The translations under genes and the position numbers were made by a program. This document shows positions 1 through 64,000 of a stretch of 64,000 nt of DNA, one piece after another. Below the pieces are notes generated by a model that was not told where the DNA came from, ran no database searches, and worked only from the letters and a program-made list of their open reading frames with translations. Positions within the stretch are counted from its first letter, which is position 1; every line of letters begins with the position of its first letter. Origin of the DNA: an uncultured Oscillospiraceae bacterium (GTDB lineage Bacteria; Bacillota; Clostridia; Oscillospirales; Oscillospiraceae). The stretch lies in assembly GCA_934573935.1 (NCBI GenBank), contig CAKTMO010000007.1:6676-70675 (forward strand), read 5' to 3'.

Positions 1-1010
1 AGCGGGATGAGTTTGCCCAGGTCACCGGCAGCATGCAGGAGGGCCTGGTGCTGCTGAACGAGAAAAGCGAGATCCTCAGCATCAATCCGGCGGCATGCAC
101 CCTGTTTCAGACGGACGCCGCCTGCGTGGGGCAGGATTTCCTGACCATCGAGCGGGACGGACAGGTGAGCCGCGCCTTGCATCAGGCCATGGCGGAGGGC
201 CACAGTGAGATCCACACCTGCCGCGAGGGGCGGGAGTATCAGATGGATATCAGCCGTATCCAGTCCAACGGCTCCGTCACCGGCGCGGTGGTGGTGGCCT
301 TTGACGTGACGGAGCAGGCTCTGGCCCAGCGCAACCGCCGCGAGTTCACCGCCAACGTGTCCCATGAGCTGAAGACCCCGCTGCAATCCATCATGGGCAG
401 CGCGGAGCTGCTGCAGAACGGCCTGGTGAAGCCGGAGGATCAGGCGGCCTTTGTGGCCCGCATCCACGACGAGGCGGCCCGCCTGGTGACGCTGATCGAG
501 GATATCATCCGCCTGTCCCAGCTGGACGAGGGTGTGTCTCTGCCGGCCGAAAGCGTGGCGCTGCTGCCGCTGGCCCAGGAGACTGTCCGTGGCCTCCACG
601 ATGCGGCGGAGGCCAAAAACGTGACCATGACCGTCACCGGCGAGGACATCACCGTGCAGGCGGCCCGCCGCCTGCTGTCGGAGGTGCTGTACAACCTTTG
701 CGACAACGCCATCAAATACAATGTCACCGGCGGCAGCGTTACGGTGGAGGTAAGCCGCTGCGGCGACAGCGCCATGCTGACCGTGGCCGATACCGGCATC
801 GGCATTCCGCCGGAGCACCAGAGCCGCGTGTTCGAGCGGTTCTACCGTGTGGACAAGAGCCACTCCCGGCAGAGCGGCGGCACCGGACTGGGCCTGTCCA
901 TCGTCAAGCACGCCGTCAGCGATCTGGGCGGCGGGATCCATCTGGAGAGTACGCCGGGGCAGGGGACGGCGATCCGCGTGACCGTGCCTCTTGCGCCGCC
1001 TGCCAGATAA
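1..1010 (+). CDS. PhoR-type sensor histidine kinase, 5'-truncated by window edge
   Basis: C-terminal part of a two-component sensor kinase; the frame is open from base 3, so the start, the membrane sensor and any HAMP domain lie outside the window. In order one sees a PAS-like segment (about the first 100 residues), the HisKA helix with the phospho-acceptor in NVSHELKTPLQS, and the HATPase_c N box (NLCDNAIKYN), G1 box (DTGIGIP), F box (FERFYRVDK) and G2 box (GGTGLGLSIVKH). This is the PhoR/WalK layout, usually phosphate- or envelope-responsive. Its response regulator would be expected upstream, outside the window. A strong hairpin terminator follows at once. Confidence 0.9.
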   Translation, partial: RDEFAQVTGSMQEGLVLLNEKSEILSINPAACTLFQTDAACVGQDFLTIERDGQVSRALHQAMAEGHSEIHTCREGREYQMDISRIQSNGSVTGAVVVAFDVTEQALAQRNRREFTANVSHELKTPLQSIMGSAELLQNGLVKPEDQAAFVARIHDEAARLVTLIEDIIRLSQLDEGVSLPAESVALLPLAQETVRGLHDAAEAKNVTMTVTGEDITVQAARRLLSEVLYNLCDNAIKYNVTGGSVTVEVSRCGDSAMLTVADTGIGIPPEHQSRVFERFYRVDKSHSRQSGGTGLGLSIVKHAVSDLGGGIHLESTPGQGTAIRVTVPLAPPAR

Positions 1011-1016
1011 AAACGC

Positions 1017-1052
1017 AAAAAAATGACTTCCCCAAAGGGAAGTCATTTTTTT
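1017..1052. terminator. Bidirectional terminator between histidine kinase and rpsU
   Basis: Perfect 11-bp inverted repeat (arm AATGACTTCCC) with a CAAA loop, A-tract before and T-tract after, so it can terminate both converging genes. Confidence 0.9.
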
Positions 1053-1059
1053 GCGTTCA

Positions 1060-1245
1060 TTAATAGTAGCGCTTGTTGCGGTTCTTGCGGGCAGCCTCGG
1101 ACTTCTTGCGGCGCTTGACGCTGGGGCTTTCATAGCACTCTCTGCGACGCACCTCGGCAACGATACCGGCCTTAGCGCAGCTTCTCTTGAAGCGCTTCAG
1201 GGCGCTATCCAGAGATTCGCCTTCCTTGACATGAATTTCGGACAT
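1060..1245 (-). CDS. rpsU: 30S ribosomal protein S21
   Basis: 61-residue basic protein of the small ribosomal subunit, involved in initiation. It begins [19 protein letters not shown] and has the family's [22 protein letters not shown] core and a Lys/Arg-rich tail; length is normal for S21. It stands alone as a single-gene unit, with its own near-perfect promoter about 80 bases upstream and a shared terminator 8 bases past the stop. Confidence 0.97.
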
Positions 1246-1326
1246 CTATTTTTCCCTCCCTCCGATGCACCCGGCTCGATCCAGGGCGCTCTTTAAGAGT
1301 CATTCAGACATGACTTAACGAATGAT

Positions 1327-1355
1327 ATTATACTGACTCAGGGGTATCTTGTCAA
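1327..1355 (-). promoter_or_regulatory. Consensus sigma-A promoter of rpsU
   Basis: On the minus strand: -35 TTGACA (1355-1350), exactly 17-nt spacer, -10 TATAAT (1332-1327). Both hexamers match consensus completely, as fits a ribosomal protein gene. Confidence 0.9.
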
Positions 1356-1677
1356 GATATTTTTCACAAATTCCCATAAAAGGTCGAAAAGGAGAGAACG
1401 CAGAACCGAAACGCAGACCCGCCGTAAGACCTTGCGGCGGGAAAATGTGTCGCAGTGAGGGACGGTGAATAATTGTCAATATTTCGTTGTAAAAAATGAA
1501 TAAATATTCCTAATACGCAATTTCATTCAAATATATGTGAATGGAAATTTAGCCTAAAAAAATTTTGAAAATGCAAAATATTGTTAGATATACTTACAAA
1601 TTCATAGTCAAACTCGCCTAAAAACGTTAATAAATTTTAGTAATTTGGAGAAAAATATAAAATATTACATAATTTGA
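1356..1677. other. AT-rich non-coding stretch upstream of the ABC operon
   Basis: No credible gene between the rpsU promoter and the operon promoter. It holds one GC-rich hairpin (arms CCCGCCG/CGGCGGG, 1418-1441) of unknown role, a near-perfect inverted repeat at 1519-1549 (arms AATTTCATTCA / TGAATGGAAATT) that could be an operator, and otherwise strongly AT-biased sequence. The composition break with rpsU suggests the left edge of an acquired segment. Confidence 0.6.
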
Positions 1678-1706
1678 TTGACAGATAACTTTTTGTAGTG
1701 TATTTT
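1678..1706 (+). promoter_or_regulatory. Putative promoter of the ABC/catabolic operon
   Basis: TTGACA at 1678-1683, 17-nt spacer, TATTTT at 1701-1706 (4 of 6 to consensus). It would give a leader of roughly 90 nt before the first permease gene. The weak -10 fits a regulated promoter. Confidence 0.6.
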
Positions 1707-1803
1707 TATTTATAACAGATTTAAAAATGCACAGGGCATTTTAGACAGTACAGAAAAACAGCGATAGCAGCATACGAAAAGATTTGCCAGGGAGGATACG
1801 GAA

Positions 1804-2814
1804 ATGCTCAAATACATAGTGAAGCGTTTACTGCTGGGGTGTTTGGTGTTATTTGGTGTAATTACCATCACTTTCATCTTATGCCGCGTTGTTCCTTCCG
1901 ACCCGGTTTCCAAGGTGGTCGGAACACGCGCCACACCGGAACAGCGAGAGCAAGCTCGCATTGAAATGGGACTGGATAAGCCGCTGACGACGCAGTATGT
2001 TCTATATTTGAGTGACCTGCTGCACGGTAACCTGGGTACGTCGCTGCGTACAAAACAGCCTGTTACCAATGAGTTGAGAGAGTATATTCCCTCTACGGTT
2101 GAACTTGTGCTGATGGCCATGATCATTGCTGTTGCGATTGGTATTCCGCTGGGCATCAATTCTGCCAAGAAAAAGGATCAGCTGCTGGATCATTTTTGCC
2201 GGTTCTTTTCCGTGGGCGCTGTTTCGCTGCCGACCTTTTGGACGGCGCTGTTTCTGCAGTTGATATTTTACCGACTGCTGAATTGGCTTCCGCTGGGCGG
2301 ACAGATCGACGTCATGCTGATGCTGACACAGGATGTGCCGCGGAGGACAGGCTTTATGCTGCTGGATTGTATTCTTGCCGGTAACGGCGTCATGCTGTGG
2401 GATGTTTTTAAGCATATGATCCTTCCCGCCGTAACCATCTCGCTGTACCCCATGGGGCTTGTGTCCAAGATGACAAGAGCCTCGCTGGTGGAAATTTTGG
2501 GAGAAGAGTATATCAAATCAGCGCGCTCCTATGGATTGAAAGAAAGTCTGGTTCTTTGGAAATATGCATTAAAGAATACGTTAGGAACTACCGTGACGGT
2601 TGTTGCGACCTGTATCGGCTACACGCTGATAAACACCTTCTTGGTGGAAGCTATTTTTAGTTGGCCGGGCTTGGGAACTTATGTCTCCAATTCTGTTATG
2701 AATATGGATACACCGGCCATTATGGGCGCCACTTTGTTTTCCGCCGTGGTATACGTGATCTTGAACCTGATTGCGGATCTGATTATTGCCACGGATCCGC
2801 GGGTTCGGGCTTGA
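1804..2814 (+). CDS. Peptide-type ABC transporter permease (DppB/GsiC family)
   Basis: 336-residue inner-membrane subunit of a peptide/opine/nickel-type ABC importer. It starts with the usual DppB layout: N-terminal helix MLKYIVKRLLLG followed by PSDPV, a first periplasmic loop, then five further hydrophobic segments. The cytoplasmic EAA-type coupling loop (EEYIKSARSYGLKES) docks on the ATPases. An RBS (GGGAGG) lies 10 bases before the ATG. It is the first gene of the operon and pairs with the permease 48 bases downstream. The substrate cannot be read from the permease; the neighbouring hydrolases favour a peptide or N-acylated amino acid. Confidence 0.93.
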   Translation: MLKYIVKRLLLGCLVLFGVITITFILCRVVPSDPVSKVVGTRATPEQREQARIEMGLDKPLTTQYVLYLSDLLHGNLGTSLRTKQPVTNELREYIPSTVELVLMAMIIAVAIGIPLGINSAKKKDQLLDHFCRFFSVGAVSLPTFWTALFLQLIFYRLLNWLPLGGQIDVMLMLTQDVPRRTGFMLLDCILAGNGVMLWDVFKHMILPAVTISLYPMGLVSKMTRASLVEILGEEYIKSARSYGLKESLVLWKYALKNTLGTTVTVVATCIGYTLINTFLVEAIFSWPGLGTYVSNSVMNMDTPAIMGATLFSAVVYVILNLIADLIIATDPRVRA

Positions 2815-2862
2815 TCGGCCTCCCGGATGCATGAATGAATCACTCAACAGCAGGAGGACTTT

Positions 2863-3753
2863 ATGAGAAACAGCAGATTATGGAAAACAATGAAACCAAA
2901 ATTGAAAGAAGCCTGGAACTCTTACCGGCTTCTTAAGCGTAACACCTTGACACGGATCGCGCTGTACCTTGTTTTTGCGCTTGTCCTGATTGCCATTTTC
3001 GCACCGGTCGTCCTGCCGTCTGTGCAGGAGATCAATGAGCAGGCCGATGCCGCATTTACGCTGCAGGCACCGAGCTCACAGCATTTGTTTGGCACAGATG
3101 AATTGGGCAGGGATATCTTCCTTCGTACCCTGATCGGCACCCGGGTCTCATTGGGAACAGCCGTGATCTGTGTTGCCATTTCTGTAGTGGTCGGGGTGAT
3201 ATTAGGTGCAACAGCCGGCTATTTTGGCGGAGTGGTAGATGACATTATCATGCGCATCACAGATATGTTCCTCAGTTTCCCGTCACTGCTGCTGGCCATG
3301 GCTGTAGCGGCCATTCTTGGGCCCAGTCTGCAAAATGCCATTATTGCGATCGTGATTTCCTGGTGGCCATCTTATACACGAATTGTACGGGGACAGGCAG
3401 TTTCTGTAAAAGAGCGGCAATTCGTAAAGGCCGCCAAGGCGATCGGAACACCCAACTTCAAAATTATCACAAGCCATGTGATCCCAAACTGTCTGGCACC
3501 TGTTATTGTTCAAGTTTCCATGGATTTGGGAAACGTCATTATGACGCTGGCCTCGTTGAGCTTTTTGGGCCTTGGGGCTCAGGCGCCGACACCGGAATGG
3601 GGACTCATGGTCAGTACAAGCCGCAATTACTTTTTGAACGCATGGTGGTACAGCATTTTTCCCGGCCTGGCTATCTTTGTCACCGTCCTGGCATTTAATC
3701 TGGTAGGAGATGGTCTGCGTGAGATCCTTGACCCAAAGACCAAGAAGAAGTAA
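2863..3753 (+). CDS. Peptide-type ABC transporter permease (DppC/GsiD family)
   Basis: 296-residue second permease. N-terminal cytoplasmic stretch, first helix (RIALYLVFALVLIAIFAPVV), then the DppC signature HLFGTDELGRDIFLRTLIGTR and five more helices, with the EAA coupling loop around RQFVKAAKAIGTPNFKI. It ends in a short Lys-rich tail (TKKK). The AGGAGG RBS of the next gene begins directly after its stop. It forms the heterodimeric channel with the preceding permease. Confidence 0.93.
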   Translation: MRNSRLWKTMKPKLKEAWNSYRLLKRNTLTRIALYLVFALVLIAIFAPVVLPSVQEINEQADAAFTLQAPSSQHLFGTDELGRDIFLRTLIGTRVSLGTAVICVAISVVVGVILGATAGYFGGVVDDIIMRITDMFLSFPSLLLAMAVAAILGPSLQNAIIAIVISWWPSYTRIVRGQAVSVKERQFVKAAKAIGTPNFKIITSHVIPNCLAPVIVQVSMDLGNVIMTLASLSFLGLGAQAPTPEWGLMVSTSRNYFLNAWWYSIFPGLAIFVTVLAFNLVGDGLREILDPKTKKK

Positions 3754-3765
3754 GGAGGAGCCGCA

Positions 3766-4731
3766 ATGGGAACGCCATATTTGCAAATCGAGAATTTGAC
3801 GATCAACTACAATACGTCGGGGCAAAAAAAGCATGTTCTGTCGATTGAGAATTTGTGCATTGAAAAAGGACAAGCACTTGGCCTCATTGGTGAAAGCGGC
3901 ACAGGAAAAACGGTTCTGGCGCAAGCGATTCTCCAGCTTTTGGAAGTTCCGCCCGGAGAATATGCCAGCGGAAGAATCCTCCTTGATGGCGAGGATGTTC
4001 TGCAGAAGACCGACAAGGAGATGGCAACGGAAATCCGTGGAAAAAAGGTCGCCATGATCTTTCAGGATCCCATGTCAACGCTGAATCCGGTCTATTCCAT
4101 AGGACAGCAGATGATCAACGTCATCATGCAGAATCAGGGACTTAGTAAGCACGAGGCAAGGAATAAGGCGCTGGAAATGTTAGACTTGGTTAAGCTGCCT
4201 GATGTGCAAAGCGTGATGGATAAGTACCCGCACGAGCTTAGCGGCGGACAGCGGCAGCGTGTCATTATCGCTCTGGCATTAAGCTGCGGTTCCGAGTTTA
4301 TCATTGCCGATGAGCCGACCCGCAATCTGGACGTTACCATTCAGGCGGGTATTTTGAAACTGCTGAAAGAACTGCAGGCAAGACTGAACGTCACGCTGCT
4401 GTTCATTGCGAATAACCCGGGCTTGATTTACGCCACCTGCGACCATGTGGCGATTTTACAAAACGGCTATGTTGTCGAGCAGGGTACGACACACGAGGTG
4501 CTGAAGGAAGGCAAACATCCCTATACGGACGTTTTGCTCAATGCGATCCCCAAAGATAAGTCCTTTCGCCCGCGAACGATTGATATTTTGGAGGGAGAAA
4601 ATCCTTCGCCCTGTCATTACTATCCGTGGTGCGCTCTGCGCTGCGAGGCCTGTATGCAGGAGCCGCGTATGATCCATGTGGGCGGAGAGCATTATGTGCG
4701 CTGTAATCTGGCAAAGGAGGCTGGACGCTGA
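3766..4731 (+). CDS. Peptide-type ABC transporter ATPase (DppD family) with degenerate H-loop
   Basis: 321-residue nucleotide-binding subunit. Walker A GESGTGKT (about residues 44-51), Q-loop FQDPMSTLNP, intact signature LSGGQRQR, Walker B IIADEPT with the catalytic Glu. The C-terminal oligopeptide/dipeptide ABC extension has the Cys-rich CHYYPWCALRCEACM segment typical of the family. Two features are unusual: the D-loop reads RNLD instead of SALD, and the switch (H-loop) region reads IANNPGL where THDLG is expected, so the switch His is Asn. Its ATP site is therefore probably weak or non-hydrolytic. The stop overlaps the next start (TGATG). Confidence 0.92.
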   Translation: MGTPYLQIENLTINYNTSGQKKHVLSIENLCIEKGQALGLIGESGTGKTVLAQAILQLLEVPPGEYASGRILLDGEDVLQKTDKEMATEIRGKKVAMIFQDPMSTLNPVYSIGQQMINVIMQNQGLSKHEARNKALEMLDLVKLPDVQSVMDKYPHELSGGQRQRVIIALALSCGSEFIIADEPTRNLDVTIQAGILKLLKELQARLNVTLLFIANNPGLIYATCDHVAILQNGYVVEQGTTHEVLKEGKHPYTDVLLNAIPKDKSFRPRTIDILEGENPSPCHYYPWCALRCEACMQEPRMIHVGGEHYVRCNLAKEAGR

Positions 4732-5720
4732 TGGACGGAAATATTCTTGAGCTCAAGCACTTAAAGAAGTACTTTCCCGTAAAGAGAAAGGGCTTTTGGG
4801 GTGAGCAGCGCTTTGTCAAAGCGGTGGACGATGTGTCGTTCAATATTCGCCGCGGCGAGGTGGTTGGCATCGTAGGGGAATCCGGCTGCGGAAAGTCTAC
4901 GCTGGTCAATACGGTCTTGAAGCTGACAAATCCCACAGATGGACAGGTTCTCTTTGATGGAAAGGATCTGTACGCACTGAACAAAAGGGAACTGCAGGCG
5001 GAGCGCAAGAACATTCAGATCGTGTTTCAGGATCCTTACTGGTCGTTGAACCCACGTATGCTGGTAAAGGACATTGTGGGAGAGCCTCTGGCGGTGCAGA
5101 CCAAAATGAACACGCAAGAGATTTTGGCGCAGGTGCAGAAAACGCTGCAAATGGTGGGCCTGCCGCCGGAGGGCGCCTTCTTGTATCCCCATGAATTCAG
5201 TAATGGCGAGCGCCAACGCATTGCCATCGCCAGAGCGTTGGTTCTGCAGCCGAAGCTGGTCGTTCTGGATGAACCCACTTCCTCCATCGACGTGGTTTCG
5301 CAGGTACAGATCTTAGATCTGTTAGGCAGCTTGAAGGAGCAGCTGCAGTTGACTTATATCCTGATCTCCCATGATTTGAGTGTTGTTCACTACATGGCAG
5401 ATAAGATCGCGGTTATGTATTTGGGTCGGCTGGTGGAATACGGCGATTCCGATGAGGTATTCCATCACCCGCAGCATCCGTACACCAGGGCACTGTTTGC
5501 GGCGATCCCCAGCATGGATACGGATAATTTGGATGATATCAGTACACTGGATGATAATTTGCCCAGCGCCATCAACGTGCCGGATGGCTGCTGCTTCCAT
5601 ACCAGATGTCCCTATGCCACCGAACAGTGTGCACAGCAGCTTCCCAAGCTGCGAAGATGCGCAAACGGCGTGATCGCTGCCTGCCACTTGCTGGCAGCGC
5701 ATGATTCTCAGGAGGTATGA
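4731..5720 (+). CDS. Peptide-type ABC transporter ATPase (DppF family)
   Basis: 329-residue partner ATPase. Walker A GESGCGKST, Q-loop FQDPYWSLNP, Walker B LVVLDEPT, canonical H-loop ISHDLSVVHYMAD, and the C-terminal oligopeptide extension ending with RCPYATEQCAQQLP. Its signature motif is FSNGERQR rather than LSGGQRQR. In a heterodimer this altered signature faces the ATP site of the preceding DppD-like subunit, which lacks its switch His, while the intact DppD signature completes the canonical DppF site. It is translationally coupled to the upstream ATPase by a one-base overlap. Confidence 0.92.
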   Translation: MDGNILELKHLKKYFPVKRKGFWGEQRFVKAVDDVSFNIRRGEVVGIVGESGCGKSTLVNTVLKLTNPTDGQVLFDGKDLYALNKRELQAERKNIQIVFQDPYWSLNPRMLVKDIVGEPLAVQTKMNTQEILAQVQKTLQMVGLPPEGAFLYPHEFSNGERQRIAIARALVLQPKLVVLDEPTSSIDVVSQVQILDLLGSLKEQLQLTYILISHDLSVVHYMADKIAVMYLGRLVEYGDSDEVFHHPQHPYTRALFAAIPSMDTDNLDDISTLDDNLPSAINVPDGCCFHTRCPYATEQCAQQLPKLRRCANGVIAACHLLAAHDSQEV

Positions 5721-5724
5721 TACC

Positions 5725-6801
5725 ATGACACATGAAGAAAGACTGACCTATTTTGCTGACGCGATGGTCAATAGAACCTTTCAGCTGAAACCGGGCGAAA
5801 CGTTGGTTATTACATCGGACTACGGTTCCCGCCACGATTTGAACGAGGCTATTTCCAAGGCTGCCTATCAGGCGGGTGCCAAATGTATGATCGTTATTAC
5901 CGCCCCTGCCCCCAGCCATGGGAAAATCGCAGATACCGTTATTGCCTATGAGCCTTTTACAGCGCTGATGAAGGAGGCGGACTGCTGGTTGGATACCGGC
6001 ACGATGGGGTGGCTGTATTCCGATGCTTTTGAGACTGTGCTGGCAACAAATCCGGATATCCGCTATCTGCTGATCTCCAATCTCGATCTTGACCTGCTGT
6101 ACAAGACCTTTGTGTATAACTATTGTGATGCACTGGTGGAGCTGTGCGCACAGATCAAGCGGATGGTAGACGGCGCTTCCCGTATTCGCGTGGGCTGTGC
6201 ACTTGGTACGGATCTGGAGTTTGAGATCGAGCACCGGCATGTGATCACTGTGGATATCGGAAACGCCTCTGTTCCCGGATTTTTCACGTTGCCGGCCCTG
6301 TTTAACATTGTTCCGCGGTTTGGTTCCTGTAACGGGAAATTAGTAATGAGCGCGGTATACTGTGACCCGTGGGGGCTGCTGGACAAGCCACTGACAATTT
6401 TGATCAAGGACGGAAAGATCATAGGAACAGAATGTGAGAACCAGGCTGACGCCGACTCTGTGATGACATGGTTGGCACAGTGGAACGAGGAGAATATTTA
6501 CAAGGTTGCGCATACCAATCTGGGGCTGCTGGCCGGTGTGAAGGGACTGTGTGGTGAGGGGATCCTGGACGAACGTTCCTGGGGCACGCTGAACTGGGGA
6601 TTCGGCCACGTAACACCCTCGGAAGCGCCGCCCAACGGCAATATTTCGAAATCCCACTTCGACGGCATGGTATTGAATGGTTCCATTTGGATCGATGAGG
6701 TTCCCATTATGGAGAATGGCCGCTTCGTTCATAGCGCATTGGCTCCGCTGGCAGATGCGGTGATTCGCCATTATGAGGATTCTTATAAAACGCAACAATG
6801 A
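5725..6801 (+). CDS. M29 aminopeptidase / NicX-like metalloenzyme, copy 1
   Basis: 358 residues from the ATG at 5725, chosen because an AGGAGG sits at 5710-5715; the upstream in-frame ATG at 5701 lies inside the preceding gene. The fold family includes M29 (AmpS/aminopeptidase T) peptidases and the 2,5-dihydroxypyridine dioxygenase NicX. The N-terminal half has a conserved PAPSHGKIADTV stretch. The C-terminal half has likely metal ligands in LNWGFGH (His) and SHFDG (His-x-Asp). It is a tandem paralogue of the next gene, sharing long blocks such as LDTGTMGWLYSDAFE. Probable hydrolase of the imported substrate; the exact reaction is unknown. Confidence 0.8.
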   Translation: MTHEERLTYFADAMVNRTFQLKPGETLVITSDYGSRHDLNEAISKAAYQAGAKCMIVITAPAPSHGKIADTVIAYEPFTALMKEADCWLDTGTMGWLYSDAFETVLATNPDIRYLLISNLDLDLLYKTFVYNYCDALVELCAQIKRMVDGASRIRVGCALGTDLEFEIEHRHVITVDIGNASVPGFFTLPALFNIVPRFGSCNGKLVMSAVYCDPWGLLDKPLTILIKDGKIIGTECENQADADSVMTWLAQWNEENIYKVAHTNLGLLAGVKGLCGEGILDERSWGTLNWGFGHVTPSEAPPNGNISKSHFDGMVLNGSIWIDEVPIMENGRFVHSALAPLADAVIRHYEDSYKTQQ

Positions 6802-6820
6802 AAAGACAGGAGGTACGATC

Positions 6821-7876
6821 ATGACCAGAGAGCAGAAAATTGAACAAATCGCAAAATTTATCGTGCACACAACCTTCAAGCTGAAGGAAGGTGATACGCT
6901 GGTTATCACCTCGGATTACGGTTCCCATCACGACATTAACGAAGCGGTTTCCCGCGAGACCTACGCAGCAGGTGCAAAGTGCCTGATCATTAAAACCGCC
7001 CCCGCCCCCAGCCACGGGAAGATCGCCGACACCGTAGTTGCCTATAAGCCCTTTACGGCCATGATGAAGGAAGCCAACTATTGGCTGGACACCGGCACCA
7101 TGGGTTGGCTGTATTCTGACGCATTTGAAGATTCCTTTGTCAATAACCCCAATCTGCATTATATGCTCATCTCCATTATGGACGTGGACGAGCTGATGGA
7201 TATGCTGCTGGGCTGTTATTCTCCCGAAATGCAGGCTATGACCGACTATATGGCGGAAATGATCCTCAAGGCAAAGGGATTGCGTGTGACCAATCATGAC
7301 GGCACGGATTTCACCTTTGAGATCGACACCAATAACCGCAACAACGCCCAGATCGGTCTGGCGGATAAGCCCGGCTTCTATACGCCGCCCGCGATGTACA
7401 ATATGATCCCCAAATATGGCACGCTGCAGGGAAAGGCGGTCGTGCGCTGCATTTATGCCGATCCCTGGGGAATGGCTGCGCCCACTACCGTCAATTTCAA
7501 GGACGGCAAGATCGACACCATTACCAGTGAAGATCCCACGGTAGCGAAGAAGTTCACAGCGTGGCTGGAAAGCAAAAACGAAGAGAACATCTACAAGATT
7601 TCCCACATTAACTTTGGCCTGCTGCCGAAGCTGCATGAGTTCTCCGATCATGGCATCAAAAATGAACGTATGTGGGGCGGTATTAACCTGGGCTTCGGTC
7701 ATACCAGTCCTGTGGACATGCGTCCCAATGGTCAGACCTCCTGCGATCATCTGGATATCATTGCAGACAAGTGCGATGTCTGGGTGGATGACACAAAGGT
7801 GATGGAGAACGGGGAATTCGTTGGCCCCTTCAAGAGCTATGCCGATGCCGTCCTGAAGGTAAATGGTATGCTGTAA
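6821..7876 (+). CDS. M29 aminopeptidase / NicX-like metalloenzyme, copy 2
   Basis: 351 residues from the ATG at 6821, preceded by AGGAGG at 6808-6813; the open frame further upstream overlaps copy 1 and is not used. It shares with copy 1 the TLVITSDYGS.HD N-terminal motif, the PAPSHGKIADTV block, INLGFGH (His) and a C-terminal His-x-Asp reading CDHLDI instead of SHFDG. Loss of the Gly after His-x-Asp, and scattered substitutions, show the two copies have diverged and may have different specificities or form a hetero-oligomer. It lies between the transporter ATPases and the substrate-binding lipoprotein. Confidence 0.8.
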   Translation: MTREQKIEQIAKFIVHTTFKLKEGDTLVITSDYGSHHDINEAVSRETYAAGAKCLIIKTAPAPSHGKIADTVVAYKPFTAMMKEANYWLDTGTMGWLYSDAFEDSFVNNPNLHYMLISIMDVDELMDMLLGCYSPEMQAMTDYMAEMILKAKGLRVTNHDGTDFTFEIDTNNRNNAQIGLADKPGFYTPPAMYNMIPKYGTLQGKAVVRCIYADPWGMAAPTTVNFKDGKIDTITSEDPTVAKKFTAWLESKNEENIYKISHINFGLLPKLHEFSDHGIKNERMWGGINLGFGHTSPVDMRPNGQTSCDHLDIIADKCDVWVDDTKVMENGEFVGPFKSYADAVLKVNGML

Positions 7877-7935
7877 CGCAGGCAAACTTTCCGATTATCC
7901 TGCAACAAATAATGAACAAATGAGAGGATTTTGTT

Positions 7936-9510
7936 ATGAAAAAGAGAGTTGTTTCTTTGCTCCTGGCCGTGGTCATGATGTTTGCTCTGGCCGGCTGCGG
8001 CAACACCGGCAACACCCCCAGTAACAACAGCGCCTCGGATACACACACATTCTACTATGCAACATATGTTGATCCCATTCTCCAGTGGGATCCCAGCGGC
8101 TCTGTGTCGAATGAAGTTATGGTCTTTAATGAGGTTTACGAGACCCTTCTTCGTATCGACCCTGCCACTGATGAATTTACCCCTTGTCTGGCTACTTCCT
8201 ATGAAGCGAACGAAGACGGCACGGTCTGGACGTTTAAGCTGCGCGAGGGCGTTACGTTTACGGATGGCAGCGCTTTTAACGCCGATGTTGTAAAATTCTG
8301 CCTGGAACGGACGATCTCCCTTAACGGCGCCAACGCTTATCTTTGGAACAGCCTGGACTATGTTGAGGTGATCGACGACTACACGGTTGCGCTGCACTTG
8401 AAGTATGCCGCTCCCGCCGACATCATCTGCGCCGGCTCCTATGGCTCGTTCATGTATTCCAAAGAAGCCGTAGAGAATGATCCTGATTTCTTCAATAAGG
8501 GTCAGGTTTGCGGCAGTGGCCCCTATACGTTGGCACAATACCAGGCGGGTGACTATGTGGTTCTGTCCCGTAACGAAAACTATTGGGGCGGCTGGAGTGA
8601 CAATCAGTATGACTCTGTGATCTTCAAGTATGCGGCGGAATCCTCCTCCCGTCGGCAGATGATTGAGTCCAACGAGGTCAGTGCCGTGAATATGCTGCCT
8701 GCGGAGGATGTGGCCGCGCTGTCCAACTCCGCCAATTGCAAGGTGGTGGAGGCCCCGACGCTGAAAAATATGATCGCAAACTATAACACGGCCTCCGGTC
8801 CCTGCAGTGATGTCCGTGTACGTCAGGCACTTGCCTACGCGCTGCCCTACGAGCAGGTTGCAAACGTGGCCTGCGGCGGGCATGCCACGATTGGCTGCGG
8901 CTATATTCCTACAGGCCTGTTTGGACATACGGATGATCTGAATACCAATGTGTACGATCTGGAAAAGGCACGCGAGCTGCTGACGGAGGCGGGTTATGCC
9001 GACGGTATGAATCTGGTGCTGACCTATATGAGTGGAGATGAAATGCAGCGCAAGACTGCTGAGCTTTGGGCGACCGAGTTGGCCAAGCTGAATGTAACGC
9101 TGTCCATCAATGCCATGACATGGGATGGTATGTGGGATAAAGCGCGCAGCACGACGCTGGAGGATCGTCAGGATATCCTGGTTGAGTACTGGATGATCGA
9201 CATTGCATCTCCCTCCGGTTGGATGGCTGCTTATACCACGGAAGCCGAACCCATCATGAACCTGAGTTATTACAGTGATCCTGAGGTGGACGCCCTCATC
9301 GCGGAAGCGGCCTCCCTGTGCGCAACTGACCGCGATGCGGCGACTGAGGTGTACTACACCATTCAGGAGAAGCTGGCGGCAGCCTGCCCCGCAACCTCTG
9401 TTGTGGATGTCAAGGATGTTTGGGTTTTGTCTGGTACAGTTGACTCCATTGATCTGAACGCCGCTTATACCATGGTGGCGCGTGTTTACGATGCCAGATG
9501 GGCGCAGTGA
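7936..9510 (+). CDS. Peptide-type ABC substrate-binding lipoprotein (SBP family 5)
   Basis: 524-residue extracellular receptor for the importer encoded upstream. Lipoprotein signal peptide with lipobox LAGC (Cys21), then the family-5 (DppA/OppA) layout: YVDPILQWDPSG and NEVYETLLRIDP near the N terminus, the WTFKLREGVTFTDG motif, and the C-terminal lobe with YDLEKARELLTEAGY. An RBS (GAGAGG) precedes the ATG. Its position after the two hydrolase genes, not next to the permeases, shows that transport and catabolism are built as one unit. A strong hairpin follows it. Confidence 0.93.
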   Translation: MKKRVVSLLLAVVMMFALAGCGNTGNTPSNNSASDTHTFYYATYVDPILQWDPSGSVSNEVMVFNEVYETLLRIDPATDEFTPCLATSYEANEDGTVWTFKLREGVTFTDGSAFNADVVKFCLERTISLNGANAYLWNSLDYVEVIDDYTVALHLKYAAPADIICAGSYGSFMYSKEAVENDPDFFNKGQVCGSGPYTLAQYQAGDYVVLSRNENYWGGWSDNQYDSVIFKYAAESSSRRQMIESNEVSAVNMLPAEDVAALSNSANCKVVEAPTLKNMIANYNTASGPCSDVRVRQALAYALPYEQVANVACGGHATIGCGYIPTGLFGHTDDLNTNVYDLEKARELLTEAGYADGMNLVLTYMSGDEMQRKTAELWATELAKLNVTLSINAMTWDGMWDKARSTTLEDRQDILVEYWMIDIASPSGWMAAYTTEAEPIMNLSYYSDPEVDALIAEAASLCATDRDAATEVYYTIQEKLAAACPATSVVDVKDVWVLSGTVDSIDLNAAYTMVARVYDARWAQ

Positions 9511-9549
9511 CCATAAGCAAGCGGTAAACGTTATAGACTCACAATACGT

Positions 9550-9590
9550 GGGTATCCCCGCATCACCTGCCGGGTGCTGCGGGGATACCC
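9550..9590 (+). other. Intra-operon hairpin after the binding-protein gene
   Basis: Long stem (arms GGGTATCCCCGCA and TGCGGGGATACCC, extended by CACC/GGGTG with a small bulge) and no T-tract, 40 bases after the SBP stop. Such hairpins usually protect the upstream mRNA end, letting the receptor be made in excess over downstream enzymes; read-through to the following genes is expected. Confidence 0.7.
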
Positions 9591-9617
9591 GGCAATCCAC
9601 CAAAAGGAAGTGATTCC

Positions 9618-9980
9618 GTGCATCTTAACGACGCAAAATATCACACGCATGCCTTGCGGATCAGTGCAAAGAAGACCGCCCAGGATAATCCGTATTATTA
9701 TTCGAATGAGCGCCTTGCCAATTGCCTGCATGTGATGGAACGACTTCGCACAGACAGCTGGTTAAAGCCCAAAGCGCTGGAGCTGCGATTGACGTCCGTT
9801 TTAGGGTTGGAGGGTGGTTATCGCGCTGCCTGTGGGGAAGATGCCTGCCGGATTGACATAAGCGTGTATGTATCGCCCCCCGCCTCCGGCGCTGAGCTGG
9901 AGCAGAAGCTTTGCCCGTTGGGTAAGGCGCATGGTGTATGCATCAATGTTCTTGACAGGGGGAGCTCACATGTGGACTGA
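9618..9980 (+). CDS. Small protein of unknown function (120 aa), GTG start
   Basis: A real gene by its signals: GTG start with a strong Shine-Dalgarno (AAGGAAGTGAT, 9604-9614), codirectional, and an 11-base overlap with the next gene. I do not recognise the family. The second half (RIDISVYVSPPASGAELEQKL) weakly resembles the end of an M20 dimerisation domain, so it could be a remnant or stand-alone lid domain; this is a guess. It has no signal peptide or membrane segment, three Cys residues, and a charged N terminus (KKTAQDNPYYYSNERL). Confidence 0.65.
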   Translation: MHLNDAKYHTHALRISAKKTAQDNPYYYSNERLANCLHVMERLRTDSWLKPKALELRLTSVLGLEGGYRAACGEDACRIDISVYVSPPASGAELEQKLCPLGKAHGVCINVLDRGSSHVD

Positions 9981-11229
9981 ACGAATTCAGCAGGAATATC
10001 TGGAGATCTTCCGTAGCCTTTTGCGGTTTGATACCACAAATCCTCCCGGGTATGAAAAGGATATTGCCCAATACATCCACCGTAAACTGACGGACGCGGG
10101 GATCGAAAGTCACATTGTTGGAAAGACGCCAAACCGCGCCAATGTGTTGGCGAGGATCTCCGGAAGTGATCCCTCTGCCAAGCCGCTTATGCTGATTTCG
10201 CATATTGATGTTGTAGAAGCGGATGACTGGAGTGTTCCCGCGTTTTCGGCCTATGAAAAGGACGGCATCCTCTATGGCCGGGGTACAATTGATACCAAAC
10301 AGTTGACTGCCGGACAGCTGATGGCCATGCTGCTGATGGCGCGGTCAGGCCGTCGGCCGCACAGGGATGTCATATTGATCGCGGCAGCCGATGAGGAAAA
10401 CGGCAGCAATTATGGAATGGCCTATCTCACCGAAAATTATCCCGAATGGTTTCCAGAGGCTTATGTATGGAGTGAGGGCGGCGGCTTTATCGTACATAAT
10501 GGAGAGAAGCAGTACCGTTTATGTGCGGGAAGTGAAAAATCAACGCTTTGTGTTCGCATCTGCATTGACCCAGGCGCCGAAGGAGCGGGATTGGAAGGGC
10601 AAACGCTGTATTATGTGGCCCGCGTATTGGAAAAGCTGACCTCTTATACGCCGAGCACTACTTTGACCAGTGCCACAGAACGCTTTTGCAAGATACTGCC
10701 GCCGGAAGAGATCAGGGATCCGACGATTCGCAATTTATGGGAATACAGCACAAAATGCTCCATGCAGCTGAATGAATTTCACCTCTGTGCGGAAACCATC
10801 GGCTGTGGAAAGCCTGTGGAACTGTTCGTCAGCTTCAAGCTGCTGCCGACTACCCCACGGCGCGAGATCGAAGACCTGTTTGCCGCGCTGCTATGCGGCG
10901 AACCGGCGACATGGGAAGTTACCGACTTTCAAGAGGGGTATGAGAGCAGTTTTGACAATGAATTTATTGATGTTCTCGATTCCGTATCAAAACGGCTGGA
11001 TCCGGAAACACAGCTGCTGCCTATGATGATCCTGGGTAGTACGGATGGCCGGTTTATCGGCGGAAATGTCTATGGCTATACGCCGCTGCTTCGAGATATG
11101 CCGTTTTCGACTGTGCTTCAACTGGTGCACGGGAAAGACGAACACATAACGTTGGATTCCGCCGTTTACAACGGGCGCGTTATTTGTGAAGCGGCGGCAG
11201 AATTTGCGTATAACAAAACAGGAGGGTAG
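9970..11229 (+). CDS. M20 family metallopeptidase / N-acyl-amino-acid deacylase
   Basis: 419 residues from the ATG at 9970 (GGGGGAG just upstream); the frame is open further 5' but that part lies inside the preceding gene. Binuclear zinc enzyme of the ArgE/DapE/ACY1 type. Visible ligands are SHIDVV (His78, Asp80), GRGTIDTK (bridging Asp108), DEENG (general base Glu142 and Glu143), and a late GSTDGRFIG plus VHGKDEH, the last His being the usual final ligand. GRGTID in place of GRGAxDMK is slightly atypical. Expected to cleave a dipeptide or an N-acyl amino acid delivered by the importer. Confidence 0.88.
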   Translation: MWTERIQQEYLEIFRSLLRFDTTNPPGYEKDIAQYIHRKLTDAGIESHIVGKTPNRANVLARISGSDPSAKPLMLISHIDVVEADDWSVPAFSAYEKDGILYGRGTIDTKQLTAGQLMAMLLMARSGRRPHRDVILIAAADEENGSNYGMAYLTENYPEWFPEAYVWSEGGGFIVHNGEKQYRLCAGSEKSTLCVRICIDPGAEGAGLEGQTLYYVARVLEKLTSYTPSTTLTSATERFCKILPPEEIRDPTIRNLWEYSTKCSMQLNEFHLCAETIGCGKPVELFVSFKLLPTTPRREIEDLFAALLCGEPATWEVTDFQEGYESSFDNEFIDVLDSVSKRLDPETQLLPMMILGSTDGRFIGGNVYGYTPLLRDMPFSTVLQLVHGKDEHITLDSAVYNGRVICEAAAEFAYNKTGG

Positions 11230-11232
11230 AGT

Positions 11233-12414
11233 ATGGGATATTTTGATAACGCTGCCATCAATTTTGATGTGCTGAAAAAACGCGCGTTTAACTATCGGTG
11301 GGCCGAAGTTCCTGACGGCGTCATTCCCTTGACCGCCGCTGATCCGGATTTTCCCGCACATCCCGCCGTTCGTGAAGCGATTATCAACTACGCCAAGGAG
11401 GGCTATTTTTCCTATACGCCGCACCGCGGTATGCCCGACTTCATGGCAAGTATTTCCAAGGCGCTGAAGCTTCGGAAAAATGAGGATGTTCCGCCGGAAC
11501 TGATCCTGCCGATCGACAGCGCCGCGCGAGGGATGTATGTGATCGCACAGACCGTTTTGCAGCCCGACGACGAAATGATCGTTTTCGATCCGGTGGACTT
11601 TTTGTTTCGCCAGTCGTGCTTGTCGGCCGGTGCTACACCCGTGCTGTTCCCAGCGCGCCTGGACGGGGATCACATTGATCTGAGTGAATTGGAGCGCTAT
11701 ATTACACCGAAGACCAAGATGATTGGCCTTTGTAATCCGCATAATCCGCTGGGCGCCCTGTATACCCGTGAGGATCTGGAACACATCCTTTCATTGGCCG
11801 AAAAATATGATCTGTATATCATGAACGATGAGATTTGGTCGGATATTGTGTATCCGCCGAAGAAGTTCATCAGTATTCTGGAACTGGGCACCCAGCGCAA
11901 CCGTAAAACACTGTCTGTTTTCGGCTGGTCGAAGAGCTTCTGCGTGGCGGGTCTGCGTATCGGCTGCGTATATGGGCAAGACAAAGAACTGTTTGATAAG
12001 GTAATCGACAAATCAGCCGTTATGACTACGGCCGGCGGCATTTCATCCCTATCTCAAATTGCCGGAAAAACCTGTGTTGATCAGTGCTATGGCTGGCTTG
12101 ATGAGTTCCTTCTGCATCTGAAAGGCAATCGGGATTATGCGGTGGAGCGGATCAACGCCATGCCGGGTCTGCGGGCGCGGAAGGCAGACGCGACCTATTT
12201 GCTGTTTTTTGATATCACACAGACGGGAAAAGACAGCCAGACATTTGTTGACGAGCTGCTTCAGCAGCAGAAGCTGGCTTTGACACCTGGCAGCGCCAAG
12301 TTCTTTGGGCCGGGTGCGGAAGGACGGGTTCGTTTGTGTTATGCCACCAGCCGCGAGGTATTAAAAGAAGGGCTGGATCGTCTGGAGGCATATACAAGAT
12401 CCATCAGCAAATAA
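11233..12414 (+). CDS. PLP-dependent aminotransferase / C-S lyase-like enzyme (fold type I)
   Basis: 393-residue class I/II PLP enzyme. Landmarks are AADPDFPAHPAV at the N terminus, NPHNPLG (the Asn that contacts the cofactor), NDEIWSDIVY (Asp199 binds the pyridine N) and the Schiff-base lysine in SVFGWSKSF (Lys234). NPHNP and DEIxSD resemble MalY/PatB cystathionine beta-lyases, but the beta-lyase WVADMDF and DEIH motifs are altered to TAADPDF and DEIW, so transamination is equally possible. It starts 4 bases after the M20 stop, within the overlapping GGAGGG region, so it is translated with it. It acts on the amino acid released by the peptidases. Confidence 0.85.
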   Translation: MGYFDNAAINFDVLKKRAFNYRWAEVPDGVIPLTAADPDFPAHPAVREAIINYAKEGYFSYTPHRGMPDFMASISKALKLRKNEDVPPELILPIDSAARGMYVIAQTVLQPDDEMIVFDPVDFLFRQSCLSAGATPVLFPARLDGDHIDLSELERYITPKTKMIGLCNPHNPLGALYTREDLEHILSLAEKYDLYIMNDEIWSDIVYPPKKFISILELGTQRNRKTLSVFGWSKSFCVAGLRIGCVYGQDKELFDKVIDKSAVMTTAGGISSLSQIAGKTCVDQCYGWLDEFLLHLKGNRDYAVERINAMPGLRARKADATYLLFFDITQTGKDSQTFVDELLQQQKLALTPGSAKFFGPGAEGRVRLCYATSREVLKEGLDRLEAYTRSISK

Positions 12415-12459
12415 TCTGCTACACTCTACCATAAAAGATTAGAACAGGAGTTGCGTATA

Positions 12460-12840
12460 ATGAAAAAACTGATTTCAACAACACAGGCTCCCGCCGCGAT
12501 CGGCCCCTACTCCCAGGGGGTAGAGACCCAGGGAACGATGATATTTGTTTCCGGACAGCTTCCGATTGATCCCAATACAGGCGCTTTCGCAGGGGATGAT
12601 ATTGTCACCCAGTGCCACCAGTCCATTCGCAATGTCAAAGCCATTCTCGAAACGGCCGGCACCGATCTGGAACACGTTGCCAAGACCACGGTGTTTATCA
12701 AAAACATGAACGACTTTTCCGCCTTGAATGAGGTATACGCGCAGTATTTTTCCAATGGTCTTCCTGCACGCTCCGCTGTTGAAGTCGCCTGCCTTCCCAA
12801 GGGTGCGCTGGTGGAGATCGAGGCTATCGCTATCAAGTAA
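12460..12840 (+). CDS. RidA family reactive imine/enamine deaminase
   Basis: 126 residues from the ATG at 12460 (AGGAG at 12446-12450, ideal spacing; an upstream in-frame TTG is rejected). It contains the RidA hallmarks GPYSQ, VSGQLP, the catalytic Arg104 in LPARSAVEVACLP, and the final LVEIEAIA. RidA hydrolyses 2-aminoacrylate and related imines produced by PLP enzymes, so its place directly after the PLP gene implies that enzyme releases an enamine/imine, or an amino acid is deaminated nearby. It is the last catabolic gene of the locus. Confidence 0.93.
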   Translation: MKKLISTTQAPAAIGPYSQGVETQGTMIFVSGQLPIDPNTGAFAGDDIVTQCHQSIRNVKAILETAGTDLEHVAKTTVFIKNMNDFSALNEVYAQYFSNGLPARSAVEVACLPKGALVEIEAIAIK

Positions 12841-12914
12841 GTACCTGTGATTTGCTGAAAGACGCTACTTCACACGTAATCAGGATAATTTGCAGCACAG
12901 GGGTAGAACTCTTC

Positions 12915-12943
12915 TTGCTTTTATAATACTTTCGTTATATAAT
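12915..12943 (+). promoter_or_regulatory. Promoter of the YheO-type regulator
   Basis: TTGCTT (12915-12920), 17-nt spacer, TATAAT (12938-12943). It lies in an AT-rich gap after ridA and gives the regulator its own transcript. Confidence 0.7.
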
Positions 12944-13013
12944 AACCATTTAGAGAGCTTTACGACAAAGCAATATGATGGTTTCATTTCAATATAAAGC
13001 GGAGGAATAAAGA

Positions 13014-13709
13014 ATGGCGATGGCAGAATGGACGACGAAATTAACCGATGTTGACCGGGTGATTTTATCATCCTATAAAAGCTTTTCCGAAGGTCTTTCC
13101 GACTATCTGGGCGAAGGATACGAGATCGCGCTGCATAGTCTGGAAAATTTGGATCGCTCTGTGATAAAAATTATTAATGGTTATCATACCGGACGAAGTG
13201 AAGGTGCGCCCATTACGGATTTGGCTTTGACAATGCTGAGCCGAATCAAAAGCAATCAAATCGAGCCCTATATTTCTTACAACACGACCAATAGCAAGGG
13301 AGAGCCCATGCGCTCCACCACGATCGCCGTTATGGGAGAACATGGCCGGATTATTGGCCTGCTCTGTATCAATTTCTATCTGAACACACCGCTGACCAGC
13401 GTCATCAAGAATTTGACTACGCCGGACAGCAGCGAAACGGAGTCTTTGTCAGAGCGCTTTGCGGATAATATCGGCGACATGCTGCATAATACGGTGCAGG
13501 ATGTGCATACACTGGTTATGTCTGATCCGTCGATCCCCTGTGGCCGGAAAAAACGTGCCATTGTGAAGGAACTCCACAGCCGCGGTGTTTTTAATCTGAA
13601 GGATTCGGTCGTCCGCACCGCAGAACTGCTGCAGGTCTCACGGAACACGATATACATGTATATCCGCGAAATTGACGAGAAGAATGCGGAGTCCAAGGAA
13701 CGTGGTTAA
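13014..13709 (+). CDS. YheO/DauR-type transcriptional regulator (PAS-like + HTH)
   Basis: 231 residues: an N-terminal YheO-like PAS domain (about 15-125, LGEGYEIALHSLENLDRSVIKIINGYHTGR, here cited by its ends LGEGYEI and IINGYHTGR) and a C-terminal HTH (about 180-225: RKKRAIVKELHSRGVF, then AELLQVSRNTIYMYIREI). DauR of this family represses D-arginine catabolism, and other members sit beside amino-acid catabolic genes with RidA. It is transcribed in the same direction as the operon from its own promoter, and is the likely substrate-responsive switch of the 1.8-12.8 kb genes. Signals allow a start at 13014 or 13020. Confidence 0.88.
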   Translation: MAMAEWTTKLTDVDRVILSSYKSFSEGLSDYLGEGYEIALHSLENLDRSVIKIINGYHTGRSEGAPITDLALTMLSRIKSNQIEPYISYNTTNSKGEPMRSTTIAVMGEHGRIIGLLCINFYLNTPLTSVIKNLTTPDSSETESLSERFADNIGDMLHNTVQDVHTLVMSDPSIPCGRKKRAIVKELHSRGVFNLKDSVVRTAELLQVSRNTIYMYIREIDEKNAESKERG

Positions 13710-13790
13710 TGCTCTTGTCAGGTTTCAAGAATACAAGATTTCTCTGCGCTATTTGTTCTGTATTCTTGATCGCACAATACCCTACTGCAC

Positions 13791-13841
13791 AGGGAACCGG
13801 AACGCCTTTTGAAAAGGTGTTCCGGTTCCCTGTGTTTTCTT
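13791..13841. terminator. Strong terminator ending the catabolic locus
   Basis: 17-bp stem AGGGAACCGGAACGCCTTTT / AAGGTGTTCCGGTTCCCT (two mispairs) with a GAAA loop region, followed by TGTGTTTTCT. It sits between the regulator and a convergent gene, so it probably serves both. Confidence 0.85.
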
Positions 13842-13860
13842 CAGTTATGAATCTACCGGA

Positions 13861-14346
13861 TCAATCAAAGCCGAACAGGCCCATGATGCGGTGATAGAGG
13901 TCCTTGTGCTCCTCGTACCAGTCCTTGCGCTCCTGCAGCAGACGCTCCGCGTCGGCGTATTCCTCCAGCGCCTGGCTGGCCTCCAGATAGCCGCGGGTCA
14001 GAACGCGCATGCGCTTGCTCATGTACTGCATGATGGACATGATCTTGGCGGGACGCTCCTGAAAATAGTGGCCGAAGTTTTCGTGGGTGATGACGATGCA
14101 GGCCGTTTTCTCCAGCGCCACGGCGGTGGCGTTCTGGGGGCGGCTCTCCAAAAAGCCCACGATGCCGAAAAAGCCGTCGGCCTCCACCTCGTTCAGCAGC
14201 CGCTGGGTGGGCTTGCGGTAGTCCACATACAGGGCCACCTGGCCCCACAGCACATCAAAGATGGCGGATACATAGTCGCCTTGCTGATAGATGATCTCGC
14301 CTTTTTTGAAAATTCTTTCTCCTGATTCCGGATGGCTCGTTGTCAT
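13861..14346 (-). CDS. Cyclic-nucleotide-binding (cNMP) domain protein without HTH
   Basis: 161 residues. The N-terminal 115 form a Crp-like beta-roll: RIFKKGEIIYQQGDYVSAIFDVLWGQVALYVD, cited by its parts KKGEIIYQQGD and GQVALYVD, then DGFFGIVGFLESRPQNATAVALE. The phosphate-binding cassette FGEXXL..RxA is degenerate (FFGIVGFLESRPQNATA), so nucleotide binding is uncertain. The C-terminal 45 residues are a charged helix (ALEEYADAERLLQERKDWYEE), not a DNA-binding domain. It may be a scaffold or sensor rather than a transcription factor. It is followed upstream on the same strand by a membrane protein gene. Confidence 0.8.
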   Translation of the reverse strand: MTTSHPESGERIFKKGEIIYQQGDYVSAIFDVLWGQVALYVDYRKPTQRLLNEVEADGFFGIVGFLESRPQNATAVALEKTACIVITHENFGHYFQERPAKIMSIMQYMSKRMRVLTRGYLEASQALEEYADAERLLQERKDWYEEHKDLYHRIMGLFGFD

Positions 14347-14391
14347 GTTCTTCGCCGCCTTTCTATCATAGAATATAAAATGAGAAACGTT

Positions 14392-14811
14392 TTAGAACAT
14401 CTTGTCCACGTAGGCATTCAGCTTTTTCGCGTCATAGCTGTCCTTATAGGTGGTTTTGAAGCGCTGCACCGTCAGAGAGTTGAACTGAGTCACCTTGCGA
14501 TACTTCATGATGCCGGCCACCAGACCAAACAGGGCGCAGATGGGGGCGTAGGGCATCATTCTCACGCAGGTATACACCAGCGCGGCCACCACCACGATCG
14601 AAATGACCACACCGGCGATCTGCTTCTTCGGCTGGATGAGCTTTACCTCCTCGGCGCTGATGATACCCTCGTCGATCATGGTCTGGGCAAAGCGCTTCTG
14701 CACGCCGAACTGGGATACCGCCGACAGCACGATGGGCGCCACCGCGAAAAACGAAAACAGCGTAATGACAGCGTTCCACAGGAACACGCCAAATCCTTCC
14801 ATATTACCCAT
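14392..14811 (-). CDS. Hypothetical membrane protein (139 aa)
   Basis: No recognisable family. Two or three membrane segments: residues about 8-30 (VFLWNAVITLFSFFAVAPIVL) and 66-85 (IAGVVISIVVVAALVYTCV), possibly continuing through PYAPICALFGLVAGIM. The loop between carries RFAQTMIDEGIISAEEVKLIQP, and the C terminus is basic and soluble. It starts MGNMEG with AAGGAG nearby. It is codirectional with the cNMP gene 45 bases downstream, so the two probably share a transcript. Confidence 0.7.
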   Translation of the reverse strand: MGNMEGFGVFLWNAVITLFSFFAVAPIVLSAVSQFGVQKRFAQTMIDEGIISAEEVKLIQPKKQIAGVVISIVVVAALVYTCVRMMPYAPICALFGLVAGIMKYRKVTQFNSLTVQRFKTTYKDSYDAKKLNAYVDKMF

Positions 14812-14840
14812 AATAACTACTCCTTTTCAGAATGACATAA

Positions 14841-15938
14841 TTATGCTTCGCAGAATTCTACGTGTATATCGTTTCTGCCGGACAGATACAGCAGATGACT
14901 GTAGCACAGCTTGAAGGAAACCGTGTCGCCCACCTGCAGAGGGCGAGGATGATCGGTCACGTCTAAAATACAGTGATCCGAGCTGCCGCCCACCACGGTG
15001 ATGCCCGCGTCAAGGGGGATCAGGCTCTCCAGTTCGCCTACGTCGGCCCGCCCCAGCGCCAGCAGGGCGCGGCGGCGGATGCCGTGATCCTCATACACCG
15101 GCTTGCGGCCAAAGGCGTCGATGCAGAACTGGCCCTGGGGATAGGTGGGCTTGTCCCGTACCTCAATGACCTCCGCCGTCAGGGTGAAGGTATCGGTGCG
15201 CAGATAGTCCATATCGGAGATGTGCCACAGGTTCTGCAGGTCGTTGCTCAGCAGGATGTTTTCCCCGATGCGCAGGTGGTTGATGCCCTTCGGCATGGTG
15301 TGCCAGTGTACCAGCGTGTAGGAGCTGGTGGCGCCGCCGGAGATGATCTCCAGCTTGCGGCCGATGGCATCCTCCACCCGATGGGCCAGCGCCAGCAGCT
15401 GCTCCATCTTCTCCGGCGTGGGCTGAATGGAGCCGTAGCAGCTCAGGTTCACGCCGACGCCGGAAAGGTGCACATGGGGCAGGTCGCGCTCCACATGGAT
15501 GCAGGCGGACACAAATTCCTCCTTATCCCAGAAGCCCTCCCGCAGATCGCCCAGATCCGCCATCACGATCACGCTGTGGGTCCTGTCCTGCCGCTGGCAT
15601 TCCTTTTCCAGCGCGTCCAGCGTGGCGCGCTCGCTTTGCAGGGACATGTCGCACAGCGCCACGGTATCCGCCAGCTCCGTCAGCCCGGGGATGCGGATCA
15701 GGAGAAAGGGGCCCTCTACACCGTCGGCACGGCAGCGAGCCACCTGCTCCAGACGGCTGGTGCCGATCTGGGCCGCGCCGCAGCCGCGCATGACGCGGGC
15801 CACCGGAGGCATGCCCTCGCAGCCCTTGATGACGCCGCAGACCTGGATATCCTGTGCGCGGCAGCGGTCGATCACCTGCTGGGCGTTATGCCGAAGCCTG
15901 TCCAGATGGACGTTGAGACATGGAAATTGCCGGTTCAT
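14841..15938 (-). CDS. Alanine racemase-N family PLP enzyme (ornithine racemase-like)
   Basis: 365 residues. The N-terminal TIM-barrel domain carries the Schiff-base lysine in VCGVIKGCEG (about residue 38), and GVGVNLSCYGSIQPTPEK and SGGATSSYTLVHW match the ornithine/alanine racemase (Orr/YhfX-like) subfamily. The C-terminal beta domain contains GGSSDHCILDV. Typical alanine racemases use a C-terminal Tyr as second base; its position is not obvious here, as in the Orr group. Probable amino-acid racemase; the substrate is not determined. The next gene on its 5' side is divergent. Confidence 0.82.
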   Translation of the reverse strand: MNRQFPCLNVHLDRLRHNAQQVIDRCRAQDIQVCGVIKGCEGMPPVARVMRGCGAAQIGTSRLEQVARCRADGVEGPFLLIRIPGLTELADTVALCDMSLQSERATLDALEKECQRQDRTHSVIVMADLGDLREGFWDKEEFVSACIHVERDLPHVHLSGVGVNLSCYGSIQPTPEKMEQLLALAHRVEDAIGRKLEIISGGATSSYTLVHWHTMPKGINHLRIGENILLSNDLQNLWHISDMDYLRTDTFTLTAEVIEVRDKPTYPQGQFCIDAFGRKPVYEDHGIRRRALLALGRADVGELESLIPLDAGITVVGGSSDHCILDVTDHPRPLQVGDTVSFKLCYSHLLYLSGRNDIHVEFCEA

Positions 15939-16024
15939 GGTTTCACCTCGTTTTGTCAGTAAAAATCAGTATAACACATATTCCCGCATAACGCCACCCT
16001 ATTTTTTCTTTCTTGGGAAAACTC

Positions 16025-16053
16025 TTGCCAAATACTGTCCTGCTGACTATAAT
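16025..16053 (+). promoter_or_regulatory. Promoter of the DHHW lipoprotein gene
   Basis: TTGCCA (16025-16030), 17-nt spacer, TATAAT (16048-16053), about 45 bases before the start codon. Confidence 0.75.
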
Positions 16054-16099
16054 CATGGTATAGTAATAGAGATGACCCCTGCAAGAAAGGAAGTTTCCC

Positions 16100-17437
16100 A
16101 TGAAAAAATGCATTGTATTAGCCTCTATGCTGCTGGCTATGGCGCTATCGCTGAGCGGCTGCCACAGGCATGTATCCACCGCCCCCGCCACCTGCACGGA
16201 ACCGGAGGTGTGCGCCGAATGCGGCAAGGTGATGACGGCGGCGCTGGGCCATGAGCCTGGGCCGGAGGCCACCTGCGCCGCGCCCCAGACCTGCCTGCGC
16301 TGCGGCATTGAACTGTCGCCCCAGCTGAGCCATACCTCCGCCGGTCCTGCCACCTGCACGGAAGCCGAGGTCTGCGCCGTGTGCGGCGTGGTCATCCGCC
16401 CCGCACCGGGCCACACGGTGGGTGAGGACGGCGTGTGTACCGCCTGCGGACAGCAGGTCGTTCCCGCAGGACAGAAGTACATCCCCCCCGGCAAGGGCAG
16501 CGCCGTCTCCTCCGACGATGCCGCCTCCGTGGTGCCGGAAACCGACAGCGGCCACTATCACAACGACATCGCCGCCTATTACGCCAACGCGGTGCTGGTG
16601 TGCGGCGACTACGGCGTGGAATACTTTGCCCCCGATCCCGCCGGCTCCAGCGGCTATGCCGACATCGTGAACCAGTTCGCCGCCAAATACCCCAACATCC
16701 ATGTCAGCTGCCTGATCACGCCCAAAAGCTGCGCCTATCATTCGCCGGAGGGCTATGACGATCCCCACGACCGCATCGCCGACTTCATCCGCGCCACCTA
16801 CGACATGATGGACAGCTCTGTCACCACCGTGGACTGCATGGGGCTGATGGATCAGCACGCGGACGAGTACCTGTTCTACCGTACCGACCACCACTGGACC
16901 AGCCTGGGGGCCTACTACGCCTCAGCGGCCTACTGTCAGGCCAACGGCATCACGCCCTACGGGCTGGACAGCTATGATACGGTGATCCGCACCGGTTACA
17001 CCGGCTCACTGTATATGTACGGCGACCATCCCGCTGAGCTGAAGGCCGCTCCGGACTACTCCGCGGCGCGGTTCCCCCATGTGGGCTATTCCTTGGTGTA
17101 CTACCGCGACGGCGTGTCGTATAACGGGCAGGCCGTCAACGGCGGCACCAACGAATACGCCGCCATGTTCCTGTGCGGCGACCAGCCCCTGACCGTGATC
17201 ACCACCGACAACAAGAACGGCAAGACCCTGCTGGTGTTCAAGGAATCCTACGGCAACGCCTTTGTCCCCTATATGATCGACTACTATGAGCGCATCGTGG
17301 TGGTGGACATCCGCGAGGAGGTGGGCAGCGTGGCGGACATCATCGCCCAATACGGCGTCACCGACGCGCTGATTTTGAACAACTATCAGGCGGTGGGCAG
17401 TCTGCAAAGCGGACTGGCGCGCCGCGCCCTCTCCTGA
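16100..17437 (+). CDS. DHHW-family lipoprotein with Cys-rich repeats
   Basis: 445 residues. Signal peptide with lipobox LSGC (Cys21). Residues about 25-125 hold three to four repeats of the form TCTEPEVCAECG ... LGH, ending CTACGQQV, each with CxxC(G) pairs that could bind zinc or form disulphides. A Ser/Pro/Gly linker follows, then a DHHW domain (about 155-445) with GDYGVEYFAP, the signature TDHHWTSLGAYYA, and a C-terminal KESYGNAFVPYMIDYYERIVVVD. DHHW proteins are SGNH/AlgX-related and are linked to cell-surface polymer modification in Clostridia. Expected on the outer face of the membrane. It is monocistronic. Confidence 0.87.
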   Translation: MKKCIVLASMLLAMALSLSGCHRHVSTAPATCTEPEVCAECGKVMTAALGHEPGPEATCAAPQTCLRCGIELSPQLSHTSAGPATCTEAEVCAVCGVVIRPAPGHTVGEDGVCTACGQQVVPAGQKYIPPGKGSAVSSDDAASVVPETDSGHYHNDIAAYYANAVLVCGDYGVEYFAPDPAGSSGYADIVNQFAAKYPNIHVSCLITPKSCAYHSPEGYDDPHDRIADFIRATYDMMDSSVTTVDCMGLMDQHADEYLFYRTDHHWTSLGAYYASAAYCQANGITPYGLDSYDTVIRTGYTGSLYMYGDHPAELKAAPDYSAARFPHVGYSLVYYRDGVSYNGQAVNGGTNEYAAMFLCGDQPLTVITTDNKNGKTLLVFKESYGNAFVPYMIDYYERIVVVDIREEVGSVADIIAQYGVTDALILNNYQAVGSLQSGLARRALS

Positions 17438-17446
17438 CCGAACCAC

Positions 17447-17482
17447 AAAAAATGACCTTCCCGATGGGAAGGTCATTTTTTT
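17447..17482. terminator. Bidirectional terminator
   Basis: Inverted repeat AATGACCTTCCC-GAT-GGGAAGGTCATT flanked by A- and T-tracts between two convergent genes. Confidence 0.9.
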
Positions 17483-17491
17483 GGAGCTTTC

Positions 17492-18715
17492 TCAAAACGC
17501 CCAGTTGCCGTCGCGGAAGATGGGAACAGTCTTGCCGTCGGCGCAGACGGCGTCGATGTTCATGTCCTGGGAACCGATCATGAAATCCTCGTGGATCATG
17601 GAGTCGTTGACGCCCAGCGCGCGGCACTCCGCCAAAGTCTTCTCGTGGAAGTTCTCGATGGTGTCGGCAAAGCCCATGCCCAGCGCCAGGTGGCAGGCGG
17701 CGTTCTCGTCAAACAGCGTGTTATAGAAGAGGATGCCGGACTTGCGGATGGGGGAATCATAGGGCACCAGAGCGCACTCGCCCAGATAGGCGCTGCCCTC
17801 ATCCATAGTGATGAGCTTGGTCAGCAGCTCGTTGTTCACCTCGGCGTGCCACTCCACAGCCTTGCCCTCGTGGAACCTGATCCAGAACTTGTCGATGAGC
17901 TGGCCCTGATAGCTGAGGGGCTTGGTGGCGTAGACGATGCCCTCCGCCTGGCCCCGCTTGGGGGAGATAAAGCACTCCTCGCTGGGGATGTTGGGGTTGA
18001 AGACGATGCCCTGCAGGCTCTTCTCGCTGCCGCCGCAGAAGCGGCCTTCGGGGATCATGCCCACGGTGAAGTCAGTGCCGGTGGCGCTGGTGTAGTGGAG
18101 CTTTTCGATATGCAGGCTGTTGAGGTAGGCACAGCGGTCGTGAAGATCCTTGTTGTGAGCCTCCCACGCGGCCACAGGGTCGTCATCCACACGGGAGGTG
18201 GTCAGAATATGCTGCCACAGCTGCTCCATAGCGGCGGCGGGCCGCAGTTCCGGAAACAGCTTCTTGGCCCACGCCTTGCCGGGGACGGCGGCGATACACC
18301 ACTGATACTTGTTCTCGATGGCGTCGCGGTAGGGCTTGGCGATGGGGTAGCGCTTCTGCTGGGCCTTGGCCATCTTCGTCTGGTCGATGCCCTTCAGGCC
18401 GTCGGGATCCTCGCTGATGAGATAGATGCGGCAGGGGATGGTATCCACATAGTGCTGCCAGCGGGCCTCCTCGTAGTTCTCCACTTTGCCCAGGGTGGTC
18501 AGGGTGCGGTAGCGGTAATGGATCTTCTGCAGGGGCTGGTAGTCCCAGTCCACCACCACCTTTTTGGCCTTGCATTTATAGCACTCCTCCACCAGCATCT
18601 TGACGAATTCCGGCTGGTCCAGGTCGGCCTCGATAAAGACCTCCTGACCAGGCTGGATGTTGACGCCGCAGCGGGCGATCAGGCGGGCATAGCTGCGCAA
18701 TACGGTTTTTTTCAT
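17492..18715 (-). CDS. M29 family aminopeptidase (AmpS / aminopeptidase T type)
   Basis: 407 residues, normal for cytosolic M29 peptidases. It begins MKKTVLRSYARLIARCGVNI; metal-site motifs include ISPKRGQAEG, DEGSAYLGECALV (ligand Glu), FYNTLFDENAACHLALG (Glu, His), and the C-terminal SMIHEDFMIGS (His-x-Asp). All six expected M29 ligands can be placed, unlike in the two shorter relatives at 5.7-7.9 kb. It removes N-terminal amino acids from peptides. It is a single gene with its own terminator. Confidence 0.93.
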   Translation of the reverse strand: MKKTVLRSYARLIARCGVNIQPGQEVFIEADLDQPEFVKMLVEECYKCKAKKVVVDWDYQPLQKIHYRYRTLTTLGKVENYEEARWQHYVDTIPCRIYLISEDPDGLKGIDQTKMAKAQQKRYPIAKPYRDAIENKYQWCIAAVPGKAWAKKLFPELRPAAAMEQLWQHILTTSRVDDDPVAAWEAHNKDLHDRCAYLNSLHIEKLHYTSATGTDFTVGMIPEGRFCGGSEKSLQGIVFNPNIPSEECFISPKRGQAEGIVYATKPLSYQGQLIDKFWIRFHEGKAVEWHAEVNNELLTKLITMDEGSAYLGECALVPYDSPIRKSGILFYNTLFDENAACHLALGMGFADTIENFHEKTLAECRALGVNDSMIHEDFMIGSQDMNIDAVCADGKTVPIFRDGNWAF

Positions 18716-18800
18716 CGGTAGTCGCTCCTTTTTGAGAATATTCTATCATGGATAGTATAACACCGCGGCAGCCGTTTGAAAAGCGGCGGCGGAAATTTTT

Positions 18801-20144
18801 TCATAGACCGGACGCCAGCTCCGCGATCCGCGTCCACAGCACGGGGCCTACCGCGCCGCTCTGGTCGATGCCCTGCTGCCGCTGAAGGGCCAGCACCGCA
18901 CGCTGGGTGGCGGGGCCGAAGATGCCGTCCACCTCCACCGTGGGAATGGCGGGATCCCGTGCGGCGATGGTGCGGATATTCCGCTGCAGCTGCCGGACGG
19001 AGCGCCCCTCGTCCCCCAGAGCCAGAAAGCGGCCTGGGTACACCTGCTCGATAAAATTCTGATAGTCCTGGGGCAGATCCCGCAGGATCTGGTCGTACAC
19101 GTTCAGCATGCGGTTCCAGGTGTCGCGGCCCACGATGCCGTCCACCGTCAGGCCATAGGCATTCTGGAAGGCATACACCGCGTCGCGGGTGGCGTCGTCA
19201 AAGGTGCCGGTGATGGCGATCTGGGGCAGCTCCGGCAGGAAAAAGCCCAGAAAGGCCAGATAATACTGCACCGTGCTGACCGCCACGCCGGTGTCGCCGT
19301 AGCGCAGCACCTCCAGAAAGGCGGGCTGTATCTCCGTCAGGGTCAGCCCCTCGCTGGCCAGCTCCGAGAGCTGCTTGACCCCTGTCCAGACCTCCTTGAT
19401 CTTATACCAGGTGGCCTTGCCCACAATGCCGTCGGTGTCCAGATTGAACACCCGCTGGAATTCCCGCACCGCGTCCTCCGTGCTGCGGTCATAGTCGTTG
19501 GACACCGGCGAGATAGCGGGTATCCCGGGATAGTTCTCACGGATGCGGTTGAGCTGCTGCTGAATGGTGCGGACGCTCTGACCATAGGAGCCCCGTTCCA
19601 GTGGGCGGCCCGGGTAAGAGGGGATATTGTCCCCCACCGGCGCGTCAAAGACGATGTTGATATCGTCGCCATAGTAGTATTGCAGGATCTCGTAGGGAAT
19701 ATAGCCCGCCTCCGCCAGATCCACGCTGCCCCATTGGCTCAGGCCGTTGCAGCGGGTGCGGTTGCCGTCGCAGAAGGCGGCGAACAGCGGCTCCACGTTG
19801 CCCTGGCGCACGATGTAGTTGTTGAAGATGTCGTCTACGATGCGGCTGATGTTTTCAAACACGTTGCCGCCGGAGACATAGGCCTGATCCCGCTGGGTGG
19901 TGCTGGTGATATCAAAGTCGTAGCCGCGGCTGCGGTAATACTCCGTATAGATCCGGTTCAGCGCAAAGGAGATCTGGGCCAGAATGTTGGCCCGCAGGGC
20001 CGCCTCCGGCCAGGTGGGGTACAGCTCGTGGGAGGCCACGTTCTTGATGTAGCTGGTGAAGGGGACCGTCACGTTGGGGGCGGGGCTGTCGGGCAGGCCC
20101 AGATGGACGGTGATATTGGTGGGGACCACCGGATAGGTCGGCAT
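18801..20144 (-). CDS. SpoIID-like protein with three peptidoglycan-binding domains
   Basis: 447 residues. The N-terminal ~170 resemble the SpoIID/LytB domain: ALRANILAQISFALNRIYTEY and CNGLSQWGSVDLAEAGYIPYEILQYYYG (the latter cited by its ends CNGLSQWG and EILQYYYG). Three PG_binding_1 repeats follow (about 180-262, 285-350, 375-445), each with the FQ...L..DGI.G..TW pattern. There is no signal peptide, which suits a protein made in the mother cell or exported by another route during sporulation. It sits 16 bases behind a small Ig-like protein gene on the same strand. Expected role: spore cortex or septal peptidoglycan remodelling. Confidence 0.82.
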   Translation of the reverse strand: MPTYPVVPTNITVHLGLPDSPAPNVTVPFTSYIKNVASHELYPTWPEAALRANILAQISFALNRIYTEYYRSRGYDFDITSTTQRDQAYVSGGNVFENISRIVDDIFNNYIVRQGNVEPLFAAFCDGNRTRCNGLSQWGSVDLAEAGYIPYEILQYYYGDDINIVFDAPVGDNIPSYPGRPLERGSYGQSVRTIQQQLNRIRENYPGIPAISPVSNDYDRSTEDAVREFQRVFNLDTDGIVGKATWYKIKEVWTGVKQLSELASEGLTLTEIQPAFLEVLRYGDTGVAVSTVQYYLAFLGFFLPELPQIAITGTFDDATRDAVYAFQNAYGLTVDGIVGRDTWNRMLNVYDQILRDLPQDYQNFIEQVYPGRFLALGDEGRSVRQLQRNIRTIAARDPAIPTVEVDGIFGPATQRAVLALQRQQGIDQSGAVGPVLWTRIAELASGL

Positions 20145-20160
20145 AGGCTCCCCTCCTTCC

Positions 20161-20547
20161 CTATCGGGTCGCCGGCGTCAGCAGCACCGGCAGGATGGTT
20201 TTGGTGCCGATGAAAACGTCCACCGGCAGGTCGGTGACCGTTTCATAGCTGGGATGGCTCACCGACACCACGTAGTTGGTCACGCTCTCGGCGGCGGTGC
20301 TGGGGCTCTGGGATTCATAAAAGGGCTTTGCCGGCAGGATGAAGCCGTCGGCGATGCCGCTGCTGTCGGTGCGGCGGCGGTACAGCGGCACGCGGCCGCC
20401 GCCCAGCATTACCGCCACCTCCACCAGCGCCCGATTCACCGGAAAGGCGCCCAGCGCCGTGGAGACCTGCACCCGCAGGGTGCCACGCTCCGGATTGCCG
20501 TCCAGAAAGGGCTGCAGCTGCTGTAGGGAAAAATCCTGATTTGCCAT
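20161..20547 (-). CDS. Carboxypeptidase-regulatory-like (beta-sandwich) protein
   Basis: 128 residues. The central region (GTLRVQVSTALGAFPVNRALVEV ... TDSSGIADGFILPA, then TNYVVSVSHPSYETVTDLPVDV) is a single carboxypeptidase-D regulatory-like fold. It has no catalytic domain and no signal peptide. It is immediately upstream of, and presumably co-translated with, the SpoIID-PGBD protein, so a structural partner in spore coat or cortex is a reasonable inference. Confidence 0.75.
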   Translation of the reverse strand: MANQDFSLQQLQPFLDGNPERGTLRVQVSTALGAFPVNRALVEVAVMLGGGRVPLYRRRTDSSGIADGFILPAKPFYESQSPSTAAESVTNYVVSVSHPSYETVTDLPVDVFIGTKTILPVLLTPATR

Positions 20548-20639
20548 GGATATGTCCTCCTATAAACGGCGGCGGAGGGCCGCCGTGGATCATGGTTCCT
20601 TCCATTGTATGAAAATGGGCGCTTTGGGGTGAAAATCCC

Positions 20640-20668
20640 TTGACAAACCGCGGCAAAGTGGGTACAAT
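20640..20668 (+). promoter_or_regulatory. Promoter of the leuS transcript
   Basis: TTGACA (20640-20645), 17-nt spacer, TACAAT (20663-20668), directly before the T-box leader. Confidence 0.85.
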
Positions 20669-20679
20669 GTGAGCAATGT

Positions 20680-20950
20680 TTTTGTCATAGAAACAGGCAA
20701 TGATGGGAAAAAAGCGCAGTAATGCCTGACGGAAGAGAGCCGGCGGTCTGGTGTGAGCCGGTGCGGGTACTGCGTGATACTGGCCCCTGAGCCTTCCGTC
20801 TGAACAGGGCGGAACGGCCGCGCCCCGTTACAGGCGCTTCCCCTTGCACGCAAGGGGGACTGAGCGCCGCGCGGGTGACCGGCGGCGGAATCAGGGTGGT
20901 AACACGTTTTCACGTCCCTGACTTCTTCGGAAGTCGGGGACTTTTTATTG
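20680..20950 (+). ncRNA. T-box leader (tRNA-Leu responsive) with terminator
   Basis: Roughly 270-nt leader between promoter and leuS. The T-box core AGGGTGGTAACACG (20893-20906) diverges from the usual AGGGTGGNACCGCG at two positions. Its TGGT bulge would pair with a tRNA ending A-CCA, as in tRNA-Leu. Candidate CUG specifier codons lie at 20770-20772 and 20780-20782, within GTACTGCG and GATACTGG. The intrinsic terminator (20914-20941, arms GTCCCTGACTT / AAGTCGGGGAC) is followed by CTTTTTATT. Uncharged tRNA-Leu would stabilise the antiterminator and turn leuS on. Confidence 0.88.
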
Positions 20951-20984
20951 TACCAAAACAAATTCAGATAGAAGGAGAAACAGC

Positions 20985-23495
20985 ATGAATTACGATTTTG
21001 CGGCCATTGAAAAGAAATGGCAGGAAAACTGGGAGAAGACCAAGCCCTACCGCGCCGTTACCGGCGACACGACACGGAAAAAGTTCTACGGTCTGATCGA
21101 GTTCCCCTACCCCTCTGCCCAGGGTCTGCATGTGGGCCATCCCCGCCCCTTTACGGCCATTGATATCGTGACCCGCAAAAAGCGGATGGAGGGCTATAAC
21201 GTCCTGTTCCCCATCGGCTACGACGCATTCGGCCTGCCTACGGAGAACTTCGCCATCAAGAATCATATCCATCCCGCCATCGTCACCCACGACAACATCG
21301 CCAACTTTACCCGCCAGCTGAAGATGCTGGGCTACGGCTTTGACTGGGACCGCTGCGTCAACACCTCCGATCCGGAGTATTACAAGTGGACCCAGTGGAT
21401 CTTCCTGCAGCTGTTCAAGCACGACATGGCCTATAAGGCCACCATGGCCGTCAACTGGTGCACCAGCTGCAAGGTGGTGCTGGCCAACGAAGAGGTCGTC
21501 AACGGCGTGTGCGAGCGCTGCGGCGGCGAGGTGGTGCAGAAGGAAAAGAGCCAGTGGATGCTGCGCATCACCAAATATGCCCAGCGGCTGATCGACGATC
21601 TTGACGATCTGGACTATATCGAGCGCGTCAAGACCCAGCAGAAGAACTGGATCGGCCGCTCTACCGGTGCGGAGATCACCTTTAAGACCAACATGGGCGA
21701 GGATGTGACCGTGTATACCACCCGCGCCGATACGCTGTTCGGCACCACCTATATGGTCATCTCCCCTGAGCATCCCCTGCTGAAGAAATGGCTGCCTCAG
21801 ATCGCCAACCGCGCCCAGGTGGAGGCCTATCAGGCCGAGGCCGCCCGCAAATCCGACTTTGAGCGCGGCGAGCTGAACAAGGACAAGACCGGCGTTCGGC
21901 TGGAGGGCGTGGAGGTCATCAATCCCGTCACCCACAAGCCCCTGCCCATGTTCGTGTCCGACTACGTGCTGATGGGCTACGGCACCGGCATCGTCATGGG
22001 CGTGCCCGGCCACGACCAGCGCGACTGGGAATTCGCCACCAAGTTCGGTCTGCCCATCATCGAAGTGGTGGCCGGCGGCGACGTGACCAAGGAGGCCTTT
22101 GTGGCCAAGGACGACAGCGCCGTGATGGTGAACTCAGGCTTCCTGAACGGCATGACTGTCCGCGAGGCCATCCCCGCCATGAAGAAATACGTGGTGGAAC
22201 AGGGCTTCGGCCATGAAAAGGTCAACTACAAGCTCCGCGACTGGGTGTTCTCCCGCCAGCGTTACTGGGGCGAGCCCATCCCCCTGGTGAACTGCGAAAA
22301 GTGCGGCTGGGTGCCGCTGCCGGAGGATCAACTGCCGCTGGTGCTGCCGGAGGTGGAGGCCTATGAGCCCACCGATGACGGCGAAAGCCCCCTGGCCCGC
22401 ATGACCGACTGGGTCAACACCACCTGCCCCTGCTGCGGCGGCCCCGCCAAGCGCGAGACCGACACCATGCCCAACTGGGCCGGTTCCAGCTGGTACTTCC
22501 TGCGGTATATGGATCCCCACAACAAGAACGAGCTGGTGTCCAAGGAGGCCGAGGAATACTGGGGCCCCGTGGACTGGTACAACGGCGGCATGGAGCACAC
22601 CACGCTGCACCTGCTGTACTCCCGCTTCTGGCATAAGTTCCTGTACGACATCGGCGTGGTCCACACCAAGGAGCCCTATGCCAAGCGCACCAGCCACGGC
22701 ATGATCCTGGGCGAGAACCCCTACTACGTGGGCAACGCCAAGACCGAGGCCGAAAAGGAGGAGCTGATCCGCCTGCACGGCAATCTGGCCCTGCGGCCCT
22801 CTGTGAAGATGTCCAAGTCTCTGGGCAACGTGGTGAACCCCGACGATGTAGTGAAGGAGTTCGGCGCCGACACCCTGCGCCTGTATATCATGTTCATCGG
22901 CGACTTTGAGAAGACCGCCACCTGGTCCACCAACGCCGTCCGCGGCTGCAAGAAGTTCCTGGACCGCTGCTGGAATCTGATGGACATGGCCGAGGATAAC
23001 GACCAGATCTCCGCCAAGAACGAGTCCATCATCCACAAGACCATCAAAAAGGTCACCAGCGATATCGACGAACTGAAGATGAATACCGCCATCGCCGCCC
23101 TGATGGCGCTGGTGAACGCCTTCTACAGCAACGGTCTGACCAAGGGCGACCTGTCCATGCTGATGCTGATGCTGTCCCCCTTCGCCCCCCACATGGTGGA
23201 GGAGATGTGGGAGCTGACCGGCTTTGCCGCCAAGAGCGGCAAGATGGCCATGCAGATGGATTGGCCCGCCTACGACGAGGCCAAGACCATCGACGCCAAC
23301 GTGGAGATGGCCGTACAGGTCAACGGCAAGCTGAAGGGCACCGTCAACGTTCCCGTGGACAGCGATGAGGCCGCCGTCATGGAGGCCGTCAAGGCCGTGG
23401 AAAAGGTGCAGAAGGCCACCGAGGGCATGAGCATCGTCAAGACCATTCTGGTAAAGAACAAGCTCATCAACCTGATCGTAAAGCCCGCCAAGTAA
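20985..23495 (+). CDS. leuS: Leucyl-tRNA synthetase
   Basis: 836-residue class Ia synthetase. HIGH motif as HVGH in GLHVGHPRPFT, editing domain CP1 with Zn-type pairs WCTSCK...CERCGG, a second Cys cluster CEKCGW...CPCCGG, the leucine-specific AGSSWYFLRYMDP, and KMSKS in VKMSKSLGNVVNPDD. The anticodon-binding and C-terminal domains are complete. It charges tRNA-Leu in the cytosol. Expression is under the T-box just upstream, and a terminator follows. Confidence 0.97.
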   Translation: MNYDFAAIEKKWQENWEKTKPYRAVTGDTTRKKFYGLIEFPYPSAQGLHVGHPRPFTAIDIVTRKKRMEGYNVLFPIGYDAFGLPTENFAIKNHIHPAIVTHDNIANFTRQLKMLGYGFDWDRCVNTSDPEYYKWTQWIFLQLFKHDMAYKATMAVNWCTSCKVVLANEEVVNGVCERCGGEVVQKEKSQWMLRITKYAQRLIDDLDDLDYIERVKTQQKNWIGRSTGAEITFKTNMGEDVTVYTTRADTLFGTTYMVISPEHPLLKKWLPQIANRAQVEAYQAEAARKSDFERGELNKDKTGVRLEGVEVINPVTHKPLPMFVSDYVLMGYGTGIVMGVPGHDQRDWEFATKFGLPIIEVVAGGDVTKEAFVAKDDSAVMVNSGFLNGMTVREAIPAMKKYVVEQGFGHEKVNYKLRDWVFSRQRYWGEPIPLVNCEKCGWVPLPEDQLPLVLPEVEAYEPTDDGESPLARMTDWVNTTCPCCGGPAKRETDTMPNWAGSSWYFLRYMDPHNKNELVSKEAEEYWGPVDWYNGGMEHTTLHLLYSRFWHKFLYDIGVVHTKEPYAKRTSHGMILGENPYYVGNAKTEAEKEELIRLHGNLALRPSVKMSKSLGNVVNPDDVVKEFGADTLRLYIMFIGDFEKTATWSTNAVRGCKKFLDRCWNLMDMAEDNDQISAKNESIIHKTIKKVTSDIDELKMNTAIAALMALVNAFYSNGLTKGDLSMLMLMLSPFAPHMVEEMWELTGFAAKSGKMAMQMDWPAYDEAKTIDANVEMAVQVNGKLKGTVNVPVDSDEAAVMEAVKAVEKVQKATEGMSIVKTILVKNKLINLIVKPAK

Positions 23496-23511
23496 GAAAC
23501 CAGACAAAAGA

Positions 23512-23542
23512 GAGGCGCCGCGGAATTTCCGCGGCGCCTTTT
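23512..23542 (+). terminator. leuS terminator
   Basis: Stem AGGCGCCGCGGAA / TTCCGCGGCGCCT followed by TTTTCT. Confidence 0.85.
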
Positions 23543-23585
23543 CTGAAAAGCAGGAAAATTTTCAAATGGAGGATACGGGAATATA

Positions 23586-23624
23586 AAAAGCTCCCCTATG
23601 CAGGAAACTGCATAGGGGAGCTTT
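23586..23624 (-). terminator. ygfK terminator
   Basis: Stem AAGCTCCCCTATGCAG / CTGCATAGGGGAGCTT. On the minus strand it is followed by TTTTTATAT, so it ends the ygfK transcript; on the plus strand the tail is weaker. Confidence 0.8.
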
Positions 23625-23688
23625 GCTTAGTGCCGGCTTTTATGAGCGCGGCTTACTTTACCGATAGTCTGGTGTAATCGTTGCCAGC

Positions 23689-26640
23689 TCAGGCAAACAG
23701 ATAGCCGTATTTGTCACGAATGGTGACGATCAGCGTCTCCAGATCGGCGGGCAGGTCATTTTTGCCGCTCAAATCATAGTCCTTCGGCTCACCGAAGGTG
23801 CGCACGCGCACCTTGTTGCCGCCCAGGAACAGGACACCTGCGTTGTGGGAATCCACCATGTCCTCCGCGGTCTGGAACAGGGTGAACTTGTCGTGGCAGG
23901 GCTCGGAGGCGTAGGGGCAGAACTGGGTGCAGTTGCCGCACTCGTTGCACATCTTGTCCACGTGGACGATCTGATGCTTGCCGTCGGCCATGGCGATGGC
24001 CACGTTGGCGCGGTTGGGGCAGGAGTCCACGCAGTTCTCGCACACCGTCTGGCACTGCAGGCAGCGCTTGCCCTCCTGGCAGGGATACTCCGCCATCTTC
24101 AGGGTGCCCTTCTTGGCGGCGGCGTCCGCGATGGTGACGTAGGCCTGGGCGGGGATCTCGTAGGTGTGGGGCGCGCCGATGACTTCCGCGGCGAAAGCGG
24201 CGGCGTCCGCGATGCCCTCGACGACGGTGGCGGGGCCGCGGGTGGCGTCACCGGCGGCGTACACGCCCTCGATGTTGGTCTTGAAGGCGGGACGGCCCTT
24301 CTTGTCCAGCTGGATGCCGTTGGCGGCCATGAGGGCGTCGTCCACCTGCTCGCCCACGGCGGAGATCACCAGATCGCAGGGGATGTCGAAGAACTCACCG
24401 CTGCCCACGGGGCTGCGGCGGCCGGAGGCATCCGCCTCGCCCAGCACCATCTTTTCACACGTCAGCACGCCGTCGGCCTGCTTCACGGGAGCGGCCAGCT
24501 CGGCGAAGGTCACGCCGTCAGCCAGGGCCAGGGCCAGCTCATGCTCGTCGGCGGGCATGTACTTGCGGGTACGGCGATAGACTAGGGTCACGTTCTTGGC
24601 GCCGCTGCGCTTGGCAAGACGGGCCGCGTCCATGGCGGTGTTGCCGCCGCCGATGACGGCGATATTGCCTGCCACGGCGATGTTGCCTGCCTTCATGCCC
24701 TTCATCCACTGGATGGCACCGGCCACGTCACCGGCGATGTCCAGCTTGCCGGGCTTCCATGCGCCCACGGCGAACAGAATGTGGGTGTAACCCTGCTTTT
24801 TCAGCTCCTCCACAGAGGGAGCGGGGGCGCCGCACTTGACCTCGACGCCGTACTTCTCCATCATGGCGATGTCTTTGGCGATGGTCTCGTTGGCAATGCG
24901 GAAGCTGGGGATCACGTGACGAGGCACGCCGCCCAGTTCCTTTTCACGCTCGAAGATGGTCACGGCGATACCGGCGCGGGCCAGGAAGTTGGCGGCGGCG
25001 ATACCGGTGGGGCCGCCGCCGATGATGGCGGCCTTCTTGCCCGCCACCTTCTCAGTGGGACGGATGTTGGCCATGACGGCGCTGTAGCCGTTCTTGGCGG
25101 CCACCAGCTTGGCGTCGCGGATGTGGACGGACTCCTCGTAGAAGTTGCGGGAGCACTTGGTCTGGCAGCGGTGTGCGCAGATGGTGCCGGTCAGGAAGGG
25201 CAGGGGGTTCTTCTCACAGATCAGCTTCAGAGCCGGGCCGTACAAGCCCTTGTTCACCAGCTCCAGATACTCAGGAATGTCCTGAGCAATGGGGCAGCCG
25301 CCCTTGCAGGGTGCGCTGAAGCAGTCGATCCAGGGCACGTTCTTGTCGCTCTTGCGGCTGGGCAGGGGCTTGATGGGCTTCACGTGATGCACGTCAGTGT
25401 GGCTGGCGGTGGACATCTCGCAGATGGCCTGGGTATCAGTGCCGCAGAAGGGCTTGTAGGTCATGGGCTCCACCTTTTCCACCATCTGCAGCAGACGGTT
25501 GTAGCCGCCGGGCTTCAAAATGGTGGTGGCCACGGTGATGGGCCAGATGCCTGCGGCAAACAGCTTGTCGCAGTTGAAGTACTCCGCGCCGCCGGCGAAG
25601 GAGATACGCATCTTGCCCTTAAACTGGCGGGAGATACGGTGGCACATCTCAATGGTCAGGGGGAACAGGCTGCGGCCGGACATGTACATTTCGTCATTGG
25701 GCAGCTCGCCGCGGGTGGTGTCCACAGGGAAGGTGTTGCTGAGCTTCAGGCCGAACTCCAGCCCCTTGCTGTCGGCCAGGGCCTGTAGGCGCTCGAACAT
25801 AGGCACGGCGTCGGCCCACTGGAGATCCTCGTTGAAATGGTGCTCGTCAAACACGATGTAGTCGTAGCCCATGCTGTCCAGGGTGCGGCGCGCGGTCTCG
25901 TAGCCCAGAATGGTGGGGTTGCACTTGACGAAGGTGTGCAGGTGCTTCTCGGAGATCAGATAGCTGGCGATGCGCTCAATCTCATCGGGGGGGCAGCCGT
26001 GGAGGGTGGACACGGTGACGCTGCGGCTGACGCGGGGGTCAATGGCGTCGATATAGTCGCTCTCCTCGGGGAACAGCTCCTTCAGAACGGCCTTGCACTC
26101 GCCGAAGATGGCGGTCTTGGTAGCGTCCTTCATGCCCTCGATATAGGTGTTGACCTTCTCGCCCTTGATGCCCTCCAAATCGTAGCCTACGGACATATTG
26201 AACACGAAGCCGTTGGGATCGCCCAGACCGTAGACCTTGCTGAGCACCTTCAGGGCGCACCAGGCCTTGATATATTCGTCCATGGCCTGGGGCACGGTCA
26301 GCTCGGTGGACCATTCCTGATTATAGCCCTCGTCATTGGCCAGGATGCAGGGGCGGGGCACACAGGCGGCCAGATCGGCGCCGTCCATCTTCTGGACGGT
26401 CTTTACCTCGAAGAAGCGGGCGCCGGCCATGTAGGCGGCGATGATGTTCTGGGCCAGCTGGCTGTTGGGACCGGCGGCGGGGCCGAAGGGCGTTTCGATA
26501 CGCTCGCCAAAAATGGGCAGCGACTTGCCGGTGGCATGATATGCCTTGCGGACACCGAAGATCTCGCCGCAGTTGGCGTATTCGGTGACCACCCAGTTCA
26601 TCAGAGACTTAAAAGGGATGGGATACATTTTTTCAGACAT
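23689..26640 (-). CDS. ygfK: Putative selenate reductase subunit YgfK
   Basis: 983-residue multidomain flavo/iron-sulphur protein. Residues about 1-430 are a dihydropyrimidine-dehydrogenase-like TIM barrel (ETPFGPAAGPNSQLAQN, STLHGCPPDEIE). Next comes a GltD-like Cys motif (CKGGCPIAQDIPEYL), then an FAD/NAD domain with AIIGGGPTGIAAANFLARAG and a second Rossmann motif AVIGGGNTAMDAARLA. The C terminus has ferredoxin-type clusters (CLQCQTVCENCVDSC, CNECGNCTQFC). In enterobacteria ygfK belongs to the xdh-yge-ygf region and is tied to selenium-dependent molybdenum hydroxylases and anaerobic purine breakdown. The RBS AAGGAGG is retained although a transposase gene abuts it upstream. Confidence 0.92.
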   Translation of the reverse strand: MSEKMYPIPFKSLMNWVVTEYANCGEIFGVRKAYHATGKSLPIFGERIETPFGPAAGPNSQLAQNIIAAYMAGARFFEVKTVQKMDGADLAACVPRPCILANDEGYNQEWSTELTVPQAMDEYIKAWCALKVLSKVYGLGDPNGFVFNMSVGYDLEGIKGEKVNTYIEGMKDATKTAIFGECKAVLKELFPEESDYIDAIDPRVSRSVTVSTLHGCPPDEIERIASYLISEKHLHTFVKCNPTILGYETARRTLDSMGYDYIVFDEHHFNEDLQWADAVPMFERLQALADSKGLEFGLKLSNTFPVDTTRGELPNDEMYMSGRSLFPLTIEMCHRISRQFKGKMRISFAGGAEYFNCDKLFAAGIWPITVATTILKPGGYNRLLQMVEKVEPMTYKPFCGTDTQAICEMSTASHTDVHHVKPIKPLPSRKSDKNVPWIDCFSAPCKGGCPIAQDIPEYLELVNKGLYGPALKLICEKNPLPFLTGTICAHRCQTKCSRNFYEESVHIRDAKLVAAKNGYSAVMANIRPTEKVAGKKAAIIGGGPTGIAAANFLARAGIAVTIFEREKELGGVPRHVIPSFRIANETIAKDIAMMEKYGVEVKCGAPAPSVEELKKQGYTHILFAVGAWKPGKLDIAGDVAGAIQWMKGMKAGNIAVAGNIAVIGGGNTAMDAARLAKRSGAKNVTLVYRRTRKYMPADEHELALALADGVTFAELAAPVKQADGVLTCEKMVLGEADASGRRSPVGSGEFFDIPCDLVISAVGEQVDDALMAANGIQLDKKGRPAFKTNIEGVYAAGDATRGPATVVEGIADAAAFAAEVIGAPHTYEIPAQAYVTIADAAAKKGTLKMAEYPCQEGKRCLQCQTVCENCVDSCPNRANVAIAMADGKHQIVHVDKMCNECGNCTQFCPYASEPCHDKFTLFQTAEDMVDSHNAGVLFLGGNKVRVRTFGEPKDYDLSGKNDLPADLETLIVTIRDKYGYLFA

Positions 26641-26834
26641 GGGATGTCCTCCTTGTCATAGTTCAGAATAATACTCGTCCTCCGCCCAGTGGGCGGGATT
26701 ATTGTCGATGTATTGCCAGATGCGGAGATAATCTGCCTCGTTGCGGATGACGTGGTCGTAAAAGGATGTTTGCCATATGGACCAAATTCGCGTGTAACCA
26801 TTACCTTGATGGATCGAACGATATCCGAAAGTGT

Positions 26835-26862
26835 CGTAGGGCGGGGTGCCCTCACCCCGCCG
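26835..26862 (+). repeat. REP-like 28-nt palindrome, copy 1 (inside RAYT)
   Basis: Begins CGTAGGGCGGGGTGCCCTCA and ends CCCCGCCG; stem GGCGGGG/CCCCGCC. Identical to the copy at 47064-47091 and to the reverse complement of 27006-27033. Confidence 0.9.
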
Positions 26863-27005
26863 TCTGCGGCAGGTTCAATGGCAACGATCAAATGTACATG
26901 GTTGGGCATGATAACAAATGTATTTATTGAAACATTTGGGTATATATCATTCGTCCGAAAAATGTGCTTTTCAATCGTGCGCCCGATATCGGATAATTCT
27001 ACGCA

Positions 27006-27033
27006 CGGCGGGGTGAGGGCACCCCGCCCTACG
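27006..27033 (-). repeat. REP-like 28-nt palindrome, copy 2 (inside RAYT, inverted)
   Basis: Exact reverse complement of the palindrome at 26835-26862, so the transposase frame contains a divergent pair of REP units. Confidence 0.9.
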
Positions 27034-27152
27034 GATATGCGGCTTAATATTCTTTTGCGCTTATCGGTGCATATGGTCACAAAATACCAACCGTGGCTGT
27101 AATCGAAGCCTTTTAACCGCGGATGGCTCCGCTGCGGCAATATATCCACGTA

Positions 27153-28496
27153 TTAATAGGTTCTGTGATTCAAATCGCCCCATAGCTTCTTGGCGGCTTC
27201 CAGGATATGGGCGTTTTCGGCCTCTTCGTCGATGCCCACCAGCACGCGGTCCTGCATCAGCAGCTTGCCGGCGGCGATGGTGGTCTGGCACTGGCGGCCG
27301 GTCATGCCGAAGAGCATGTGACCGTCGATATTCTCGTCGGAGAAGGGGGTGAAGGGCTTGTAATCCATCACGATGATGTCCGCCGCCGCACCGGCCTTCA
27401 GCACGCCCAGCTGCTGGGGGAAGTACTTGGCGCCGATCTTGGCATTGTTCTTGAACAGCATGTCCGTGACCTCACACCAGCCCACGTTGGGCAGGCAGTT
27501 CTGGCTGCGCTGGGAGCACAGGGCCACCTTGATGGACTCCAGCATGTCGTTGGTATAGGCGTCGGTGCCCATGCCCAGCAGGATGCCCCGCTTGTACAGC
27601 TGGATCACAGGGCAGATGCCGATGGCGTTGCCCATGTTGGATTCGGGGTTATTCACCACCATGGTGTTGGTCTCCTTGATGATCTCCATCTCGGCGGTGT
27701 TCACGTGGATGCAGTGGCCCAGGATGGTCTTTTCGCCCAGAATGCCGTGGTCCTGCAGGCGCTGCACCGGACGGCGGCCGTAGTTCTGCAGGCTGTCGTA
27801 CACGTCGTTCATACCCTCGGAAACGTGGATATGATAGCCGGTGCGGCCGTTGTTGGCCTCCACCATCCGGTCAAAGGTCTTGTCGGAGATGGTGAACAGG
27901 GCATGGCCGCCGAACATGGCTGCCAGCATGGGATCGTTCTCCTTCTGGCAATAGGTGATGAAGTCGGCGTTCTCCTTGATGGCCTGCAGGCACTTCTCCT
28001 CGCCGTCGCGGTCGGACACCTCATAGCACAGGCAGGAGCGCAGGCCCAGACGGCGGCTCTCCTCGCTGATGGTGAACAGCGTGCCGGGGATCTCGCCATA
28101 GCTGGCGTGGTGGTCGAAGATGGTGGTGACGCCCTGCTTGATGCTGTCCATGTACAGGGCGGTGGCGCTGGCGCGGGTGCCGTCCATCATCAGGTGCCGG
28201 TCGATGGCCCACCAGGTGCCGTCCAGCACCTCATAGAAGTTGGTGGGGTTGTTGCCCACGATGCTCAGGCCCCGGGCCAGCGCGGAGTAGATGTGGGTGT
28301 GGGCGTTGATGAGCGCGGGCATGATCACGCCGCCCTTGGCGTCGATGATCTCCGCCTGGGGGTACTTGGCCCGCAGCGCGGCCTCTTCGCCCACTTCCAC
28401 GATGTTGGCCCCCTCATAAGCCACCGCACCGTGCTCGTAATAGCCCTTCCCCTCGCTGTCGCGGGTGATGAGTCTGCCATTGGTCACTAAAGTCAT
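27153..28496 (-). CDS. ssnA: Putative aminohydrolase SsnA
   Basis: 447-residue amidohydrolase-superfamily (chlorohydrolase/guanine-deaminase-like) enzyme from the ATG at 28496, 8 bases after an AGGAGGG; a frame extension further upstream is not used. Metal ligands are visible in NAHTHIYSAL (His-x-His), GYHIHVSEG, LGHCIHVN and MGTDAYTND (Asp). NNPESNMGNAIG and the C-terminal composite beta domain (AGAAADIIVMDYKPFTP) match SsnA. In E. coli ssnA adjoins ygfK, as it does here apart from the transposase. Probable role: deamination or ring hydrolysis in anaerobic purine degradation. Confidence 0.92.
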   Translation of the reverse strand: MTLVTNGRLITRDSEGKGYYEHGAVAYEGANIVEVGEEAALRAKYPQAEIIDAKGGVIMPALINAHTHIYSALARGLSIVGNNPTNFYEVLDGTWWAIDRHLMMDGTRASATALYMDSIKQGVTTIFDHHASYGEIPGTLFTISEESRRLGLRSCLCYEVSDRDGEEKCLQAIKENADFITYCQKENDPMLAAMFGGHALFTISDKTFDRMVEANNGRTGYHIHVSEGMNDVYDSLQNYGRRPVQRLQDHGILGEKTILGHCIHVNTAEMEIIKETNTMVVNNPESNMGNAIGICPVIQLYKRGILLGMGTDAYTNDMLESIKVALCSQRSQNCLPNVGWCEVTDMLFKNNAKIGAKYFPQQLGVLKAGAAADIIVMDYKPFTPFSDENIDGHMLFGMTGRQCQTTIAAGKLLMQDRVLVGIDEEAENAHILEAAKKLWGDLNHRTY

Positions 28497-28549
28497 ATGG
28501 TTTTCCCTCCTGTAAAAAAGTTCCAATCACCATCACTGCCGCCAAATGC

Positions 28550-28667
28550 AAAAAATGTTCCAAACTTCCAACGAAGTCTGAAACACTCAAGCCATGGCGC
28601 CGAGTGATAGTTGCAGCCCGTGCGCGAAGCACTTCCTTACAGCTACCAATCTTGGATTGTTACCTCT
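28550..28667 (-). promoter_or_regulatory. Structured 5' leader of ssnA with internal terminator (candidate riboswitch)
   Basis: About 160 nt separate the ssnA promoter from its RBS. Read on the minus strand the leader folds into several short hairpins (for example GTGC-TTCG-CGCAC and ACTC-GGCGCCATGGCTT-GAGT). It then has a terminator-like stem CAGACTTC/GAAGTTTG (28580-28561) followed by GAACATTTTTT. A long structured leader ending in a terminator before the RBS is the layout of a transcriptional riboswitch. The ligand is unknown; purine-related metabolites are the obvious candidates. Confidence 0.55.
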
Positions 28668-28696
28668 ATTTTACTCGAAATCGCCGCCGTATGCAA
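28668..28696 (-). promoter_or_regulatory. ssnA promoter
   Basis: Minus strand: TTGCAT (28696-28691), 17-nt spacer, TAAAAT (28673-28668). Confidence 0.65.
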
Positions 28697-28763
28697 GTCC
28701 CAATTGTGACCTTTGCATGAAAATTCAACAGTTTTTTTCGGCATCCTGTTGGCAAATTGTGTA

Positions 28764-28792
28764 TTGACGCAGAATACCTTGTGTGATATATT
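28764..28792 (+). promoter_or_regulatory. Promoter of the SGNH hydrolase gene
   Basis: TTGACG (28764-28769), 17-nt spacer ending TGA (extended -10), TATATT (28787-28792), 28 bases before the start codon. It is divergent from the ssnA promoter. Confidence 0.75.
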
Positions 28793-28820
28793 AGGTAAAA
28801 ACAGCAAGGAGGTACGCATC

Positions 28821-29501
28821 ATGCGCAAGGTATATATTTACGGCGATTCACTGCTGAAGGCCACTGTGCCGGATCAGGAGATGAAGTATCATTTTCATCT
28901 GCCGGAGATCATGGAGCGCTACCCCACCGATCGCGTGCAGGTGACCAACCGCGCCAAAATGGGCGCCACCGTGTCAAAGGGCCTGTCTCTGGTGGAGCAT
29001 GACGCCCAGCGGGGGCTGGACGCCGACTACGCCTTGATCTGCTATGGCGGCAACGACAGCGACTATGACTGGAGCGCCATCGCCGCCGATCCCGCTGCCG
29101 ACCACCAGCCCCATACCCAGCGCCAGACCTTCCGCCAGACGCTGGAGAAGATCCTGACCCTGCTGCGCCAGCAGGGAGTGCAGCCGGTGCTGATGAGCCT
29201 GCCGCCCATCGATCCCCGCCGGTATTTGAGCTTTATCTGCCGCGGTGGTCTGGACCGCGGCGCCATTATGCGCTGGCTGGGGGACGAGGATATGATCTAC
29301 CGCCATCAGGAGCTGTACAGCGACACCGTGACGGAGCTGGCCTACGCCAGCAATGTGCCACTGATCCATGTGCGCCAGGCGTTTCTGGCCGACCATCATA
29401 TGAACGACCTCCTCTCCGCCGACGGCATCCATATGACCATGCAGGGCTACGGAAAGCTCTTCGACACGCTGGCCGACTGGTTGCGGCCCCAATTGGATTA
29501 A
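28821..29501 (+). CDS. SGNH/GDSL-type esterase/hydrolase
   Basis: 226 residues from the ATG at 28821 (AAGGAGG at 28806-28812); a longer frame upstream overlaps the promoter and is rejected. It carries SGNH block I (YIYGDSLLK, nucleophile Ser), block III (CYGGNDSDYD) and block V (SADGIHMTMQGY, catalytic Asp and His). There is no signal peptide, so it acts in the cytosol, probably as a carbohydrate or lipid acyl-esterase. It is a single-gene unit with its own promoter and terminator. Confidence 0.88.
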   Translation: MRKVYIYGDSLLKATVPDQEMKYHFHLPEIMERYPTDRVQVTNRAKMGATVSKGLSLVEHDAQRGLDADYALICYGGNDSDYDWSAIAADPAADHQPHTQRQTFRQTLEKILTLLRQQGVQPVLMSLPPIDPRRYLSFICRGGLDRGAIMRWLGDEDMIYRHQELYSDTVTELAYASNVPLIHVRQAFLADHHMNDLLSADGIHMTMQGYGKLFDTLADWLRPQLD

Positions 29502-29504
29502 AAG

Positions 29505-29536
29505 ACGTTCGCCGCCCGTTTTCGGGCGGCGAATGT
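29505..29536 (+). terminator. Terminator after SGNH hydrolase
   Basis: Stem TTCGCCGCCCG / CGGGCGGCGAA with TTTT in the loop, followed by TGTTTTGG. Confidence 0.75.
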
Positions 29537-29552
29537 TTTGGAAAAACCAGAA

Positions 29553-29576
29553 CCCCCGCCGTGGATATGGCGGGGG
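29553..29576 (-). terminator. Probable thiT terminator
   Basis: Stem CCCCCGCC / GGCGGGGG. On the minus strand it is followed by TTCTGGTTTTTCC. Confidence 0.6.
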
Positions 29577-29655
29577 TCCTGGCCGGTCCGCGGCAGGGGA
29601 GAAGTCGCCGCAGACCCCAGAGAGTATACGAAAGGGGGAGAGAAGAAAAGCAGAT

Positions 29656-30270
29656 TCAGCGCTCAGGATCCCACTTGGAAGAGGAAGACTCCTTATCCGT
29701 TTTGTCCGCCGCGGAGGCGCGGGGCAGATCCTCGCCGGTAAGATACTTCTTCAGCGGCTTATAGGCCACGGCGAAGACCACCAGCGTGATGGCGATGTTG
29801 GGCAGCATGTAGGCAAGGTTGTACAGCAGGGAGTAGAACCAGGGGGATTTCATGGTCATGCCGAAGAACACATCGGGCATGTAGGCGGCCCAGATGGTGG
29901 CGCCCACCACATAGTGGACCAGGAAACGGGCGAAACCGGCGATCAGCGTACCGGTGAAGATGCCGCCCTTCTTGTGGGCCATCAGACCGGCAAAGCCCAG
30001 CACCGTAAAGGCCAGCAGATAGTCGCCGATGATGGACTGCCAGCCGATGGCGAAGCCGCCGTCAAACACGAACTGCAGCACGCCGAAAACAAAGCCGCTC
30101 AGCAGGCCGGGCCCAAGGCCCCACCGCACGGCATACAGCACCAGCGGCACCATGGACAGCACGATGCTGCCGCCCCAGGGCATCTCCCACAGCTTGATAA
30201 AGCTGAGGATCTGGGCCACCGCCACCAGAACAGCGCCTTCACACAGGGCGCGAAGCTTCAGATGATTCAT
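29656..30270 (-). CDS. thiT: ECF thiamine transporter substrate-binding component ThiT
   Basis: 204-residue S component of an energy-coupling-factor importer. Six hydrophobic segments with the thiamine-site motifs of the family: WEMPWGGSIVLSMVPL near the N terminus, GFAIGWQSIIGDYLLAF, and FARFLVHYVVGATIWAAYMP. The C terminus has an extra hydrophilic tail of about 30 residues (GEDLPRASAADKTDKESSSS). The ECF energising module is encoded elsewhere. Expression is controlled by a TPP riboswitch 100 bases upstream, which supports the substrate assignment. Confidence 0.95.
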   Translation of the reverse strand: MNHLKLRALCEGAVLVAVAQILSFIKLWEMPWGGSIVLSMVPLVLYAVRWGLGPGLLSGFVFGVLQFVFDGGFAIGWQSIIGDYLLAFTVLGFAGLMAHKKGGIFTGTLIAGFARFLVHYVVGATIWAAYMPDVFFGMTMKSPWFYSLLYNLAYMLPNIAITLVVFAVAYKPLKKYLTGEDLPRASAADKTDKESSSSKWDPER

Positions 30271-30327
30271 TTGATATACCTCCTAAGAAAACATATCCCG
30301 ACCGCCGCGGCCCTTCTCAAAAAGAAA

Positions 30328-30355
30328 CACCGCATTGCGGCGATGCAATGCGGTG
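30328..30355 (-). terminator. Riboswitch-controlled terminator of thiT
   Basis: Stem CACCGCATTGC / GCAATGCGGTG, followed on the minus strand by TTTCTTTTT. It lies between the TPP aptamer and the thiT start. Confidence 0.85.
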
Positions 30356-30377
30356 AAAAACACTTCACTATGACCAC

Positions 30378-30465
30378 ATTCCTACGCCGGCATTATCCGG
30401 ATCAGGTTCGAGGGATCACAGCGGCGATACGCTGTATCTCAGCCGGCTTGCACCAGCACCCCTTG
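30378..30465 (-). ncRNA. TPP (THI-element) riboswitch
   Basis: Minus strand: GGGGTGCTGG at the 5' side, the conserved GCTGAGATACAG, then CCTCGAACCTGATCCGG and the closing GCCGGCGTAGGAA. These are all landmarks of the thiamine-pyrophosphate aptamer. Binding of TPP should favour the downstream terminator and shut off thiT. Confidence 0.96.
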
Positions 30466-30525
30466 GATTGTAGGGTCATCATACCACACAGGTAGGTGTT
30501 TGTCAAGATGCCGTTACGACAATTT

Positions 30526-31122
30526 TTACGCCTGATCCAGCGCACCGGAGGCCTCCAGCATGGCGAAGCGGTCCAGGGCGATGTAGCCGGCGGCAAAGAT
30601 CACGTACAGCCCTGCCAGCGCCAGCAGCGGCTTCAGGGCATTGGCCCAAACCGGCTCGCTGTAGATCACCTGGCCGCCGTCCGTGACCACCTGCGCCGCC
30701 AGCATTTCGCGGTGCAGCGTATACACGGTGCCGTCCGCGGCGGTAAAGCTGCGGCGCTGGGTTTTCAGCTCCTTGTACACCGCGCCGTCCGCATCCTCCT
30801 GCTGGTCGATGGGACTGCCCTGCAGGTCCAGAGTGATAACGGTCTTGCCGGTGGACAGCACCAGCTGTCCGTCCCGCACGGTGAAGACGAAGCTTTTGTT
30901 CGCCCGAGGCTTGATGGTGTCCACCTTCTGCCCCGCCTCGTATACCTCGATGCTGTTGCCGCGGCCCAGATACAGCCGTCCTGTGTCGTCCGCCGCCACA
31001 CCGCTGTAGGACAGCGCCATGGCGCCTGTCATCATGGCAATGATGGACACGACGCAGATCAGTGCCGCGGGGATCGCCAGCGCCCGCATCAGGCGGCGGT
31101 ATTTCGGTTCCAATAGTTTCAT
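30526..31122 (-). CDS. Hypothetical membrane protein with extracytoplasmic beta-rich domain
   Basis: 198 residues from the ATG at 31122, preceded by GAGGAAG. A basic N terminus (KLLEPKYRRLMR) leads into a first membrane helix (about 13-36, LAIPAALICVVSIIAMMTGA). A ~110-residue domain with short beta repeats follows (TGRLYLGRGNSIEVYEAG, DGTVYTLHREM, GGQVIYSEPVW), then a second helix (LLALAGLYVIFAAGYIAL). The repeats look like half of a beta-propeller. No family is recognised. It begins 23 bases after the cardiolipin synthase stop on the same strand, so it is likely cotranscribed with it. Confidence 0.7.
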   Translation of the reverse strand: MKLLEPKYRRLMRALAIPAALICVVSIIAMMTGAMALSYSGVAADDTGRLYLGRGNSIEVYEAGQKVDTIKPRANKSFVFTVRDGQLVLSTGKTVITLDLQGSPIDQQEDADGAVYKELKTQRRSFTAADGTVYTLHREMLAAQVVTDGGQVIYSEPVWANALKPLLALAGLYVIFAAGYIALDRFAMLEASGALDQA

Positions 31123-31145
31123 ACGATCTTCCTCATTTTCCGCAG

Positions 31146-32699
31146 TTACATCCACATGGCAAACAGCCGCAGCAGCGTGCCCAGCGCTTTGTGGTACCAG
31201 GGCCGCGCTTTCCAGCGCTTCATGGTCACCCGCTCACCGGCGGCGACGATCCGCTCCAGATCCTCCGCCAGCGGTTGGGACACCGCCGTGCCGTACAGCA
31301 GCGTGCCGCACTCAAAATGCAGCTGAAAGCTGCGGTAATCCATATTCACAGACCCCACAAAGGCCATCTGCCCATCTGCCAGCACTGTCTTGCCGTGCAG
31401 CAGGCCGGGCGTGAAGGTGTATATCTCCACGTTATGGCGCATCAGCTCGCCCCAATAGCTTTCCGCCACCAGATAGGCGAATTTGTGGTCGGGGATGCCG
31501 GGCATCAGCAGCCGCGTTTTCACGCCGCTGTCCGCCGCCAGACACAGCGAGCGCATCATGGGCTCGTCAATAGCCAGATACGGCGTGGTAACGGTCAGTG
31601 TCTGCCGTGCGCCGGAGATCAGCTGCAAAAAGGCGTCCTCGGCAGTGTTGATGGGGTTGTTATCGGGTCCGTCCACAAAGGGCTGGACAAAGCCCTGCCC
31701 CTGTGCGGCCCTGCGGGGACGGTACAGGTCATAGCCGTTGTCCATGGTGCCGCCCATCCGCTCCCACAGATGGATGAACTCCCTTGTCAGGCTCCAGGCG
31801 CCCCGTCCCGTCAGCCGCACGCCGCAGTCCTTCCAATAGCCGAACCGCTCGATCAGGTTGGCATATTCGTCCGCCAGATTGGCGCCGCCGGTATAGGCAA
31901 TCTCGCCGTCGATACAGGCGATCTTCCGGTGGTCGCGGTAGTTGAAATACAGCCGGTTCACATACTGATGCACCGGATTGAACACCATGACCTCCACGCC
32001 CAGCTCCCGCAGGGCGTCGATCTCCTCGCCGCCGAAGCGCATCATGCTGCCGAAGTCGTCGAACAGGAACTTGATCTCCACGCCCTCCGCCCGCTTGCGG
32101 CGGAAAATGTCCAGCATCCGGTCAAAGATGTCGCCCCGTGCCACGATATAGTACTCCAAGAAGATGAACCGCTTCGCCTGCTCCATGTGGGCCAGCAGAT
32201 CGCTCAGATATGCCTCACCCGTGTCCAGATACACCGCCTCGGTGCCGTCGTACAAAGGGAAGCCGTGGCGCTGCATATAGCAGGCCAGACGGCCCCACTC
32301 CGGCATCTGCTCCTCCAGCGCCGTCATGGCGGCGGCGCACTGCTCCGCCTGGGCGGGGCTCTCCGCCGGAAGGGGGAGCTTTTTCAGGGTCAGCCGCTTG
32401 GCGCTGCTCTCGCCGTTCCACAGCCAGTACAGGATCAGACCGGCCACCGGCACCGCCAGGATCAGCAGGATCCAGCCGATCTTATAGCTGGTGCTGCCGG
32501 GGCGTGTGTAGATGCGCGTGGCGCAGATCAGCGCCAGCACCTGCAGCAGCATATAGGCCAGCGCCATCTTCTGCTGCAGCAGGATCGACAGCCCCACCAC
32601 CAGCGCGATCTGCACCGCCAGCAACAGCGCCACCAGCACCAGCCGCAGTCCTGCGCCGATCCGCCGTTCTGTCTTCTGTTGTACCTGGTACTTCTTCAT
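31146..32699 (-). CDS. cls: Cardiolipin synthase (phospholipase D superfamily)
   Basis: 517 residues from the ATG at 32699 (AAGGAG just upstream). Two or three N-terminal membrane helices (GLRLVLVALLLAVQIALVVG, MLLQVLALICATRI, IGWILLILAVPVAGLILYWL) are followed by two PLD domains with HKD motifs DHRKIACIDG and LLHGKTVLADG and trailing GGANLADEY and GSVNMDYRS. It condenses two phosphatidylglycerols into cardiolipin at the inner membrane. Length and topology match Cls. It appears to lead a two-gene unit with the membrane protein downstream. Confidence 0.93.
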   Translation of the reverse strand: MKKYQVQQKTERRIGAGLRLVLVALLLAVQIALVVGLSILLQQKMALAYMLLQVLALICATRIYTRPGSTSYKIGWILLILAVPVAGLILYWLWNGESSAKRLTLKKLPLPAESPAQAEQCAAAMTALEEQMPEWGRLACYMQRHGFPLYDGTEAVYLDTGEAYLSDLLAHMEQAKRFIFLEYYIVARGDIFDRMLDIFRRKRAEGVEIKFLFDDFGSMMRFGGEEIDALRELGVEVMVFNPVHQYVNRLYFNYRDHRKIACIDGEIAYTGGANLADEYANLIERFGYWKDCGVRLTGRGAWSLTREFIHLWERMGGTMDNGYDLYRPRRAAQGQGFVQPFVDGPDNNPINTAEDAFLQLISGARQTLTVTTPYLAIDEPMMRSLCLAADSGVKTRLLMPGIPDHKFAYLVAESYWGELMRHNVEIYTFTPGLLHGKTVLADGQMAFVGSVNMDYRSFQLHFECGTLLYGTAVSQPLAEDLERIVAAGERVTMKRWKARPWYHKALGTLLRLFAMWM

Positions 32700-32747
32700 G
32701 GGTCTCCTTTCAGGGATGGTGGAGATAACGGGGGTCTGATGCCTCCT

Positions 32748-32858
32748 CTGTGTAAGGGGAGGTGTCAAAAATCTTCGATTTTTGACGGAGGGGTTGTCAG
32801 ATAACCGACAATCCCCCAGTCACCTTCGGTGACAGCCCCCTTTACACAAGGGGGCCTT
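32748..32858. repeat. MITE-like palindromic element
   Basis: About 110 bp with imperfect terminal inverted repeats: TGTGTAAGGGGAGGTGTCA at the left end and, reading inward on the other strand, TGTGTAAAGGGGGCTGTCA at the right end. The interior has nested hairpins: TCAAAAATC/GATTTTTGA, GGGGTTGTC/GACAATCCCC and GTCACC/GGTGAC. It encodes nothing and sits in the gap between pncB and cls. Confidence 0.65.
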
Positions 32859-32890
32859 TCAGATGAGACTTACGAAGCCGCCTTCCGCCC

Positions 32891-34342
32891 TCAGTTCCGG
32901 TTCTTCCGCAGCAGCTCCTGCTGGATGTCCCACAGCTTCTGGCTCAGGTCCACGTAATAGGTCTGGGGGTTGTCGAAACGCTTGATCTCGTCCCACAGGG
33001 TGTCCACCTGCTGCTTGCAGTAGGTCTGGATGTCCTTCAGGGCGGGGGACTCATACACCCGCTTGCCGTTCAGGAACACCGGTACCAGCAGCTCCCGCGC
33101 CTCAAAGTTGCACACGTTCTTCGTCTTCCACGTGGCGTAGGGATCGAACAGCATCAGCGGCTCGTTCTCATCCACAACCTCATCATACACGGTCATATAG
33201 TCGGCGATGGCCTTGCCGTTGTCCTTATTATACAGGCGGTAAACCTTCTTGAAGTGGGGGATGGTGATCTTCTCCACGTTTTCACTGCACTTGATCTTGG
33301 GGATGATCTCGCCCTTTTCGTTCTCAGCGGCGGTCAGCTTGTACACGCCGCCGAACACCGGCTCGCTCTTGGCGGTGATCATCCGTTCGCCCACGCCGAA
33401 CATGTCGATCTGGGCCCCCTGCAGAAACAGGTTCTGGATCAGCCGCTCGTCCAGGGAGTTGGACACGCTGATCTGGCACTCCGGCCATCCGGCCTCGTCC
33501 AGCATCTTGCGGGCCTTCTGGCTCAGATAGGCCATGTCGCCGCTGTCCAGCCGGATGCCGCACTTGCTGATGCCCATGGGCCGCAGCACCTCGTTAAAGG
33601 CGCGGATGGCGTTGGGCACGCCGGATTTCAGGGTGTTATAGGTGTCCACCAGCAGCGTGGCATTGGTGGGATACGTCTCGCAGTAGGTCTTGAAGGCCTC
33701 GTACTCCGTGTCAAACATCTGCACCCAGGCGTGGGCCATGGTGCCGCCGGTGGGCACGCCGTACAGCTGGTCGGAGATGGTGCAGGCCGTACCGGCGCAG
33801 CCGCCGATGTACGCTGCCCGCGCACCGATGATGGCCGCGTCCGCGCCCTGGGCACGGCGGGAGCCGAACTCCAGCACCGTCCGCCCGTTGGCGGCGCGGC
33901 AGATGCGGTTGGCCTTGGTGGCAATCAGGCTCTGGTGGTTGATGGTCAGCAGCGTGAAGGTCTCGATCAGCTGGGCCTCGATCGACGGCGCCCGCACCAC
34001 CACCAGGGGCTCGCGGGGGAACACAGGGGTGCCCTCGGGGATGGCGTAGATATCGCCGGTAAAGCGGAAGTCCCGCAGATAGTCCAAAAACTCCTCGCAG
34101 AACAGGTTCCGGCCCCGCAGATAGGCGATGTCCTCCTCGCTGAAGTGGAGATTTTCAATGTAGTCGATCAGCTGCTCCAGACCCGCGGCGATGGCGAAGC
34201 CGCCCTGGTCGGGTACCTTGCGGAAGAACACATCAAAATATGTGATGCGGTCCTTATAGCCGTTGCGGAAGTATCCGTTGCCCATGGTCAACTCATAAAA
34301 GTCGCACAGCATGGTCATGTTCAGCTTTTCAGCAGTATTCAT
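32891..34342 (-). CDS. pncB: Nicotinate phosphoribosyltransferase
   Basis: 483 residues. N-terminal MTMLCDFYELTMGNGYFR, ITYFDVFFRKVPDQGGFAI and LEFGSRRAQGADAAI match bacterial NAPRTase. The phosphorylatable His lies in GTMAHAWVQMF, and the phosphoribosyl-binding loop includes IRLDSGDMAYLSQKARK and FGVGERMITAKSEPVFGGVYKL. It converts nicotinate and PRPP to nicotinate mononucleotide, the substrate of the NadD encoded at 53.4 kb. It is a single gene with its own promoter upstream. Confidence 0.95.
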   Translation of the reverse strand: MNTAEKLNMTMLCDFYELTMGNGYFRNGYKDRITYFDVFFRKVPDQGGFAIAAGLEQLIDYIENLHFSEEDIAYLRGRNLFCEEFLDYLRDFRFTGDIYAIPEGTPVFPREPLVVVRAPSIEAQLIETFTLLTINHQSLIATKANRICRAANGRTVLEFGSRRAQGADAAIIGARAAYIGGCAGTACTISDQLYGVPTGGTMAHAWVQMFDTEYEAFKTYCETYPTNATLLVDTYNTLKSGVPNAIRAFNEVLRPMGISKCGIRLDSGDMAYLSQKARKMLDEAGWPECQISVSNSLDERLIQNLFLQGAQIDMFGVGERMITAKSEPVFGGVYKLTAAENEKGEIIPKIKCSENVEKITIPHFKKVYRLYNKDNGKAIADYMTVYDEVVDENEPLMLFDPYATWKTKNVCNFEARELLVPVFLNGKRVYESPALKDIQTYCKQQVDTLWDEIKRFDNPQTYYVDLSQKLWDIQQELLRKNRN

Positions 34343-34403
34343 GTCCTGTCAAACCTCAAATTCTCAATAATACCCCATATCGCGGGGCGCAGAGTATCTA
34401 TTC

Positions 34404-34431
34404 ATTATAGCACATTTTTAACATTTCGCAA
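34404..34431 (-). promoter_or_regulatory. pncB promoter
   Basis: Minus strand: TTGCGA (34431-34426), 16-nt spacer, TATAAT (34409-34404), about 62 bases before the start. Confidence 0.65.
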
Positions 34432-34482
34432 CCGTTTCTCCCACATAATTCGGTATTCTGCGGCGGCTAAACCGCTGGTCGG

Positions 34483-34510
34483 TTGCATTTTCCGCCCCGT
34501 TTGGTACAAT
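34483..34510 (+). promoter_or_regulatory. Promoter of the XRE-type regulator
   Basis: TTGCAT (34483-34488), 16-nt spacer, TACAAT (34505-34510). Because the -10 box overlaps the ATG at 34509, that ATG cannot be the start codon. Confidence 0.65.
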
Positions 34511-34529
34511 GAATGGCGAGGTGATCACT

Positions 34530-35504
34530 TTGGACAAACAACAGCTCGGCGCTTTCATCGCCGAAAAGCGAAAGCGGCAGGGCCTGACCCAGCAGCAGCT
34601 GGCCCAGACGCTGCACGTTACCGACAAAGCCGTCAGCAAATGGGAGCGCGGGCTCAGCTACCCCGACGTGACCCTGCTGCAGCCGCTGGCGGCGGCCTTC
34701 GGTCTGCGTGTGGACGATTTGCTGACCTGCCGCGCCGCCGAAAAGGAGGAGCATTTGAAACCTGACATCACCCCCGTTCCGGAACTCGCCGTTCCTGAGC
34801 CGCCCGTGCCGGAAACGGCGTCCCCCGCCGTGCAGGCGGTGCTGGATATTTCCCAGGAAAATCTCGACCGGCGCCGAAAAAAACTGATCCGCCGTATATT
34901 GGCCGGCGTTCTCGCCTTTGCCGTGCTGGCTCTTGTTGGTATCTTTACCTTTCTGGTGCTGAACCAGCGAAGCGGCGAGACCTACAACATCTTTAAGCGC
35001 CAGCATTCTCCCGTCGATTATACCATCAGCATCGAGGCCTATCCCGCCAGCCTGTTCAACGATGATCAGGTGCTGGTGCGTGCCTGGAAGGGCCGGTACT
35101 ATCTGGCGGACGACGAGAGCCAAAAGACCCACGTCAGCGTCGCCTCGGAAAAGGGCGACACCTTCCGCTGCTTCTACTGGTCAACAGACGGCGTATACGC
35201 CGTGGCCGTTACCGACTCGGCGGAGCCCTCCCGCAGCAGTGAGTTCTCCCTCTGGAACTTTACGGATTTCAAGGAGACCCGCCTCACCGCCGTTCGTACC
35301 GCGATGGGCGTCTCTATCCGCCAGCGGCTGACGCAGGAGAATCTGGCGCCACCGGACTGCGATACCGTCAACGGCACCCTTCGTGTCAACGGCTTCTTTA
35401 ACGATACCCACATTCTGCTGCTGATCTATACCGCGCCCGACGGCGCTGTTTACCGCCTGGCCTACGACTGCGACGCCGACGCCCTGACCTTACGCGATAC
35501 ATAA
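34530..35504 (+). CDS. Membrane-anchored XRE-family HTH regulator
   Basis: 324 residues from a TTG at 34530, chosen for the GAGGTGAT at 34518-34525 and because the promoter -10 box covers the upstream ATG. The N-terminal Cro/C1 HTH is clear (RQGLTQQQLAQTLHVTDKAVSKWERGLSYPDV). A Pro/Glu-rich linker follows, then one transmembrane helix at about 130-150 (ILAGVLAFAVLALVGIFTFLVL, cited by its ends ILAGVL and FTFLVL) and a ~170-residue extracytoplasmic C-terminal domain with no family I recognise. The layout suggests a one-component membrane sensor. Confidence 0.82.
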   Translation: MDKQQLGAFIAEKRKRQGLTQQQLAQTLHVTDKAVSKWERGLSYPDVTLLQPLAAAFGLRVDDLLTCRAAEKEEHLKPDITPVPELAVPEPPVPETASPAVQAVLDISQENLDRRRKKLIRRILAGVLAFAVLALVGIFTFLVLNQRSGETYNIFKRQHSPVDYTISIEAYPASLFNDDQVLVRAWKGRYYLADDESQKTHVSVASEKGDTFRCFYWSTDGVYAVAVTDSAEPSRSSEFSLWNFTDFKETRLTAVRTAMGVSIRQRLTQENLAPPDCDTVNGTLRVNGFFNDTHILLLIYTAPDGAVYRLAYDCDADALTLRDT

Positions 35505-35507
35505 GAA

Positions 35508-35536
35508 GAGAGAGCCGAAAGGCTCTCTCTTTCCTC
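35508..35536 (+). terminator. Terminator of the XRE regulator gene
   Basis: Stem GAGAGAGCC-GAAA-GGCTCTCTC followed by TTTCCTC. Confidence 0.8.
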
Positions 35537-35586
35537 ATCATGCCGCCAGCGGCGGCGTAGCGCAACGCTTCACTCTTCACTAAAAA

Positions 35587-35616
35587 AATAGAGAGCCTTT
35601 CGGCTCTCTATCTTTT
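35587..35616 (-). terminator. Terminator of the zinc-ribbon gene
   Basis: Stem ATAGAGAGCC / GGCTCTCTAT. On the minus strand it runs into a seven-T tract. Confidence 0.85.
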
Positions 35617-35618
35617 CA

Positions 35619-36050
35619 TTATTCGTCGTCTTCCTCGCCGTCATTCAGGGCGTTGGCCAGGTCGCTGAGATCGAACTCCAGCTTGGTGCCGCAGTTGGGG
35701 CACACCACCTCGCCGTCCTCCAGAATGGACTCGTCGAAATAGACCTCTTCCTCGCACTCGGGACAGGTGGTCATGAAGCACTCTTCGTCATCATCCTCAT
35801 CGTCCCACTCGTCCTCATCTTCGTCCTCCAACTCGTAGAGGGATTCCTCCACTTCGCTCAGGTCGTCGCTGACGGCGTCCAGACCGTCCTCCAGGTCCAC
35901 CATCTCGTCCTGCATGTCGGCGATCTCGTCGGCCATGTGATCCAGCACGTCGATGATGGCGGTGAACAGCTTGCCCTCATTGCTCTCGGCGTCCAGCTTC
36001 AGACCCTCGGCCAGACCCTTCAGATATGCTACCTTCTCAGAAATACCCAT
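35619..36050 (-). CDS. CD1247-like zinc-ribbon protein
   Basis: 143 residues, very acidic. The N-terminal ~60 (MGISEKVAYLKGLAEGLKLD ... DVLDHMADEIADMQDEM) is the CD1247-type helical domain found in Clostridia. A Glu/Asp run comes next, then one zinc ribbon with Cys pairs CPECEEE and CPNCGTKLEF. The function is unknown. It lies 48 bases downstream of efp, an association common in this group, which suggests a link to translation but proves nothing. Confidence 0.85.
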   Translation of the reverse strand: MGISEKVAYLKGLAEGLKLDAESNEGKLFTAIIDVLDHMADEIADMQDEMVDLEDGLDAVSDDLSEVEESLYELEDEDEDEWDDEDDDEECFMTTCPECEEEVYFDESILEDGEVVCPNCGTKLEFDLSDLANALNDGEEDDE

Positions 36051-36097
36051 ATTCGGCTCCTTTCTTTACGGTCGGTTGGTTACTGCTTGCTTTTTCC

Positions 36098-36664
36098 TTA
36101 CTTGGCGCGGCCCAGATACTCGCCGGTGCGGGTGTCGATGGTGATCTTGTCGCCGATGTTGATGAACAGGGGCACCTTCACCTCGGCGCCGGTCTCCACG
36201 GTGGCGGGCTTCAGGGTGTTGGTGGCGGTGTTGCCGGCCAGGCCGGGCTCGGTCTCGGTGACTTCCAGATCCATGAAGTTGGGGCACTCCAGGCCGAACA
36301 CGTTGCCCTTATAGCTCAGCACCTTGCACACGGTGTTCTCGGTGATGAAGCGGAAAGCGTCGCCCAGCAGATCCTTGCCCAGAGGCACCATGTCGAAGGT
36401 CTCCTGATCCATGAAATAGTACAGGTCGCCGTCGTTGTAGCTGTAGGCCATGTCCTTGCGCTCGATGAAAGCCTCTTCGAACTTGGCGGTGGGGTTGAAG
36501 GACGTTTCGGTGACGCCGCCGGTCACGATGTTCTTCATCTTGGTGCGCACGAAAGCGGCGCCCTTGCCGGGCTTCACGTGCTGGAACTCGATGACCTGCA
36601 TGATCTTGCCATCATACTCGAAAGTCTTACCGTTTCTGAAATCGCCGGCAGTGATAGTTGCCAT
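36098..36664 (-). CDS. efp: Elongation factor P
   Basis: 188 residues, three beta-barrel domains. It begins [20 protein letters not shown]; the loop residue that enters the peptidyl-transferase centre is Lys34 in [11 protein letters not shown]. The C-terminal OB fold includes [20 protein letters not shown] and the terminal [18 protein letters not shown]. It relieves ribosome stalling at polyproline. The Lys could carry a modification or be unmodified, as in some Bacillota; no modification enzyme is in the window. Confidence 0.97.
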
Positions 36665-36743
36665 ATTGATATTCCTCCCATGTGATGAGGGAATATCACG
36701 ATTCCCTCGAATAAAATAATTCTGGCCGCAAAAGACCTCATCT

Positions 36744-36772
36744 ATTTTACATGATGCTTACTTGTTTGGCAA
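36744..36772 (-). promoter_or_regulatory. efp promoter
   Basis: Minus strand: TTGCCA (36772-36767), 17-nt spacer, TAAAAT (36749-36744). Confidence 0.65.
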
Positions 36773-36815
36773 GAGCTTTGCCGTAATTTTTGCCAAAAAA
36801 AGCAAAATTATTTCT

Positions 36816-37877
36816 TCACAGCACCAGCAGGGCCTTGGGAGCCCTGATGATGACCTCCGCGCCCTGGGGCCGCAGCACCATCACATCCTCGATGCGCACG
36901 CCGAATTTCCCGGGCAGATAGATACCGGGCTCGGCGCTGACCACCGCGTTTTCCGGCATGGGCTTGTCGTTGGCGGGGGAGGCGTTGGGGGCTTCGTGGA
37001 TGTCGATGCCCAGACTGTGGCCGAAGCTGTGGCCGAAGTACGCGCCGTACCCCGCGTCGGTGATGACCTGCCGCGCCGCGCCGTCAATGGCCGCGCCGGT
37101 CACGCCGGCCTTTGCGGCGGCGATGCCCGCCAGCTGGGCCTGCAGCACGATGTCATAGACCCGCCGCATCTCGTCGGAGGGCTGGCCCAGCGCCACGGTG
37201 CGGGTCATGTCGCTGCAATAGCCGTGGTATACGCAGCCAAAGTCCATGGTGATAAAATCGCCATGCTGCACCTGCCGCATCCCAGGCACGGCATGGGGCA
37301 TGGAGCCGTTGGGGCCGGAGGCCACAATGGTGTCAAAGGAGGTCTTTTCCGCTCCGGCGGACACCATCAGATAATCCAGCCGCGCCGCGATGGCCCGTTC
37401 CGTCATGCCGGGCCGGATCTCCGTCAGGATCTGCGCCAGCGCCCCCTCGGCGATCCGCTGAGCGGCGATCATGTATGCCAGCTCGTCCTCGTCCTTGCTG
37501 CCCCGCAGCTCCGTCATCAAAGCGGAGGCAGGCGTCAGCGCGGCGCTGAGTTTTTTTGTATACGCGGTGTGCTCCGCCACCGTCATGCGCTCCTCCTCAA
37601 AGCCCACCGTCTTTGCGCCGGAAGCCTCCAGCGCCCCGTTGATCAGGGCGGAGAAGGGCTTTTCGCGGCTGATCTCGCCGATGGCGGCCGCGCCGCCGAT
37701 GGCCTTTTCCGCCGCCTCGGTATAGCGGCTGTCGGTGAAATACCAGCTGCCTTTGCGGGTGACCAGCGCCGCGCCCTCGCCCAGAAAGCCGGTGGCGTAA
37801 TAGCAGTTGGACTCACTGGTCAGCAGCACAGCGTCCAGCTCACCCAGATGGGCGGCAATCCGCTCCAGATGGTTCAT
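36816..37877 (-). CDS. Xaa-Pro aminopeptidase (M24B)
   Basis: 353 residues. The creatinase-like N domain is followed by the pita-bread catalytic domain. The five metal ligands can be placed: two Asp in TMDFGCVYHGYCSDMTRTV, His in FGHSFGHSLGIDIHEAPN, and two Glu in SAEPGIYLPG and GVRIEDVMVL. It cleaves N-terminal residues ahead of proline. Its position directly upstream of efp is a standard Bacillota arrangement, although efp also has its own promoter. Confidence 0.94.
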   Translation of the reverse strand: MNHLERIAAHLGELDAVLLTSESNCYYATGFLGEGAALVTRKGSWYFTDSRYTEAAEKAIGGAAAIGEISREKPFSALINGALEASGAKTVGFEEERMTVAEHTAYTKKLSAALTPASALMTELRGSKDEDELAYMIAAQRIAEGALAQILTEIRPGMTERAIAARLDYLMVSAGAEKTSFDTIVASGPNGSMPHAVPGMRQVQHGDFITMDFGCVYHGYCSDMTRTVALGQPSDEMRRVYDIVLQAQLAGIAAAKAGVTGAAIDGAARQVITDAGYGAYFGHSFGHSLGIDIHEAPNASPANDKPMPENAVVSAEPGIYLPGKFGVRIEDVMVLRPQGAEVIIRAPKALLVL

Positions 37878-37890
37878 ATCGTTTCCTCCT

Positions 37891-38388
37891 TTACCGTTCC
37901 CGTGCCATAGCCTTGAAAGGGGCCTGCATGGCGTGCAGTACCTTCTGCCACGCCGTCACCGCTCCGCCCGCCGGTTCCACCATCAGCGCCGTCACGCCGG
38001 ACAGGTTGGCTGCCAGCACGTCCGTCAGCAGTTTGTCCCCCAGCATGGCCGTCTCCCCCTCCGTCGCGCCTGCTTTTTCCATGGCGCGGCGCAGCCCTTT
38101 AGGAGAGGGCTTCTGGGCGTGGCCCACATAATCGATGCCCAGCTGACGGCAGAAATCGTCCACCCGCCGGCTGCTGCGGTTGTTGGACAGGATCATCACC
38201 GTGATCCCCGCCGCCTTCAGATGGTCGATCCACGCCCTCACGTCCTCCGGCGGGGTTTTCACCGACTTGGGGGCCAGCGTATAGTCCAGGTCGCACAGCA
38301 AAAGCTGTATGCCCTTTTCACGCAGCAGCGCCGGCGTCACGCCGCGATAGTCGGCCAGCAGCCGGTCAGGCCGCAGGGAAACACGCAT
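37891..38388 (-). CDS. YqeG family HAD IIIA-type phosphatase
   Basis: 165 residues from the ATG at 38388 (AAGGAG at 38404-38399). HAD motif I LLCDLDYTLAP (Asp33, Asp35), motif II MILSNNRSS, motif III PSPKGLRRAM, motif IV MLGDKLLTDVLAAN. YqeG-type phosphatases are widespread in Bacillota and related to phosphatidylglycerophosphatase GEP4; a role in phosphatidylglycerol synthesis is possible but not shown. It lies 13 bases upstream of the Xaa-Pro peptidase gene, so the two form an operon. Confidence 0.9.
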   Translation of the reverse strand: MRVSLRPDRLLADYRGVTPALLREKGIQLLLCDLDYTLAPKSVKTPPEDVRAWIDHLKAAGITVMILSNNRSSRRVDDFCRQLGIDYVGHAQKPSPKGLRRAMEKAGATEGETAMLGDKLLTDVLAANLSGVTALMVEPAGGAVTAWQKVLHAMQAPFKAMARER

Positions 38389-38462
38389 ATCTATGCTCCT
38401 TTTCACATAAAGTCATGTTGTAGTATAGCAGTTTTTACCGGAAAATACAAGGGGGCGGGGTC

Positions 38463-39200
38463 ATGCAGTTCTATCTGGCGGCGGGTGCGGGAGACGCGCT
38501 GCCCCGGGGGCGGTTCTGTCCGGTGCGAGCCGCCTACCGGCTGGGGGCAAGGCTGCTGTCGGCGGTGGGAAACACCGCGGTGCAGGGTGGGCTGATGCTG
38601 GTGGGGGACAGCCGCGAGTGCGGCCCCGACGACGTGCTGGCGCGGGATATCCTGCGGGAGTGCCTGCGGCGAAACTACGACGGTGTGGTGCTGGACTGGT
38701 ACCATAATGGGCCCGATAGAGGTACATTAACGGCCTTAATGGGGCAGTTATGCCTCCAATATGACCGGCGTTTATTCGTGCCGGAGCGCTACGCCGCCCA
38801 CGCGCCCCGCGCCACGGTGCTGCTGAACACCGCTGTGTCCGGCGGCACGCTGCACAGCTGCCTGAGCGAAGGCGTCCGCCAGTTCGGCGCGGAGCGGCTG
38901 GCGCTGGATCTGGAGCGGCTGCGGCTGGATTTCATCCTGCCCATGTCCACCAACGTCCGCCGCCCCCTGACGGCGACGGAGCTGCGGCAGCTGCGGGAGG
39001 GGAAAAGCGTGTATTTTTCCGAGGAGCTGTGCGCCCGTTTCTTTACCTATCGTACCGGCAGCGAGAGCCACTATGTGCTGTTTGACGACGCCCAGACGCT
39101 GCGGAAAAAGGCGGCCCTGGCGGAGAACATGGGCATCCGCGAGGGCTTTTTCATGCTGCCGGAGGTGTCGGATATCGCGGGAGAGCTGCTGGGAACATGA
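38463..39200 (+). CDS. Hypothetical protein, GH18-like barrel
   Basis: 245 residues with no signal peptide. Several points recall a degenerate family-18 glycosidase: NYDGVVLDWYHNG occupies the position of the DGxDxDxE catalytic strand but lacks the acid Glu, and the C-terminal part SHYVLFDDAQTLRKKAALAE followed by MGIREGFFMLPEV matches the end of the YaaH/SleL-type barrel. Spore-cortex GH18 proteins are common in spore formers, but without the catalytic Glu this one is probably not a standard hydrolase. It is a single gene, divergent from yqeG. Confidence 0.65.
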   Translation: MQFYLAAGAGDALPRGRFCPVRAAYRLGARLLSAVGNTAVQGGLMLVGDSRECGPDDVLARDILRECLRRNYDGVVLDWYHNGPDRGTLTALMGQLCLQYDRRLFVPERYAAHAPRATVLLNTAVSGGTLHSCLSEGVRQFGAERLALDLERLRLDFILPMSTNVRRPLTATELRQLREGKSVYFSEELCARFFTYRTGSESHYVLFDDAQTLRKKAALAENMGIREGFFMLPEVSDIAGELLGT

Positions 39201-39210
39201 GAATGAGAAA

Positions 39211-39248
39211 ACGGGGAGGGGCGGCCCTAAAGGGCCGCCCCTCCCCGT
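39211..39248. terminator. Bidirectional terminator between convergent genes
   Basis: 16-bp GC-rich stem ACGGGGAGGGGCGGCCCT / AGGGCCGCCCCTCCCCGT with an AA loop, followed by TTTCGG on the plus strand; it separates two convergent genes. Confidence 0.75.
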
Positions 39249-39287
39249 TTCGGTGCATATGGTACATGCTGCCATGAGAAAAGCTGC

Positions 39288-41258
39288 TTACTCTTTGACC
39301 TCGATGGCCTCGGTACGGAAGATGAATTTCACGCCGTCGCCGCTCTGGCTGGTAAAGCCGCGGTAATTGCGGGATACGTCGCAGGTGGCCCGCAGGCGGT
39401 CGCCCAGCAGCTCCAGGTCCCCGTCAAGGGCGTCCACCAGCTTTTGAATGCCCTCGTCGTTCAGCTCCTTCAGGCCGTTGGACAGTTCACCTGCGCCGTC
39501 ACGCAGCTTTTTCACGCCGTCGATCAGGTCGGGCATATTGCTGTCCAGCTTCGCCGCGCCCACCCTGGCCTGGGCAACACCGGCGGTGTAGGTCTTCAGG
39601 CCCGTGTAGAACACGCTGTAGCTGTCCAGCTGCTGCAGCACGGCCGACAGCTGGGCGACGCCCGCCTTGGCCTCGCCCACGGCATTGGAGATCTGCTGCT
39701 GTACCTCCTCAGAGTTCATGTTCTGCTCAATCAGCGCATCGATCTGCGCCTCTGTCAGCTGTGCGATCTGGGCGGTGATCTCGGCAGAAGCCATCTTGTC
39801 GTCCACAGTCTTGACCACGGTATCGGAGATCTGCTGCTGCACCTCCTCGTGCTGCATCTCCTTTGGCAGCTGATCAGCCAGAGCGGCGTCAAGCGGCGCC
39901 TTTTCCTCATCGGACAGGGCGTTATAGGTGTCCTGGTCGATCCCAGCGTTTGTCAGGATCTGCTGCCATACCTGAGCGCGGACCTGTTCCGTTACCATGG
40001 CGGTAACGGTATCCTCCACCTGGGAGGAGACCTCCGCCCTTACTTTCTCGGTCACGCCGGTGCGGATGGTCTCCTCGTTGGCGCGGACAGCGGCGGTGAC
40101 CTGCCCAAGCGCGATCGCTTTCGCCGTTTCGGTGACGCCGCTGGGATCAAGGGCGGCGATAACGCCGTTGAGCACTTCGGAATAGTTGCTGATGGTCAGG
40201 GTGGGGACGTTGATACCGGCGGTTGCCAGCGCTTCGTTGGCCGCCAGCTGGGAATTGACGGTGCTCAGCAGGGAGTTGAACACGGTCTCAGCGCCGGCGT
40301 TCAGCCGGGTGCTGTTGGCGTCCAGTTCCGTCAGACCGTCGGTCAGCTGATCCACGCCGTCCGCCAGCTTCTGAGAGCTGCGCAGCAGGGTGTCCAGACC
40401 GTCGTACAGCTCACCGGAGCCATCCATCAGCTGGCTCATGGCGTCGGTCAGCTTGTCCATGTCGGCGGACAGGTCGTCTAAGGCGCTGTCATCCAGCTTG
40501 CCGTCGTCCAGGTCACTGAACAGGGAGTTGGATACCACGGTCAGCGTGGTGTCCAGCGCGAAATCCGTCACATCGGCCTCGATCTCCACATAGGAGGGGA
40601 TGGTCAGCTTGTCGGTATTCAGGGCCAGATCCTCCTGCAGTCCCGGGAAGGCCATGCCCACCACCACGGTATGGTCGCCGTCATCCACCAGTCTGCCGTT
40701 GGTGACGGACACATTGGTGAAGCGGTCGCTGTCCAGCAGCGTGCCGGTCAGCACGGCGAAGGGCACATAGATCGTTTCCTTCTTGCCGCCGATGGCCTTG
40801 GTCTCATACTGGGTGTTGGTATAGTCGAACCGCATGGTCACGTGGCCGCTTTTGCCCGCCAGCACATCGGCGGAGACGGGCTTGCCGTCCAGCGTATAGG
40901 AAACGGCCATGGTGACGGGCAGCGCCTTATCGGTGGTGCCCTGCCAGCAGTTGTCGCCCTTGACGTTCTGCGGATCGGTCAGGGAGGCCTTTGCCTTTTC
41001 GGCGGCCTGGGCATCGCCGCTGTCATACTGCTGGCTGACGATGACCTTTTTGGCGCTGCCGTCGGCGTTGGCGATCACGTATACCGTTTCGCTGCCGCCG
41101 ACGACGGGAGCGGAGATCTCGGCGTCGGCCTTATCCGCGGCGGTGACCGCTGCGGTCTTGCCGGTCTTCTGGCTTCCCGCGGCAAAGGCGGTGATACCGG
41201 CCAGAGAGCCCATCAGGGCCACGGCCAACACGATGGCCACGATCTGTTTGCGTTTCAT
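39288..41258 (-). CDS. Secreted coiled-coil protein (YhgE/Pip-like heptad repeats), MMPL partner
   Basis: 656 residues. Signal peptide (IVAIVLAVALMGSLAGITAFA), an N-terminal beta-rich region of about 230 residues, then long helical coiled coil with the L..G heptads seen in YhgE/Pip proteins (LADGVDQLTDGLTELD, DGVKKLRDGAGELSNGLKEL) and a duplicated EEVQQQIS segment. Unlike YhgE there are no multiple membrane helices and no C-terminal anchor. The ATG overlaps the stop of the MMPL gene (ATGA), so the proteins are translationally coupled and probably act together at the membrane. Confidence 0.8.
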   Translation of the reverse strand: MKRKQIVAIVLAVALMGSLAGITAFAAGSQKTGKTAAVTAADKADAEISAPVVGGSETVYVIANADGSAKKVIVSQQYDSGDAQAAEKAKASLTDPQNVKGDNCWQGTTDKALPVTMAVSYTLDGKPVSADVLAGKSGHVTMRFDYTNTQYETKAIGGKKETIYVPFAVLTGTLLDSDRFTNVSVTNGRLVDDGDHTVVVGMAFPGLQEDLALNTDKLTIPSYVEIEADVTDFALDTTLTVVSNSLFSDLDDGKLDDSALDDLSADMDKLTDAMSQLMDGSGELYDGLDTLLRSSQKLADGVDQLTDGLTELDANSTRLNAGAETVFNSLLSTVNSQLAANEALATAGINVPTLTISNYSEVLNGVIAALDPSGVTETAKAIALGQVTAAVRANEETIRTGVTEKVRAEVSSQVEDTVTAMVTEQVRAQVWQQILTNAGIDQDTYNALSDEEKAPLDAALADQLPKEMQHEEVQQQISDTVVKTVDDKMASAEITAQIAQLTEAQIDALIEQNMNSEEVQQQISNAVGEAKAGVAQLSAVLQQLDSYSVFYTGLKTYTAGVAQARVGAAKLDSNMPDLIDGVKKLRDGAGELSNGLKELNDEGIQKLVDALDGDLELLGDRLRATCDVSRNYRGFTSQSGDGVKFIFRTEAIEVKE

Positions 41259-43351
41259 AAGCTTACCTCCTGTTGTGTTGTTCGGGAAAGATGGGTCATG
41301 CCGCGTGTGGTCCTGCAGATCATGCCGTCACACAGGATCAGCAGGGCGGGCAGCACCGTCAGCACCAGCACCACGCTGATGATGGCGCCGCGGGCCATCA
41401 GCATGCACATGGAGCCCACGATGTCGATGTTGGAATACACCGCCACGCCGAAGGTGGCGGCAAACAGCCCCAGACCGCTGACGATGACGGAGGCGGCGGA
41501 GGTGCGCAGGGCGGTGTACACGGCGGCCTTCCGGTCGCTGCCGCCCAGACGCTCGGCTTTATAGCGGGTGGTCATCAAAATGGCGTAGTCCACCGTGGCG
41601 CCCAGCTGGATGGTGCTGATGCAGATGGGGGCGATAAAGGGCAGTGACTGGCCCAGATAATGGGGCAGGCCCAGATTGATGAACACGGCCAGCTCAATGA
41701 CGGCGATCAGCACAAAGGGCAGGGACAGGCTCTTCTCCACCAGTGCGATGATGATGAAGATAGCCACGATGGACACGGCGTTGACCACCTGGAAGTCGTG
41801 GCCGGTGGTGTCGATCATATCCTTCATGCAGGGTGCCTCGCCGATGAGCATGCCGGTGTCGTCATATTTCTTCAAAATGGCGTTCAGGCTGTCCAGCTGA
41901 TCGCTGACCGCGTCGCTGGCTACCTTGTATTCCGAGTTGATCAGCAGCAGCTCCCACTGGTCGTTTTCCAGTATGGAACGCACAGAGTCCGGTAAAATCT
42001 CCTCCGGCACCAGCGGGCCTACTACACTTTCCAGGCCCAGCACGTATTTCACGCCGTCCACCTGCTCCATCTCGTCGATCATGTCCCGCACGTCGCGGGT
42101 GGGCAGGTGGGCGTCGATCAGCAGCATGTGGGTGGAGGCGATGTCAAAATCCTCCGCCAGCTTGGAGTTGGCGATGACGTAGTCGATGTCCTCCGGCAGA
42201 CACTGGCCCATGTCGTAATAGACCTCGTCGTTGGTCTTGTCATAGCCGTAGTAGGCGGGGGCGATCAGCAGGGCGAAGATCACCAGAAACACGGGAAAGT
42301 GCCTGCACACACCTTTGGCAAAGCCGCTCATGTCGGGGATCAGGGATCTGTGGCGGGTCTTCTGCAGGGGCTTATCCAGCAGCAGGATCATGCTGGGCAG
42401 GATGGTCACGCAGCCGATCACGCCCAGCAGCACGCCCTTTGCCATCACAATACCCAGGTCGCGGCCCAGGGTGAAGCTCATGAAGCACAGTGCGATGAAG
42501 CCCGCCACGGTGGTGATGGAGCTGCCGATGACCGAGGCGAAGGTCTCGTGAATGGCCGCGGCCATGGCCGCGTTGTGGTCGGTGGTGCGGCCCAGCTGCT
42601 CGTTGTAGCTGTGCCACAGGAAGATGGAGTAGTCCATGGTGACAGCCAGCTGCAGCACGGCGGACAGGGCCTTGGTGATGTAGGAGATCTCGCCGAAGAA
42701 GTAGTTGCTGCCCAGATTGAACAGGATGCACATGCCGATGCTGGCAAGAAACACAAAGGGAACCAACCAGCCATCCAGCAGCAGCATCATGGCGGCACAG
42801 GCGCAGGCCACGGCCAGCGCCACGTAGATGGGCTCCTCCTGCTCACACAGATCCTTCAGGTCGGTGACCAGTGCCGACATGCCGGAGACAAAGCACTGCT
42901 TTCCAGCGATGGCGCGGATCTCACGGATGGCGTCCATGGTCACGTCCTCTGATGTAGCAGAGTCGAAAAACACCGCCATCATGGTGGCGTTTCCCTGGTT
43001 GAAGGCGTCGTACAGCTTGTCCGGCAGCAGCTCCATGGGCACGGACAGGTCGGCCAGAGAGTCGTACCACAGCACGGTGTCCACATGCGCCACGCCTTCG
43101 ATTTCGGTTTTCAGGGCGGCCACGTCCTTTTCCGGCATGTCCTCCACGATGATGAAGGAGAAGGCGCCCTTGCCGAAATCCTCCTTCAGCGTATCCTGGC
43201 CGATGACGGTGTCCATGTCGTCGGGCAGGTAGTTGAGCATATCATAGTTGATGCGGGTGCCCAGCATGCCGAGTACCGAGGGGATCATCAGCGCCAGCGC
43301 GATGATCAGGATCAGCATGCGGCTTTTCACGATCGCATTTGCCATTCGCAT
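41255..43351 (-). CDS. MMPL/RND family transporter
   Basis: 698 residues, about 12 membrane helices in two repeats, each with a ~150-residue external domain after its first helix. N-terminal helix LILIIALALMIPSVLG, then RINYDMLNYLPDDMDT. The helix-4 motifs of each half are MDYSIFLWHSYNEQ and VDYAILMTTRYKAERLGG, giving the Asp-Tyr pair used for proton coupling in MmpL proteins. It exports lipids or hydrophobic compounds. It is the third gene of a TetR-DUF308-MMPL-coiled-coil locus, and starts 5 bases after the DUF308 stop. Confidence 0.92.
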   Translation of the reverse strand: MRMANAIVKSRMLILIIALALMIPSVLGMLGTRINYDMLNYLPDDMDTVIGQDTLKEDFGKGAFSFIIVEDMPEKDVAALKTEIEGVAHVDTVLWYDSLADLSVPMELLPDKLYDAFNQGNATMMAVFFDSATSEDVTMDAIREIRAIAGKQCFVSGMSALVTDLKDLCEQEEPIYVALAVACACAAMMLLLDGWLVPFVFLASIGMCILFNLGSNYFFGEISYITKALSAVLQLAVTMDYSIFLWHSYNEQLGRTTDHNAAMAAAIHETFASVIGSSITTVAGFIALCFMSFTLGRDLGIVMAKGVLLGVIGCVTILPSMILLLDKPLQKTRHRSLIPDMSGFAKGVCRHFPVFLVIFALLIAPAYYGYDKTNDEVYYDMGQCLPEDIDYVIANSKLAEDFDIASTHMLLIDAHLPTRDVRDMIDEMEQVDGVKYVLGLESVVGPLVPEEILPDSVRSILENDQWELLLINSEYKVASDAVSDQLDSLNAILKKYDDTGMLIGEAPCMKDMIDTTGHDFQVVNAVSIVAIFIIIALVEKSLSLPFVLIAVIELAVFINLGLPHYLGQSLPFIAPICISTIQLGATVDYAILMTTRYKAERLGGSDRKAAVYTALRTSAASVIVSGLGLFAATFGVAVYSNIDIVGSMCMLMARGAIISVVLVLTVLPALLILCDGMICRTTRGMTHLSRTTQQEVSL

Positions 43352-43356
43352 GAGCT

Positions 43357-43956
43357 TTACTCGTCCTTTCCTATTTCATAGTCGTCCGTTTCGATCACGT
43401 CGGGCTGCTGGTGATCCACGATCTTCACGGTGCACAGCGCCACGCTGAGGTTCAGCGCGCCGTCCGTCAGCAGTGACAGGCCCATCAGGGCCGTCAGCAC
43501 CCGCACACCGGCGTCGGGGCGGAATACCAGCACGATACCGGCGATGCCGGTCAGTACCGCAAGGGTCAGCACCAGCCACCAGCTTCGGATGCCGAAGCGG
43601 CGGGCGTCAGCGGCGATCTGGAGCTTGAACAGACCGTCGGCCAGCACGGGGATGCCGAACATGACGCACAAAAAGCTCATAGCGTCGCTGGGATGGCCCA
43701 GCGTCACAGCGCCCAGCACCATCAGCAAAATGCCGAAGGCCAGATCGTATTGAAAGGCCAGACGGAACAGATCGCGGGAGAAATAGCCCATCAGCTTTAC
43801 CGCGCCGAACACGATCATGCCGACGCCCAGCAGCCGCCCGATCCACAGAACGGAGACGTCCGGCAGAAGCAGCAGCGCCGCGCCCAGAAGGCAGAACAGG
43901 ACGGACATGACGATATAGCCGGTCTTTGCCATTTTCATGGGGGTGACAGAACGCAT
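43357..43956 (-). CDS. DUF308 / HdeD-like membrane protein
   Basis: 199 residues with six hydrophobic segments arranged as three hairpins (for example GYIVMSVLFCLLGAALLLLP, AFGILLMVLGAVTLGHP, LTLAVLTGIAGIVLVFRP). Glycine and Pro positions after each second helix match DUF308. The C-terminal tail is acidic and cytoplasmic. HdeD-type proteins are linked to acid resistance in enterobacteria; here the operon with an MMPL transporter suggests a role in membrane stress or export. Confidence 0.87.
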   Translation of the reverse strand: MRSVTPMKMAKTGYIVMSVLFCLLGAALLLLPDVSVLWIGRLLGVGMIVFGAVKLMGYFSRDLFRLAFQYDLAFGILLMVLGAVTLGHPSDAMSFLCVMFGIPVLADGLFKLQIAADARRFGIRSWWLVLTLAVLTGIAGIVLVFRPDAGVRVLTALMGLSLLTDGALNLSVALCTVKIVDHQQPDVIETDDYEIGKDE

Positions 43957-44028
43957 ATCCTAAGGCTCCTTTCCCAATGTTTTTTTCACAATGGGGAGTA
44001 TAGCATGCCGCCGGAGGGGGCGGAATGG

Positions 44029-44066
44029 ACAAAAAGAACCCGCTGTCCAAGATTTGGACAGCGGGC
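44029..44066 (-). terminator. Terminator after the TetR gene
   Basis: Stem CCGCTGTCCAA / TTGGACAGCGG, followed on the minus strand by GTTCTTTTTG. It separates tetR from the DUF308-MMPL genes. Confidence 0.7.
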
Positions 44067-44111
44067 GGGAATTGCCTGCTTTTTGGGCAAAGCGGGGTAG
44101 TTTGTCTGAAT

Positions 44112-44672
44112 TCACTGGCTCTCCTGGCTGCGGCGGATGATCAGCTCCGGAACGTCGCGACTCAGCTCCAGCATGCGGTGCAGGTCGTCGTAGGCGGCGT
44201 CGGTCATGCTGCGGTCGATCCAGTCGAAGCACATGCCCAGCAGCTGACACTTCATGAAGCGGATCACCACGCGGCGGTCATCATCACGGATGAGGTCGTC
44301 GGGAAAGGCGGTGGTGATATAGGAGGTCACCACATATTCGCATAGCCGCAGCATGTGCTGGGTGAACAGGTCGCGGTTCACCGAATGGTAGATATGCATC
44401 ACGGCCCGTTTGTTCTCCAGCGCGAACTGAAACGCCACGTGAAAGCACTGATCCAGCGAGGAGATGGAGGGATAGGCCTGGATCAGCTGCTCCGTCTGCT
44501 CGGTGACGATCTCACCCAGCAGGGAGGGGATATCGTGGAAATGGTAATAGAAAGAATTGCGGTTGATGCCGCAGTCCTCCACAATGTCCCGCACCGTGAT
44601 CTTATTCAGGGGCTGTTGATTCAACAGCTTCATAAAAGAGGCCTTGATCGCCTGTTTCGTAAAGTTTGCCAT
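44112..44672 (-). CDS. TetR/AcrR family transcriptional regulator
   Basis: 186 residues from the ATG at 44672 (GGAGG upstream); a longer frame to 44771 runs through the neighbouring terminator and is rejected. HTH at about 22-45: NKITVRDIVEDCGINRNSFYYHFHD, cited by its ends NKITVRDIV and SFYYHFHD. The C-terminal helical ligand domain matches the small TetR group with a C-terminal TetR_C_7-like part (CFHVAFQFALENKRAVMHIYH). It is the probable repressor of the DUF308-MMPL-coiled-coil genes downstream. Confidence 0.9.
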   Translation of the reverse strand: MANFTKQAIKASFMKLLNQQPLNKITVRDIVEDCGINRNSFYYHFHDIPSLLGEIVTEQTEQLIQAYPSISSLDQCFHVAFQFALENKRAVMHIYHSVNRDLFTQHMLRLCEYVVTSYITTAFPDDLIRDDDRRVVIRFMKCQLLGMCFDWIDRSMTDAAYDDLHRMLELSRDVPELIIRRSQESQ

Positions 44673-44742
44673 GGCGTCCTCCGTTTCGGTGATACCGGAA
44701 GTATAGCACAAAAGACGCGGCGGCGCAAGCGGCGGAGGTCCC

Positions 44743-44775
44743 AAAAAATGGCAGGTCAAGGGACCTGCCATTTTG
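44743..44775 (-). terminator. Terminator of the orphan SBP gene
   Basis: Stem AAAATGGCAGGTC / GACCTGCCATTTT, followed on the minus strand by TTGGG; A/T tracts lie on both sides. Confidence 0.8.
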
Positions 44776-44784
44776 GAAGAGAGA

Positions 44785-46125
44785 TCATTCTTTTGCCGCA
44801 GCGTTGGCGTTGGCGGCGCAGGTGTCAGTCTCGATGACCACGTCGCCGCCGTTGCCGATGCGCTGGAGCATGTTCCACCACTCGGTGCGGGCGGTGGCCC
44901 AGCCGGGGGTCAGGGCGTCATAGCCGGACAGGAAGGCCGTCAGCTTGGCGTACTCCCCAGCCACCTGCTCGTCGCGCCAGAGATTGCTGAGGCTGACGCC
45001 GTCGGCGGTGGAGCGGACGGGGAAGCAGCCGGCGGCTTTCACCGCGTCGCCGGTGGCCTGTCCGTCGGCAAAGAAGCGCACCAGCAGCTTGGCGGCCTCC
45101 AGCTTCTCCTCGTCGGCGTTGTCAAACACACCGAAGCACCAGATGTCGCCCTGCAGGCGGCTCTCGCCGGTCTCCGAGGGGAAGGCCATGAACTCGATGG
45201 TCTGGCCGTTGACGGTCTTGCCCGCCTCGTGTACCACGCTTTCACCGCCCTCCTCGGCGGGCTCGTCCACTACCGGCGTGGTCTGGCGGGCCAGATCCCA
45301 GCAGAAGGACATTTTCAGGGCCTCGTGATAGAACAGCGTGGCCTCCTCGTCGCCGTTGATGGCGTCGTCAAATTCGATGCCCTTGGTGTCCCGCAGCAGG
45401 GTCAGCGCCTGCTGGTTGGCCTCGGAGTTCATGACGTAGCCGGTGTGGGCGTCATTGGCGAAGGCGCCGCCGTAGAGATTGGTCACCAGTGCGCGGGTGC
45501 CCTGGTCGCCGTTCTGACCGGAGCAGTATACGGCGGCCACAGTCTCGCCGTATTTGTTCTGCAGGGCCTTGACCGCCTGGGTGAACTGCTCGGTGGTCCA
45601 GGTGCGGGTCTCCAGATCGATGTACTGGTCGGCCTCCGCCGTGACAAAGGCGTCGTAGTTGATGGCCATGCATTGGACGTTCATGGCGAAGGGATAGGCG
45701 TAGCACTTACCGTCAGCGGTGAAGCAGGCATTCTGACAGGCGGCGTTGACCTCGGCCCTGTCGATGTCGTCCCACAGGTCAGACAGGTCCGCCAGCATAC
45801 CGGCGGCGCCCCAGGTCTTGACCAGGCGGTCCGGCTGGGCCAGCAGAACGTCGGGGGCCACGCCGCCGTCCACAGCGGTGCTGAGCTTGTCGTCGCCGCT
45901 GGCCTCGTCCAGACACTGGACGGTCACGTGGATGTCGGGATAGACGCTGGTAAACTGCTCCGCCAGCTTTTCCACAGCGGCGCTGTCGCCCCAGCTTCCG
46001 GCGGGGAAGGTCCACAGCGTCAGCTCGATGGCGGCCTGCTCGGGGTCGTCCTGCGCACCGCCGCCGCAGCCTGCCAAAGACAGCATTAGCAGCAGCGACA
46101 GCAATAGCGCCAACATTTTTTTCAT
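44785..46125 (-). CDS. Orphan ABC substrate-binding lipoprotein (SBP family 1, sugar type)
   Basis: 446 residues from the ATG at 46125 (AAGGAGG upstream). Lipobox LAGC (Cys20). The family-1 fold begins LTLWTFPAGSWGDSAAVEKL, with PDIHVTVQCLDEASGDDKLS and the typical APDVLLAQPDRLVKTWGAAG, later GKCYAYPFAMNVQCMAINY. It has no permease or ATPase beside it, so it must feed a transporter encoded elsewhere or act as a sensor partner. It is monocistronic, with its own consensus promoter. Confidence 0.9.
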   Translation of the reverse strand: MKKMLALLLSLLLMLSLAGCGGGAQDDPEQAAIELTLWTFPAGSWGDSAAVEKLAEQFTSVYPDIHVTVQCLDEASGDDKLSTAVDGGVAPDVLLAQPDRLVKTWGAAGMLADLSDLWDDIDRAEVNAACQNACFTADGKCYAYPFAMNVQCMAINYDAFVTAEADQYIDLETRTWTTEQFTQAVKALQNKYGETVAAVYCSGQNGDQGTRALVTNLYGGAFANDAHTGYVMNSEANQQALTLLRDTKGIEFDDAINGDEEATLFYHEALKMSFCWDLARQTTPVVDEPAEEGGESVVHEAGKTVNGQTIEFMAFPSETGESRLQGDIWCFGVFDNADEEKLEAAKLLVRFFADGQATGDAVKAAGCFPVRSTADGVSLSNLWRDEQVAGEYAKLTAFLSGYDALTPGWATARTEWWNMLQRIGNGGDVVIETDTCAANANAAAKE

Positions 46126-46196
46126 GTATTTGTTCCTCCTTATTTTGACGGTCACGGGAATTTTTCCCTCTCATGACCACGGGAATAACTCTGCAT

Positions 46197-46225
46197 ATTG
46201 TATAGAAATAGCGGCCAATTGTCAA
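46197..46225 (-). promoter_or_regulatory. Promoter of the orphan SBP gene
   Basis: Minus strand: TTGACA (46225-46220), 17-nt spacer, TACAAT (46202-46197). Confidence 0.8.
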
Positions 46226-46302
46226 GTCGCGGCAAAAATGGACGGCTGTATAGTTTGCCTCCCTTTGGCGAACACTATGGCAAAAAGGAGGGAGCGCACC
46301 GC

Positions 46303-47007
46303 ATGAATGAGTACGCCAACAACTGCCAGAGCGGCGAAAACGACAGCAAGGACAGTCCCCAGCAGCAGATCATCGAAATGGGCTCCACGGTGGTAAAAAA
46401 TAAGCGCGCCACCATCCACTGCCTGACCATCATCGGACAGGTGGAGGGCCACACCACCCTGCCGCCCAACGTGAAGACCACCAAGTATGAGCATGTGCTG
46501 CCGTTGCTGACCTCGGTGGAGGAAAAGGACGATATCGACGGCCTGTTGCTGCTGCTGAACACCGTGGGCGGCGATATCGAGGCGGGCCTGGGCATCGCCG
46601 AGCTGGTGGCGGGCATGACCAAGCCCACCGCCACGCTGGTGCTGGGCGGCGGCCATTCCATCGGCGTGCCTCTGGCGGTGTGCGGCAAGGCCACGTTTAT
46701 CGTGCCCAGCGCCTCCATGACCATCCATCCCGTCCGCATGTCGGGGCAGGTCATCGCCGCCCCCGCCACCTACCGGTATTTTGAGCGGATCCAGGAGCGA
46801 ATCATTGATTTCGTGGCCCGCAATTCCCGCATCAGCGCCGAAAAATTTCGGGAGCTGATGCTGTCGGTGGGCGATATGGCCAACGACGTGGGCAGCGTCA
46901 TCTACGGCAAGGAGGCGGTGGCCCTGGGCATCATCGACCGCATCGGCTCCCTGGGCGACGCGCTGGAGGCGCTGTACAAAATGGTGGAAAAGGGGAGAGA
47001 GGGGTAA
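46303..47007 (+). CDS. ClpP-like serine protease (TepA family)
   Basis: 234 residues from the ATG at 46303 (AAGGAGGG at 46285-46292). ClpP/crotonase fold: LLLLNTVGGDIEAGLGIAEL, nucleophile Ser in LGGGHSIGVPLAV, His in SASMTIHPVRM, later DVGSVIYGKEAVALGIIDRIG. The N-terminal 45 residues are polar and unlike ClpP. The TepA group of sporulating Bacillota includes B. subtilis TepA, which affects spore protein degradation and secretion. A Clp ATPase partner is not implied. Confidence 0.9.
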   Translation: MNEYANNCQSGENDSKDSPQQQIIEMGSTVVKNKRATIHCLTIIGQVEGHTTLPPNVKTTKYEHVLPLLTSVEEKDDIDGLLLLLNTVGGDIEAGLGIAELVAGMTKPTATLVLGGGHSIGVPLAVCGKATFIVPSASMTIHPVRMSGQVIAAPATYRYFERIQERIIDFVARNSRISAEKFRELMLSVGDMANDVGSVIYGKEAVALGIIDRIGSLGDALEALYKMVEKGREG

Positions 47008-47014
47008 AGATGCG

Positions 47015-47042
47015 CGGCGGCCTGAGGGCAGGCCGCCCTACG
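47015..47042 (-). repeat. REP-like palindrome, covariant variant
   Basis: Read on the minus strand it begins CGTAGGGCGGCCTGCCCTCA and ends GGCCGCCG. It matches the 28-nt REP unit at 47064 except at positions 11-12 (CC for GG) and 21-22 (GG for CC), which exchange base pairs within the stem. Confidence 0.85.
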
Positions 47043-47063
47043 CATAAGAAGCGGTGACCGTTT

Positions 47064-47091
47064 CGTAGGGCGGGGTGCCCTCACCCCGCCG
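47064..47091 (+). repeat. REP-like 28-nt palindrome, copy 3
   Basis: Identical to the unit at 26835-26862 inside the transposase gene, 20 kb away. It lies between tepA and smc. Confidence 0.9.
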
Positions 47092-47118
47092 CCCCACGCA
47101 CCGGTTACCATATCATTT

Positions 47119-47198
47119 CGTAGGGGAGGGGCTCTGCCCCTCCCGTTCGGTTTACGATGGTACTGCCGTTGAACGGTGGGCGGGGTAGAACCCCGCCC
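47119..47198 (+). repeat. Further palindromic units of the same cluster
   Basis: Two more hairpins: CGTAGGGGAGGGGCTCTGCC continuing to CCTCCCG (47119-47145), and GGGCGGGGTAGAACCCCGCC (about 47178-47198). With the two units before them they make a four-hairpin cluster filling the tepA-smc gap. Confidence 0.75.
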
Positions 47199-47218
47199 CA
47201 TCTCTCATCAACTTTATC

Positions 47219-47247
47219 TTGAAAATCCACCGCTTTTCTGATATACT
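47219..47247 (+). promoter_or_regulatory. Promoter of the smc operon
   Basis: TTGAAA (47219-47224), 17-nt spacer, TATACT (47242-47247), 42 bases before the start. Confidence 0.75.
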
Positions 47248-47288
47248 AAATTAGTTGAAGTATGCCAATGTAAAATGAGGTGGACTAT

Positions 47289-50200
47289 TTGTACCTGAAA
47301 GCGCTTGAGATCCAGGGCTTCAAATCATTTCCCGATAAGACCGTCCTGAATTTCGGAGAGGATATCACCGCCATCGTGGGCCCCAACGGCTCCGGCAAGT
47401 CCAACATCTCCGACGCCATCCGCTGGGTCATGGGTGAGCAGAACTCCCGCCAGCTGCGGGGCGCCAAGATGGAGGACGTGATCTTCGGCGGCACGGAGAA
47501 GCGCAGCCAGATGGGCTTTGCCCAGGTGACGCTGGTGATCGACAACACCGAACATATCTTTCCCCGCGATGAGGCGGAGGTGGCCGTTACCCGCCGGTAT
47601 TACCGCAGCGGCGAGTCGGAGTACTATATCAACAAGCAGTCGGTGCGGCTGAAGGACGTGAACGAGCTGTTCATGGATACCGGCATGGGCCGCGAGGGCT
47701 ATTCCATCATCGGCCAGGGCAAGATCGACGAGATCCTGTCCGTGAAATCCGGCGAACGCCGCGAGGTGTTCGAGGAGGCGGCTGGCATCAGCAAGTATCG
47801 CCACCGCAAGGAGGAGGCCGAGCGGAAGCTGGAGCGCACCCAGGAGAATCTGGTGCGCATCAACGACAAGATCGCCGAACTGGAATTGCAGGTGGAGCCC
47901 CTGCGCAAGCAGGCGGAGGTGGCCAAAAAGTACCTGGTGCTGCGGGACGAGCTGCGGGTGCTGGAGATCAGCGTGTGGCTGGAGCAGTTACAGGACTTAA
48001 AGACTGCCAAATTCAAATTGCAGACCGATGTGGAAAGCGCCCGCGCCGACAAAGAGCGGGCGGAGGCGGCGCTGGAGGCCGCCTATGCCGCCGCCGAGGA
48101 GCTGGGCGAGCAGGCCCGCCGCAACGATCTGGAGGCGGAGGAGCTGCGGGGGCAGATGAGCCGTCTGGAATCCGCCGGCGGTGAGCATGACAGCGCCATC
48201 GCCGTGCTGCGCACCTCGGTGGAGCACAATAACGAGAGCATCCAGCGCATCCGGCGGGAGATGGAAGACACCGAGAGCCGCGCGGGCAATCTGCAGTCCC
48301 AGGTGGACGAGCAGCTGGCGCGCATCGACCGGATCGACGCCGAAAGCGCCGCGCTGGAGCAGGAGCTGGAGGCCCTGCTGGCAAAGGCCCGCCAGCTGAG
48401 CGAGACCGCCGCGGGCGCACAGCGCACGGCGGAATCCCTGCGGGCGGAGGAGGCGCTGCTGCTGTCCGCCGCCGCGGACGGAAAAGCGGCGCTGTCGGCT
48501 CTGCGCTCCGGCCTTGACCAGATGGAGGAGCGCCGGAATCATACAGAGACGGAGCTGTCCGCCCTGCAGGAAAAGCAGGAGCAGAGCCGGAAGGAGGCCA
48601 AGGCCAACCGGCGGCTTTTGGAGAATGCACAAGAGGAAGCCCAGGCAGTGGGCAATATCATCCAGGGCCACGGCCTGAAAATGGAGGGCCGCAAAAAACG
48701 CGCCGCCGACGCCGAGGCGGAGAAGCTGCAATTGACCATGGACGCGGCGGCGCTGGAAAACCGCATCCGTCTGCTGACGGAGATGGAGAAGGAGTACGAG
48801 GGCTTCTCCAAGGCGGTGAAGCTGGTGATGCAGGCGGCGGAGAAAAAAGCCTTGCGGGGCATCCACGGCCCCGTGGCCAGCCTGATGAAGACACAGGAGA
48901 AATACACCGTGGCGCTGGAGATCGCCCTGGGCGCCGGTATGCAGAACATCGTGGTGGAGCGGGAAGAGGACGGCAAGGCCGCCATCGGCTATCTGAAGCA
49001 GCGCGACGGCGGGCGGGCCACGTTCCTGCCCATGAGCGCCGTCCGCGGCGAAACGCTGCGGGAGGATGTCAGCGGGGAATACGGCTTTGTGGGACTGGCG
49101 GTGGACCTGATCGACTATGACAGGCGCTATGACGGCATATTCCGGAATCTGCTGGGCCGTACGGTGGTGGTGGAGGATCTGGACTGCGGCATCGCCATGG
49201 CGCGGAAGTACCGCAACGGCTTCCGCATCGTCACGTTGGACGGACAGGTGATGAATCGGGGCGGCTCCATGACCGGCGGCAGCGTCAGCCGCAGCGCCGG
49301 TGTGCTGAGCCGCGCCAACGAATTGGAAAAGCTCAACGGCCGTCTGGGCGGCATGCGGGACAAGCTGTCCGCCGCCAAACAGAAGGCAGAGGATACCCAG
49401 CGGGAGCTGCAAAAGGCCCAGTATGAGCTGGAGGTGGCCTCCGCCCAGCAGCGCAAGGCGGAGGACCTGGTGCTGCAGTATCAGGGAAAGCAGGAGCACT
49501 ACGACATCCTGCTGCGGACGCTGCAGCAGAGCTGTGAGGATCTGAACGCCGAGGGGGAGAGCCTGTCCCAGCGGATGGAGGCCGATCAGCAGCGCTGCGC
49601 CGGTCTGGAGGCGGAAGTGGCGGAGAAGGAAGCCGCCGCCGCGGCCCTGCGCCGTCAGGCGGAGGAGAGCCAGAGCGGACAGAGCGACCTGCTGGAGCAG
49701 ACCAACGCCCTGACGACCCAGATCAGCGAGAAGAAGGCGGCACGGGCCGCGCTGAGCGCCGAGCGGGACGCGGGCGAGCGCAGCATCGCCGATCTGAAGC
49801 GGCTGCGGCTGGATATGGTGACGGATCGCGACCAGCGCCAGGCGCTGATGGATCAATTCGCCGCCGCCAATGCCCAGGCGGAACATGAGATCGCCGACCA
49901 TCAGGCGCAGTTGGACAGCCTGCGGCAGCAGGGCGGCAGCCTGCGGGACAAGCTGTCGGAGCTGTCGGAGCGGAAGCTGCAGCTGGAAGGCCAGCGGGAC
50001 GCCAAGAATCGGGAGAGCCGCAGCTGCAACGACGCGGTGATCGCCACCACACAGGAACTGTCCCGTATGGAGCAGAAGCTGCAAAGCAACGCCATGGAGG
50101 AATCCACACTGCTGGACAAGCTGTGGGAGCGCTATGAGCTGAGTCACAGCGCCGCGCTGGAGCAGCGCGTGACACTGGAGAGCGTACCCAAGGCCACCCG

Positions 50201-50855
50201 CCGCATCGCGGAGCTGAATCGGGAGATCAAGGGTCTCGGCACCCCCAACATCGGCGCCATCGACGAATATGAGCGGGTCAACACCCGCTATACCTACCTG
50301 TCCGAACAGCGCACCGACGTGGAAAAGGCCCGCGAGGAGCTGTTGGGCGTCATCGAGGAGCTGACAAAGCAGATGACGGTCATCTTTGCCCAGCAGTTCA
50401 AGCTGCTGAACGAGAGCTTCCAGGAGACGTTTCTGGAGCTGTTCGGCGGCGGCAAGGCCCAGCTGGAGTTGGAGGACGAGAAGGATATCCTCAACTGCGG
50501 CATCGAGATACGGGTGCAGCCCCCAGGAAAGCAGCTGAAGACCATCACCCTGCTGTCCGGCGGCGAAAAGGCCTTTGTGGCCATCGCCCTGTATTTCGCG
50601 ATCTTGAAGGTACATCCCACGCCGTTCTGCGTGATGGATGAGATCGAGGCGGCGCTGGACGAATCCAACGTGGTGCGTTATGCCCGCTATATGCGGCGCA
50701 TCGCGGGCAAGACCCAGTTCATCGTCATTACCCACCGCCGCGGTACCATGGAGGAGGCCGACGTGCTGTACGGCGTCACCATGCAGGAACGGGGCGTCAG
50801 CCGCATCCTGACCATCAACATGAACGACATGGCAAAGGAATTGCATATCAAATAA
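47289..50855 (+). CDS. smc: Chromosome segregation protein SMC
   Basis: 1188 residues from a TTG at 47289, which has GAGGTGG 5 bases upstream and gives the canonical MYLKALEIQGFKSFPDKT; the GTG at 47280 lies within that Shine-Dalgarno. Walker A GPNGSGKS (31-38), long coiled coil, hinge around 510-680 (KEYEGFSKAVK ... TLDGQVMNRGGSMTGGS), second coiled coil, then signature LLSGGEKAFVAIAL and Walker B FCVMDEIEAALDE. It compacts and segregates chromosomes with ScpAB, which is not in the window. It heads a seven-gene housekeeping operon. Confidence 0.97.
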   Translation: MYLKALEIQGFKSFPDKTVLNFGEDITAIVGPNGSGKSNISDAIRWVMGEQNSRQLRGAKMEDVIFGGTEKRSQMGFAQVTLVIDNTEHIFPRDEAEVAVTRRYYRSGESEYYINKQSVRLKDVNELFMDTGMGREGYSIIGQGKIDEILSVKSGERREVFEEAAGISKYRHRKEEAERKLERTQENLVRINDKIAELELQVEPLRKQAEVAKKYLVLRDELRVLEISVWLEQLQDLKTAKFKLQTDVESARADKERAEAALEAAYAAAEELGEQARRNDLEAEELRGQMSRLESAGGEHDSAIAVLRTSVEHNNESIQRIRREMEDTESRAGNLQSQVDEQLARIDRIDAESAALEQELEALLAKARQLSETAAGAQRTAESLRAEEALLLSAAADGKAALSALRSGLDQMEERRNHTETELSALQEKQEQSRKEAKANRRLLENAQEEAQAVGNIIQGHGLKMEGRKKRAADAEAEKLQLTMDAAALENRIRLLTEMEKEYEGFSKAVKLVMQAAEKKALRGIHGPVASLMKTQEKYTVALEIALGAGMQNIVVEREEDGKAAIGYLKQRDGGRATFLPMSAVRGETLREDVSGEYGFVGLAVDLIDYDRRYDGIFRNLLGRTVVVEDLDCGIAMARKYRNGFRIVTLDGQVMNRGGSMTGGSVSRSAGVLSRANELEKLNGRLGGMRDKLSAAKQKAEDTQRELQKAQYELEVASAQQRKAEDLVLQYQGKQEHYDILLRTLQQSCEDLNAEGESLSQRMEADQQRCAGLEAEVAEKEAAAAALRRQAEESQSGQSDLLEQTNALTTQISEKKAARAALSAERDAGERSIADLKRLRLDMVTDRDQRQALMDQFAAANAQAEHEIADHQAQLDSLRQQGGSLRDKLSELSERKLQLEGQRDAKNRESRSCNDAVIATTQELSRMEQKLQSNAMEESTLLDKLWERYELSHSAALEQRVTLESVPKATRRIAELNREIKGLGTPNIGAIDEYERVNTRYTYLSEQRTDVEKAREELLGVIEELTKQMTVIFAQQFKLLNESFQETFLELFGGGKAQLELEDEKDILNCGIEIRVQPPGKQLKTITLLSGGEKAFVAIALYFAILKVHPTPFCVMDEIEAALDESNVVRYARYMRRIAGKTQFIVITHRRGTMEEADVLYGVTMQERGVSRILTINMNDMAKELHIK

Positions 50856-50865
50856 GGAGGACGCG

Positions 50866-51735
50866 ATGGGATTTTTCAAACAGCTGAAGGAGGCATGGCT
50901 GGCCTCCGTGACATTCGACAAGCTGGATGACGAGTTTTATGACCAGCTGGAGGAGGCGCTGATCCTGGCCGATATGGGCGTGGAGTCCGCCACCGACGCG
51001 GTGGCCAAGCTGCGCAAAAAGGTGAAGGAGCGGCTGCTGACCCGCGCCGACGAGGTGAAGGACGCCCTGCGGGCCATTCTGGCGGAAAAGCTGGAGGTGG
51101 GCGACGCGGCGCTGGATCTGTCCACCACCCCCAGCATCGTGCTGTTCATCGGCGTCAACGGCGTGGGTAAGACCACGTCCATCGGTAAGCTGGCCGCCCA
51201 GTTGAAGGCGGAGGACAAAAAGGTGCTGCTGTGCGCCGGAGATACCTTCCGCGCCGCCGCCGCCGACCAGCTGGAGATCTGGGCGAACCGCGCCGGTGTG
51301 GATATCATCCGCCAGCACGAGGGGGCCGATCCAGGCTCCGTACTGTTCGACGCGCTGCAGGCCGCCAAGGCCCGGGGCGTGGACGTGGTGCTGTGCGACA
51401 CGGCGGGCCGCCTGCATAACAAGCAGAACCTGATGAACGAGCTGGCCAAGCTGCGCAAGATCATCGCCCGTGAGTGTCCCGACTCCGCCTGCGAGACGCT
51501 GTTGGTGCTGGACGCCACCACCGGACAGAACGGTCTTGTCCAGGCGCGGCAGTTTAAGGAGACCGCCGGTCTGACCGGCATCATCCTGACCAAGCTGGAC
51601 GGCACCGCCAAGGGCGGCATCGTGGTGGCCATCGCCCAGGAGCTGCAGGTGCCCGTAAAATTCGTGGGTGTGGGCGAGGGCATCGATGACCTGAAGCCCT
51701 TTGATGCCCGTGAGTTTACAGCCGACCTGTTCTGA
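50866..51735 (+). CDS. ftsY: Signal recognition particle receptor FtsY
   Basis: 289 residues, short form without the acidic A domain. N domain, then SRP-type GTPase: G1 GVNGVGKTTSIGKLA, insertion-box DTFRAAAADQLEIWA, G3 DTAGRLHNKQNLMNEL, G4 TKLDGTAKGG, and GVGEGIDDLKPF at the C terminus. It docks ribosome-nascent chain complexes at the membrane. It sits 10 bases behind smc with AAGGAGG between, the common smc-ftsY pair. Confidence 0.97.
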   Translation: MGFFKQLKEAWLASVTFDKLDDEFYDQLEEALILADMGVESATDAVAKLRKKVKERLLTRADEVKDALRAILAEKLEVGDAALDLSTTPSIVLFIGVNGVGKTTSIGKLAAQLKAEDKKVLLCAGDTFRAAAADQLEIWANRAGVDIIRQHEGADPGSVLFDALQAAKARGVDVVLCDTAGRLHNKQNLMNELAKLRKIIARECPDSACETLLVLDATTGQNGLVQARQFKETAGLTGIILTKLDGTAKGGIVVAIAQELQVPVKFVGVGEGIDDLKPFDAREFTADLF

Positions 51736-51767
51736 GTGGAGATTTGACAGAAAGGGAAGTGATATCC

Positions 51768-52493
51768 GTGACCAGAGCCGACGGAAGAAAGTTCAACGAA
51801 CTGCGTGATGTGACCATCACGCCGGATTTCAACAAATTTGCCGAGGGCAGCGTTTTGATCCGCAGCGGCGACACGGTGGTGCTGTGTACCGCGTCGGTGG
51901 AGGAGAAGGTGCCGCCCCATGTGAAGCCCGGCTGCGGCTGGGTCACGGCGGAGTATTCCATGCTGCCCCGCGCCAACCGCCAGCGCAGCCGGCGGGATGT
52001 GGACAAGCTGAAGCTGGCCGGACGCAGCGCCGAGATCCAGCGGCTCATCGGCCGCAGCCTGCGGGCGGCGGTGGATATGCAGCTGCTGGGCGAGCGCACC
52101 ATCACCATCGACTGCGACGTGCTGCAGGGCGACGGCGGCACCCGTACCGCCAGCGTCACCGGCGGCTTCGTGGCATTGGCTCTGGCCTGCCGGTGGCTGG
52201 TGCAGGAGGGATATATCGGCCGTATGCCCATTCAGCATTATGTGGCGGGCGTCAGCGCCGGCATCGTGGACGATACGGCGGTGCTGGATCTGCCCTACAG
52301 CGAGGACAGCCGCGCCCAGGTGGACCTGAACTGCATCATGAACGAGCTGGGCGAGATCATCGAGCTTCAGGGCACCGGCGAGGGCAGGGCCTTCACCGTG
52401 GCGGAGCAGCAGGAGCTGGTGGCCCTGTGCGCCATTGGCAACCGCCAGCTGATCCGCAAGCAAAAAGAGATACTGGGGGACATTCTGAGATGA
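51768..52493 (+). CDS. rph: Ribonuclease PH
   Basis: 241 residues from the GTG at 51768, preceded by GGAAGTGAT; the TTG 24 bases earlier is less well placed. N-terminal TRADGRKFNELRDVTI, the RPH signature GWVTAEYSMLPRANRQRSRR, then IQRLIGRSLRAAVDM, TITIDCDVLQGDGGTRTAS and the C-terminal EIIELQGTGEGRAF. Phosphorolytic 3'-end trimming of tRNA. Its stop overlaps the start of rdgB (ATGA). Confidence 0.96.
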   Translation: MTRADGRKFNELRDVTITPDFNKFAEGSVLIRSGDTVVLCTASVEEKVPPHVKPGCGWVTAEYSMLPRANRQRSRRDVDKLKLAGRSAEIQRLIGRSLRAAVDMQLLGERTITIDCDVLQGDGGTRTASVTGGFVALALACRWLVQEGYIGRMPIQHYVAGVSAGIVDDTAVLDLPYSEDSRAQVDLNCIMNELGEIIELQGTGEGRAFTVAEQQELVALCAIGNRQLIRKQKEILGDILR

Positions 52494-53080
52494 AATTCGT
52501 ATTGGCGTCCCACAACCGTGGAAAATTGAAGGAGATGCAGGAGATCCTGTCCCAGCTGGGCGTGGAGGTGGTGCTGGAATCCGACTTGGGCCTCGCGCTG
52601 GAGGTGGAGGAGACCGGCACGACCTTTGCCGAGAACGCCGCGCTGAAGGCGAAAGCCGTTATGGCGGCCAGCGGCCTGCCCGCCATCGGGGACGACTCCG
52701 GATTGTGCGTGGACTGGCTCCAGGGTGCACCGGGGATCTACTCCGCCCGATACGGCGATCTGGACAGCGATCCCGCCCGCTGCGCCCTGCTGCTGCAGAA
52801 TATGCGGGGAGCGACGAACCGCGCGGCGCATTTTCACACGTCCATCTGCTGCGCCTTCCCCAACGGCGATGTGCTGACCGCCGACGGCGACTGCCACGGT
52901 ACCATCGCCTTCGCCCCCATGGGGGAGCGGGGGTTCGGCTATGATCCGGTGTTTTTCGTGCCGGAGAAGCGCCGTACCTTCGCCCAGCTGACGGCGGAGG
53001 AGAAAAACGAGATATCCCACCGCGGCAACGCCCTGCGCGTCTTCGCCGCGGAATTGAAAGAATATTTGGAGAAGCACTGA
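52490..53080 (+). CDS. rdgB: XTP/dITP diphosphatase (RdgB/HAM1)
   Basis: 196 residues. Substrate-binding SHNRGKLKEM at the N terminus, TFAENAALKAKAVM, the metal site IGDDSGLCVDWL, GFGYDPVFFVPE, and SHRGNALRVF near the end. It hydrolyses non-canonical purine triphosphates (ITP, XTP, dITP) to keep them out of nucleic acids. Coupled to rph by a 4-base overlap, and followed 1 base later by the yhbY start region. Confidence 0.96.
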   Translation: MKFVLASHNRGKLKEMQEILSQLGVEVVLESDLGLALEVEETGTTFAENAALKAKAVMAASGLPAIGDDSGLCVDWLQGAPGIYSARYGDLDSDPARCALLLQNMRGATNRAAHFHTSICCAFPNGDVLTADGDCHGTIAFAPMGERGFGYDPVFFVPEKRRTFAQLTAEEKNEISHRGNALRVFAAELKEYLEKH

Positions 53081-53081
53081 T

Positions 53082-53390
53082 ATGGAATTGACAAGCAAGC
53101 AGCGTGCCCAGCTGCGGGGCATGGCCTCCACCATGGACACCATCCTCCATGTGGGCAAGGACGGCATCGGCGACAATCTGGTGAAGCAGGCCAACGATGC
53201 CCTGGAGGCACGGGAGCTCATCAAGGGCCGCGTGCTGGAAAACAGCATGTACACCGCCCGCGAGGCGGCGGAGGAGCTGTCCGCGGCCACCCGCAGCGAG
53301 GTGGTGCAGGTCATCGGCAGCAAATTCGTCCTGTACCGCTATCAGCACAACAAGGAAAAGCGGAAGATCCAGCTGGTGAAGGCAAAATGA
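53082..53390 (+). CDS. yhbY: YhbY family RNA-binding protein (CRM domain)
   Basis: 102 residues, a single CRM domain: LTSKQRAQLRGMASTMDTIL at the start, the GKDGIGDNLVKQANDALEARELIKGRVL core (cited by its ends GKDGIGDNLV and ELIKGRVL), and GSKFVLYRYQHNKEKRK at the end. It binds the pre-50S ribosome. It lies in the rdgB-yhbY-nadD order usual for Clostridia, and its stop overlaps the nadD start. Confidence 0.95.
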   Translation: MELTSKQRAQLRGMASTMDTILHVGKDGIGDNLVKQANDALEARELIKGRVLENSMYTAREAAEELSAATRSEVVQVIGSKFVLYRYQHNKEKRKIQLVKAK

Positions 53391-54589
53391 AGATCGGAGT
53401 GTTCGGCGGTACTTTCAACCCGCCCCACAACGGCCATGTGACCATGGCCCGGGCCGCCGCGGAGCAGCTGGGGCTGGACAGACTGCTGATCATCCCCGCC
53501 TGCGTGCCGCCCCACAAGCCGCTGCCCGACCGCGTCACGGCCCAGCAGCGCTATGATATGGCGGCGCTGATGGCCGGTGCGGTGGGCCGCTGCGCCGAGG
53601 CCAGCGATATCGAGCTGCACCGCGCCGGAAAGAGCTATACCAGCGACACCCTGCGGGCACTGCATGAGCAGTATCCCGACGCGGAGCTGTGGCTGCTGAT
53701 GGGGTCGGATATGTTTCTGTCCCTGCATACCTGGCACGAGCCGGAGGTCATCTGCGCACTGGCCCGTATCGGGGCCTTCCGCCGTGTGGAGGAGGATATC
53801 CGCGCCGCCATGGCGCGGCAAAAGCAGCTGCTGGAGGGGCAGTATCAGGCCCGCGTGACGCTGCTGGAAAATCCGGAGCTGATTGAACTGTCCTCCACCG
53901 ATGTCCGCGCCGCCCTGGCGGCGGGACAGGGGAGCAATCTGGTGCCTGAAGCCGTGTGGGGCTATATCCGGCGGGAGCACCTGTACGGCACCCATGCCGA
54001 CCTGAAGCACCTGACGGTGGCGGAGCTGCGGCCCATCGCCATGAGCTATCTCAAGCCCAAGCGGATGCCCCATGTGCTGGGGACGGAGGCCACGGCGGCG
54101 GAGCTGGCCCGACGGTTCGGCGAGGATGAGACGAAAGCCCGCGTGGCGGCGCTGCTGCACGACTGCACCAAAAAGCTGGACATGGCGCAGCAGCTGGCCC
54201 TGTGCCAGCAGTATGACATCCCGCTGGACCCGCTGGAGCAGAAGGCCCTGAAGCTGCTGCACGCCAAGACCGGCGCCGCCATCGCCCGCCATGTGTACGG
54301 CGCCGACGACGCGGTCTACGAGGCCATCCTCTACCACACCACCGGACGGGCCAACATGAGCCGGCTGGAAAAGATCATCTATCTGGCCGATTATATCGAG
54401 CCCAGCCGCGAGTTTGCCAACGATCCCGATGTGGTGCGCCTGCGCCGGACGGTCTATGAGGATCTGGATCGGGGGCTGCTGCTGGGCCTGAACATGACCA
54501 TTGACGAGATGCGTGAGATGGGCAACCCCGTCCACCATGATACATTGGATGCAAGAGACGATCTCATTGAAAAAGGAGTGACCCTATGA
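53387..54589 (+). CDS. nadD: NadD-YqeK fusion: nicotinate-nucleotide adenylyltransferase and HD hydrolase
   Basis: 400 residues, twice the length of NadD. Residues 1-200 are NadD: GVFGGTFNPPHNGHV (nucleotidyl-transferase HxGH), PPHKPL, GSDMFLSLHTWHEPE, and SSTDVRAALAAG (the ISSTxIR motif). Residues about 205-395 are a YqeK-type HD domain: MPHVLGTEATA, LLHDCTKKLD (HD), LLHAKTGAAIA, and HTTGRANMSRLEKIIYLADY, the group that hydrolyses Ap4A symmetrically. Usually nadD and yqeK are adjacent separate genes; here they are one frame. It joins NAD synthesis to alarmone removal. It overlaps yhbY and rsfS by 4 bases each. Confidence 0.94.
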   Translation: MKIGVFGGTFNPPHNGHVTMARAAAEQLGLDRLLIIPACVPPHKPLPDRVTAQQRYDMAALMAGAVGRCAEASDIELHRAGKSYTSDTLRALHEQYPDAELWLLMGSDMFLSLHTWHEPEVICALARIGAFRRVEEDIRAAMARQKQLLEGQYQARVTLLENPELIELSSTDVRAALAAGQGSNLVPEAVWGYIRREHLYGTHADLKHLTVAELRPIAMSYLKPKRMPHVLGTEATAAELARRFGEDETKARVAALLHDCTKKLDMAQQLALCQQYDIPLDPLEQKALKLLHAKTGAAIARHVYGADDAVYEAILYHTTGRANMSRLEKIIYLADYIEPSREFANDPDVVRLRRTVYEDLDRGLLLGLNMTIDEMREMGNPVHHDTLDARDDLIEKGVTL

Positions 54590-54954
54590 AAACACCGAAG
54601 GAAATGGCATTGCTGGCGGCCCGCGCCCTGTCCGACAAGAAGGGAAAGGAGATCCAGGTGCTGGAGATCGGCGAGCTGACCACCCTGGCGGATTATTTCG
54701 TCATCGCCACCGGCTCCAGCAACACCCAGATCAACGCGCTGGTGGACAACGTGGAAAAGGTGATGATGGAGGAGGCCGACGAGCAGCCTCTGCACCGCGA
54801 GGGCTATCGCGGCGGCACCTGGGTGCTGCTGGACTACGGCTGCATCGCCGTCCACGTCTTCAACGCCGAGGCTCGGGAGTTCTACGGCCTGGAGCGCCTG
54901 TGGCGTGACGGCAAGCCCCTGGACATCTCCGGCGTGATAACGCCCAACGAATAA
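54586..54954 (+). CDS. rsfS: Ribosome silencing factor RsfS
   Basis: 122 residues, family-typical: LAARALSDKKGKEIQVLEI, TLADYFVIATGSSNTQINAL, and GYRGGTWVLLDYGCIAVHVF, then REFYGLERLW. It binds L14 and blocks 30S joining during starvation. Last gene of the smc operon, with start overlapping the nadD/yqeK stop and a terminator immediately after. Confidence 0.97.
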   Translation: MKTPKEMALLAARALSDKKGKEIQVLEIGELTTLADYFVIATGSSNTQINALVDNVEKVMMEEADEQPLHREGYRGGTWVLLDYGCIAVHVFNAEAREFYGLERLWRDGKPLDISGVITPNE

Positions 54955-54988
54955 AAAAATCTCCGGTCATTGACCGGAGATTTTTTTG
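54953..54988. terminator. Bidirectional terminator after rsfS
   Basis: Stem AATCTCCGGTCA / TGACCGGAGATT with A- and T-tracts; it serves rsfS and the convergent hydantoinase gene. Confidence 0.9.
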
Positions 54989-54994
54989 TAAGCC

Positions 54995-56362
54995 TTACAG
55001 TGCGCACTTGCCGCGCTTGAGGTATACGCCCTTTACGTCGTTGACGACGCCGTTTTCCACAGCCGGCATGCCCCGCAGGTATACGGCGGCGATACTGCCG
55101 GAGGTCCGGAAGCCCTCGAAGGGGGTATAGTCGCAGCGGGACACCATGTCGGCGGCACGGAGGGTGTGATCCACCGCGGGGTCATATACCACGATGTCGG
55201 CGTCCGCACCGGCGGCGATGCAGCCCTTGCGGGGATAGAGACCGTACAGCCTGGCGGGATTCTCGCTGAGGGCGCGGCACAGGGTGGGCAGATCGATGCG
55301 GCCCGCCGCCACGCCGGTGGTGTACACCACCTCGCCGCGGGTCTCCACCCCAGGCAGGCCGCCGGGGATGGTGGTAAAGTCACCCTGTCCCGCCAGCTTC
55401 TGCTGCGTGGTAAAGGAGCAGTGGTCGGTGGATACGGTGTTGACCCGTCCCTCCTTCAGTCCCGCCCACAGGGCGTCCTGATCCGCCTGTTTGCGGATGG
55501 GAGGGGAGCACACGAACTTGGCGGAGGACAGCCAGTCCTCCTGATAATACACGCTGTCGTCCAGCGCCAGATACTGGGGGCACGTCTCAGAGTAGACGGT
55601 CTGGCCCCGCTGACGGGCCTGATCGATCTCCGCCAGTGCCGCGGCGTTGGTGGTGTGAACGATCACCACCGGCGCGTCCGCCGCCTGGGCGATCCGCAGG
55701 ATGCGGCCCACGGCCTCCGCCTCCAGATAGTCGGGGCGGGTCTGGGGATGGCAGGCCACGGTGTTTTCGCCCCTGGCCTTCTTCTCCGCCACCAGTGCGT
55801 CGATGACGCCGCTGTTTTCACAGTGTACGCCGCAGATGCCGCCCCGGGCCTTCAACGCCTTCAGCGCGCGGTACAGGTCGCCGTCCGGCAGCATCATGGC
55901 GGGATAGGTCATGTACATCTTGAAGGAGGTGATACCGGCGGCGAACATGTCGTCCAGCTCGCCCTCGATACCGGCGTTCCAGTCGTCGATGGTCATATGG
56001 AAGCCGTAGTCACAGTGACAGTGCTCCGCCTTTTTCCGCCACAGATCCAGTCCGTAGGCCAGCGTCTCCCCCTTGTTGGGACAGGCGAAGTCGATGACGG
56101 TGGTGGTGCCGCCGCGAAGGGCTGAACGGCTGCCGCTCTCAAAATCATCGGCGGTGGTGGTGTTGCACACGTCCAGATCGAAGTGGGTGTGTGCGTCGAT
56201 AAAGCCGGGCAGCAGCAGCTTGCCGGTCACATCCACCACCTGGGCGTCCGGCGCGTCGATGTGGGGCGCGACGGCGGCGATCTTTTCGCCGTCCACCAGC
56301 ACGTCGGCGGCAATGACGGCGCTGCCGCTGACCACGCGGCCGCCGGTAAAGAGTCGTTTCAT
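54995..56362 (-). CDS. Dihydropyrimidinase / D-hydantoinase family amidohydrolase
   Basis: 455 residues from the ATG at 56362 (AAGGAGG upstream). Binuclear metal site: DAHTHFDL (His-x-His), carbamylated Lys in SFKMYMTYP, CGVHCENSG, VIVHTTNAAAL, and the Asp in VSTDHCSF. DFTTIPGGLPGVETR is diagnostic of the dihydropyrimidinase/hydantoinase group (HyuA/HydA). It opens cyclic ureides such as dihydrouracil, hydantoin or ring-opened purine products. With ssnA and ygfK 27 kb away it forms a dispersed set of homologues of the E. coli purine-associated genes. Monocistronic. Confidence 0.92.
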   Translation of the reverse strand: MKRLFTGGRVVSGSAVIAADVLVDGEKIAAVAPHIDAPDAQVVDVTGKLLLPGFIDAHTHFDLDVCNTTTADDFESGSRSALRGGTTTVIDFACPNKGETLAYGLDLWRKKAEHCHCDYGFHMTIDDWNAGIEGELDDMFAAGITSFKMYMTYPAMMLPDGDLYRALKALKARGGICGVHCENSGVIDALVAEKKARGENTVACHPQTRPDYLEAEAVGRILRIAQAADAPVVIVHTTNAAALAEIDQARQRGQTVYSETCPQYLALDDSVYYQEDWLSSAKFVCSPPIRKQADQDALWAGLKEGRVNTVSTDHCSFTTQQKLAGQGDFTTIPGGLPGVETRGEVVYTTGVAAGRIDLPTLCRALSENPARLYGLYPRKGCIAAGADADIVVYDPAVDHTLRAADMVSRCDYTPFEGFRTSGSIAAVYLRGMPAVENGVVNDVKGVYLKRGKCAL

Positions 56363-56543
56363 CAAAGGGCCTCCTTGTCTTTTTTATGATCATACTGCCA
56401 TTATACCACCTGACAGGCGGCGTGGATAGAAAATTTTTTAGCTTTTCCAAATTTTTTTCGTTGAAAAAAGAGGGGATGAGAAAAATAATTTGTATAATAG
56501 AACAGGAAAAATCTCTGATCCGCCGAAGAAGGGAGGGAGCGCC

Positions 56544-58312
56544 GTGCTTTCACCGGCCTTTATGGACGAGCTGATCGCCCGCAACGATATCGTGGATGTG
56601 GTAAGCGGCTACGTATCACTGACGCAGAAGAGCGGCAGCTATTGGGGCTGCTGTCCCTTCCACAACGAAAAAACGCCCTCCTTCCACGTGCTGCCGGACA
56701 AGCAGTTTTATCACTGCTTCGGCTGCAAAAAGGGCGGCGGCGTCATCAATTTTGTCATGGAGATCGAGAACCTGTCCTATATTGACGCGATACATTTCCT
56801 GGCCAGGCGCGTCAATATGGAGGTGCCCGACGACCGCGAGAACGCGGAGGCGGAGCGCCGCCGCAGGCGGCTGCTGGAGCTGAACCGCGACGCCGCCCGC
56901 TGGTACTATCAGGTGCTGCAAAGCGCGGACGGCGCGGCGGTGCGGGCGTATCTGGACAAGCGCGCCATCTCGCGGAAGATCGCGGTGCGCTTCGGCATGG
57001 GCGCGTCGCCTGACAGATGGGACGCGCTGATGCGGGCCATGACGGCCAAGGGCTATACCAAGCAGGAGCTGCTGACGGCGGGACTGATCGTCGCCAACAA
57101 AAACGGCAGCTTTTACGATAAATTCCGCAACCGCCTCATGCTGCCGGTCATCGACGTGCGGGGCAATGTGGTGGGCTTCGGCAGCCGCGTCATCGACAAG
57201 TCCGAGCCGAAGTATATGAACAGCACCGAAACGCCGGTCTACAGCAAGCGGCGGGTGCTGTACGGCCTGAATCTGGCAAAGACCACCAAGCGTCCCAACA
57301 TGATCCTGTGCGAAGGCAACCTGGACGTGGTGACGCTGCATCAGGCGGGCTTTGACAACGCGGTGGCCTCCATGGGCACGGCGCTGACCACCGAACAGAT
57401 CCGCCTGTTGGGGCGGTACACCAAGGAACTGGTGCTGTGCTACGACAACGACAAGGCCGGACAGCTGGCCACCCAGCGTGCGCTGCAGATGCTGGACAGC
57501 ACCGATTTTACCGTGCGGGTGCTGACCCTGCCCCAGCGTCTGGTGGACGGCGAATATGTGAAGCAGGACGCCGACGATTTCATCAAGTATCAGGGGGCGC
57601 CCGCCTTTGAAAATCTGCTCAGCGGCAGCGGGAACGGCGTGGAGTTCCGTCTGTCCCAAGTGGCCGCCAAGTATGATCTGAAAAGCGATCAGGGACGCAT
57701 CGAATACACCGCCGAGGTGACCCAGGTGCTGGCCGAGCTGAACAGTCCCGTAGAGCGGGAGATCTATGCCGGCCGCGCCGCCGAGGCCGCCGGTCTGACG
57801 CCGGAGGCCATGCGGCAGGAGGTGGAGCGCGCCGCCCGCCGCCGCCGCTATAAGGACCGCAAAAAGCAGGAGCGCAAGGAGCTGAATCCCACGCTGCAGG
57901 CCCAGCCCGCGGCCTTTGGCAACCGCTATAACAACATCCGCAGCGCCATGGCGGAGGAGGGTGTGATCCGGCTGCTGTACCTTGATCCGTCGCTGTTCGG
58001 CGATGCGCCGCCGCTGGCGGCGGAGGATTTTTCCTCGCCGATGCTGGGCCGGATCTTCGCCGCCATGTGGCAGCGGCGGCATGACCGCGGCGGCGTGTCT
58101 GCCCTGACGGGCGAGCTGACGGGCGACGAGATGAGCCACCTGACCACGCTGCTGCAAAAACCGGAATCCACCGCCAATGCATCCCAGGCGCTGGCGGACT
58201 ACATACGGGTGATCCGCGAAGAGCAGGCCAAACGGGACGGCTCCGGCGTAGATCCCCTGCTGCTGGCAATGGAAACATTCAAAGATAAGAAACGATATGG
58301 AGGAAAGCGCAC

Positions 58313-58316
<4 letters not shown>
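56544..58316 (+). CDS. dnaG: DNA primase
   Basis: 590 residues from the GTG at 56544, chosen for the GGGAGGG at 56531-56537; a TATAAT at 56493-56498 would be the -10 box and lies before it. CHC2 zinc finger ([21 protein letters not shown]) near residue 40, TOPRIM with [14 protein letters not shown] and [17 protein letters not shown] (DxD), then the linker and C-terminal DnaB-binding domain. It synthesises RNA primers for replication. Overlaps rpoD by 4 bases, the classic macromolecular-synthesis operon. Confidence 0.97.
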
Positions 58317-59704
<1,388 letters not shown>

Positions 59705-59717
59705 CGGAGGTAGCCCC

Positions 59718-60065
59718 ATGATCCTGGATTTCAACGCCATGCCTGCCAACGCCGTGGCCCACTTCAAGGGCGGCGAGGGACAGGTCGTTGTCCGCAAATT
59801 TGACGATCCCGTTATGGGCGCGGTGGTGCAGCTGACGCTGCCGGTGGGCGCGTCCATCGGCCTGCACACCCACACCGGCAATTGCGAGGTCGTCTATGTG
59901 CTGTCCGGCAGCGGGCGGTGCGTGGACGACGGCGCGGAGTATCCCATCGCCGCCGGTATGTGCCACTACTGTCCCGAGGGGCACTCCCACAGCATCATCA
60001 ACACCGGTGATGAAGATCTGGCGCTGCTGGGCGTGCTGCCCAATATCCGCAGGGAGGGACAGTGA
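59718..60065 (+). CDS. Small cupin-domain protein
   Basis: 115 residues, one double-stranded beta-helix. Cupin motif 1 is GASIGLHTHTGNCEVVYVLSG (cited by its ends GASIGLHTH and EVVYVLSG) with two His and a Glu; motif 2 is CHYCPEGHSHSI with the last His, so a divalent metal can bind. The substrate is unknown. It sits 13 bases behind rpoD with GGAGG between, so it is expressed with the dnaG-rpoD operon. Confidence 0.88.
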   Translation: MILDFNAMPANAVAHFKGGEGQVVVRKFDDPVMGAVVQLTLPVGASIGLHTHTGNCEVVYVLSGSGRCVDDGAEYPIAAGMCHYCPEGHSHSIINTGDEDLALLGVLPNIRREGQ

Positions 60066-60496
60066 TGGACAAGACGCTGGGCTATATCCTCTGCTGCCAG
60101 TCGCCGGGACTGTTTCTGGCGGCGGTGATGCTGCTGCTGTTTTACTTTGCCCGCCGGAAGGGGCATCATGCCCGTGCGGTGCTGGATCTCGTTCTGTGCG
60201 TGCTCTGCGCGGCAGGCGGCGTGGCGCTGTACTTCGTGGGCATGGGCAGCGGCCATTTCACCATCCGTGATTTTTACGCCGTCCGCACCCCTGGCTGGGT
60301 GGGGCTGGGCATCGTGGTTGCCATCAATGTGTGGCTGCTGATCCGCGGCTTTCTGGCGGTCAACCGCCGCCGCACGGCGGAAAAGAACGCCAACCGCGCC
60401 GCCAATGTCGAAGCCCTGCGGCTTGAGCAGGAGCGCAAAGCGGCGCAGCAAACAGCCGTCAACACCGACGCCGATATGACGCCGCCCCAGGAATAA
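60065..60496 (+). CDS. Hypothetical membrane protein (143 aa)
   Basis: 143 residues from the ATG at 60065 (GGGAGGG at 60052-60058), overlapping the cupin stop by one base. Three membrane helices: ILCCQSPGLFLAAVMLLLFY, LDLVLCVLCAAGGVALYFVG, and GWVGLGIVVAINVWLLIRG. A soluble, charged tail (RRRTAEKNANRAANVEALRLEQERK) probably forms a coiled helix. No family recognised. Last gene of the dnaG-rpoD operon. Confidence 0.75.
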   Translation: MDKTLGYILCCQSPGLFLAAVMLLLFYFARRKGHHARAVLDLVLCVLCAAGGVALYFVGMGSGHFTIRDFYAVRTPGWVGLGIVVAINVWLLIRGFLAVNRRRTAEKNANRAANVEALRLEQERKAAQQTAVNTDADMTPPQE

Positions 60497-60511
60497 ACAA
60501 CAGGAATCATC

Positions 60512-60548
60512 AAAAAGATCGCCGCCATGAAAATGGCGGCGATCTTTT
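60512..60548. terminator. Bidirectional terminator
   Basis: Stem AAGATCGCCGCCAT / ATGGCGGCGATCTT with A- and T-tracts, between the membrane-protein gene and the convergent transglutaminase gene. Confidence 0.88.
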
Positions 60549-60553
60549 GTTCA

Positions 60554-62149
60554 TTACGTCCGAAGTCCCCTGACGATCTCATACAGCATCTGCAGGTCGT
60601 AGACGTCGATATAGGTATCGTTATTGATATCCGCGGCCTGGAGGAAAGCGTCGTTTGTCAGCATAGTCTGCGCTGCGGGGATCACAGAGGTGGTGAGATA
60701 GGCATACAGCAACTCCATATCGGTGCAGTCGATCCCATCCTGTCCGTTCAATTGGCCGACGGCGGGGGTGTAGTTGCCGGTAAAGGTGAATATGATTTCA
60801 TGGCTAACGGAAGAGTAGCCGTATTGATAAGATCCAGTCACACCGATTGTTTGAACAATTTCGTTGATGTTCGCCTTATACCACGAGTATGCGGCGGCGG
60901 GATCGTCATCGGTAAAGTACAAACGTGCTTCGCCGCTGCATTGCAGCAGGCAGGCAACCTTGTTGATCAAATAACTGTCAGCTGTAGAGACAACGGTTCC
61001 CTTTACATTGTGATAAAACCCCTTTGTAGCAGTGCATTCCGGCAGCGTCACATTATGTGTTGCATCAATTGTATGATCGCGCGTTATCGCATCGGTGGTC
61101 AGATTGAAGTAAGCATAATGAGGGCTGTAAGGCGATTCATAGGTTGTAGCTGCACCCTGATCGATAAACAGTGGATCATCCCAGGTGGGATCAACATAGT
61201 ACCAGTCCTCATCGATTTTTGCGATATTCCATGCGTGATTTTCGTCATGAGACATTCCCGTTACATAAAAGCTTTCGATCCCTGCCCGCATCAGCAGGTA
61301 TTGGAAGGCAAAGGCGTAACCGGCACAGACGGCGCGTCCGTCGATCAATGCACCATAAGCATTCTGCTCTGACACGGTGTTGATATCGTAAGTAACCTTC
61401 GTGATCAGCGCGTCGTGCAGATACAGCTCCTTGTCAAAATCACTGCCGCCGGAGGGAAGCCCTTCCAGGATGGCATCAGCCGCATCTAAAAAGTTTTTCT
61501 TGCTTTGCTCCAAATCATTGGCATGATCGTTGTACTCTAACTGTACACCGACGCACAGGTGTTCTCCAGAGGAATTCGTAGCATATAAGTATTTGGGACG
61601 GGCCCAGAACAGCTCGGGAAAATCCGCATAAAAGGCCTGGGTGACAAGAATGGCCTCTGCCTCACTGATATAGGGAACAGAAACGACTTCGTTATTGACA
61701 TTAACGTTAATGGTCGGCTTGGTGTTGGTTTCATCAAGCCCTGAGAACAAAGAAGCGTCTTTAGACCCATGCAGCGCCAGATAGGCCAACAGGGAATACA
61801 CGTTTAACAGAAAAGGATCGCCCTTCTCTTCCAGCTGGCTGTAGCCATAGCGGGGCAGCTCTTCGTTGATGAGAAGGAAATAGTCCGCGTGCGGGGCATC
61901 TTCCAGCCCGCCCGTCCCCTCACCGGCCTGATCGTCGTCGAACAGCGCAATATCCTGCGCCCCAGCCATGGGGAAGCATTGCAGCGTTGTGTCCGCGGGC
62001 AGCGGCTCGGAGCAAACCTCGCCGGTCGCGCCGTCATACCACGCGTGATAAAGCGTGCCCTCCACCGCTACAGCCTCCACCGGCAGCAGCGTTATGCACA
62101 TCCATACCGCGCACAGCAGCGCGGTGAGTCGTTTGCTGAACTTCTTCAT
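60554..62149 (-). CDS. Secreted transglutaminase-like protein with C-terminal dockerin
   Basis: 531 residues. Sec signal peptide (LTALLCAVWMCITLLPVEAVA). Transglutaminase-like core with a complete triad: Cys275 in GRAVCAGYAFAFQY, His305 in ENHAWNIAK, Asp320 in YYVDPTWDD. The C-terminal ~75 residues form a type I dockerin-like pair of calcium loops: GQDGIDCTDMELLYAYL and DINNDTYIDVYDLQMLYEI, the second canonical. A dockerin implies docking to a cohesin on a scaffold or the cell surface. Likely a cell-surface protease or cross-linker. Visibly lower G+C than its neighbours. Single gene. Confidence 0.88.
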   Translation of the reverse strand: MKKFSKRLTALLCAVWMCITLLPVEAVAVEGTLYHAWYDGATGEVCSEPLPADTTLQCFPMAGAQDIALFDDDQAGEGTGGLEDAPHADYFLLINEELPRYGYSQLEEKGDPFLLNVYSLLAYLALHGSKDASLFSGLDETNTKPTINVNVNNEVVSVPYISEAEAILVTQAFYADFPELFWARPKYLYATNSSGEHLCVGVQLEYNDHANDLEQSKKNFLDAADAILEGLPSGGSDFDKELYLHDALITKVTYDINTVSEQNAYGALIDGRAVCAGYAFAFQYLLMRAGIESFYVTGMSHDENHAWNIAKIDEDWYYVDPTWDDPLFIDQGAATTYESPYSPHYAYFNLTTDAITRDHTIDATHNVTLPECTATKGFYHNVKGTVVSTADSYLINKVACLLQCSGEARLYFTDDDPAAAYSWYKANINEIVQTIGVTGSYQYGYSSVSHEIIFTFTGNYTPAVGQLNGQDGIDCTDMELLYAYLTTSVIPAAQTMLTNDAFLQAADINNDTYIDVYDLQMLYEIVRGLRT

Positions 62150-62321
62150 GTCGTGCCCCCTTGTCGTGATTTCAATAACCTCATTTTACCAGTTCCCGCC
62201 GCCCTTGACAAGCCCTATGTGCCCTTCATTTTGCCTTTTTCCCGCTGCCTACTTTCCAATTGCCGAAAAATACGGTATAATGACACCAAAGACGATCTTA
62301 CCAGGAGAGGAGGACACGCCT

Positions 62322-64000
62322 ATGCTGTCCATCTGGATCGGCCGCGCGGGAAGCGGCAAATCAGCCCGTGTGCTGGAGACCATCGGGCGGGAGCGGGAGA
62401 GCCGCCCCCAGCTTCTGCTGGTACCGGAGCACACCTCCCACGAGGCGGAGCTGGACCTGTGCCACGCCTGCGGCCCCACCGCCAGCCGCAATGCCGAGGT
62501 CCTCAGCTTTCAGAATCTTGCCACCCGCGTGCTGGGTGAGACGGGTGGTCTGGCGGACATCACGCTGGACAACGGCGGCAAGCTGCTGACCATGCGCCGC
62601 TGCCTGCAGGAGCTTCACACCCAGCTCAGGGTGTTCGGACGGCCCTCCCAGCGCTCGGCGTTTTTGCGGCAGCTGACGGATCTGGCCGACGAGTTCTACG
62701 CCTATCAGATCGCGCCGGAGACCCTGTACCGCCATGTGGCGGATATGGAGGGTGCCATGGGCGACAAGCTGCGGGACGTGGCGCTGATCTTTGCCGCCTA
62801 CGACGCCCATCTGCGCCACGGCGATGCCGACACCCGCTCGCGGGTGCAGAAGCTGTGCGACAGCCTGCCCCAGTCCCGCTATCTGGACGGAAAGGACCTG
62901 TATGTGGACGGCTTTTCCTTCTTCACCAGACAGGAGGAGAGCGTGCTGTCCTTTGCCCTGCGCCGGTGCAGCAGCGTCACCGTGACGCTGCTGGGCGACC
63001 GGAGCGGCCGCCAGTTTCAGAACGCCGCCGCCCAGAAGGACCGCCTGATCCGCATGGCCCAGGAGGCGGGCGTGGAGTGCCGCCTCAACTATCTGCACCG
63101 CCAGGACGACGGCCCGCTGGGCCATCTGGAGCGCCATTTCTTCGGCGGCGACGCCCCCTGGGAGGGGGAGACGGATGCTGTGTCCGTCTATCAGGCGGCC
63201 ACCGCCTATACAGAGGTGGAGTATGCCGCCGCCCAGATCCGCCGGCTGGCAGCGCAGGGCTACCGCTACCGTGACATCGCGGTGGCCAGCCGCAGCATGG
63301 AGCTGTATGGCCCACTGCTGGAGACGGTGTTCCGGCGGGACGGCATCCCCACCTACATCAGCCGCCGCAGCGACATACTGGAAAAACCGGTGATGACGCT
63401 GCTGCTGTCCGCCGTGGACGCCGTCACCGGCGGCTTTGTCTACGAGGATATGTTCCGCTATCTCAAGACCGGCATGACCGATGTGACGGCGGCGGAGTGC
63501 GATGTGCTGGAAAACTACGTGATCCGCTGGGATATTCGGGGTAATATGTGGCTGCGGGACGTGCCCTGGACGCTGAACCCCGACGGCTACGGCGTGGACT
63601 TGACGGAGGAACGGGCGGCCCGTCTGGCGGAGGTGAACCACATCCGCCAAAAGGTGCGCGCGCCGCTGCTGGCGTTGGCGGAGGGCTTGAAGACGCAGCG
63701 TGCCGCCCGTGACAAGGCCCGTACGCTGTACGAGTTCGCGGCGGCCTCCGGCGTGCCGCAGGTGCTGCGGGACAAGGCGGACGCCCTGCTGGCGGCGGGC
63801 CAGGTGCAGCTGGCGGAGGAGTATGCCCAGCTGTGGCAGATCTTCTGCGATGTGCTGGATCAGTTCGTCAGTATTCTGGGGGATACGGAGCTGGAGGGCG
63901 AGGAGTTTGCCCGCCTGCTTCGTCTGGTGCTGACCCAGTACAGCGTGGGCACCATCCCCGCCACGCTGGATCAGGTGAAGGTCAGCGAGATCACCCGCAA
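62322..64000 (+). CDS. addB: ATP-dependent helicase/nuclease subunit B (AddB), 3'-truncated
   Basis: The frame opens at the ATG at 62322 (GGAGAGGAGG at 62304-62313) and runs off the window; about 560 residues are visible. Walker A GRAGSGKSARV at residues 7-14 is intact. LLLVPEHTSHEAELDLC, GDADTRSRVQKL, LYVDGFSFFTRQEESVLSFAL and VASRSMELYGPLLE match the helicase-like domains of AddB. The nuclease domain and iron-sulphur Cys cluster, expected further on, are outside the window. It works with AddA in double-strand break repair. Confidence 0.95.
   Translation, partial: MLSIWIGRAGSGKSARVLETIGRERESRPQLLLVPEHTSHEAELDLCHACGPTASRNAEVLSFQNLATRVLGETGGLADITLDNGGKLLTMRRCLQELHTQLRVFGRPSQRSAFLRQLTDLADEFYAYQIAPETLYRHVADMEGAMGDKLRDVALIFAAYDAHLRHGDADTRSRVQKLCDSLPQSRYLDGKDLYVDGFSFFTRQEESVLSFALRRCSSVTVTLLGDRSGRQFQNAAAQKDRLIRMAQEAGVECRLNYLHRQDDGPLGHLERHFFGGDAPWEGETDAVSVYQAATAYTEVEYAAAQIRRLAAQGYRYRDIAVASRSMELYGPLLETVFRRDGIPTYISRRSDILEKPVMTLLLSAVDAVTGGFVYEDMFRYLKTGMTDVTAAECDVLENYVIRWDIRGNMWLRDVPWTLNPDGYGVDLTEERAARLAEVNHIRQKVRAPLLALAEGLKTQRAARDKARTLYEFAAASGVPQVLRDKADALLAAGQVQLAEEYAQLWQIFCDVLDQFVSILGDTELEGEEFARLLRLVLTQYSVGTIPATLDQVKVSEITR

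Follow-up and report, generated by a model that had tools for sequence, protein, structure and literature searches.

It is an established pattern that RidA genes lie near genes of PLP enzymes able to form 2-aminoacrylate (PMC4433059). YheO-type genes are found near RidA-type genes, and a RidA-type gene is repressed in Campylobacter jejuni (PMC4519771). The 2,5-dihydroxypyridine 5,6-dioxygenase NicX (structure 7cn3) binds its iron through His265, His318 and Asp320, with Ser302 as the fourth ligand, and its His105 guides the substrate (PMC7910607). In Bacillus subtilis, the yxe pathway of S-(2-succino)cysteine includes an M20-type deacylase, YxeP, in a pathway for an amino-acid conjugate (PMC9706529). 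Statements on published systems refer to excerpts of the cited papers. Using a literature search that covered titles and opening abstract text, we found no operon of the composition reported below.

The window that we analyzed is a stretch of 64,000 nucleotides from contig CAKTMO010000007.1 of an uncultured Oscillospiraceae bacterium. ORF calls and searches with Pfam and NCBIfam gave 12 co-directed genes on its plus strand at positions 1804–13709 (Table 1). The gene content, the base composition, the co-occurrence in genomes and the active-site residues given here are computed results. As in the published pairs, the RidA gene has a PLP-enzyme gene and a gene for a PAS_6-HTH regulator as neighbors; the window differs in that a peptide importer and several metal enzymes accompany them (PMC4433059, PMC4519771). 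The likeness to the yxe pathway is one of outline and not of membership, since YxeK, 2SL and the acetyltransferase were not recognized in the block (PMC9706529).

We give an even chance to the reading that the block is an acquired catabolic cassette of two separable modules, which would import an amide- or peptide-linked amino acid, cleave it, process it by PLP-dependent elimination and clean up the product with RidA. Module 1 would consist of the peptide-type ABC importer, its receptor and two NicX-type metalloenzymes, and module 2 of the orphan protein, the M20 hydrolase, the PLP enzyme, RidA and the YheO regulator. The receptor and the importer would take up a small peptide-like or amide-linked amino-acid compound. 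The NicX-type pair and the M20 hydrolase would open or cleave amide bonds, releasing the free amino acid. The PLP enzyme would act on it, most likely by elimination, to give an enamine or imine, e.g., 2-aminoacrylate, and RidA would hydrolyze this to a 2-oxo acid and ammonia. The YheO protein would govern the expression of the cassette. The substrate class, the order of the steps, elimination rather than transamination, and the regulation are what we infer. RidA and YheO genes, published as neighbors of uncertain purpose, are now placed in a definable pathway that has an importer of its own, so that one ligand set can be used to test their role.

Table 1. Features of the block and its surroundings (positions in the window)
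Feature	Position	Strand	Evidence
Permease 1 (DppB/OppB type)	1804–2814	+	PF00528 3.8e-32, PF19300 7e-16
Permease 2 (DppC/OppC type)	2863–3753	+	PF00528 1.9e-33, PF12911 6.8e-6
ATPase 1 (DppD/OppD type)	3766–4731	+	PF00005, PF08352
ATPase 2 (DppF/OppF type)	4731–5720	+	PF00005, PF08352
NicX-type metalloenzyme A (M29 relative)	5725–6801	+	Pfam M29, residues 4–58, 21.1 bits
NicX-type metalloenzyme B	6821–7876	+	47% identical to A; NicX 7cn3 2.6e-6 (single sequence)
Substrate-binding lipoprotein, SBP_bac_5	7936–9510	+	PF00496 6.8e-83
Stem-loop between receptor gene and orphan	9550–9590	+	18-nt arms, 94% complementary, without T-run
Orphan 120-aa protein, GTG start	9618–9980	+	possibly M20-lid-like
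M20 family hydrolase	9970–11229	+	PF01546 2.9e-22, 80 bits (cut-off 24.6)
PLP enzyme, fold type I	11233–12414	+	PF00155 2.7e-43, 149 bits (cut-off 19.7)
RidA	12460–12840	+	TIGR00004 171 bits (cut-off 106.25); PF01042 3.4e-41
YheO-type regulator	13014–13709	+	PF08348 PAS_6 2.4e-32, then PF13309 HTH_22 9.3e-15
Terminator-like stem, right edge of block	13788–13834	+	20 pairs, T-rich tail

The preliminary description counted eleven genes. All the genes that it named are present, and its own list sums to twelve. The tight spacing that it reported was borne out: dppD and dppF overlap by 1 nt, the orphan and M20 genes overlap by 11 nt, and the other gaps are 3–107 nt, except for 173 nt upstream of the regulator gene. 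This gap may hold a promoter of the regulator gene itself. Its labels for RidA and for the YheO/DauR-type regulator also agree with the profiles, since the cut-off of the Rid family model was passed and PAS_6 is followed by HTH_22 in the predicted regulator. Four starts were assigned from the sequence, ATG at 6821 (second NicX-type gene), 9970 (M20) and 12460 (RidA) and GTG at 9618 (orphan). A second 20-pair terminator-like stem lies at 1012–1057, left of an S21 gene; positions 1–16000 contain 14 terminator-like sites at a shuffle mean of 15.6, i.e., there is no excess. No words of 10 nt or longer are common to the region upstream of dppB and those upstream of the regulator, orphan and receptor genes.

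The G+C content at third codon positions (GC3) is 0.56–0.67 in the 12 block genes and 0.77–0.89 in 23 other genes of the window, picked by hand. This difference suggests that the block was probably acquired from elsewhere. In the uncut list, GC3 is below 0.70 in 13 of the 41 longest ORFs of at least 100 aa outside the block, many of which look antisense or spurious. Because those at 26601–27149 and 60554–62149 may be real genes, low GC3 is not confined to the block, and this counts against the acquired-cassette reading. To the right of 13709, G+C climbs only gradually, reaching 0.64 by about 15000. Direct or inverted repeats of 11 nt or longer common to 1001–1803 and 13710–14500 were not found. 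An empty-site comparison with the flanks in eight genomes gave no usable synteny: the right flank matched in 0/8 at E 1e-40, and the left flank in 7/8 at 32–55% identity. A plasmid origin was rejected, as no near match of the block was found among plasmids. Weaker M20 matches (below 60% identity) occur in 341 plasmid records, seven of them over 80% of the length, and these too speak against the acquired-cassette reading.

Pfam assigns the transporter to the peptide-type ABC importers, with an SBP_bac_5 receptor, two permeases and two ATPases carrying oligo_HPY. In the NCBIfam scan of permease 1, ATPase 1 and the receptor, no cut-off was reached among the matches listed. The tandem metalloenzymes encoded within the importer genes had been called M29/NicX-like and counted among up to three metallohydrolases. 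It turned out that the M29 profile scores them at 21.1 and 21.8 bits, below its cut-off of 27 and over residues ~4–60 only (~55 profile positions); as a control, the true M29 gene of the window (17492–18715) scores 534.4 bits over positions 3–406 of 406. The M29 peptidase label was not accepted, and the count of three is not supported as worded. A profile built from the pair together with 13 of its 34 listed relatives (15 NicX-type sequences) matches NicX with E 9.2e-19 over most of its length (profile positions 29–338 of 351), and the M29 enzyme PepS with 4.6e-9. The precomputed domain PF26233 is present in 34/34 listed relatives, and the M29 domain PF02073 in 7/34. This last count and the PepS match make common descent with M29 clear. 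Judged from these profiles, the pair are M29 relatives of the NicX type, nearer to NicX than to M29. The catalytic set of M29 is EEHYHD (PMC7023490); the profile alignment of the pair to the true M29 gene of the window is weak (probability 15.6%) and ends before the HxD part.

Three of the four NicX iron ligands are kept in the pair: H263, H311 and D313 align with His265, His318 and Asp320 and are invariant in 15/15 sequences. The pair differs from NicX in having Gly292 for Ser302 and Tyr98 for His105, both equally invariant in this set (registers were counted by hand, and the second enzyme was searched from 6818, not from its ATG at 6821). Relatives of the pair were found in 12 genomes, 8/391 at E 1e-20 and 4/400 at E 1e-30, and a scan of viral contigs found none. 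At least 7 of the 12 carry a neighboring importer of the window's subfamily, 52–78% identical; this is a lower bound because contig ends truncate the G023 and G365 loci. In another locus, L032, the receptor was not seen because the contig stops at permease 1. Permease 1 of the window is 61–64% identical to the linked importers of six genomes. A genome scan with one NicX-type sequence gave no match, and a scan with the alignment gave one locus. The Candidatus Choladousia locus L001 (DVHT01000086.1) contains oppC-D-F, two tandem NicX-type genes and the receptor in the window's order; it differs in that module 2 is not on its 7.8-kb contig, which stops 1 kb past the receptor.

The neighbors of the NicX-type genes bear on a doubtful alternative, in which a cyclic nitrogen compound resembling a hydantoin, a thiohydantoin or a pyridine is the substrate. 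The pair would open the ring without O2, the M20 enzyme would strip a remaining acyl or carbamoyl group, and the amino acid thus freed would pass to the PLP enzyme and RidA. The closest solved relative, NicX, does open a pyridine ring (PMC7910607). An S-Me-THD gene (DUF917; PF06032/PF20906) is linked in 6 of the 7 importer-linked genomes, PucR and nitroreductase genes occur in four of these loci, and a Transp_cyt_pur permease lies beside a NicX-type gene in G518, where no importer of the window's subfamily is linked. The S-Me-THD, PucR and nitroreductase genes hint at cyclic nitrogen compounds and so weigh against the amide- or peptide-linked substrate; however, S-Me-THD and PucR genes are absent from both the window block and L001. 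NicX is also oxygen-dependent, and two of its residues are replaced in the pair. Ring compounds are not usually carried by a peptide-type importer. No pyridine pathway genes were recognized around the NicX-type enzymes of the block.

In the M20 hydrolase, H79, D81, D109, E143, E144 and H388, which we take to be the metal residues, are invariant in 6/6 aligned proteins (the numbering begins one residue ahead of the ATG, as the protein was searched from 9967). The lid domain PF07687 gave no Pfam match in this protein. A GxxHA-type motif, presumably that of the lid histidine, is found in three of the six proteins (one G833 copy, L031 and L030); at this place, where the alignment is weak, the residue is Gly in the proteins of the window and G698 and Lys in the second G833 copy. 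Apparently, the canonical lid histidine is absent from the predicted M20 protein of the window. The M20 single-sequence structure model (pLDDT 35) was set aside.

The orphan has four proteins among the matches listed at E 1e-3, no match in Pfam up to E 10 and no relatives in a scan of viral contigs. Its distant relative in G698 lies one gene from the M20 gene. The predicted fold is beta-alpha-beta-beta-alpha-beta (pLDDT 73). Among the best 50 of 684 Foldseek matches, 38 are M20-type by their titles, including the YxeP structure 1ysj, and 12 are HPPK or other; none of these 50 reaches E 1e-3. A structural aligner gave about 12 M20-type proteins among its best 50 matches. The matches include M20 hydrolases, HPPK and other ferredoxin-like folds, so that the modeled fold resembles an M20 lid, though not specifically. 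Profile comparisons with M20 lids gave E 0.01 (probability 4%), 0.057 in a different register, and 0.24, and BLAST gave no match. The orphan may be a partner of the M20 enzyme. It is unlikely, in our estimate, that it is a detached lid subunit completing an M20 enzyme whose own lid lacks the catalytic histidine, i.e., a two-gene hydrolase, and acts in one pathway with O2-free hydrolases of the NicX fold.

For the PLP enzyme, the best NCBIfam models listed are the archaeal AspAT model (197.2 bits) and the PatB C-S lyase model TIGR04350 (197.1 bits), both below cut-off, and no family cut-off was reached among the models listed. A search of 99 genomes for PLP relatives at E 1e-90 gave no match. 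Neither a C-S lyase nor an aminotransferase label was accepted, on model scores and motifs. The lyase label would suit a rather improbable pathway in which cysteine S-conjugates, imported in Cys-Gly or N-acyl-Cys forms and trimmed by the metal enzymes, are split by a PLP beta-lyase into a thiol and 2-aminoacrylate, the latter cleared by RidA. The PatB model scores level with the best one, the stretches NPHNPLG and DEIWSDIVY are like those of PatB and less like those of MalY, and the MalY relative 4dgt (258 bits to MalY) scores 140 bits, near the aminotransferases. RidA adjoins the PLP gene in the window, G698, G833 and G944. However, the PatB model misses its cut-off of 340 bits, PatB (117.5 bits) and MalY (93.9) score below the aspartate aminotransferase 1o4s (163.3), the active lysine is followed by GLRIG, unlike the PatB/MalY form, and the block has no obvious thiol-handling gene. 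The elimination step proposed for the cassette has against it that the best solved relatives bear the name aspartate aminotransferase, with no family assignment.

That the block forms one catabolic unit of import, hydrolysis, PLP step and RidA, as first proposed, is supported by co-occurrence in other genomes. M20 relatives were found in 1/400 genomes at E 1e-40 (G698) and 1/110 at E 1e-30 (G833). In both, and in G944 of the genus of G833, the survey found M20, PLP, RidA and YheO genes beside a peptide-type importer; G698 also has the orphan relative. The contrary outcome named in the preliminary description, enzyme genes of relatives lying apart from a transporter, was sought and did not turn up. 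These clusters differ in that M24 enzymes, of which G698 and G833 have one prolidase-like member each, take the place of the NicX-type pair, the importers are only 33–47% identical (33–34% for permease 1 of G698 and G833), and the gene order is not the same in the window, G698 and G833. Gene lists of relatives are longest-ORF calls without overlaps, and some genes were seen only by tblastn. Judging by these loci and L001, modules 1 and 2 also exist apart.

General scavenging, i.e., broad dipeptide import with several unspecific peptidases, an aminotransferase and housekeeping RidA, is the least probable reading: the importer type, the M20 and M24 genes, the M29 domain in some NicX-type relatives and the named PLP-enzyme relatives (aminotransferases and one conserved hypothetical protein) agree with it, but the sporadic distribution (1/400, 1/110, 1/25) and the dedicated regulator better suit a specialized substrate, and the pair is under the M29 cut-off.

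Some observations on these genomes run against the two-module cassette. The stretch fetched from G833 has no orphan and no NicX-type genes, L001 is without module 2 (limited by its contig), and a PLP relative in G934 has no other genes of the set within the 20 kb fetched. In G698, about 15 kb separate RidA from YheO, which lie at opposite ends of the cluster. The PLP enzyme of G833 shares 95% identity with a protein that bears the name of Hungatella hathewayi.

The block on the forward strand comprises twelve genes (see the table), with overlaps of 11 nt between the orphan and M20 genes and of 1 nt between dppD and dppF, and a gap of 173 nt before the gene of the YheO-type regulator. The preliminary description had presented these genes as one import-and-degrade locus. 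The gene unit turned out to be real, and neighbourhoods of differing gene order in other genomes support the claim that its members function together.

Features of the window and gene clusters of related genomes
Feature	Position	Strand	Content or remark
Block	1804-13709	+	two permeases, two ATPases, two NicX/M29-like enzymes, receptor, 120-aa orphan, M20, PLP, RidA, YheO-type regulator
Alanine-racemase-N type gene	14841-15938	-	right of block
True M29 aminopeptidase gene (control)	17492-18715	-	full Pfam M29 match, 534 bits; outside block
Oxidoreductase/amidohydrolase cluster	23689-28652	-	large flavin/iron-sulphur oxidoreductase gene and amidohydrolase gene; ssnA RNA (RF03031) upstream
TPP riboswitch (RF00059)	30362-30473	-	66.5 bits
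ORF	60554-62149	-	531 aa, signal-peptide-like start, GC3 0.61
Cluster of genome G698			RidA, PLP, M24, receptor, permeases and ATPases, orphan relative, M24, M20, M24, PNPOx-like, YheO, M24
Cluster of genome G833			receptor, M20, M24, M20, M24 N-terminal piece, two permeases, M24, two ATPases, RidA, PLP, YheO
Lone Creatinase_N domain, locus L038	3743-4216		157 aa, without M24 catalytic part; flanked by M20 and permease genes

The two NicX-type enzymes are 47% identical. The Pfam M29 model matched them below its cut-off and over the first ~60 residues only. When the pair was combined with 13 of its 34 relatives, the resulting 15-sequence profile matched NicX at 9.2e-19 over nearly the whole length and M29 PepS at 4.6e-9, and a precomputed M29 domain is present in 7 of the 34 relatives. 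These matches place the pair in the M29 superfamily, closer to NicX. Of the earlier label of an M29/NicX-like pair, the superfamily assignment holds, and the name of M29 peptidase is not supported. According to the NicX report (PMC7910607), its iron ligands are His265, His318 and Asp320, with Ser302 as the fourth. H263, H311 and D313 of the pair align with the first three and are invariant in 15/15 sequences. In contrast, an invariant Gly stands opposite Ser302 in the aligned NicX-type sequences, and an invariant Tyr opposite NicX His105. NicX does not reveal which reaction the pair catalyses, and it would be premature to call them peptidases.

We determined where such genes occur. The protein search listed the 34 relatives. 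Whole-genome searches detected NicX-type relatives in 8 of 391 genomes at E 1e-20 and in 4 of 400 at E 1e-30. In 7/12 of these genomes, the importer next to the NicX-type genes belongs to the subfamily found in the window, at 52-78% identity. Genome G681 (locus L033) has a different peptide importer instead, with three NicX-type genes around it; M20 and nitroreductase genes lie close by. Among the seven importer-linked genomes, six carry a linked S-Me-THD (DUF917) gene (loci L022, L023, L024, L025, L031 and L032), and four carry PucR and nitroreductase genes. The six loci possibly represent a separate type of catabolic locus. In only one of the 12 genomes, a Candidatus Choladousia (L001, DVHT01000086.1), does the pair lie between the ATPase and receptor genes, the arrangement seen in the window, and none of the genes from the orphan to the regulator was found within its 7.8 kb contig. 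These neighbourhoods show that the importer with a NicX-type enzyme is a recurrent module, therefore.

We also traced the remaining enzymes. An M20 relative was found in one of 400 genomes at E 1e-40 (G698) and in one of 110 at E 1e-30 (G833, two copies); weaker matches came from 341 plasmid records. G944, from the genus of G833, has the same gene set as the latter, and it also has a Creatinase_N match of about 115 residues, comparable to that of L038. At E 1e-90, PLP relatives were present in 2/160 genomes (G833 and G934), in 2/2 of G833's genus and in 1/25 of G698's genus, and in 0/99 of another genome set; no other gene of the set was found beside the G934 copy within the stretch fetched. 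Between the window's importer and those of G698 and G833, identity is only 33-47%. The simplest account is that the block joins the importer with its NicX-type enzymes to this second enzyme set. The M24 enzymes may hold a place in the scheme equivalent to that of the NicX-type enzymes.

The PLP enzyme scored 197 bits both with the PatB C-S lyase model and with the archaeal aspartate aminotransferase model, below the cut-off in each case. Its best solved relatives are aspartate aminotransferases (1o4s, 163 bits); next came 4dgt, a MalY relative (140 bits), PatB (117.5) and MalY (93.9). By these scores the enzyme is placed between the two groups, because MalY itself scores only 36 bits to 1o4s. 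RidA adjoins the PLP gene in the window, G698, G833 and G944. According to PMC4433059, RidA genes are found in clusters with genes of PLP enzymes, and several of these enzymes produce 2-aminoacrylate. A small enamine would be the favoured RidA substrate here, because in one study RidA had no significant activity on iminoarginine (PMC5619798). A YheO-type gene is reported in PMC4519771 always to adjoin a RidA-type gene or to lie one gene away from it, and the YheO-type protein to repress the RidA-type gene in Campylobacter jejuni. The window and G833 conform to this proximity, whereas the pair in G698 is ~15 kb apart. The chemistry of the pathway is only partly constrained. We give even chances to a scheme in which the metal enzymes open an amino-acid compound joined by an amide or peptide bond, and a PLP elimination step, together with RidA, deaminates it. 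The main rival reading is that the substrates are ring compounds.

The block was probably acquired. GC3 of its twelve genes is 0.56-0.67 (mean 0.60), against 0.77-0.89 (mean 0.84) for 23 comparison genes hand-picked from the window outside the block. G+C falls from ~0.65 to ~0.51 at the left edge and recovers gradually at the right; a search for attachment repeats at the block found none. Over its first 300 residues, the window's LeuRS is at most 73% identical to those of 391 genomes of Choladousia's class, a level that does not place the host more finely. In the uncut list, 13 of the 41 longest ORFs outside the block also have GC3 < 0.70. Many of them have the appearance of antisense or spurious frames; as one or two could be true genes, the block is not the sole low-GC3 sequence of the window. 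The 531-aa ORF is possibly a second low-GC3 gene outside it. The Alanine-racemase-N type gene had no match in 8 genomes at E 1e-40. The window also contains a TPP riboswitch, and an oxidoreductase/amidohydrolase cluster that appears to be of the ssnA/ygfK type.
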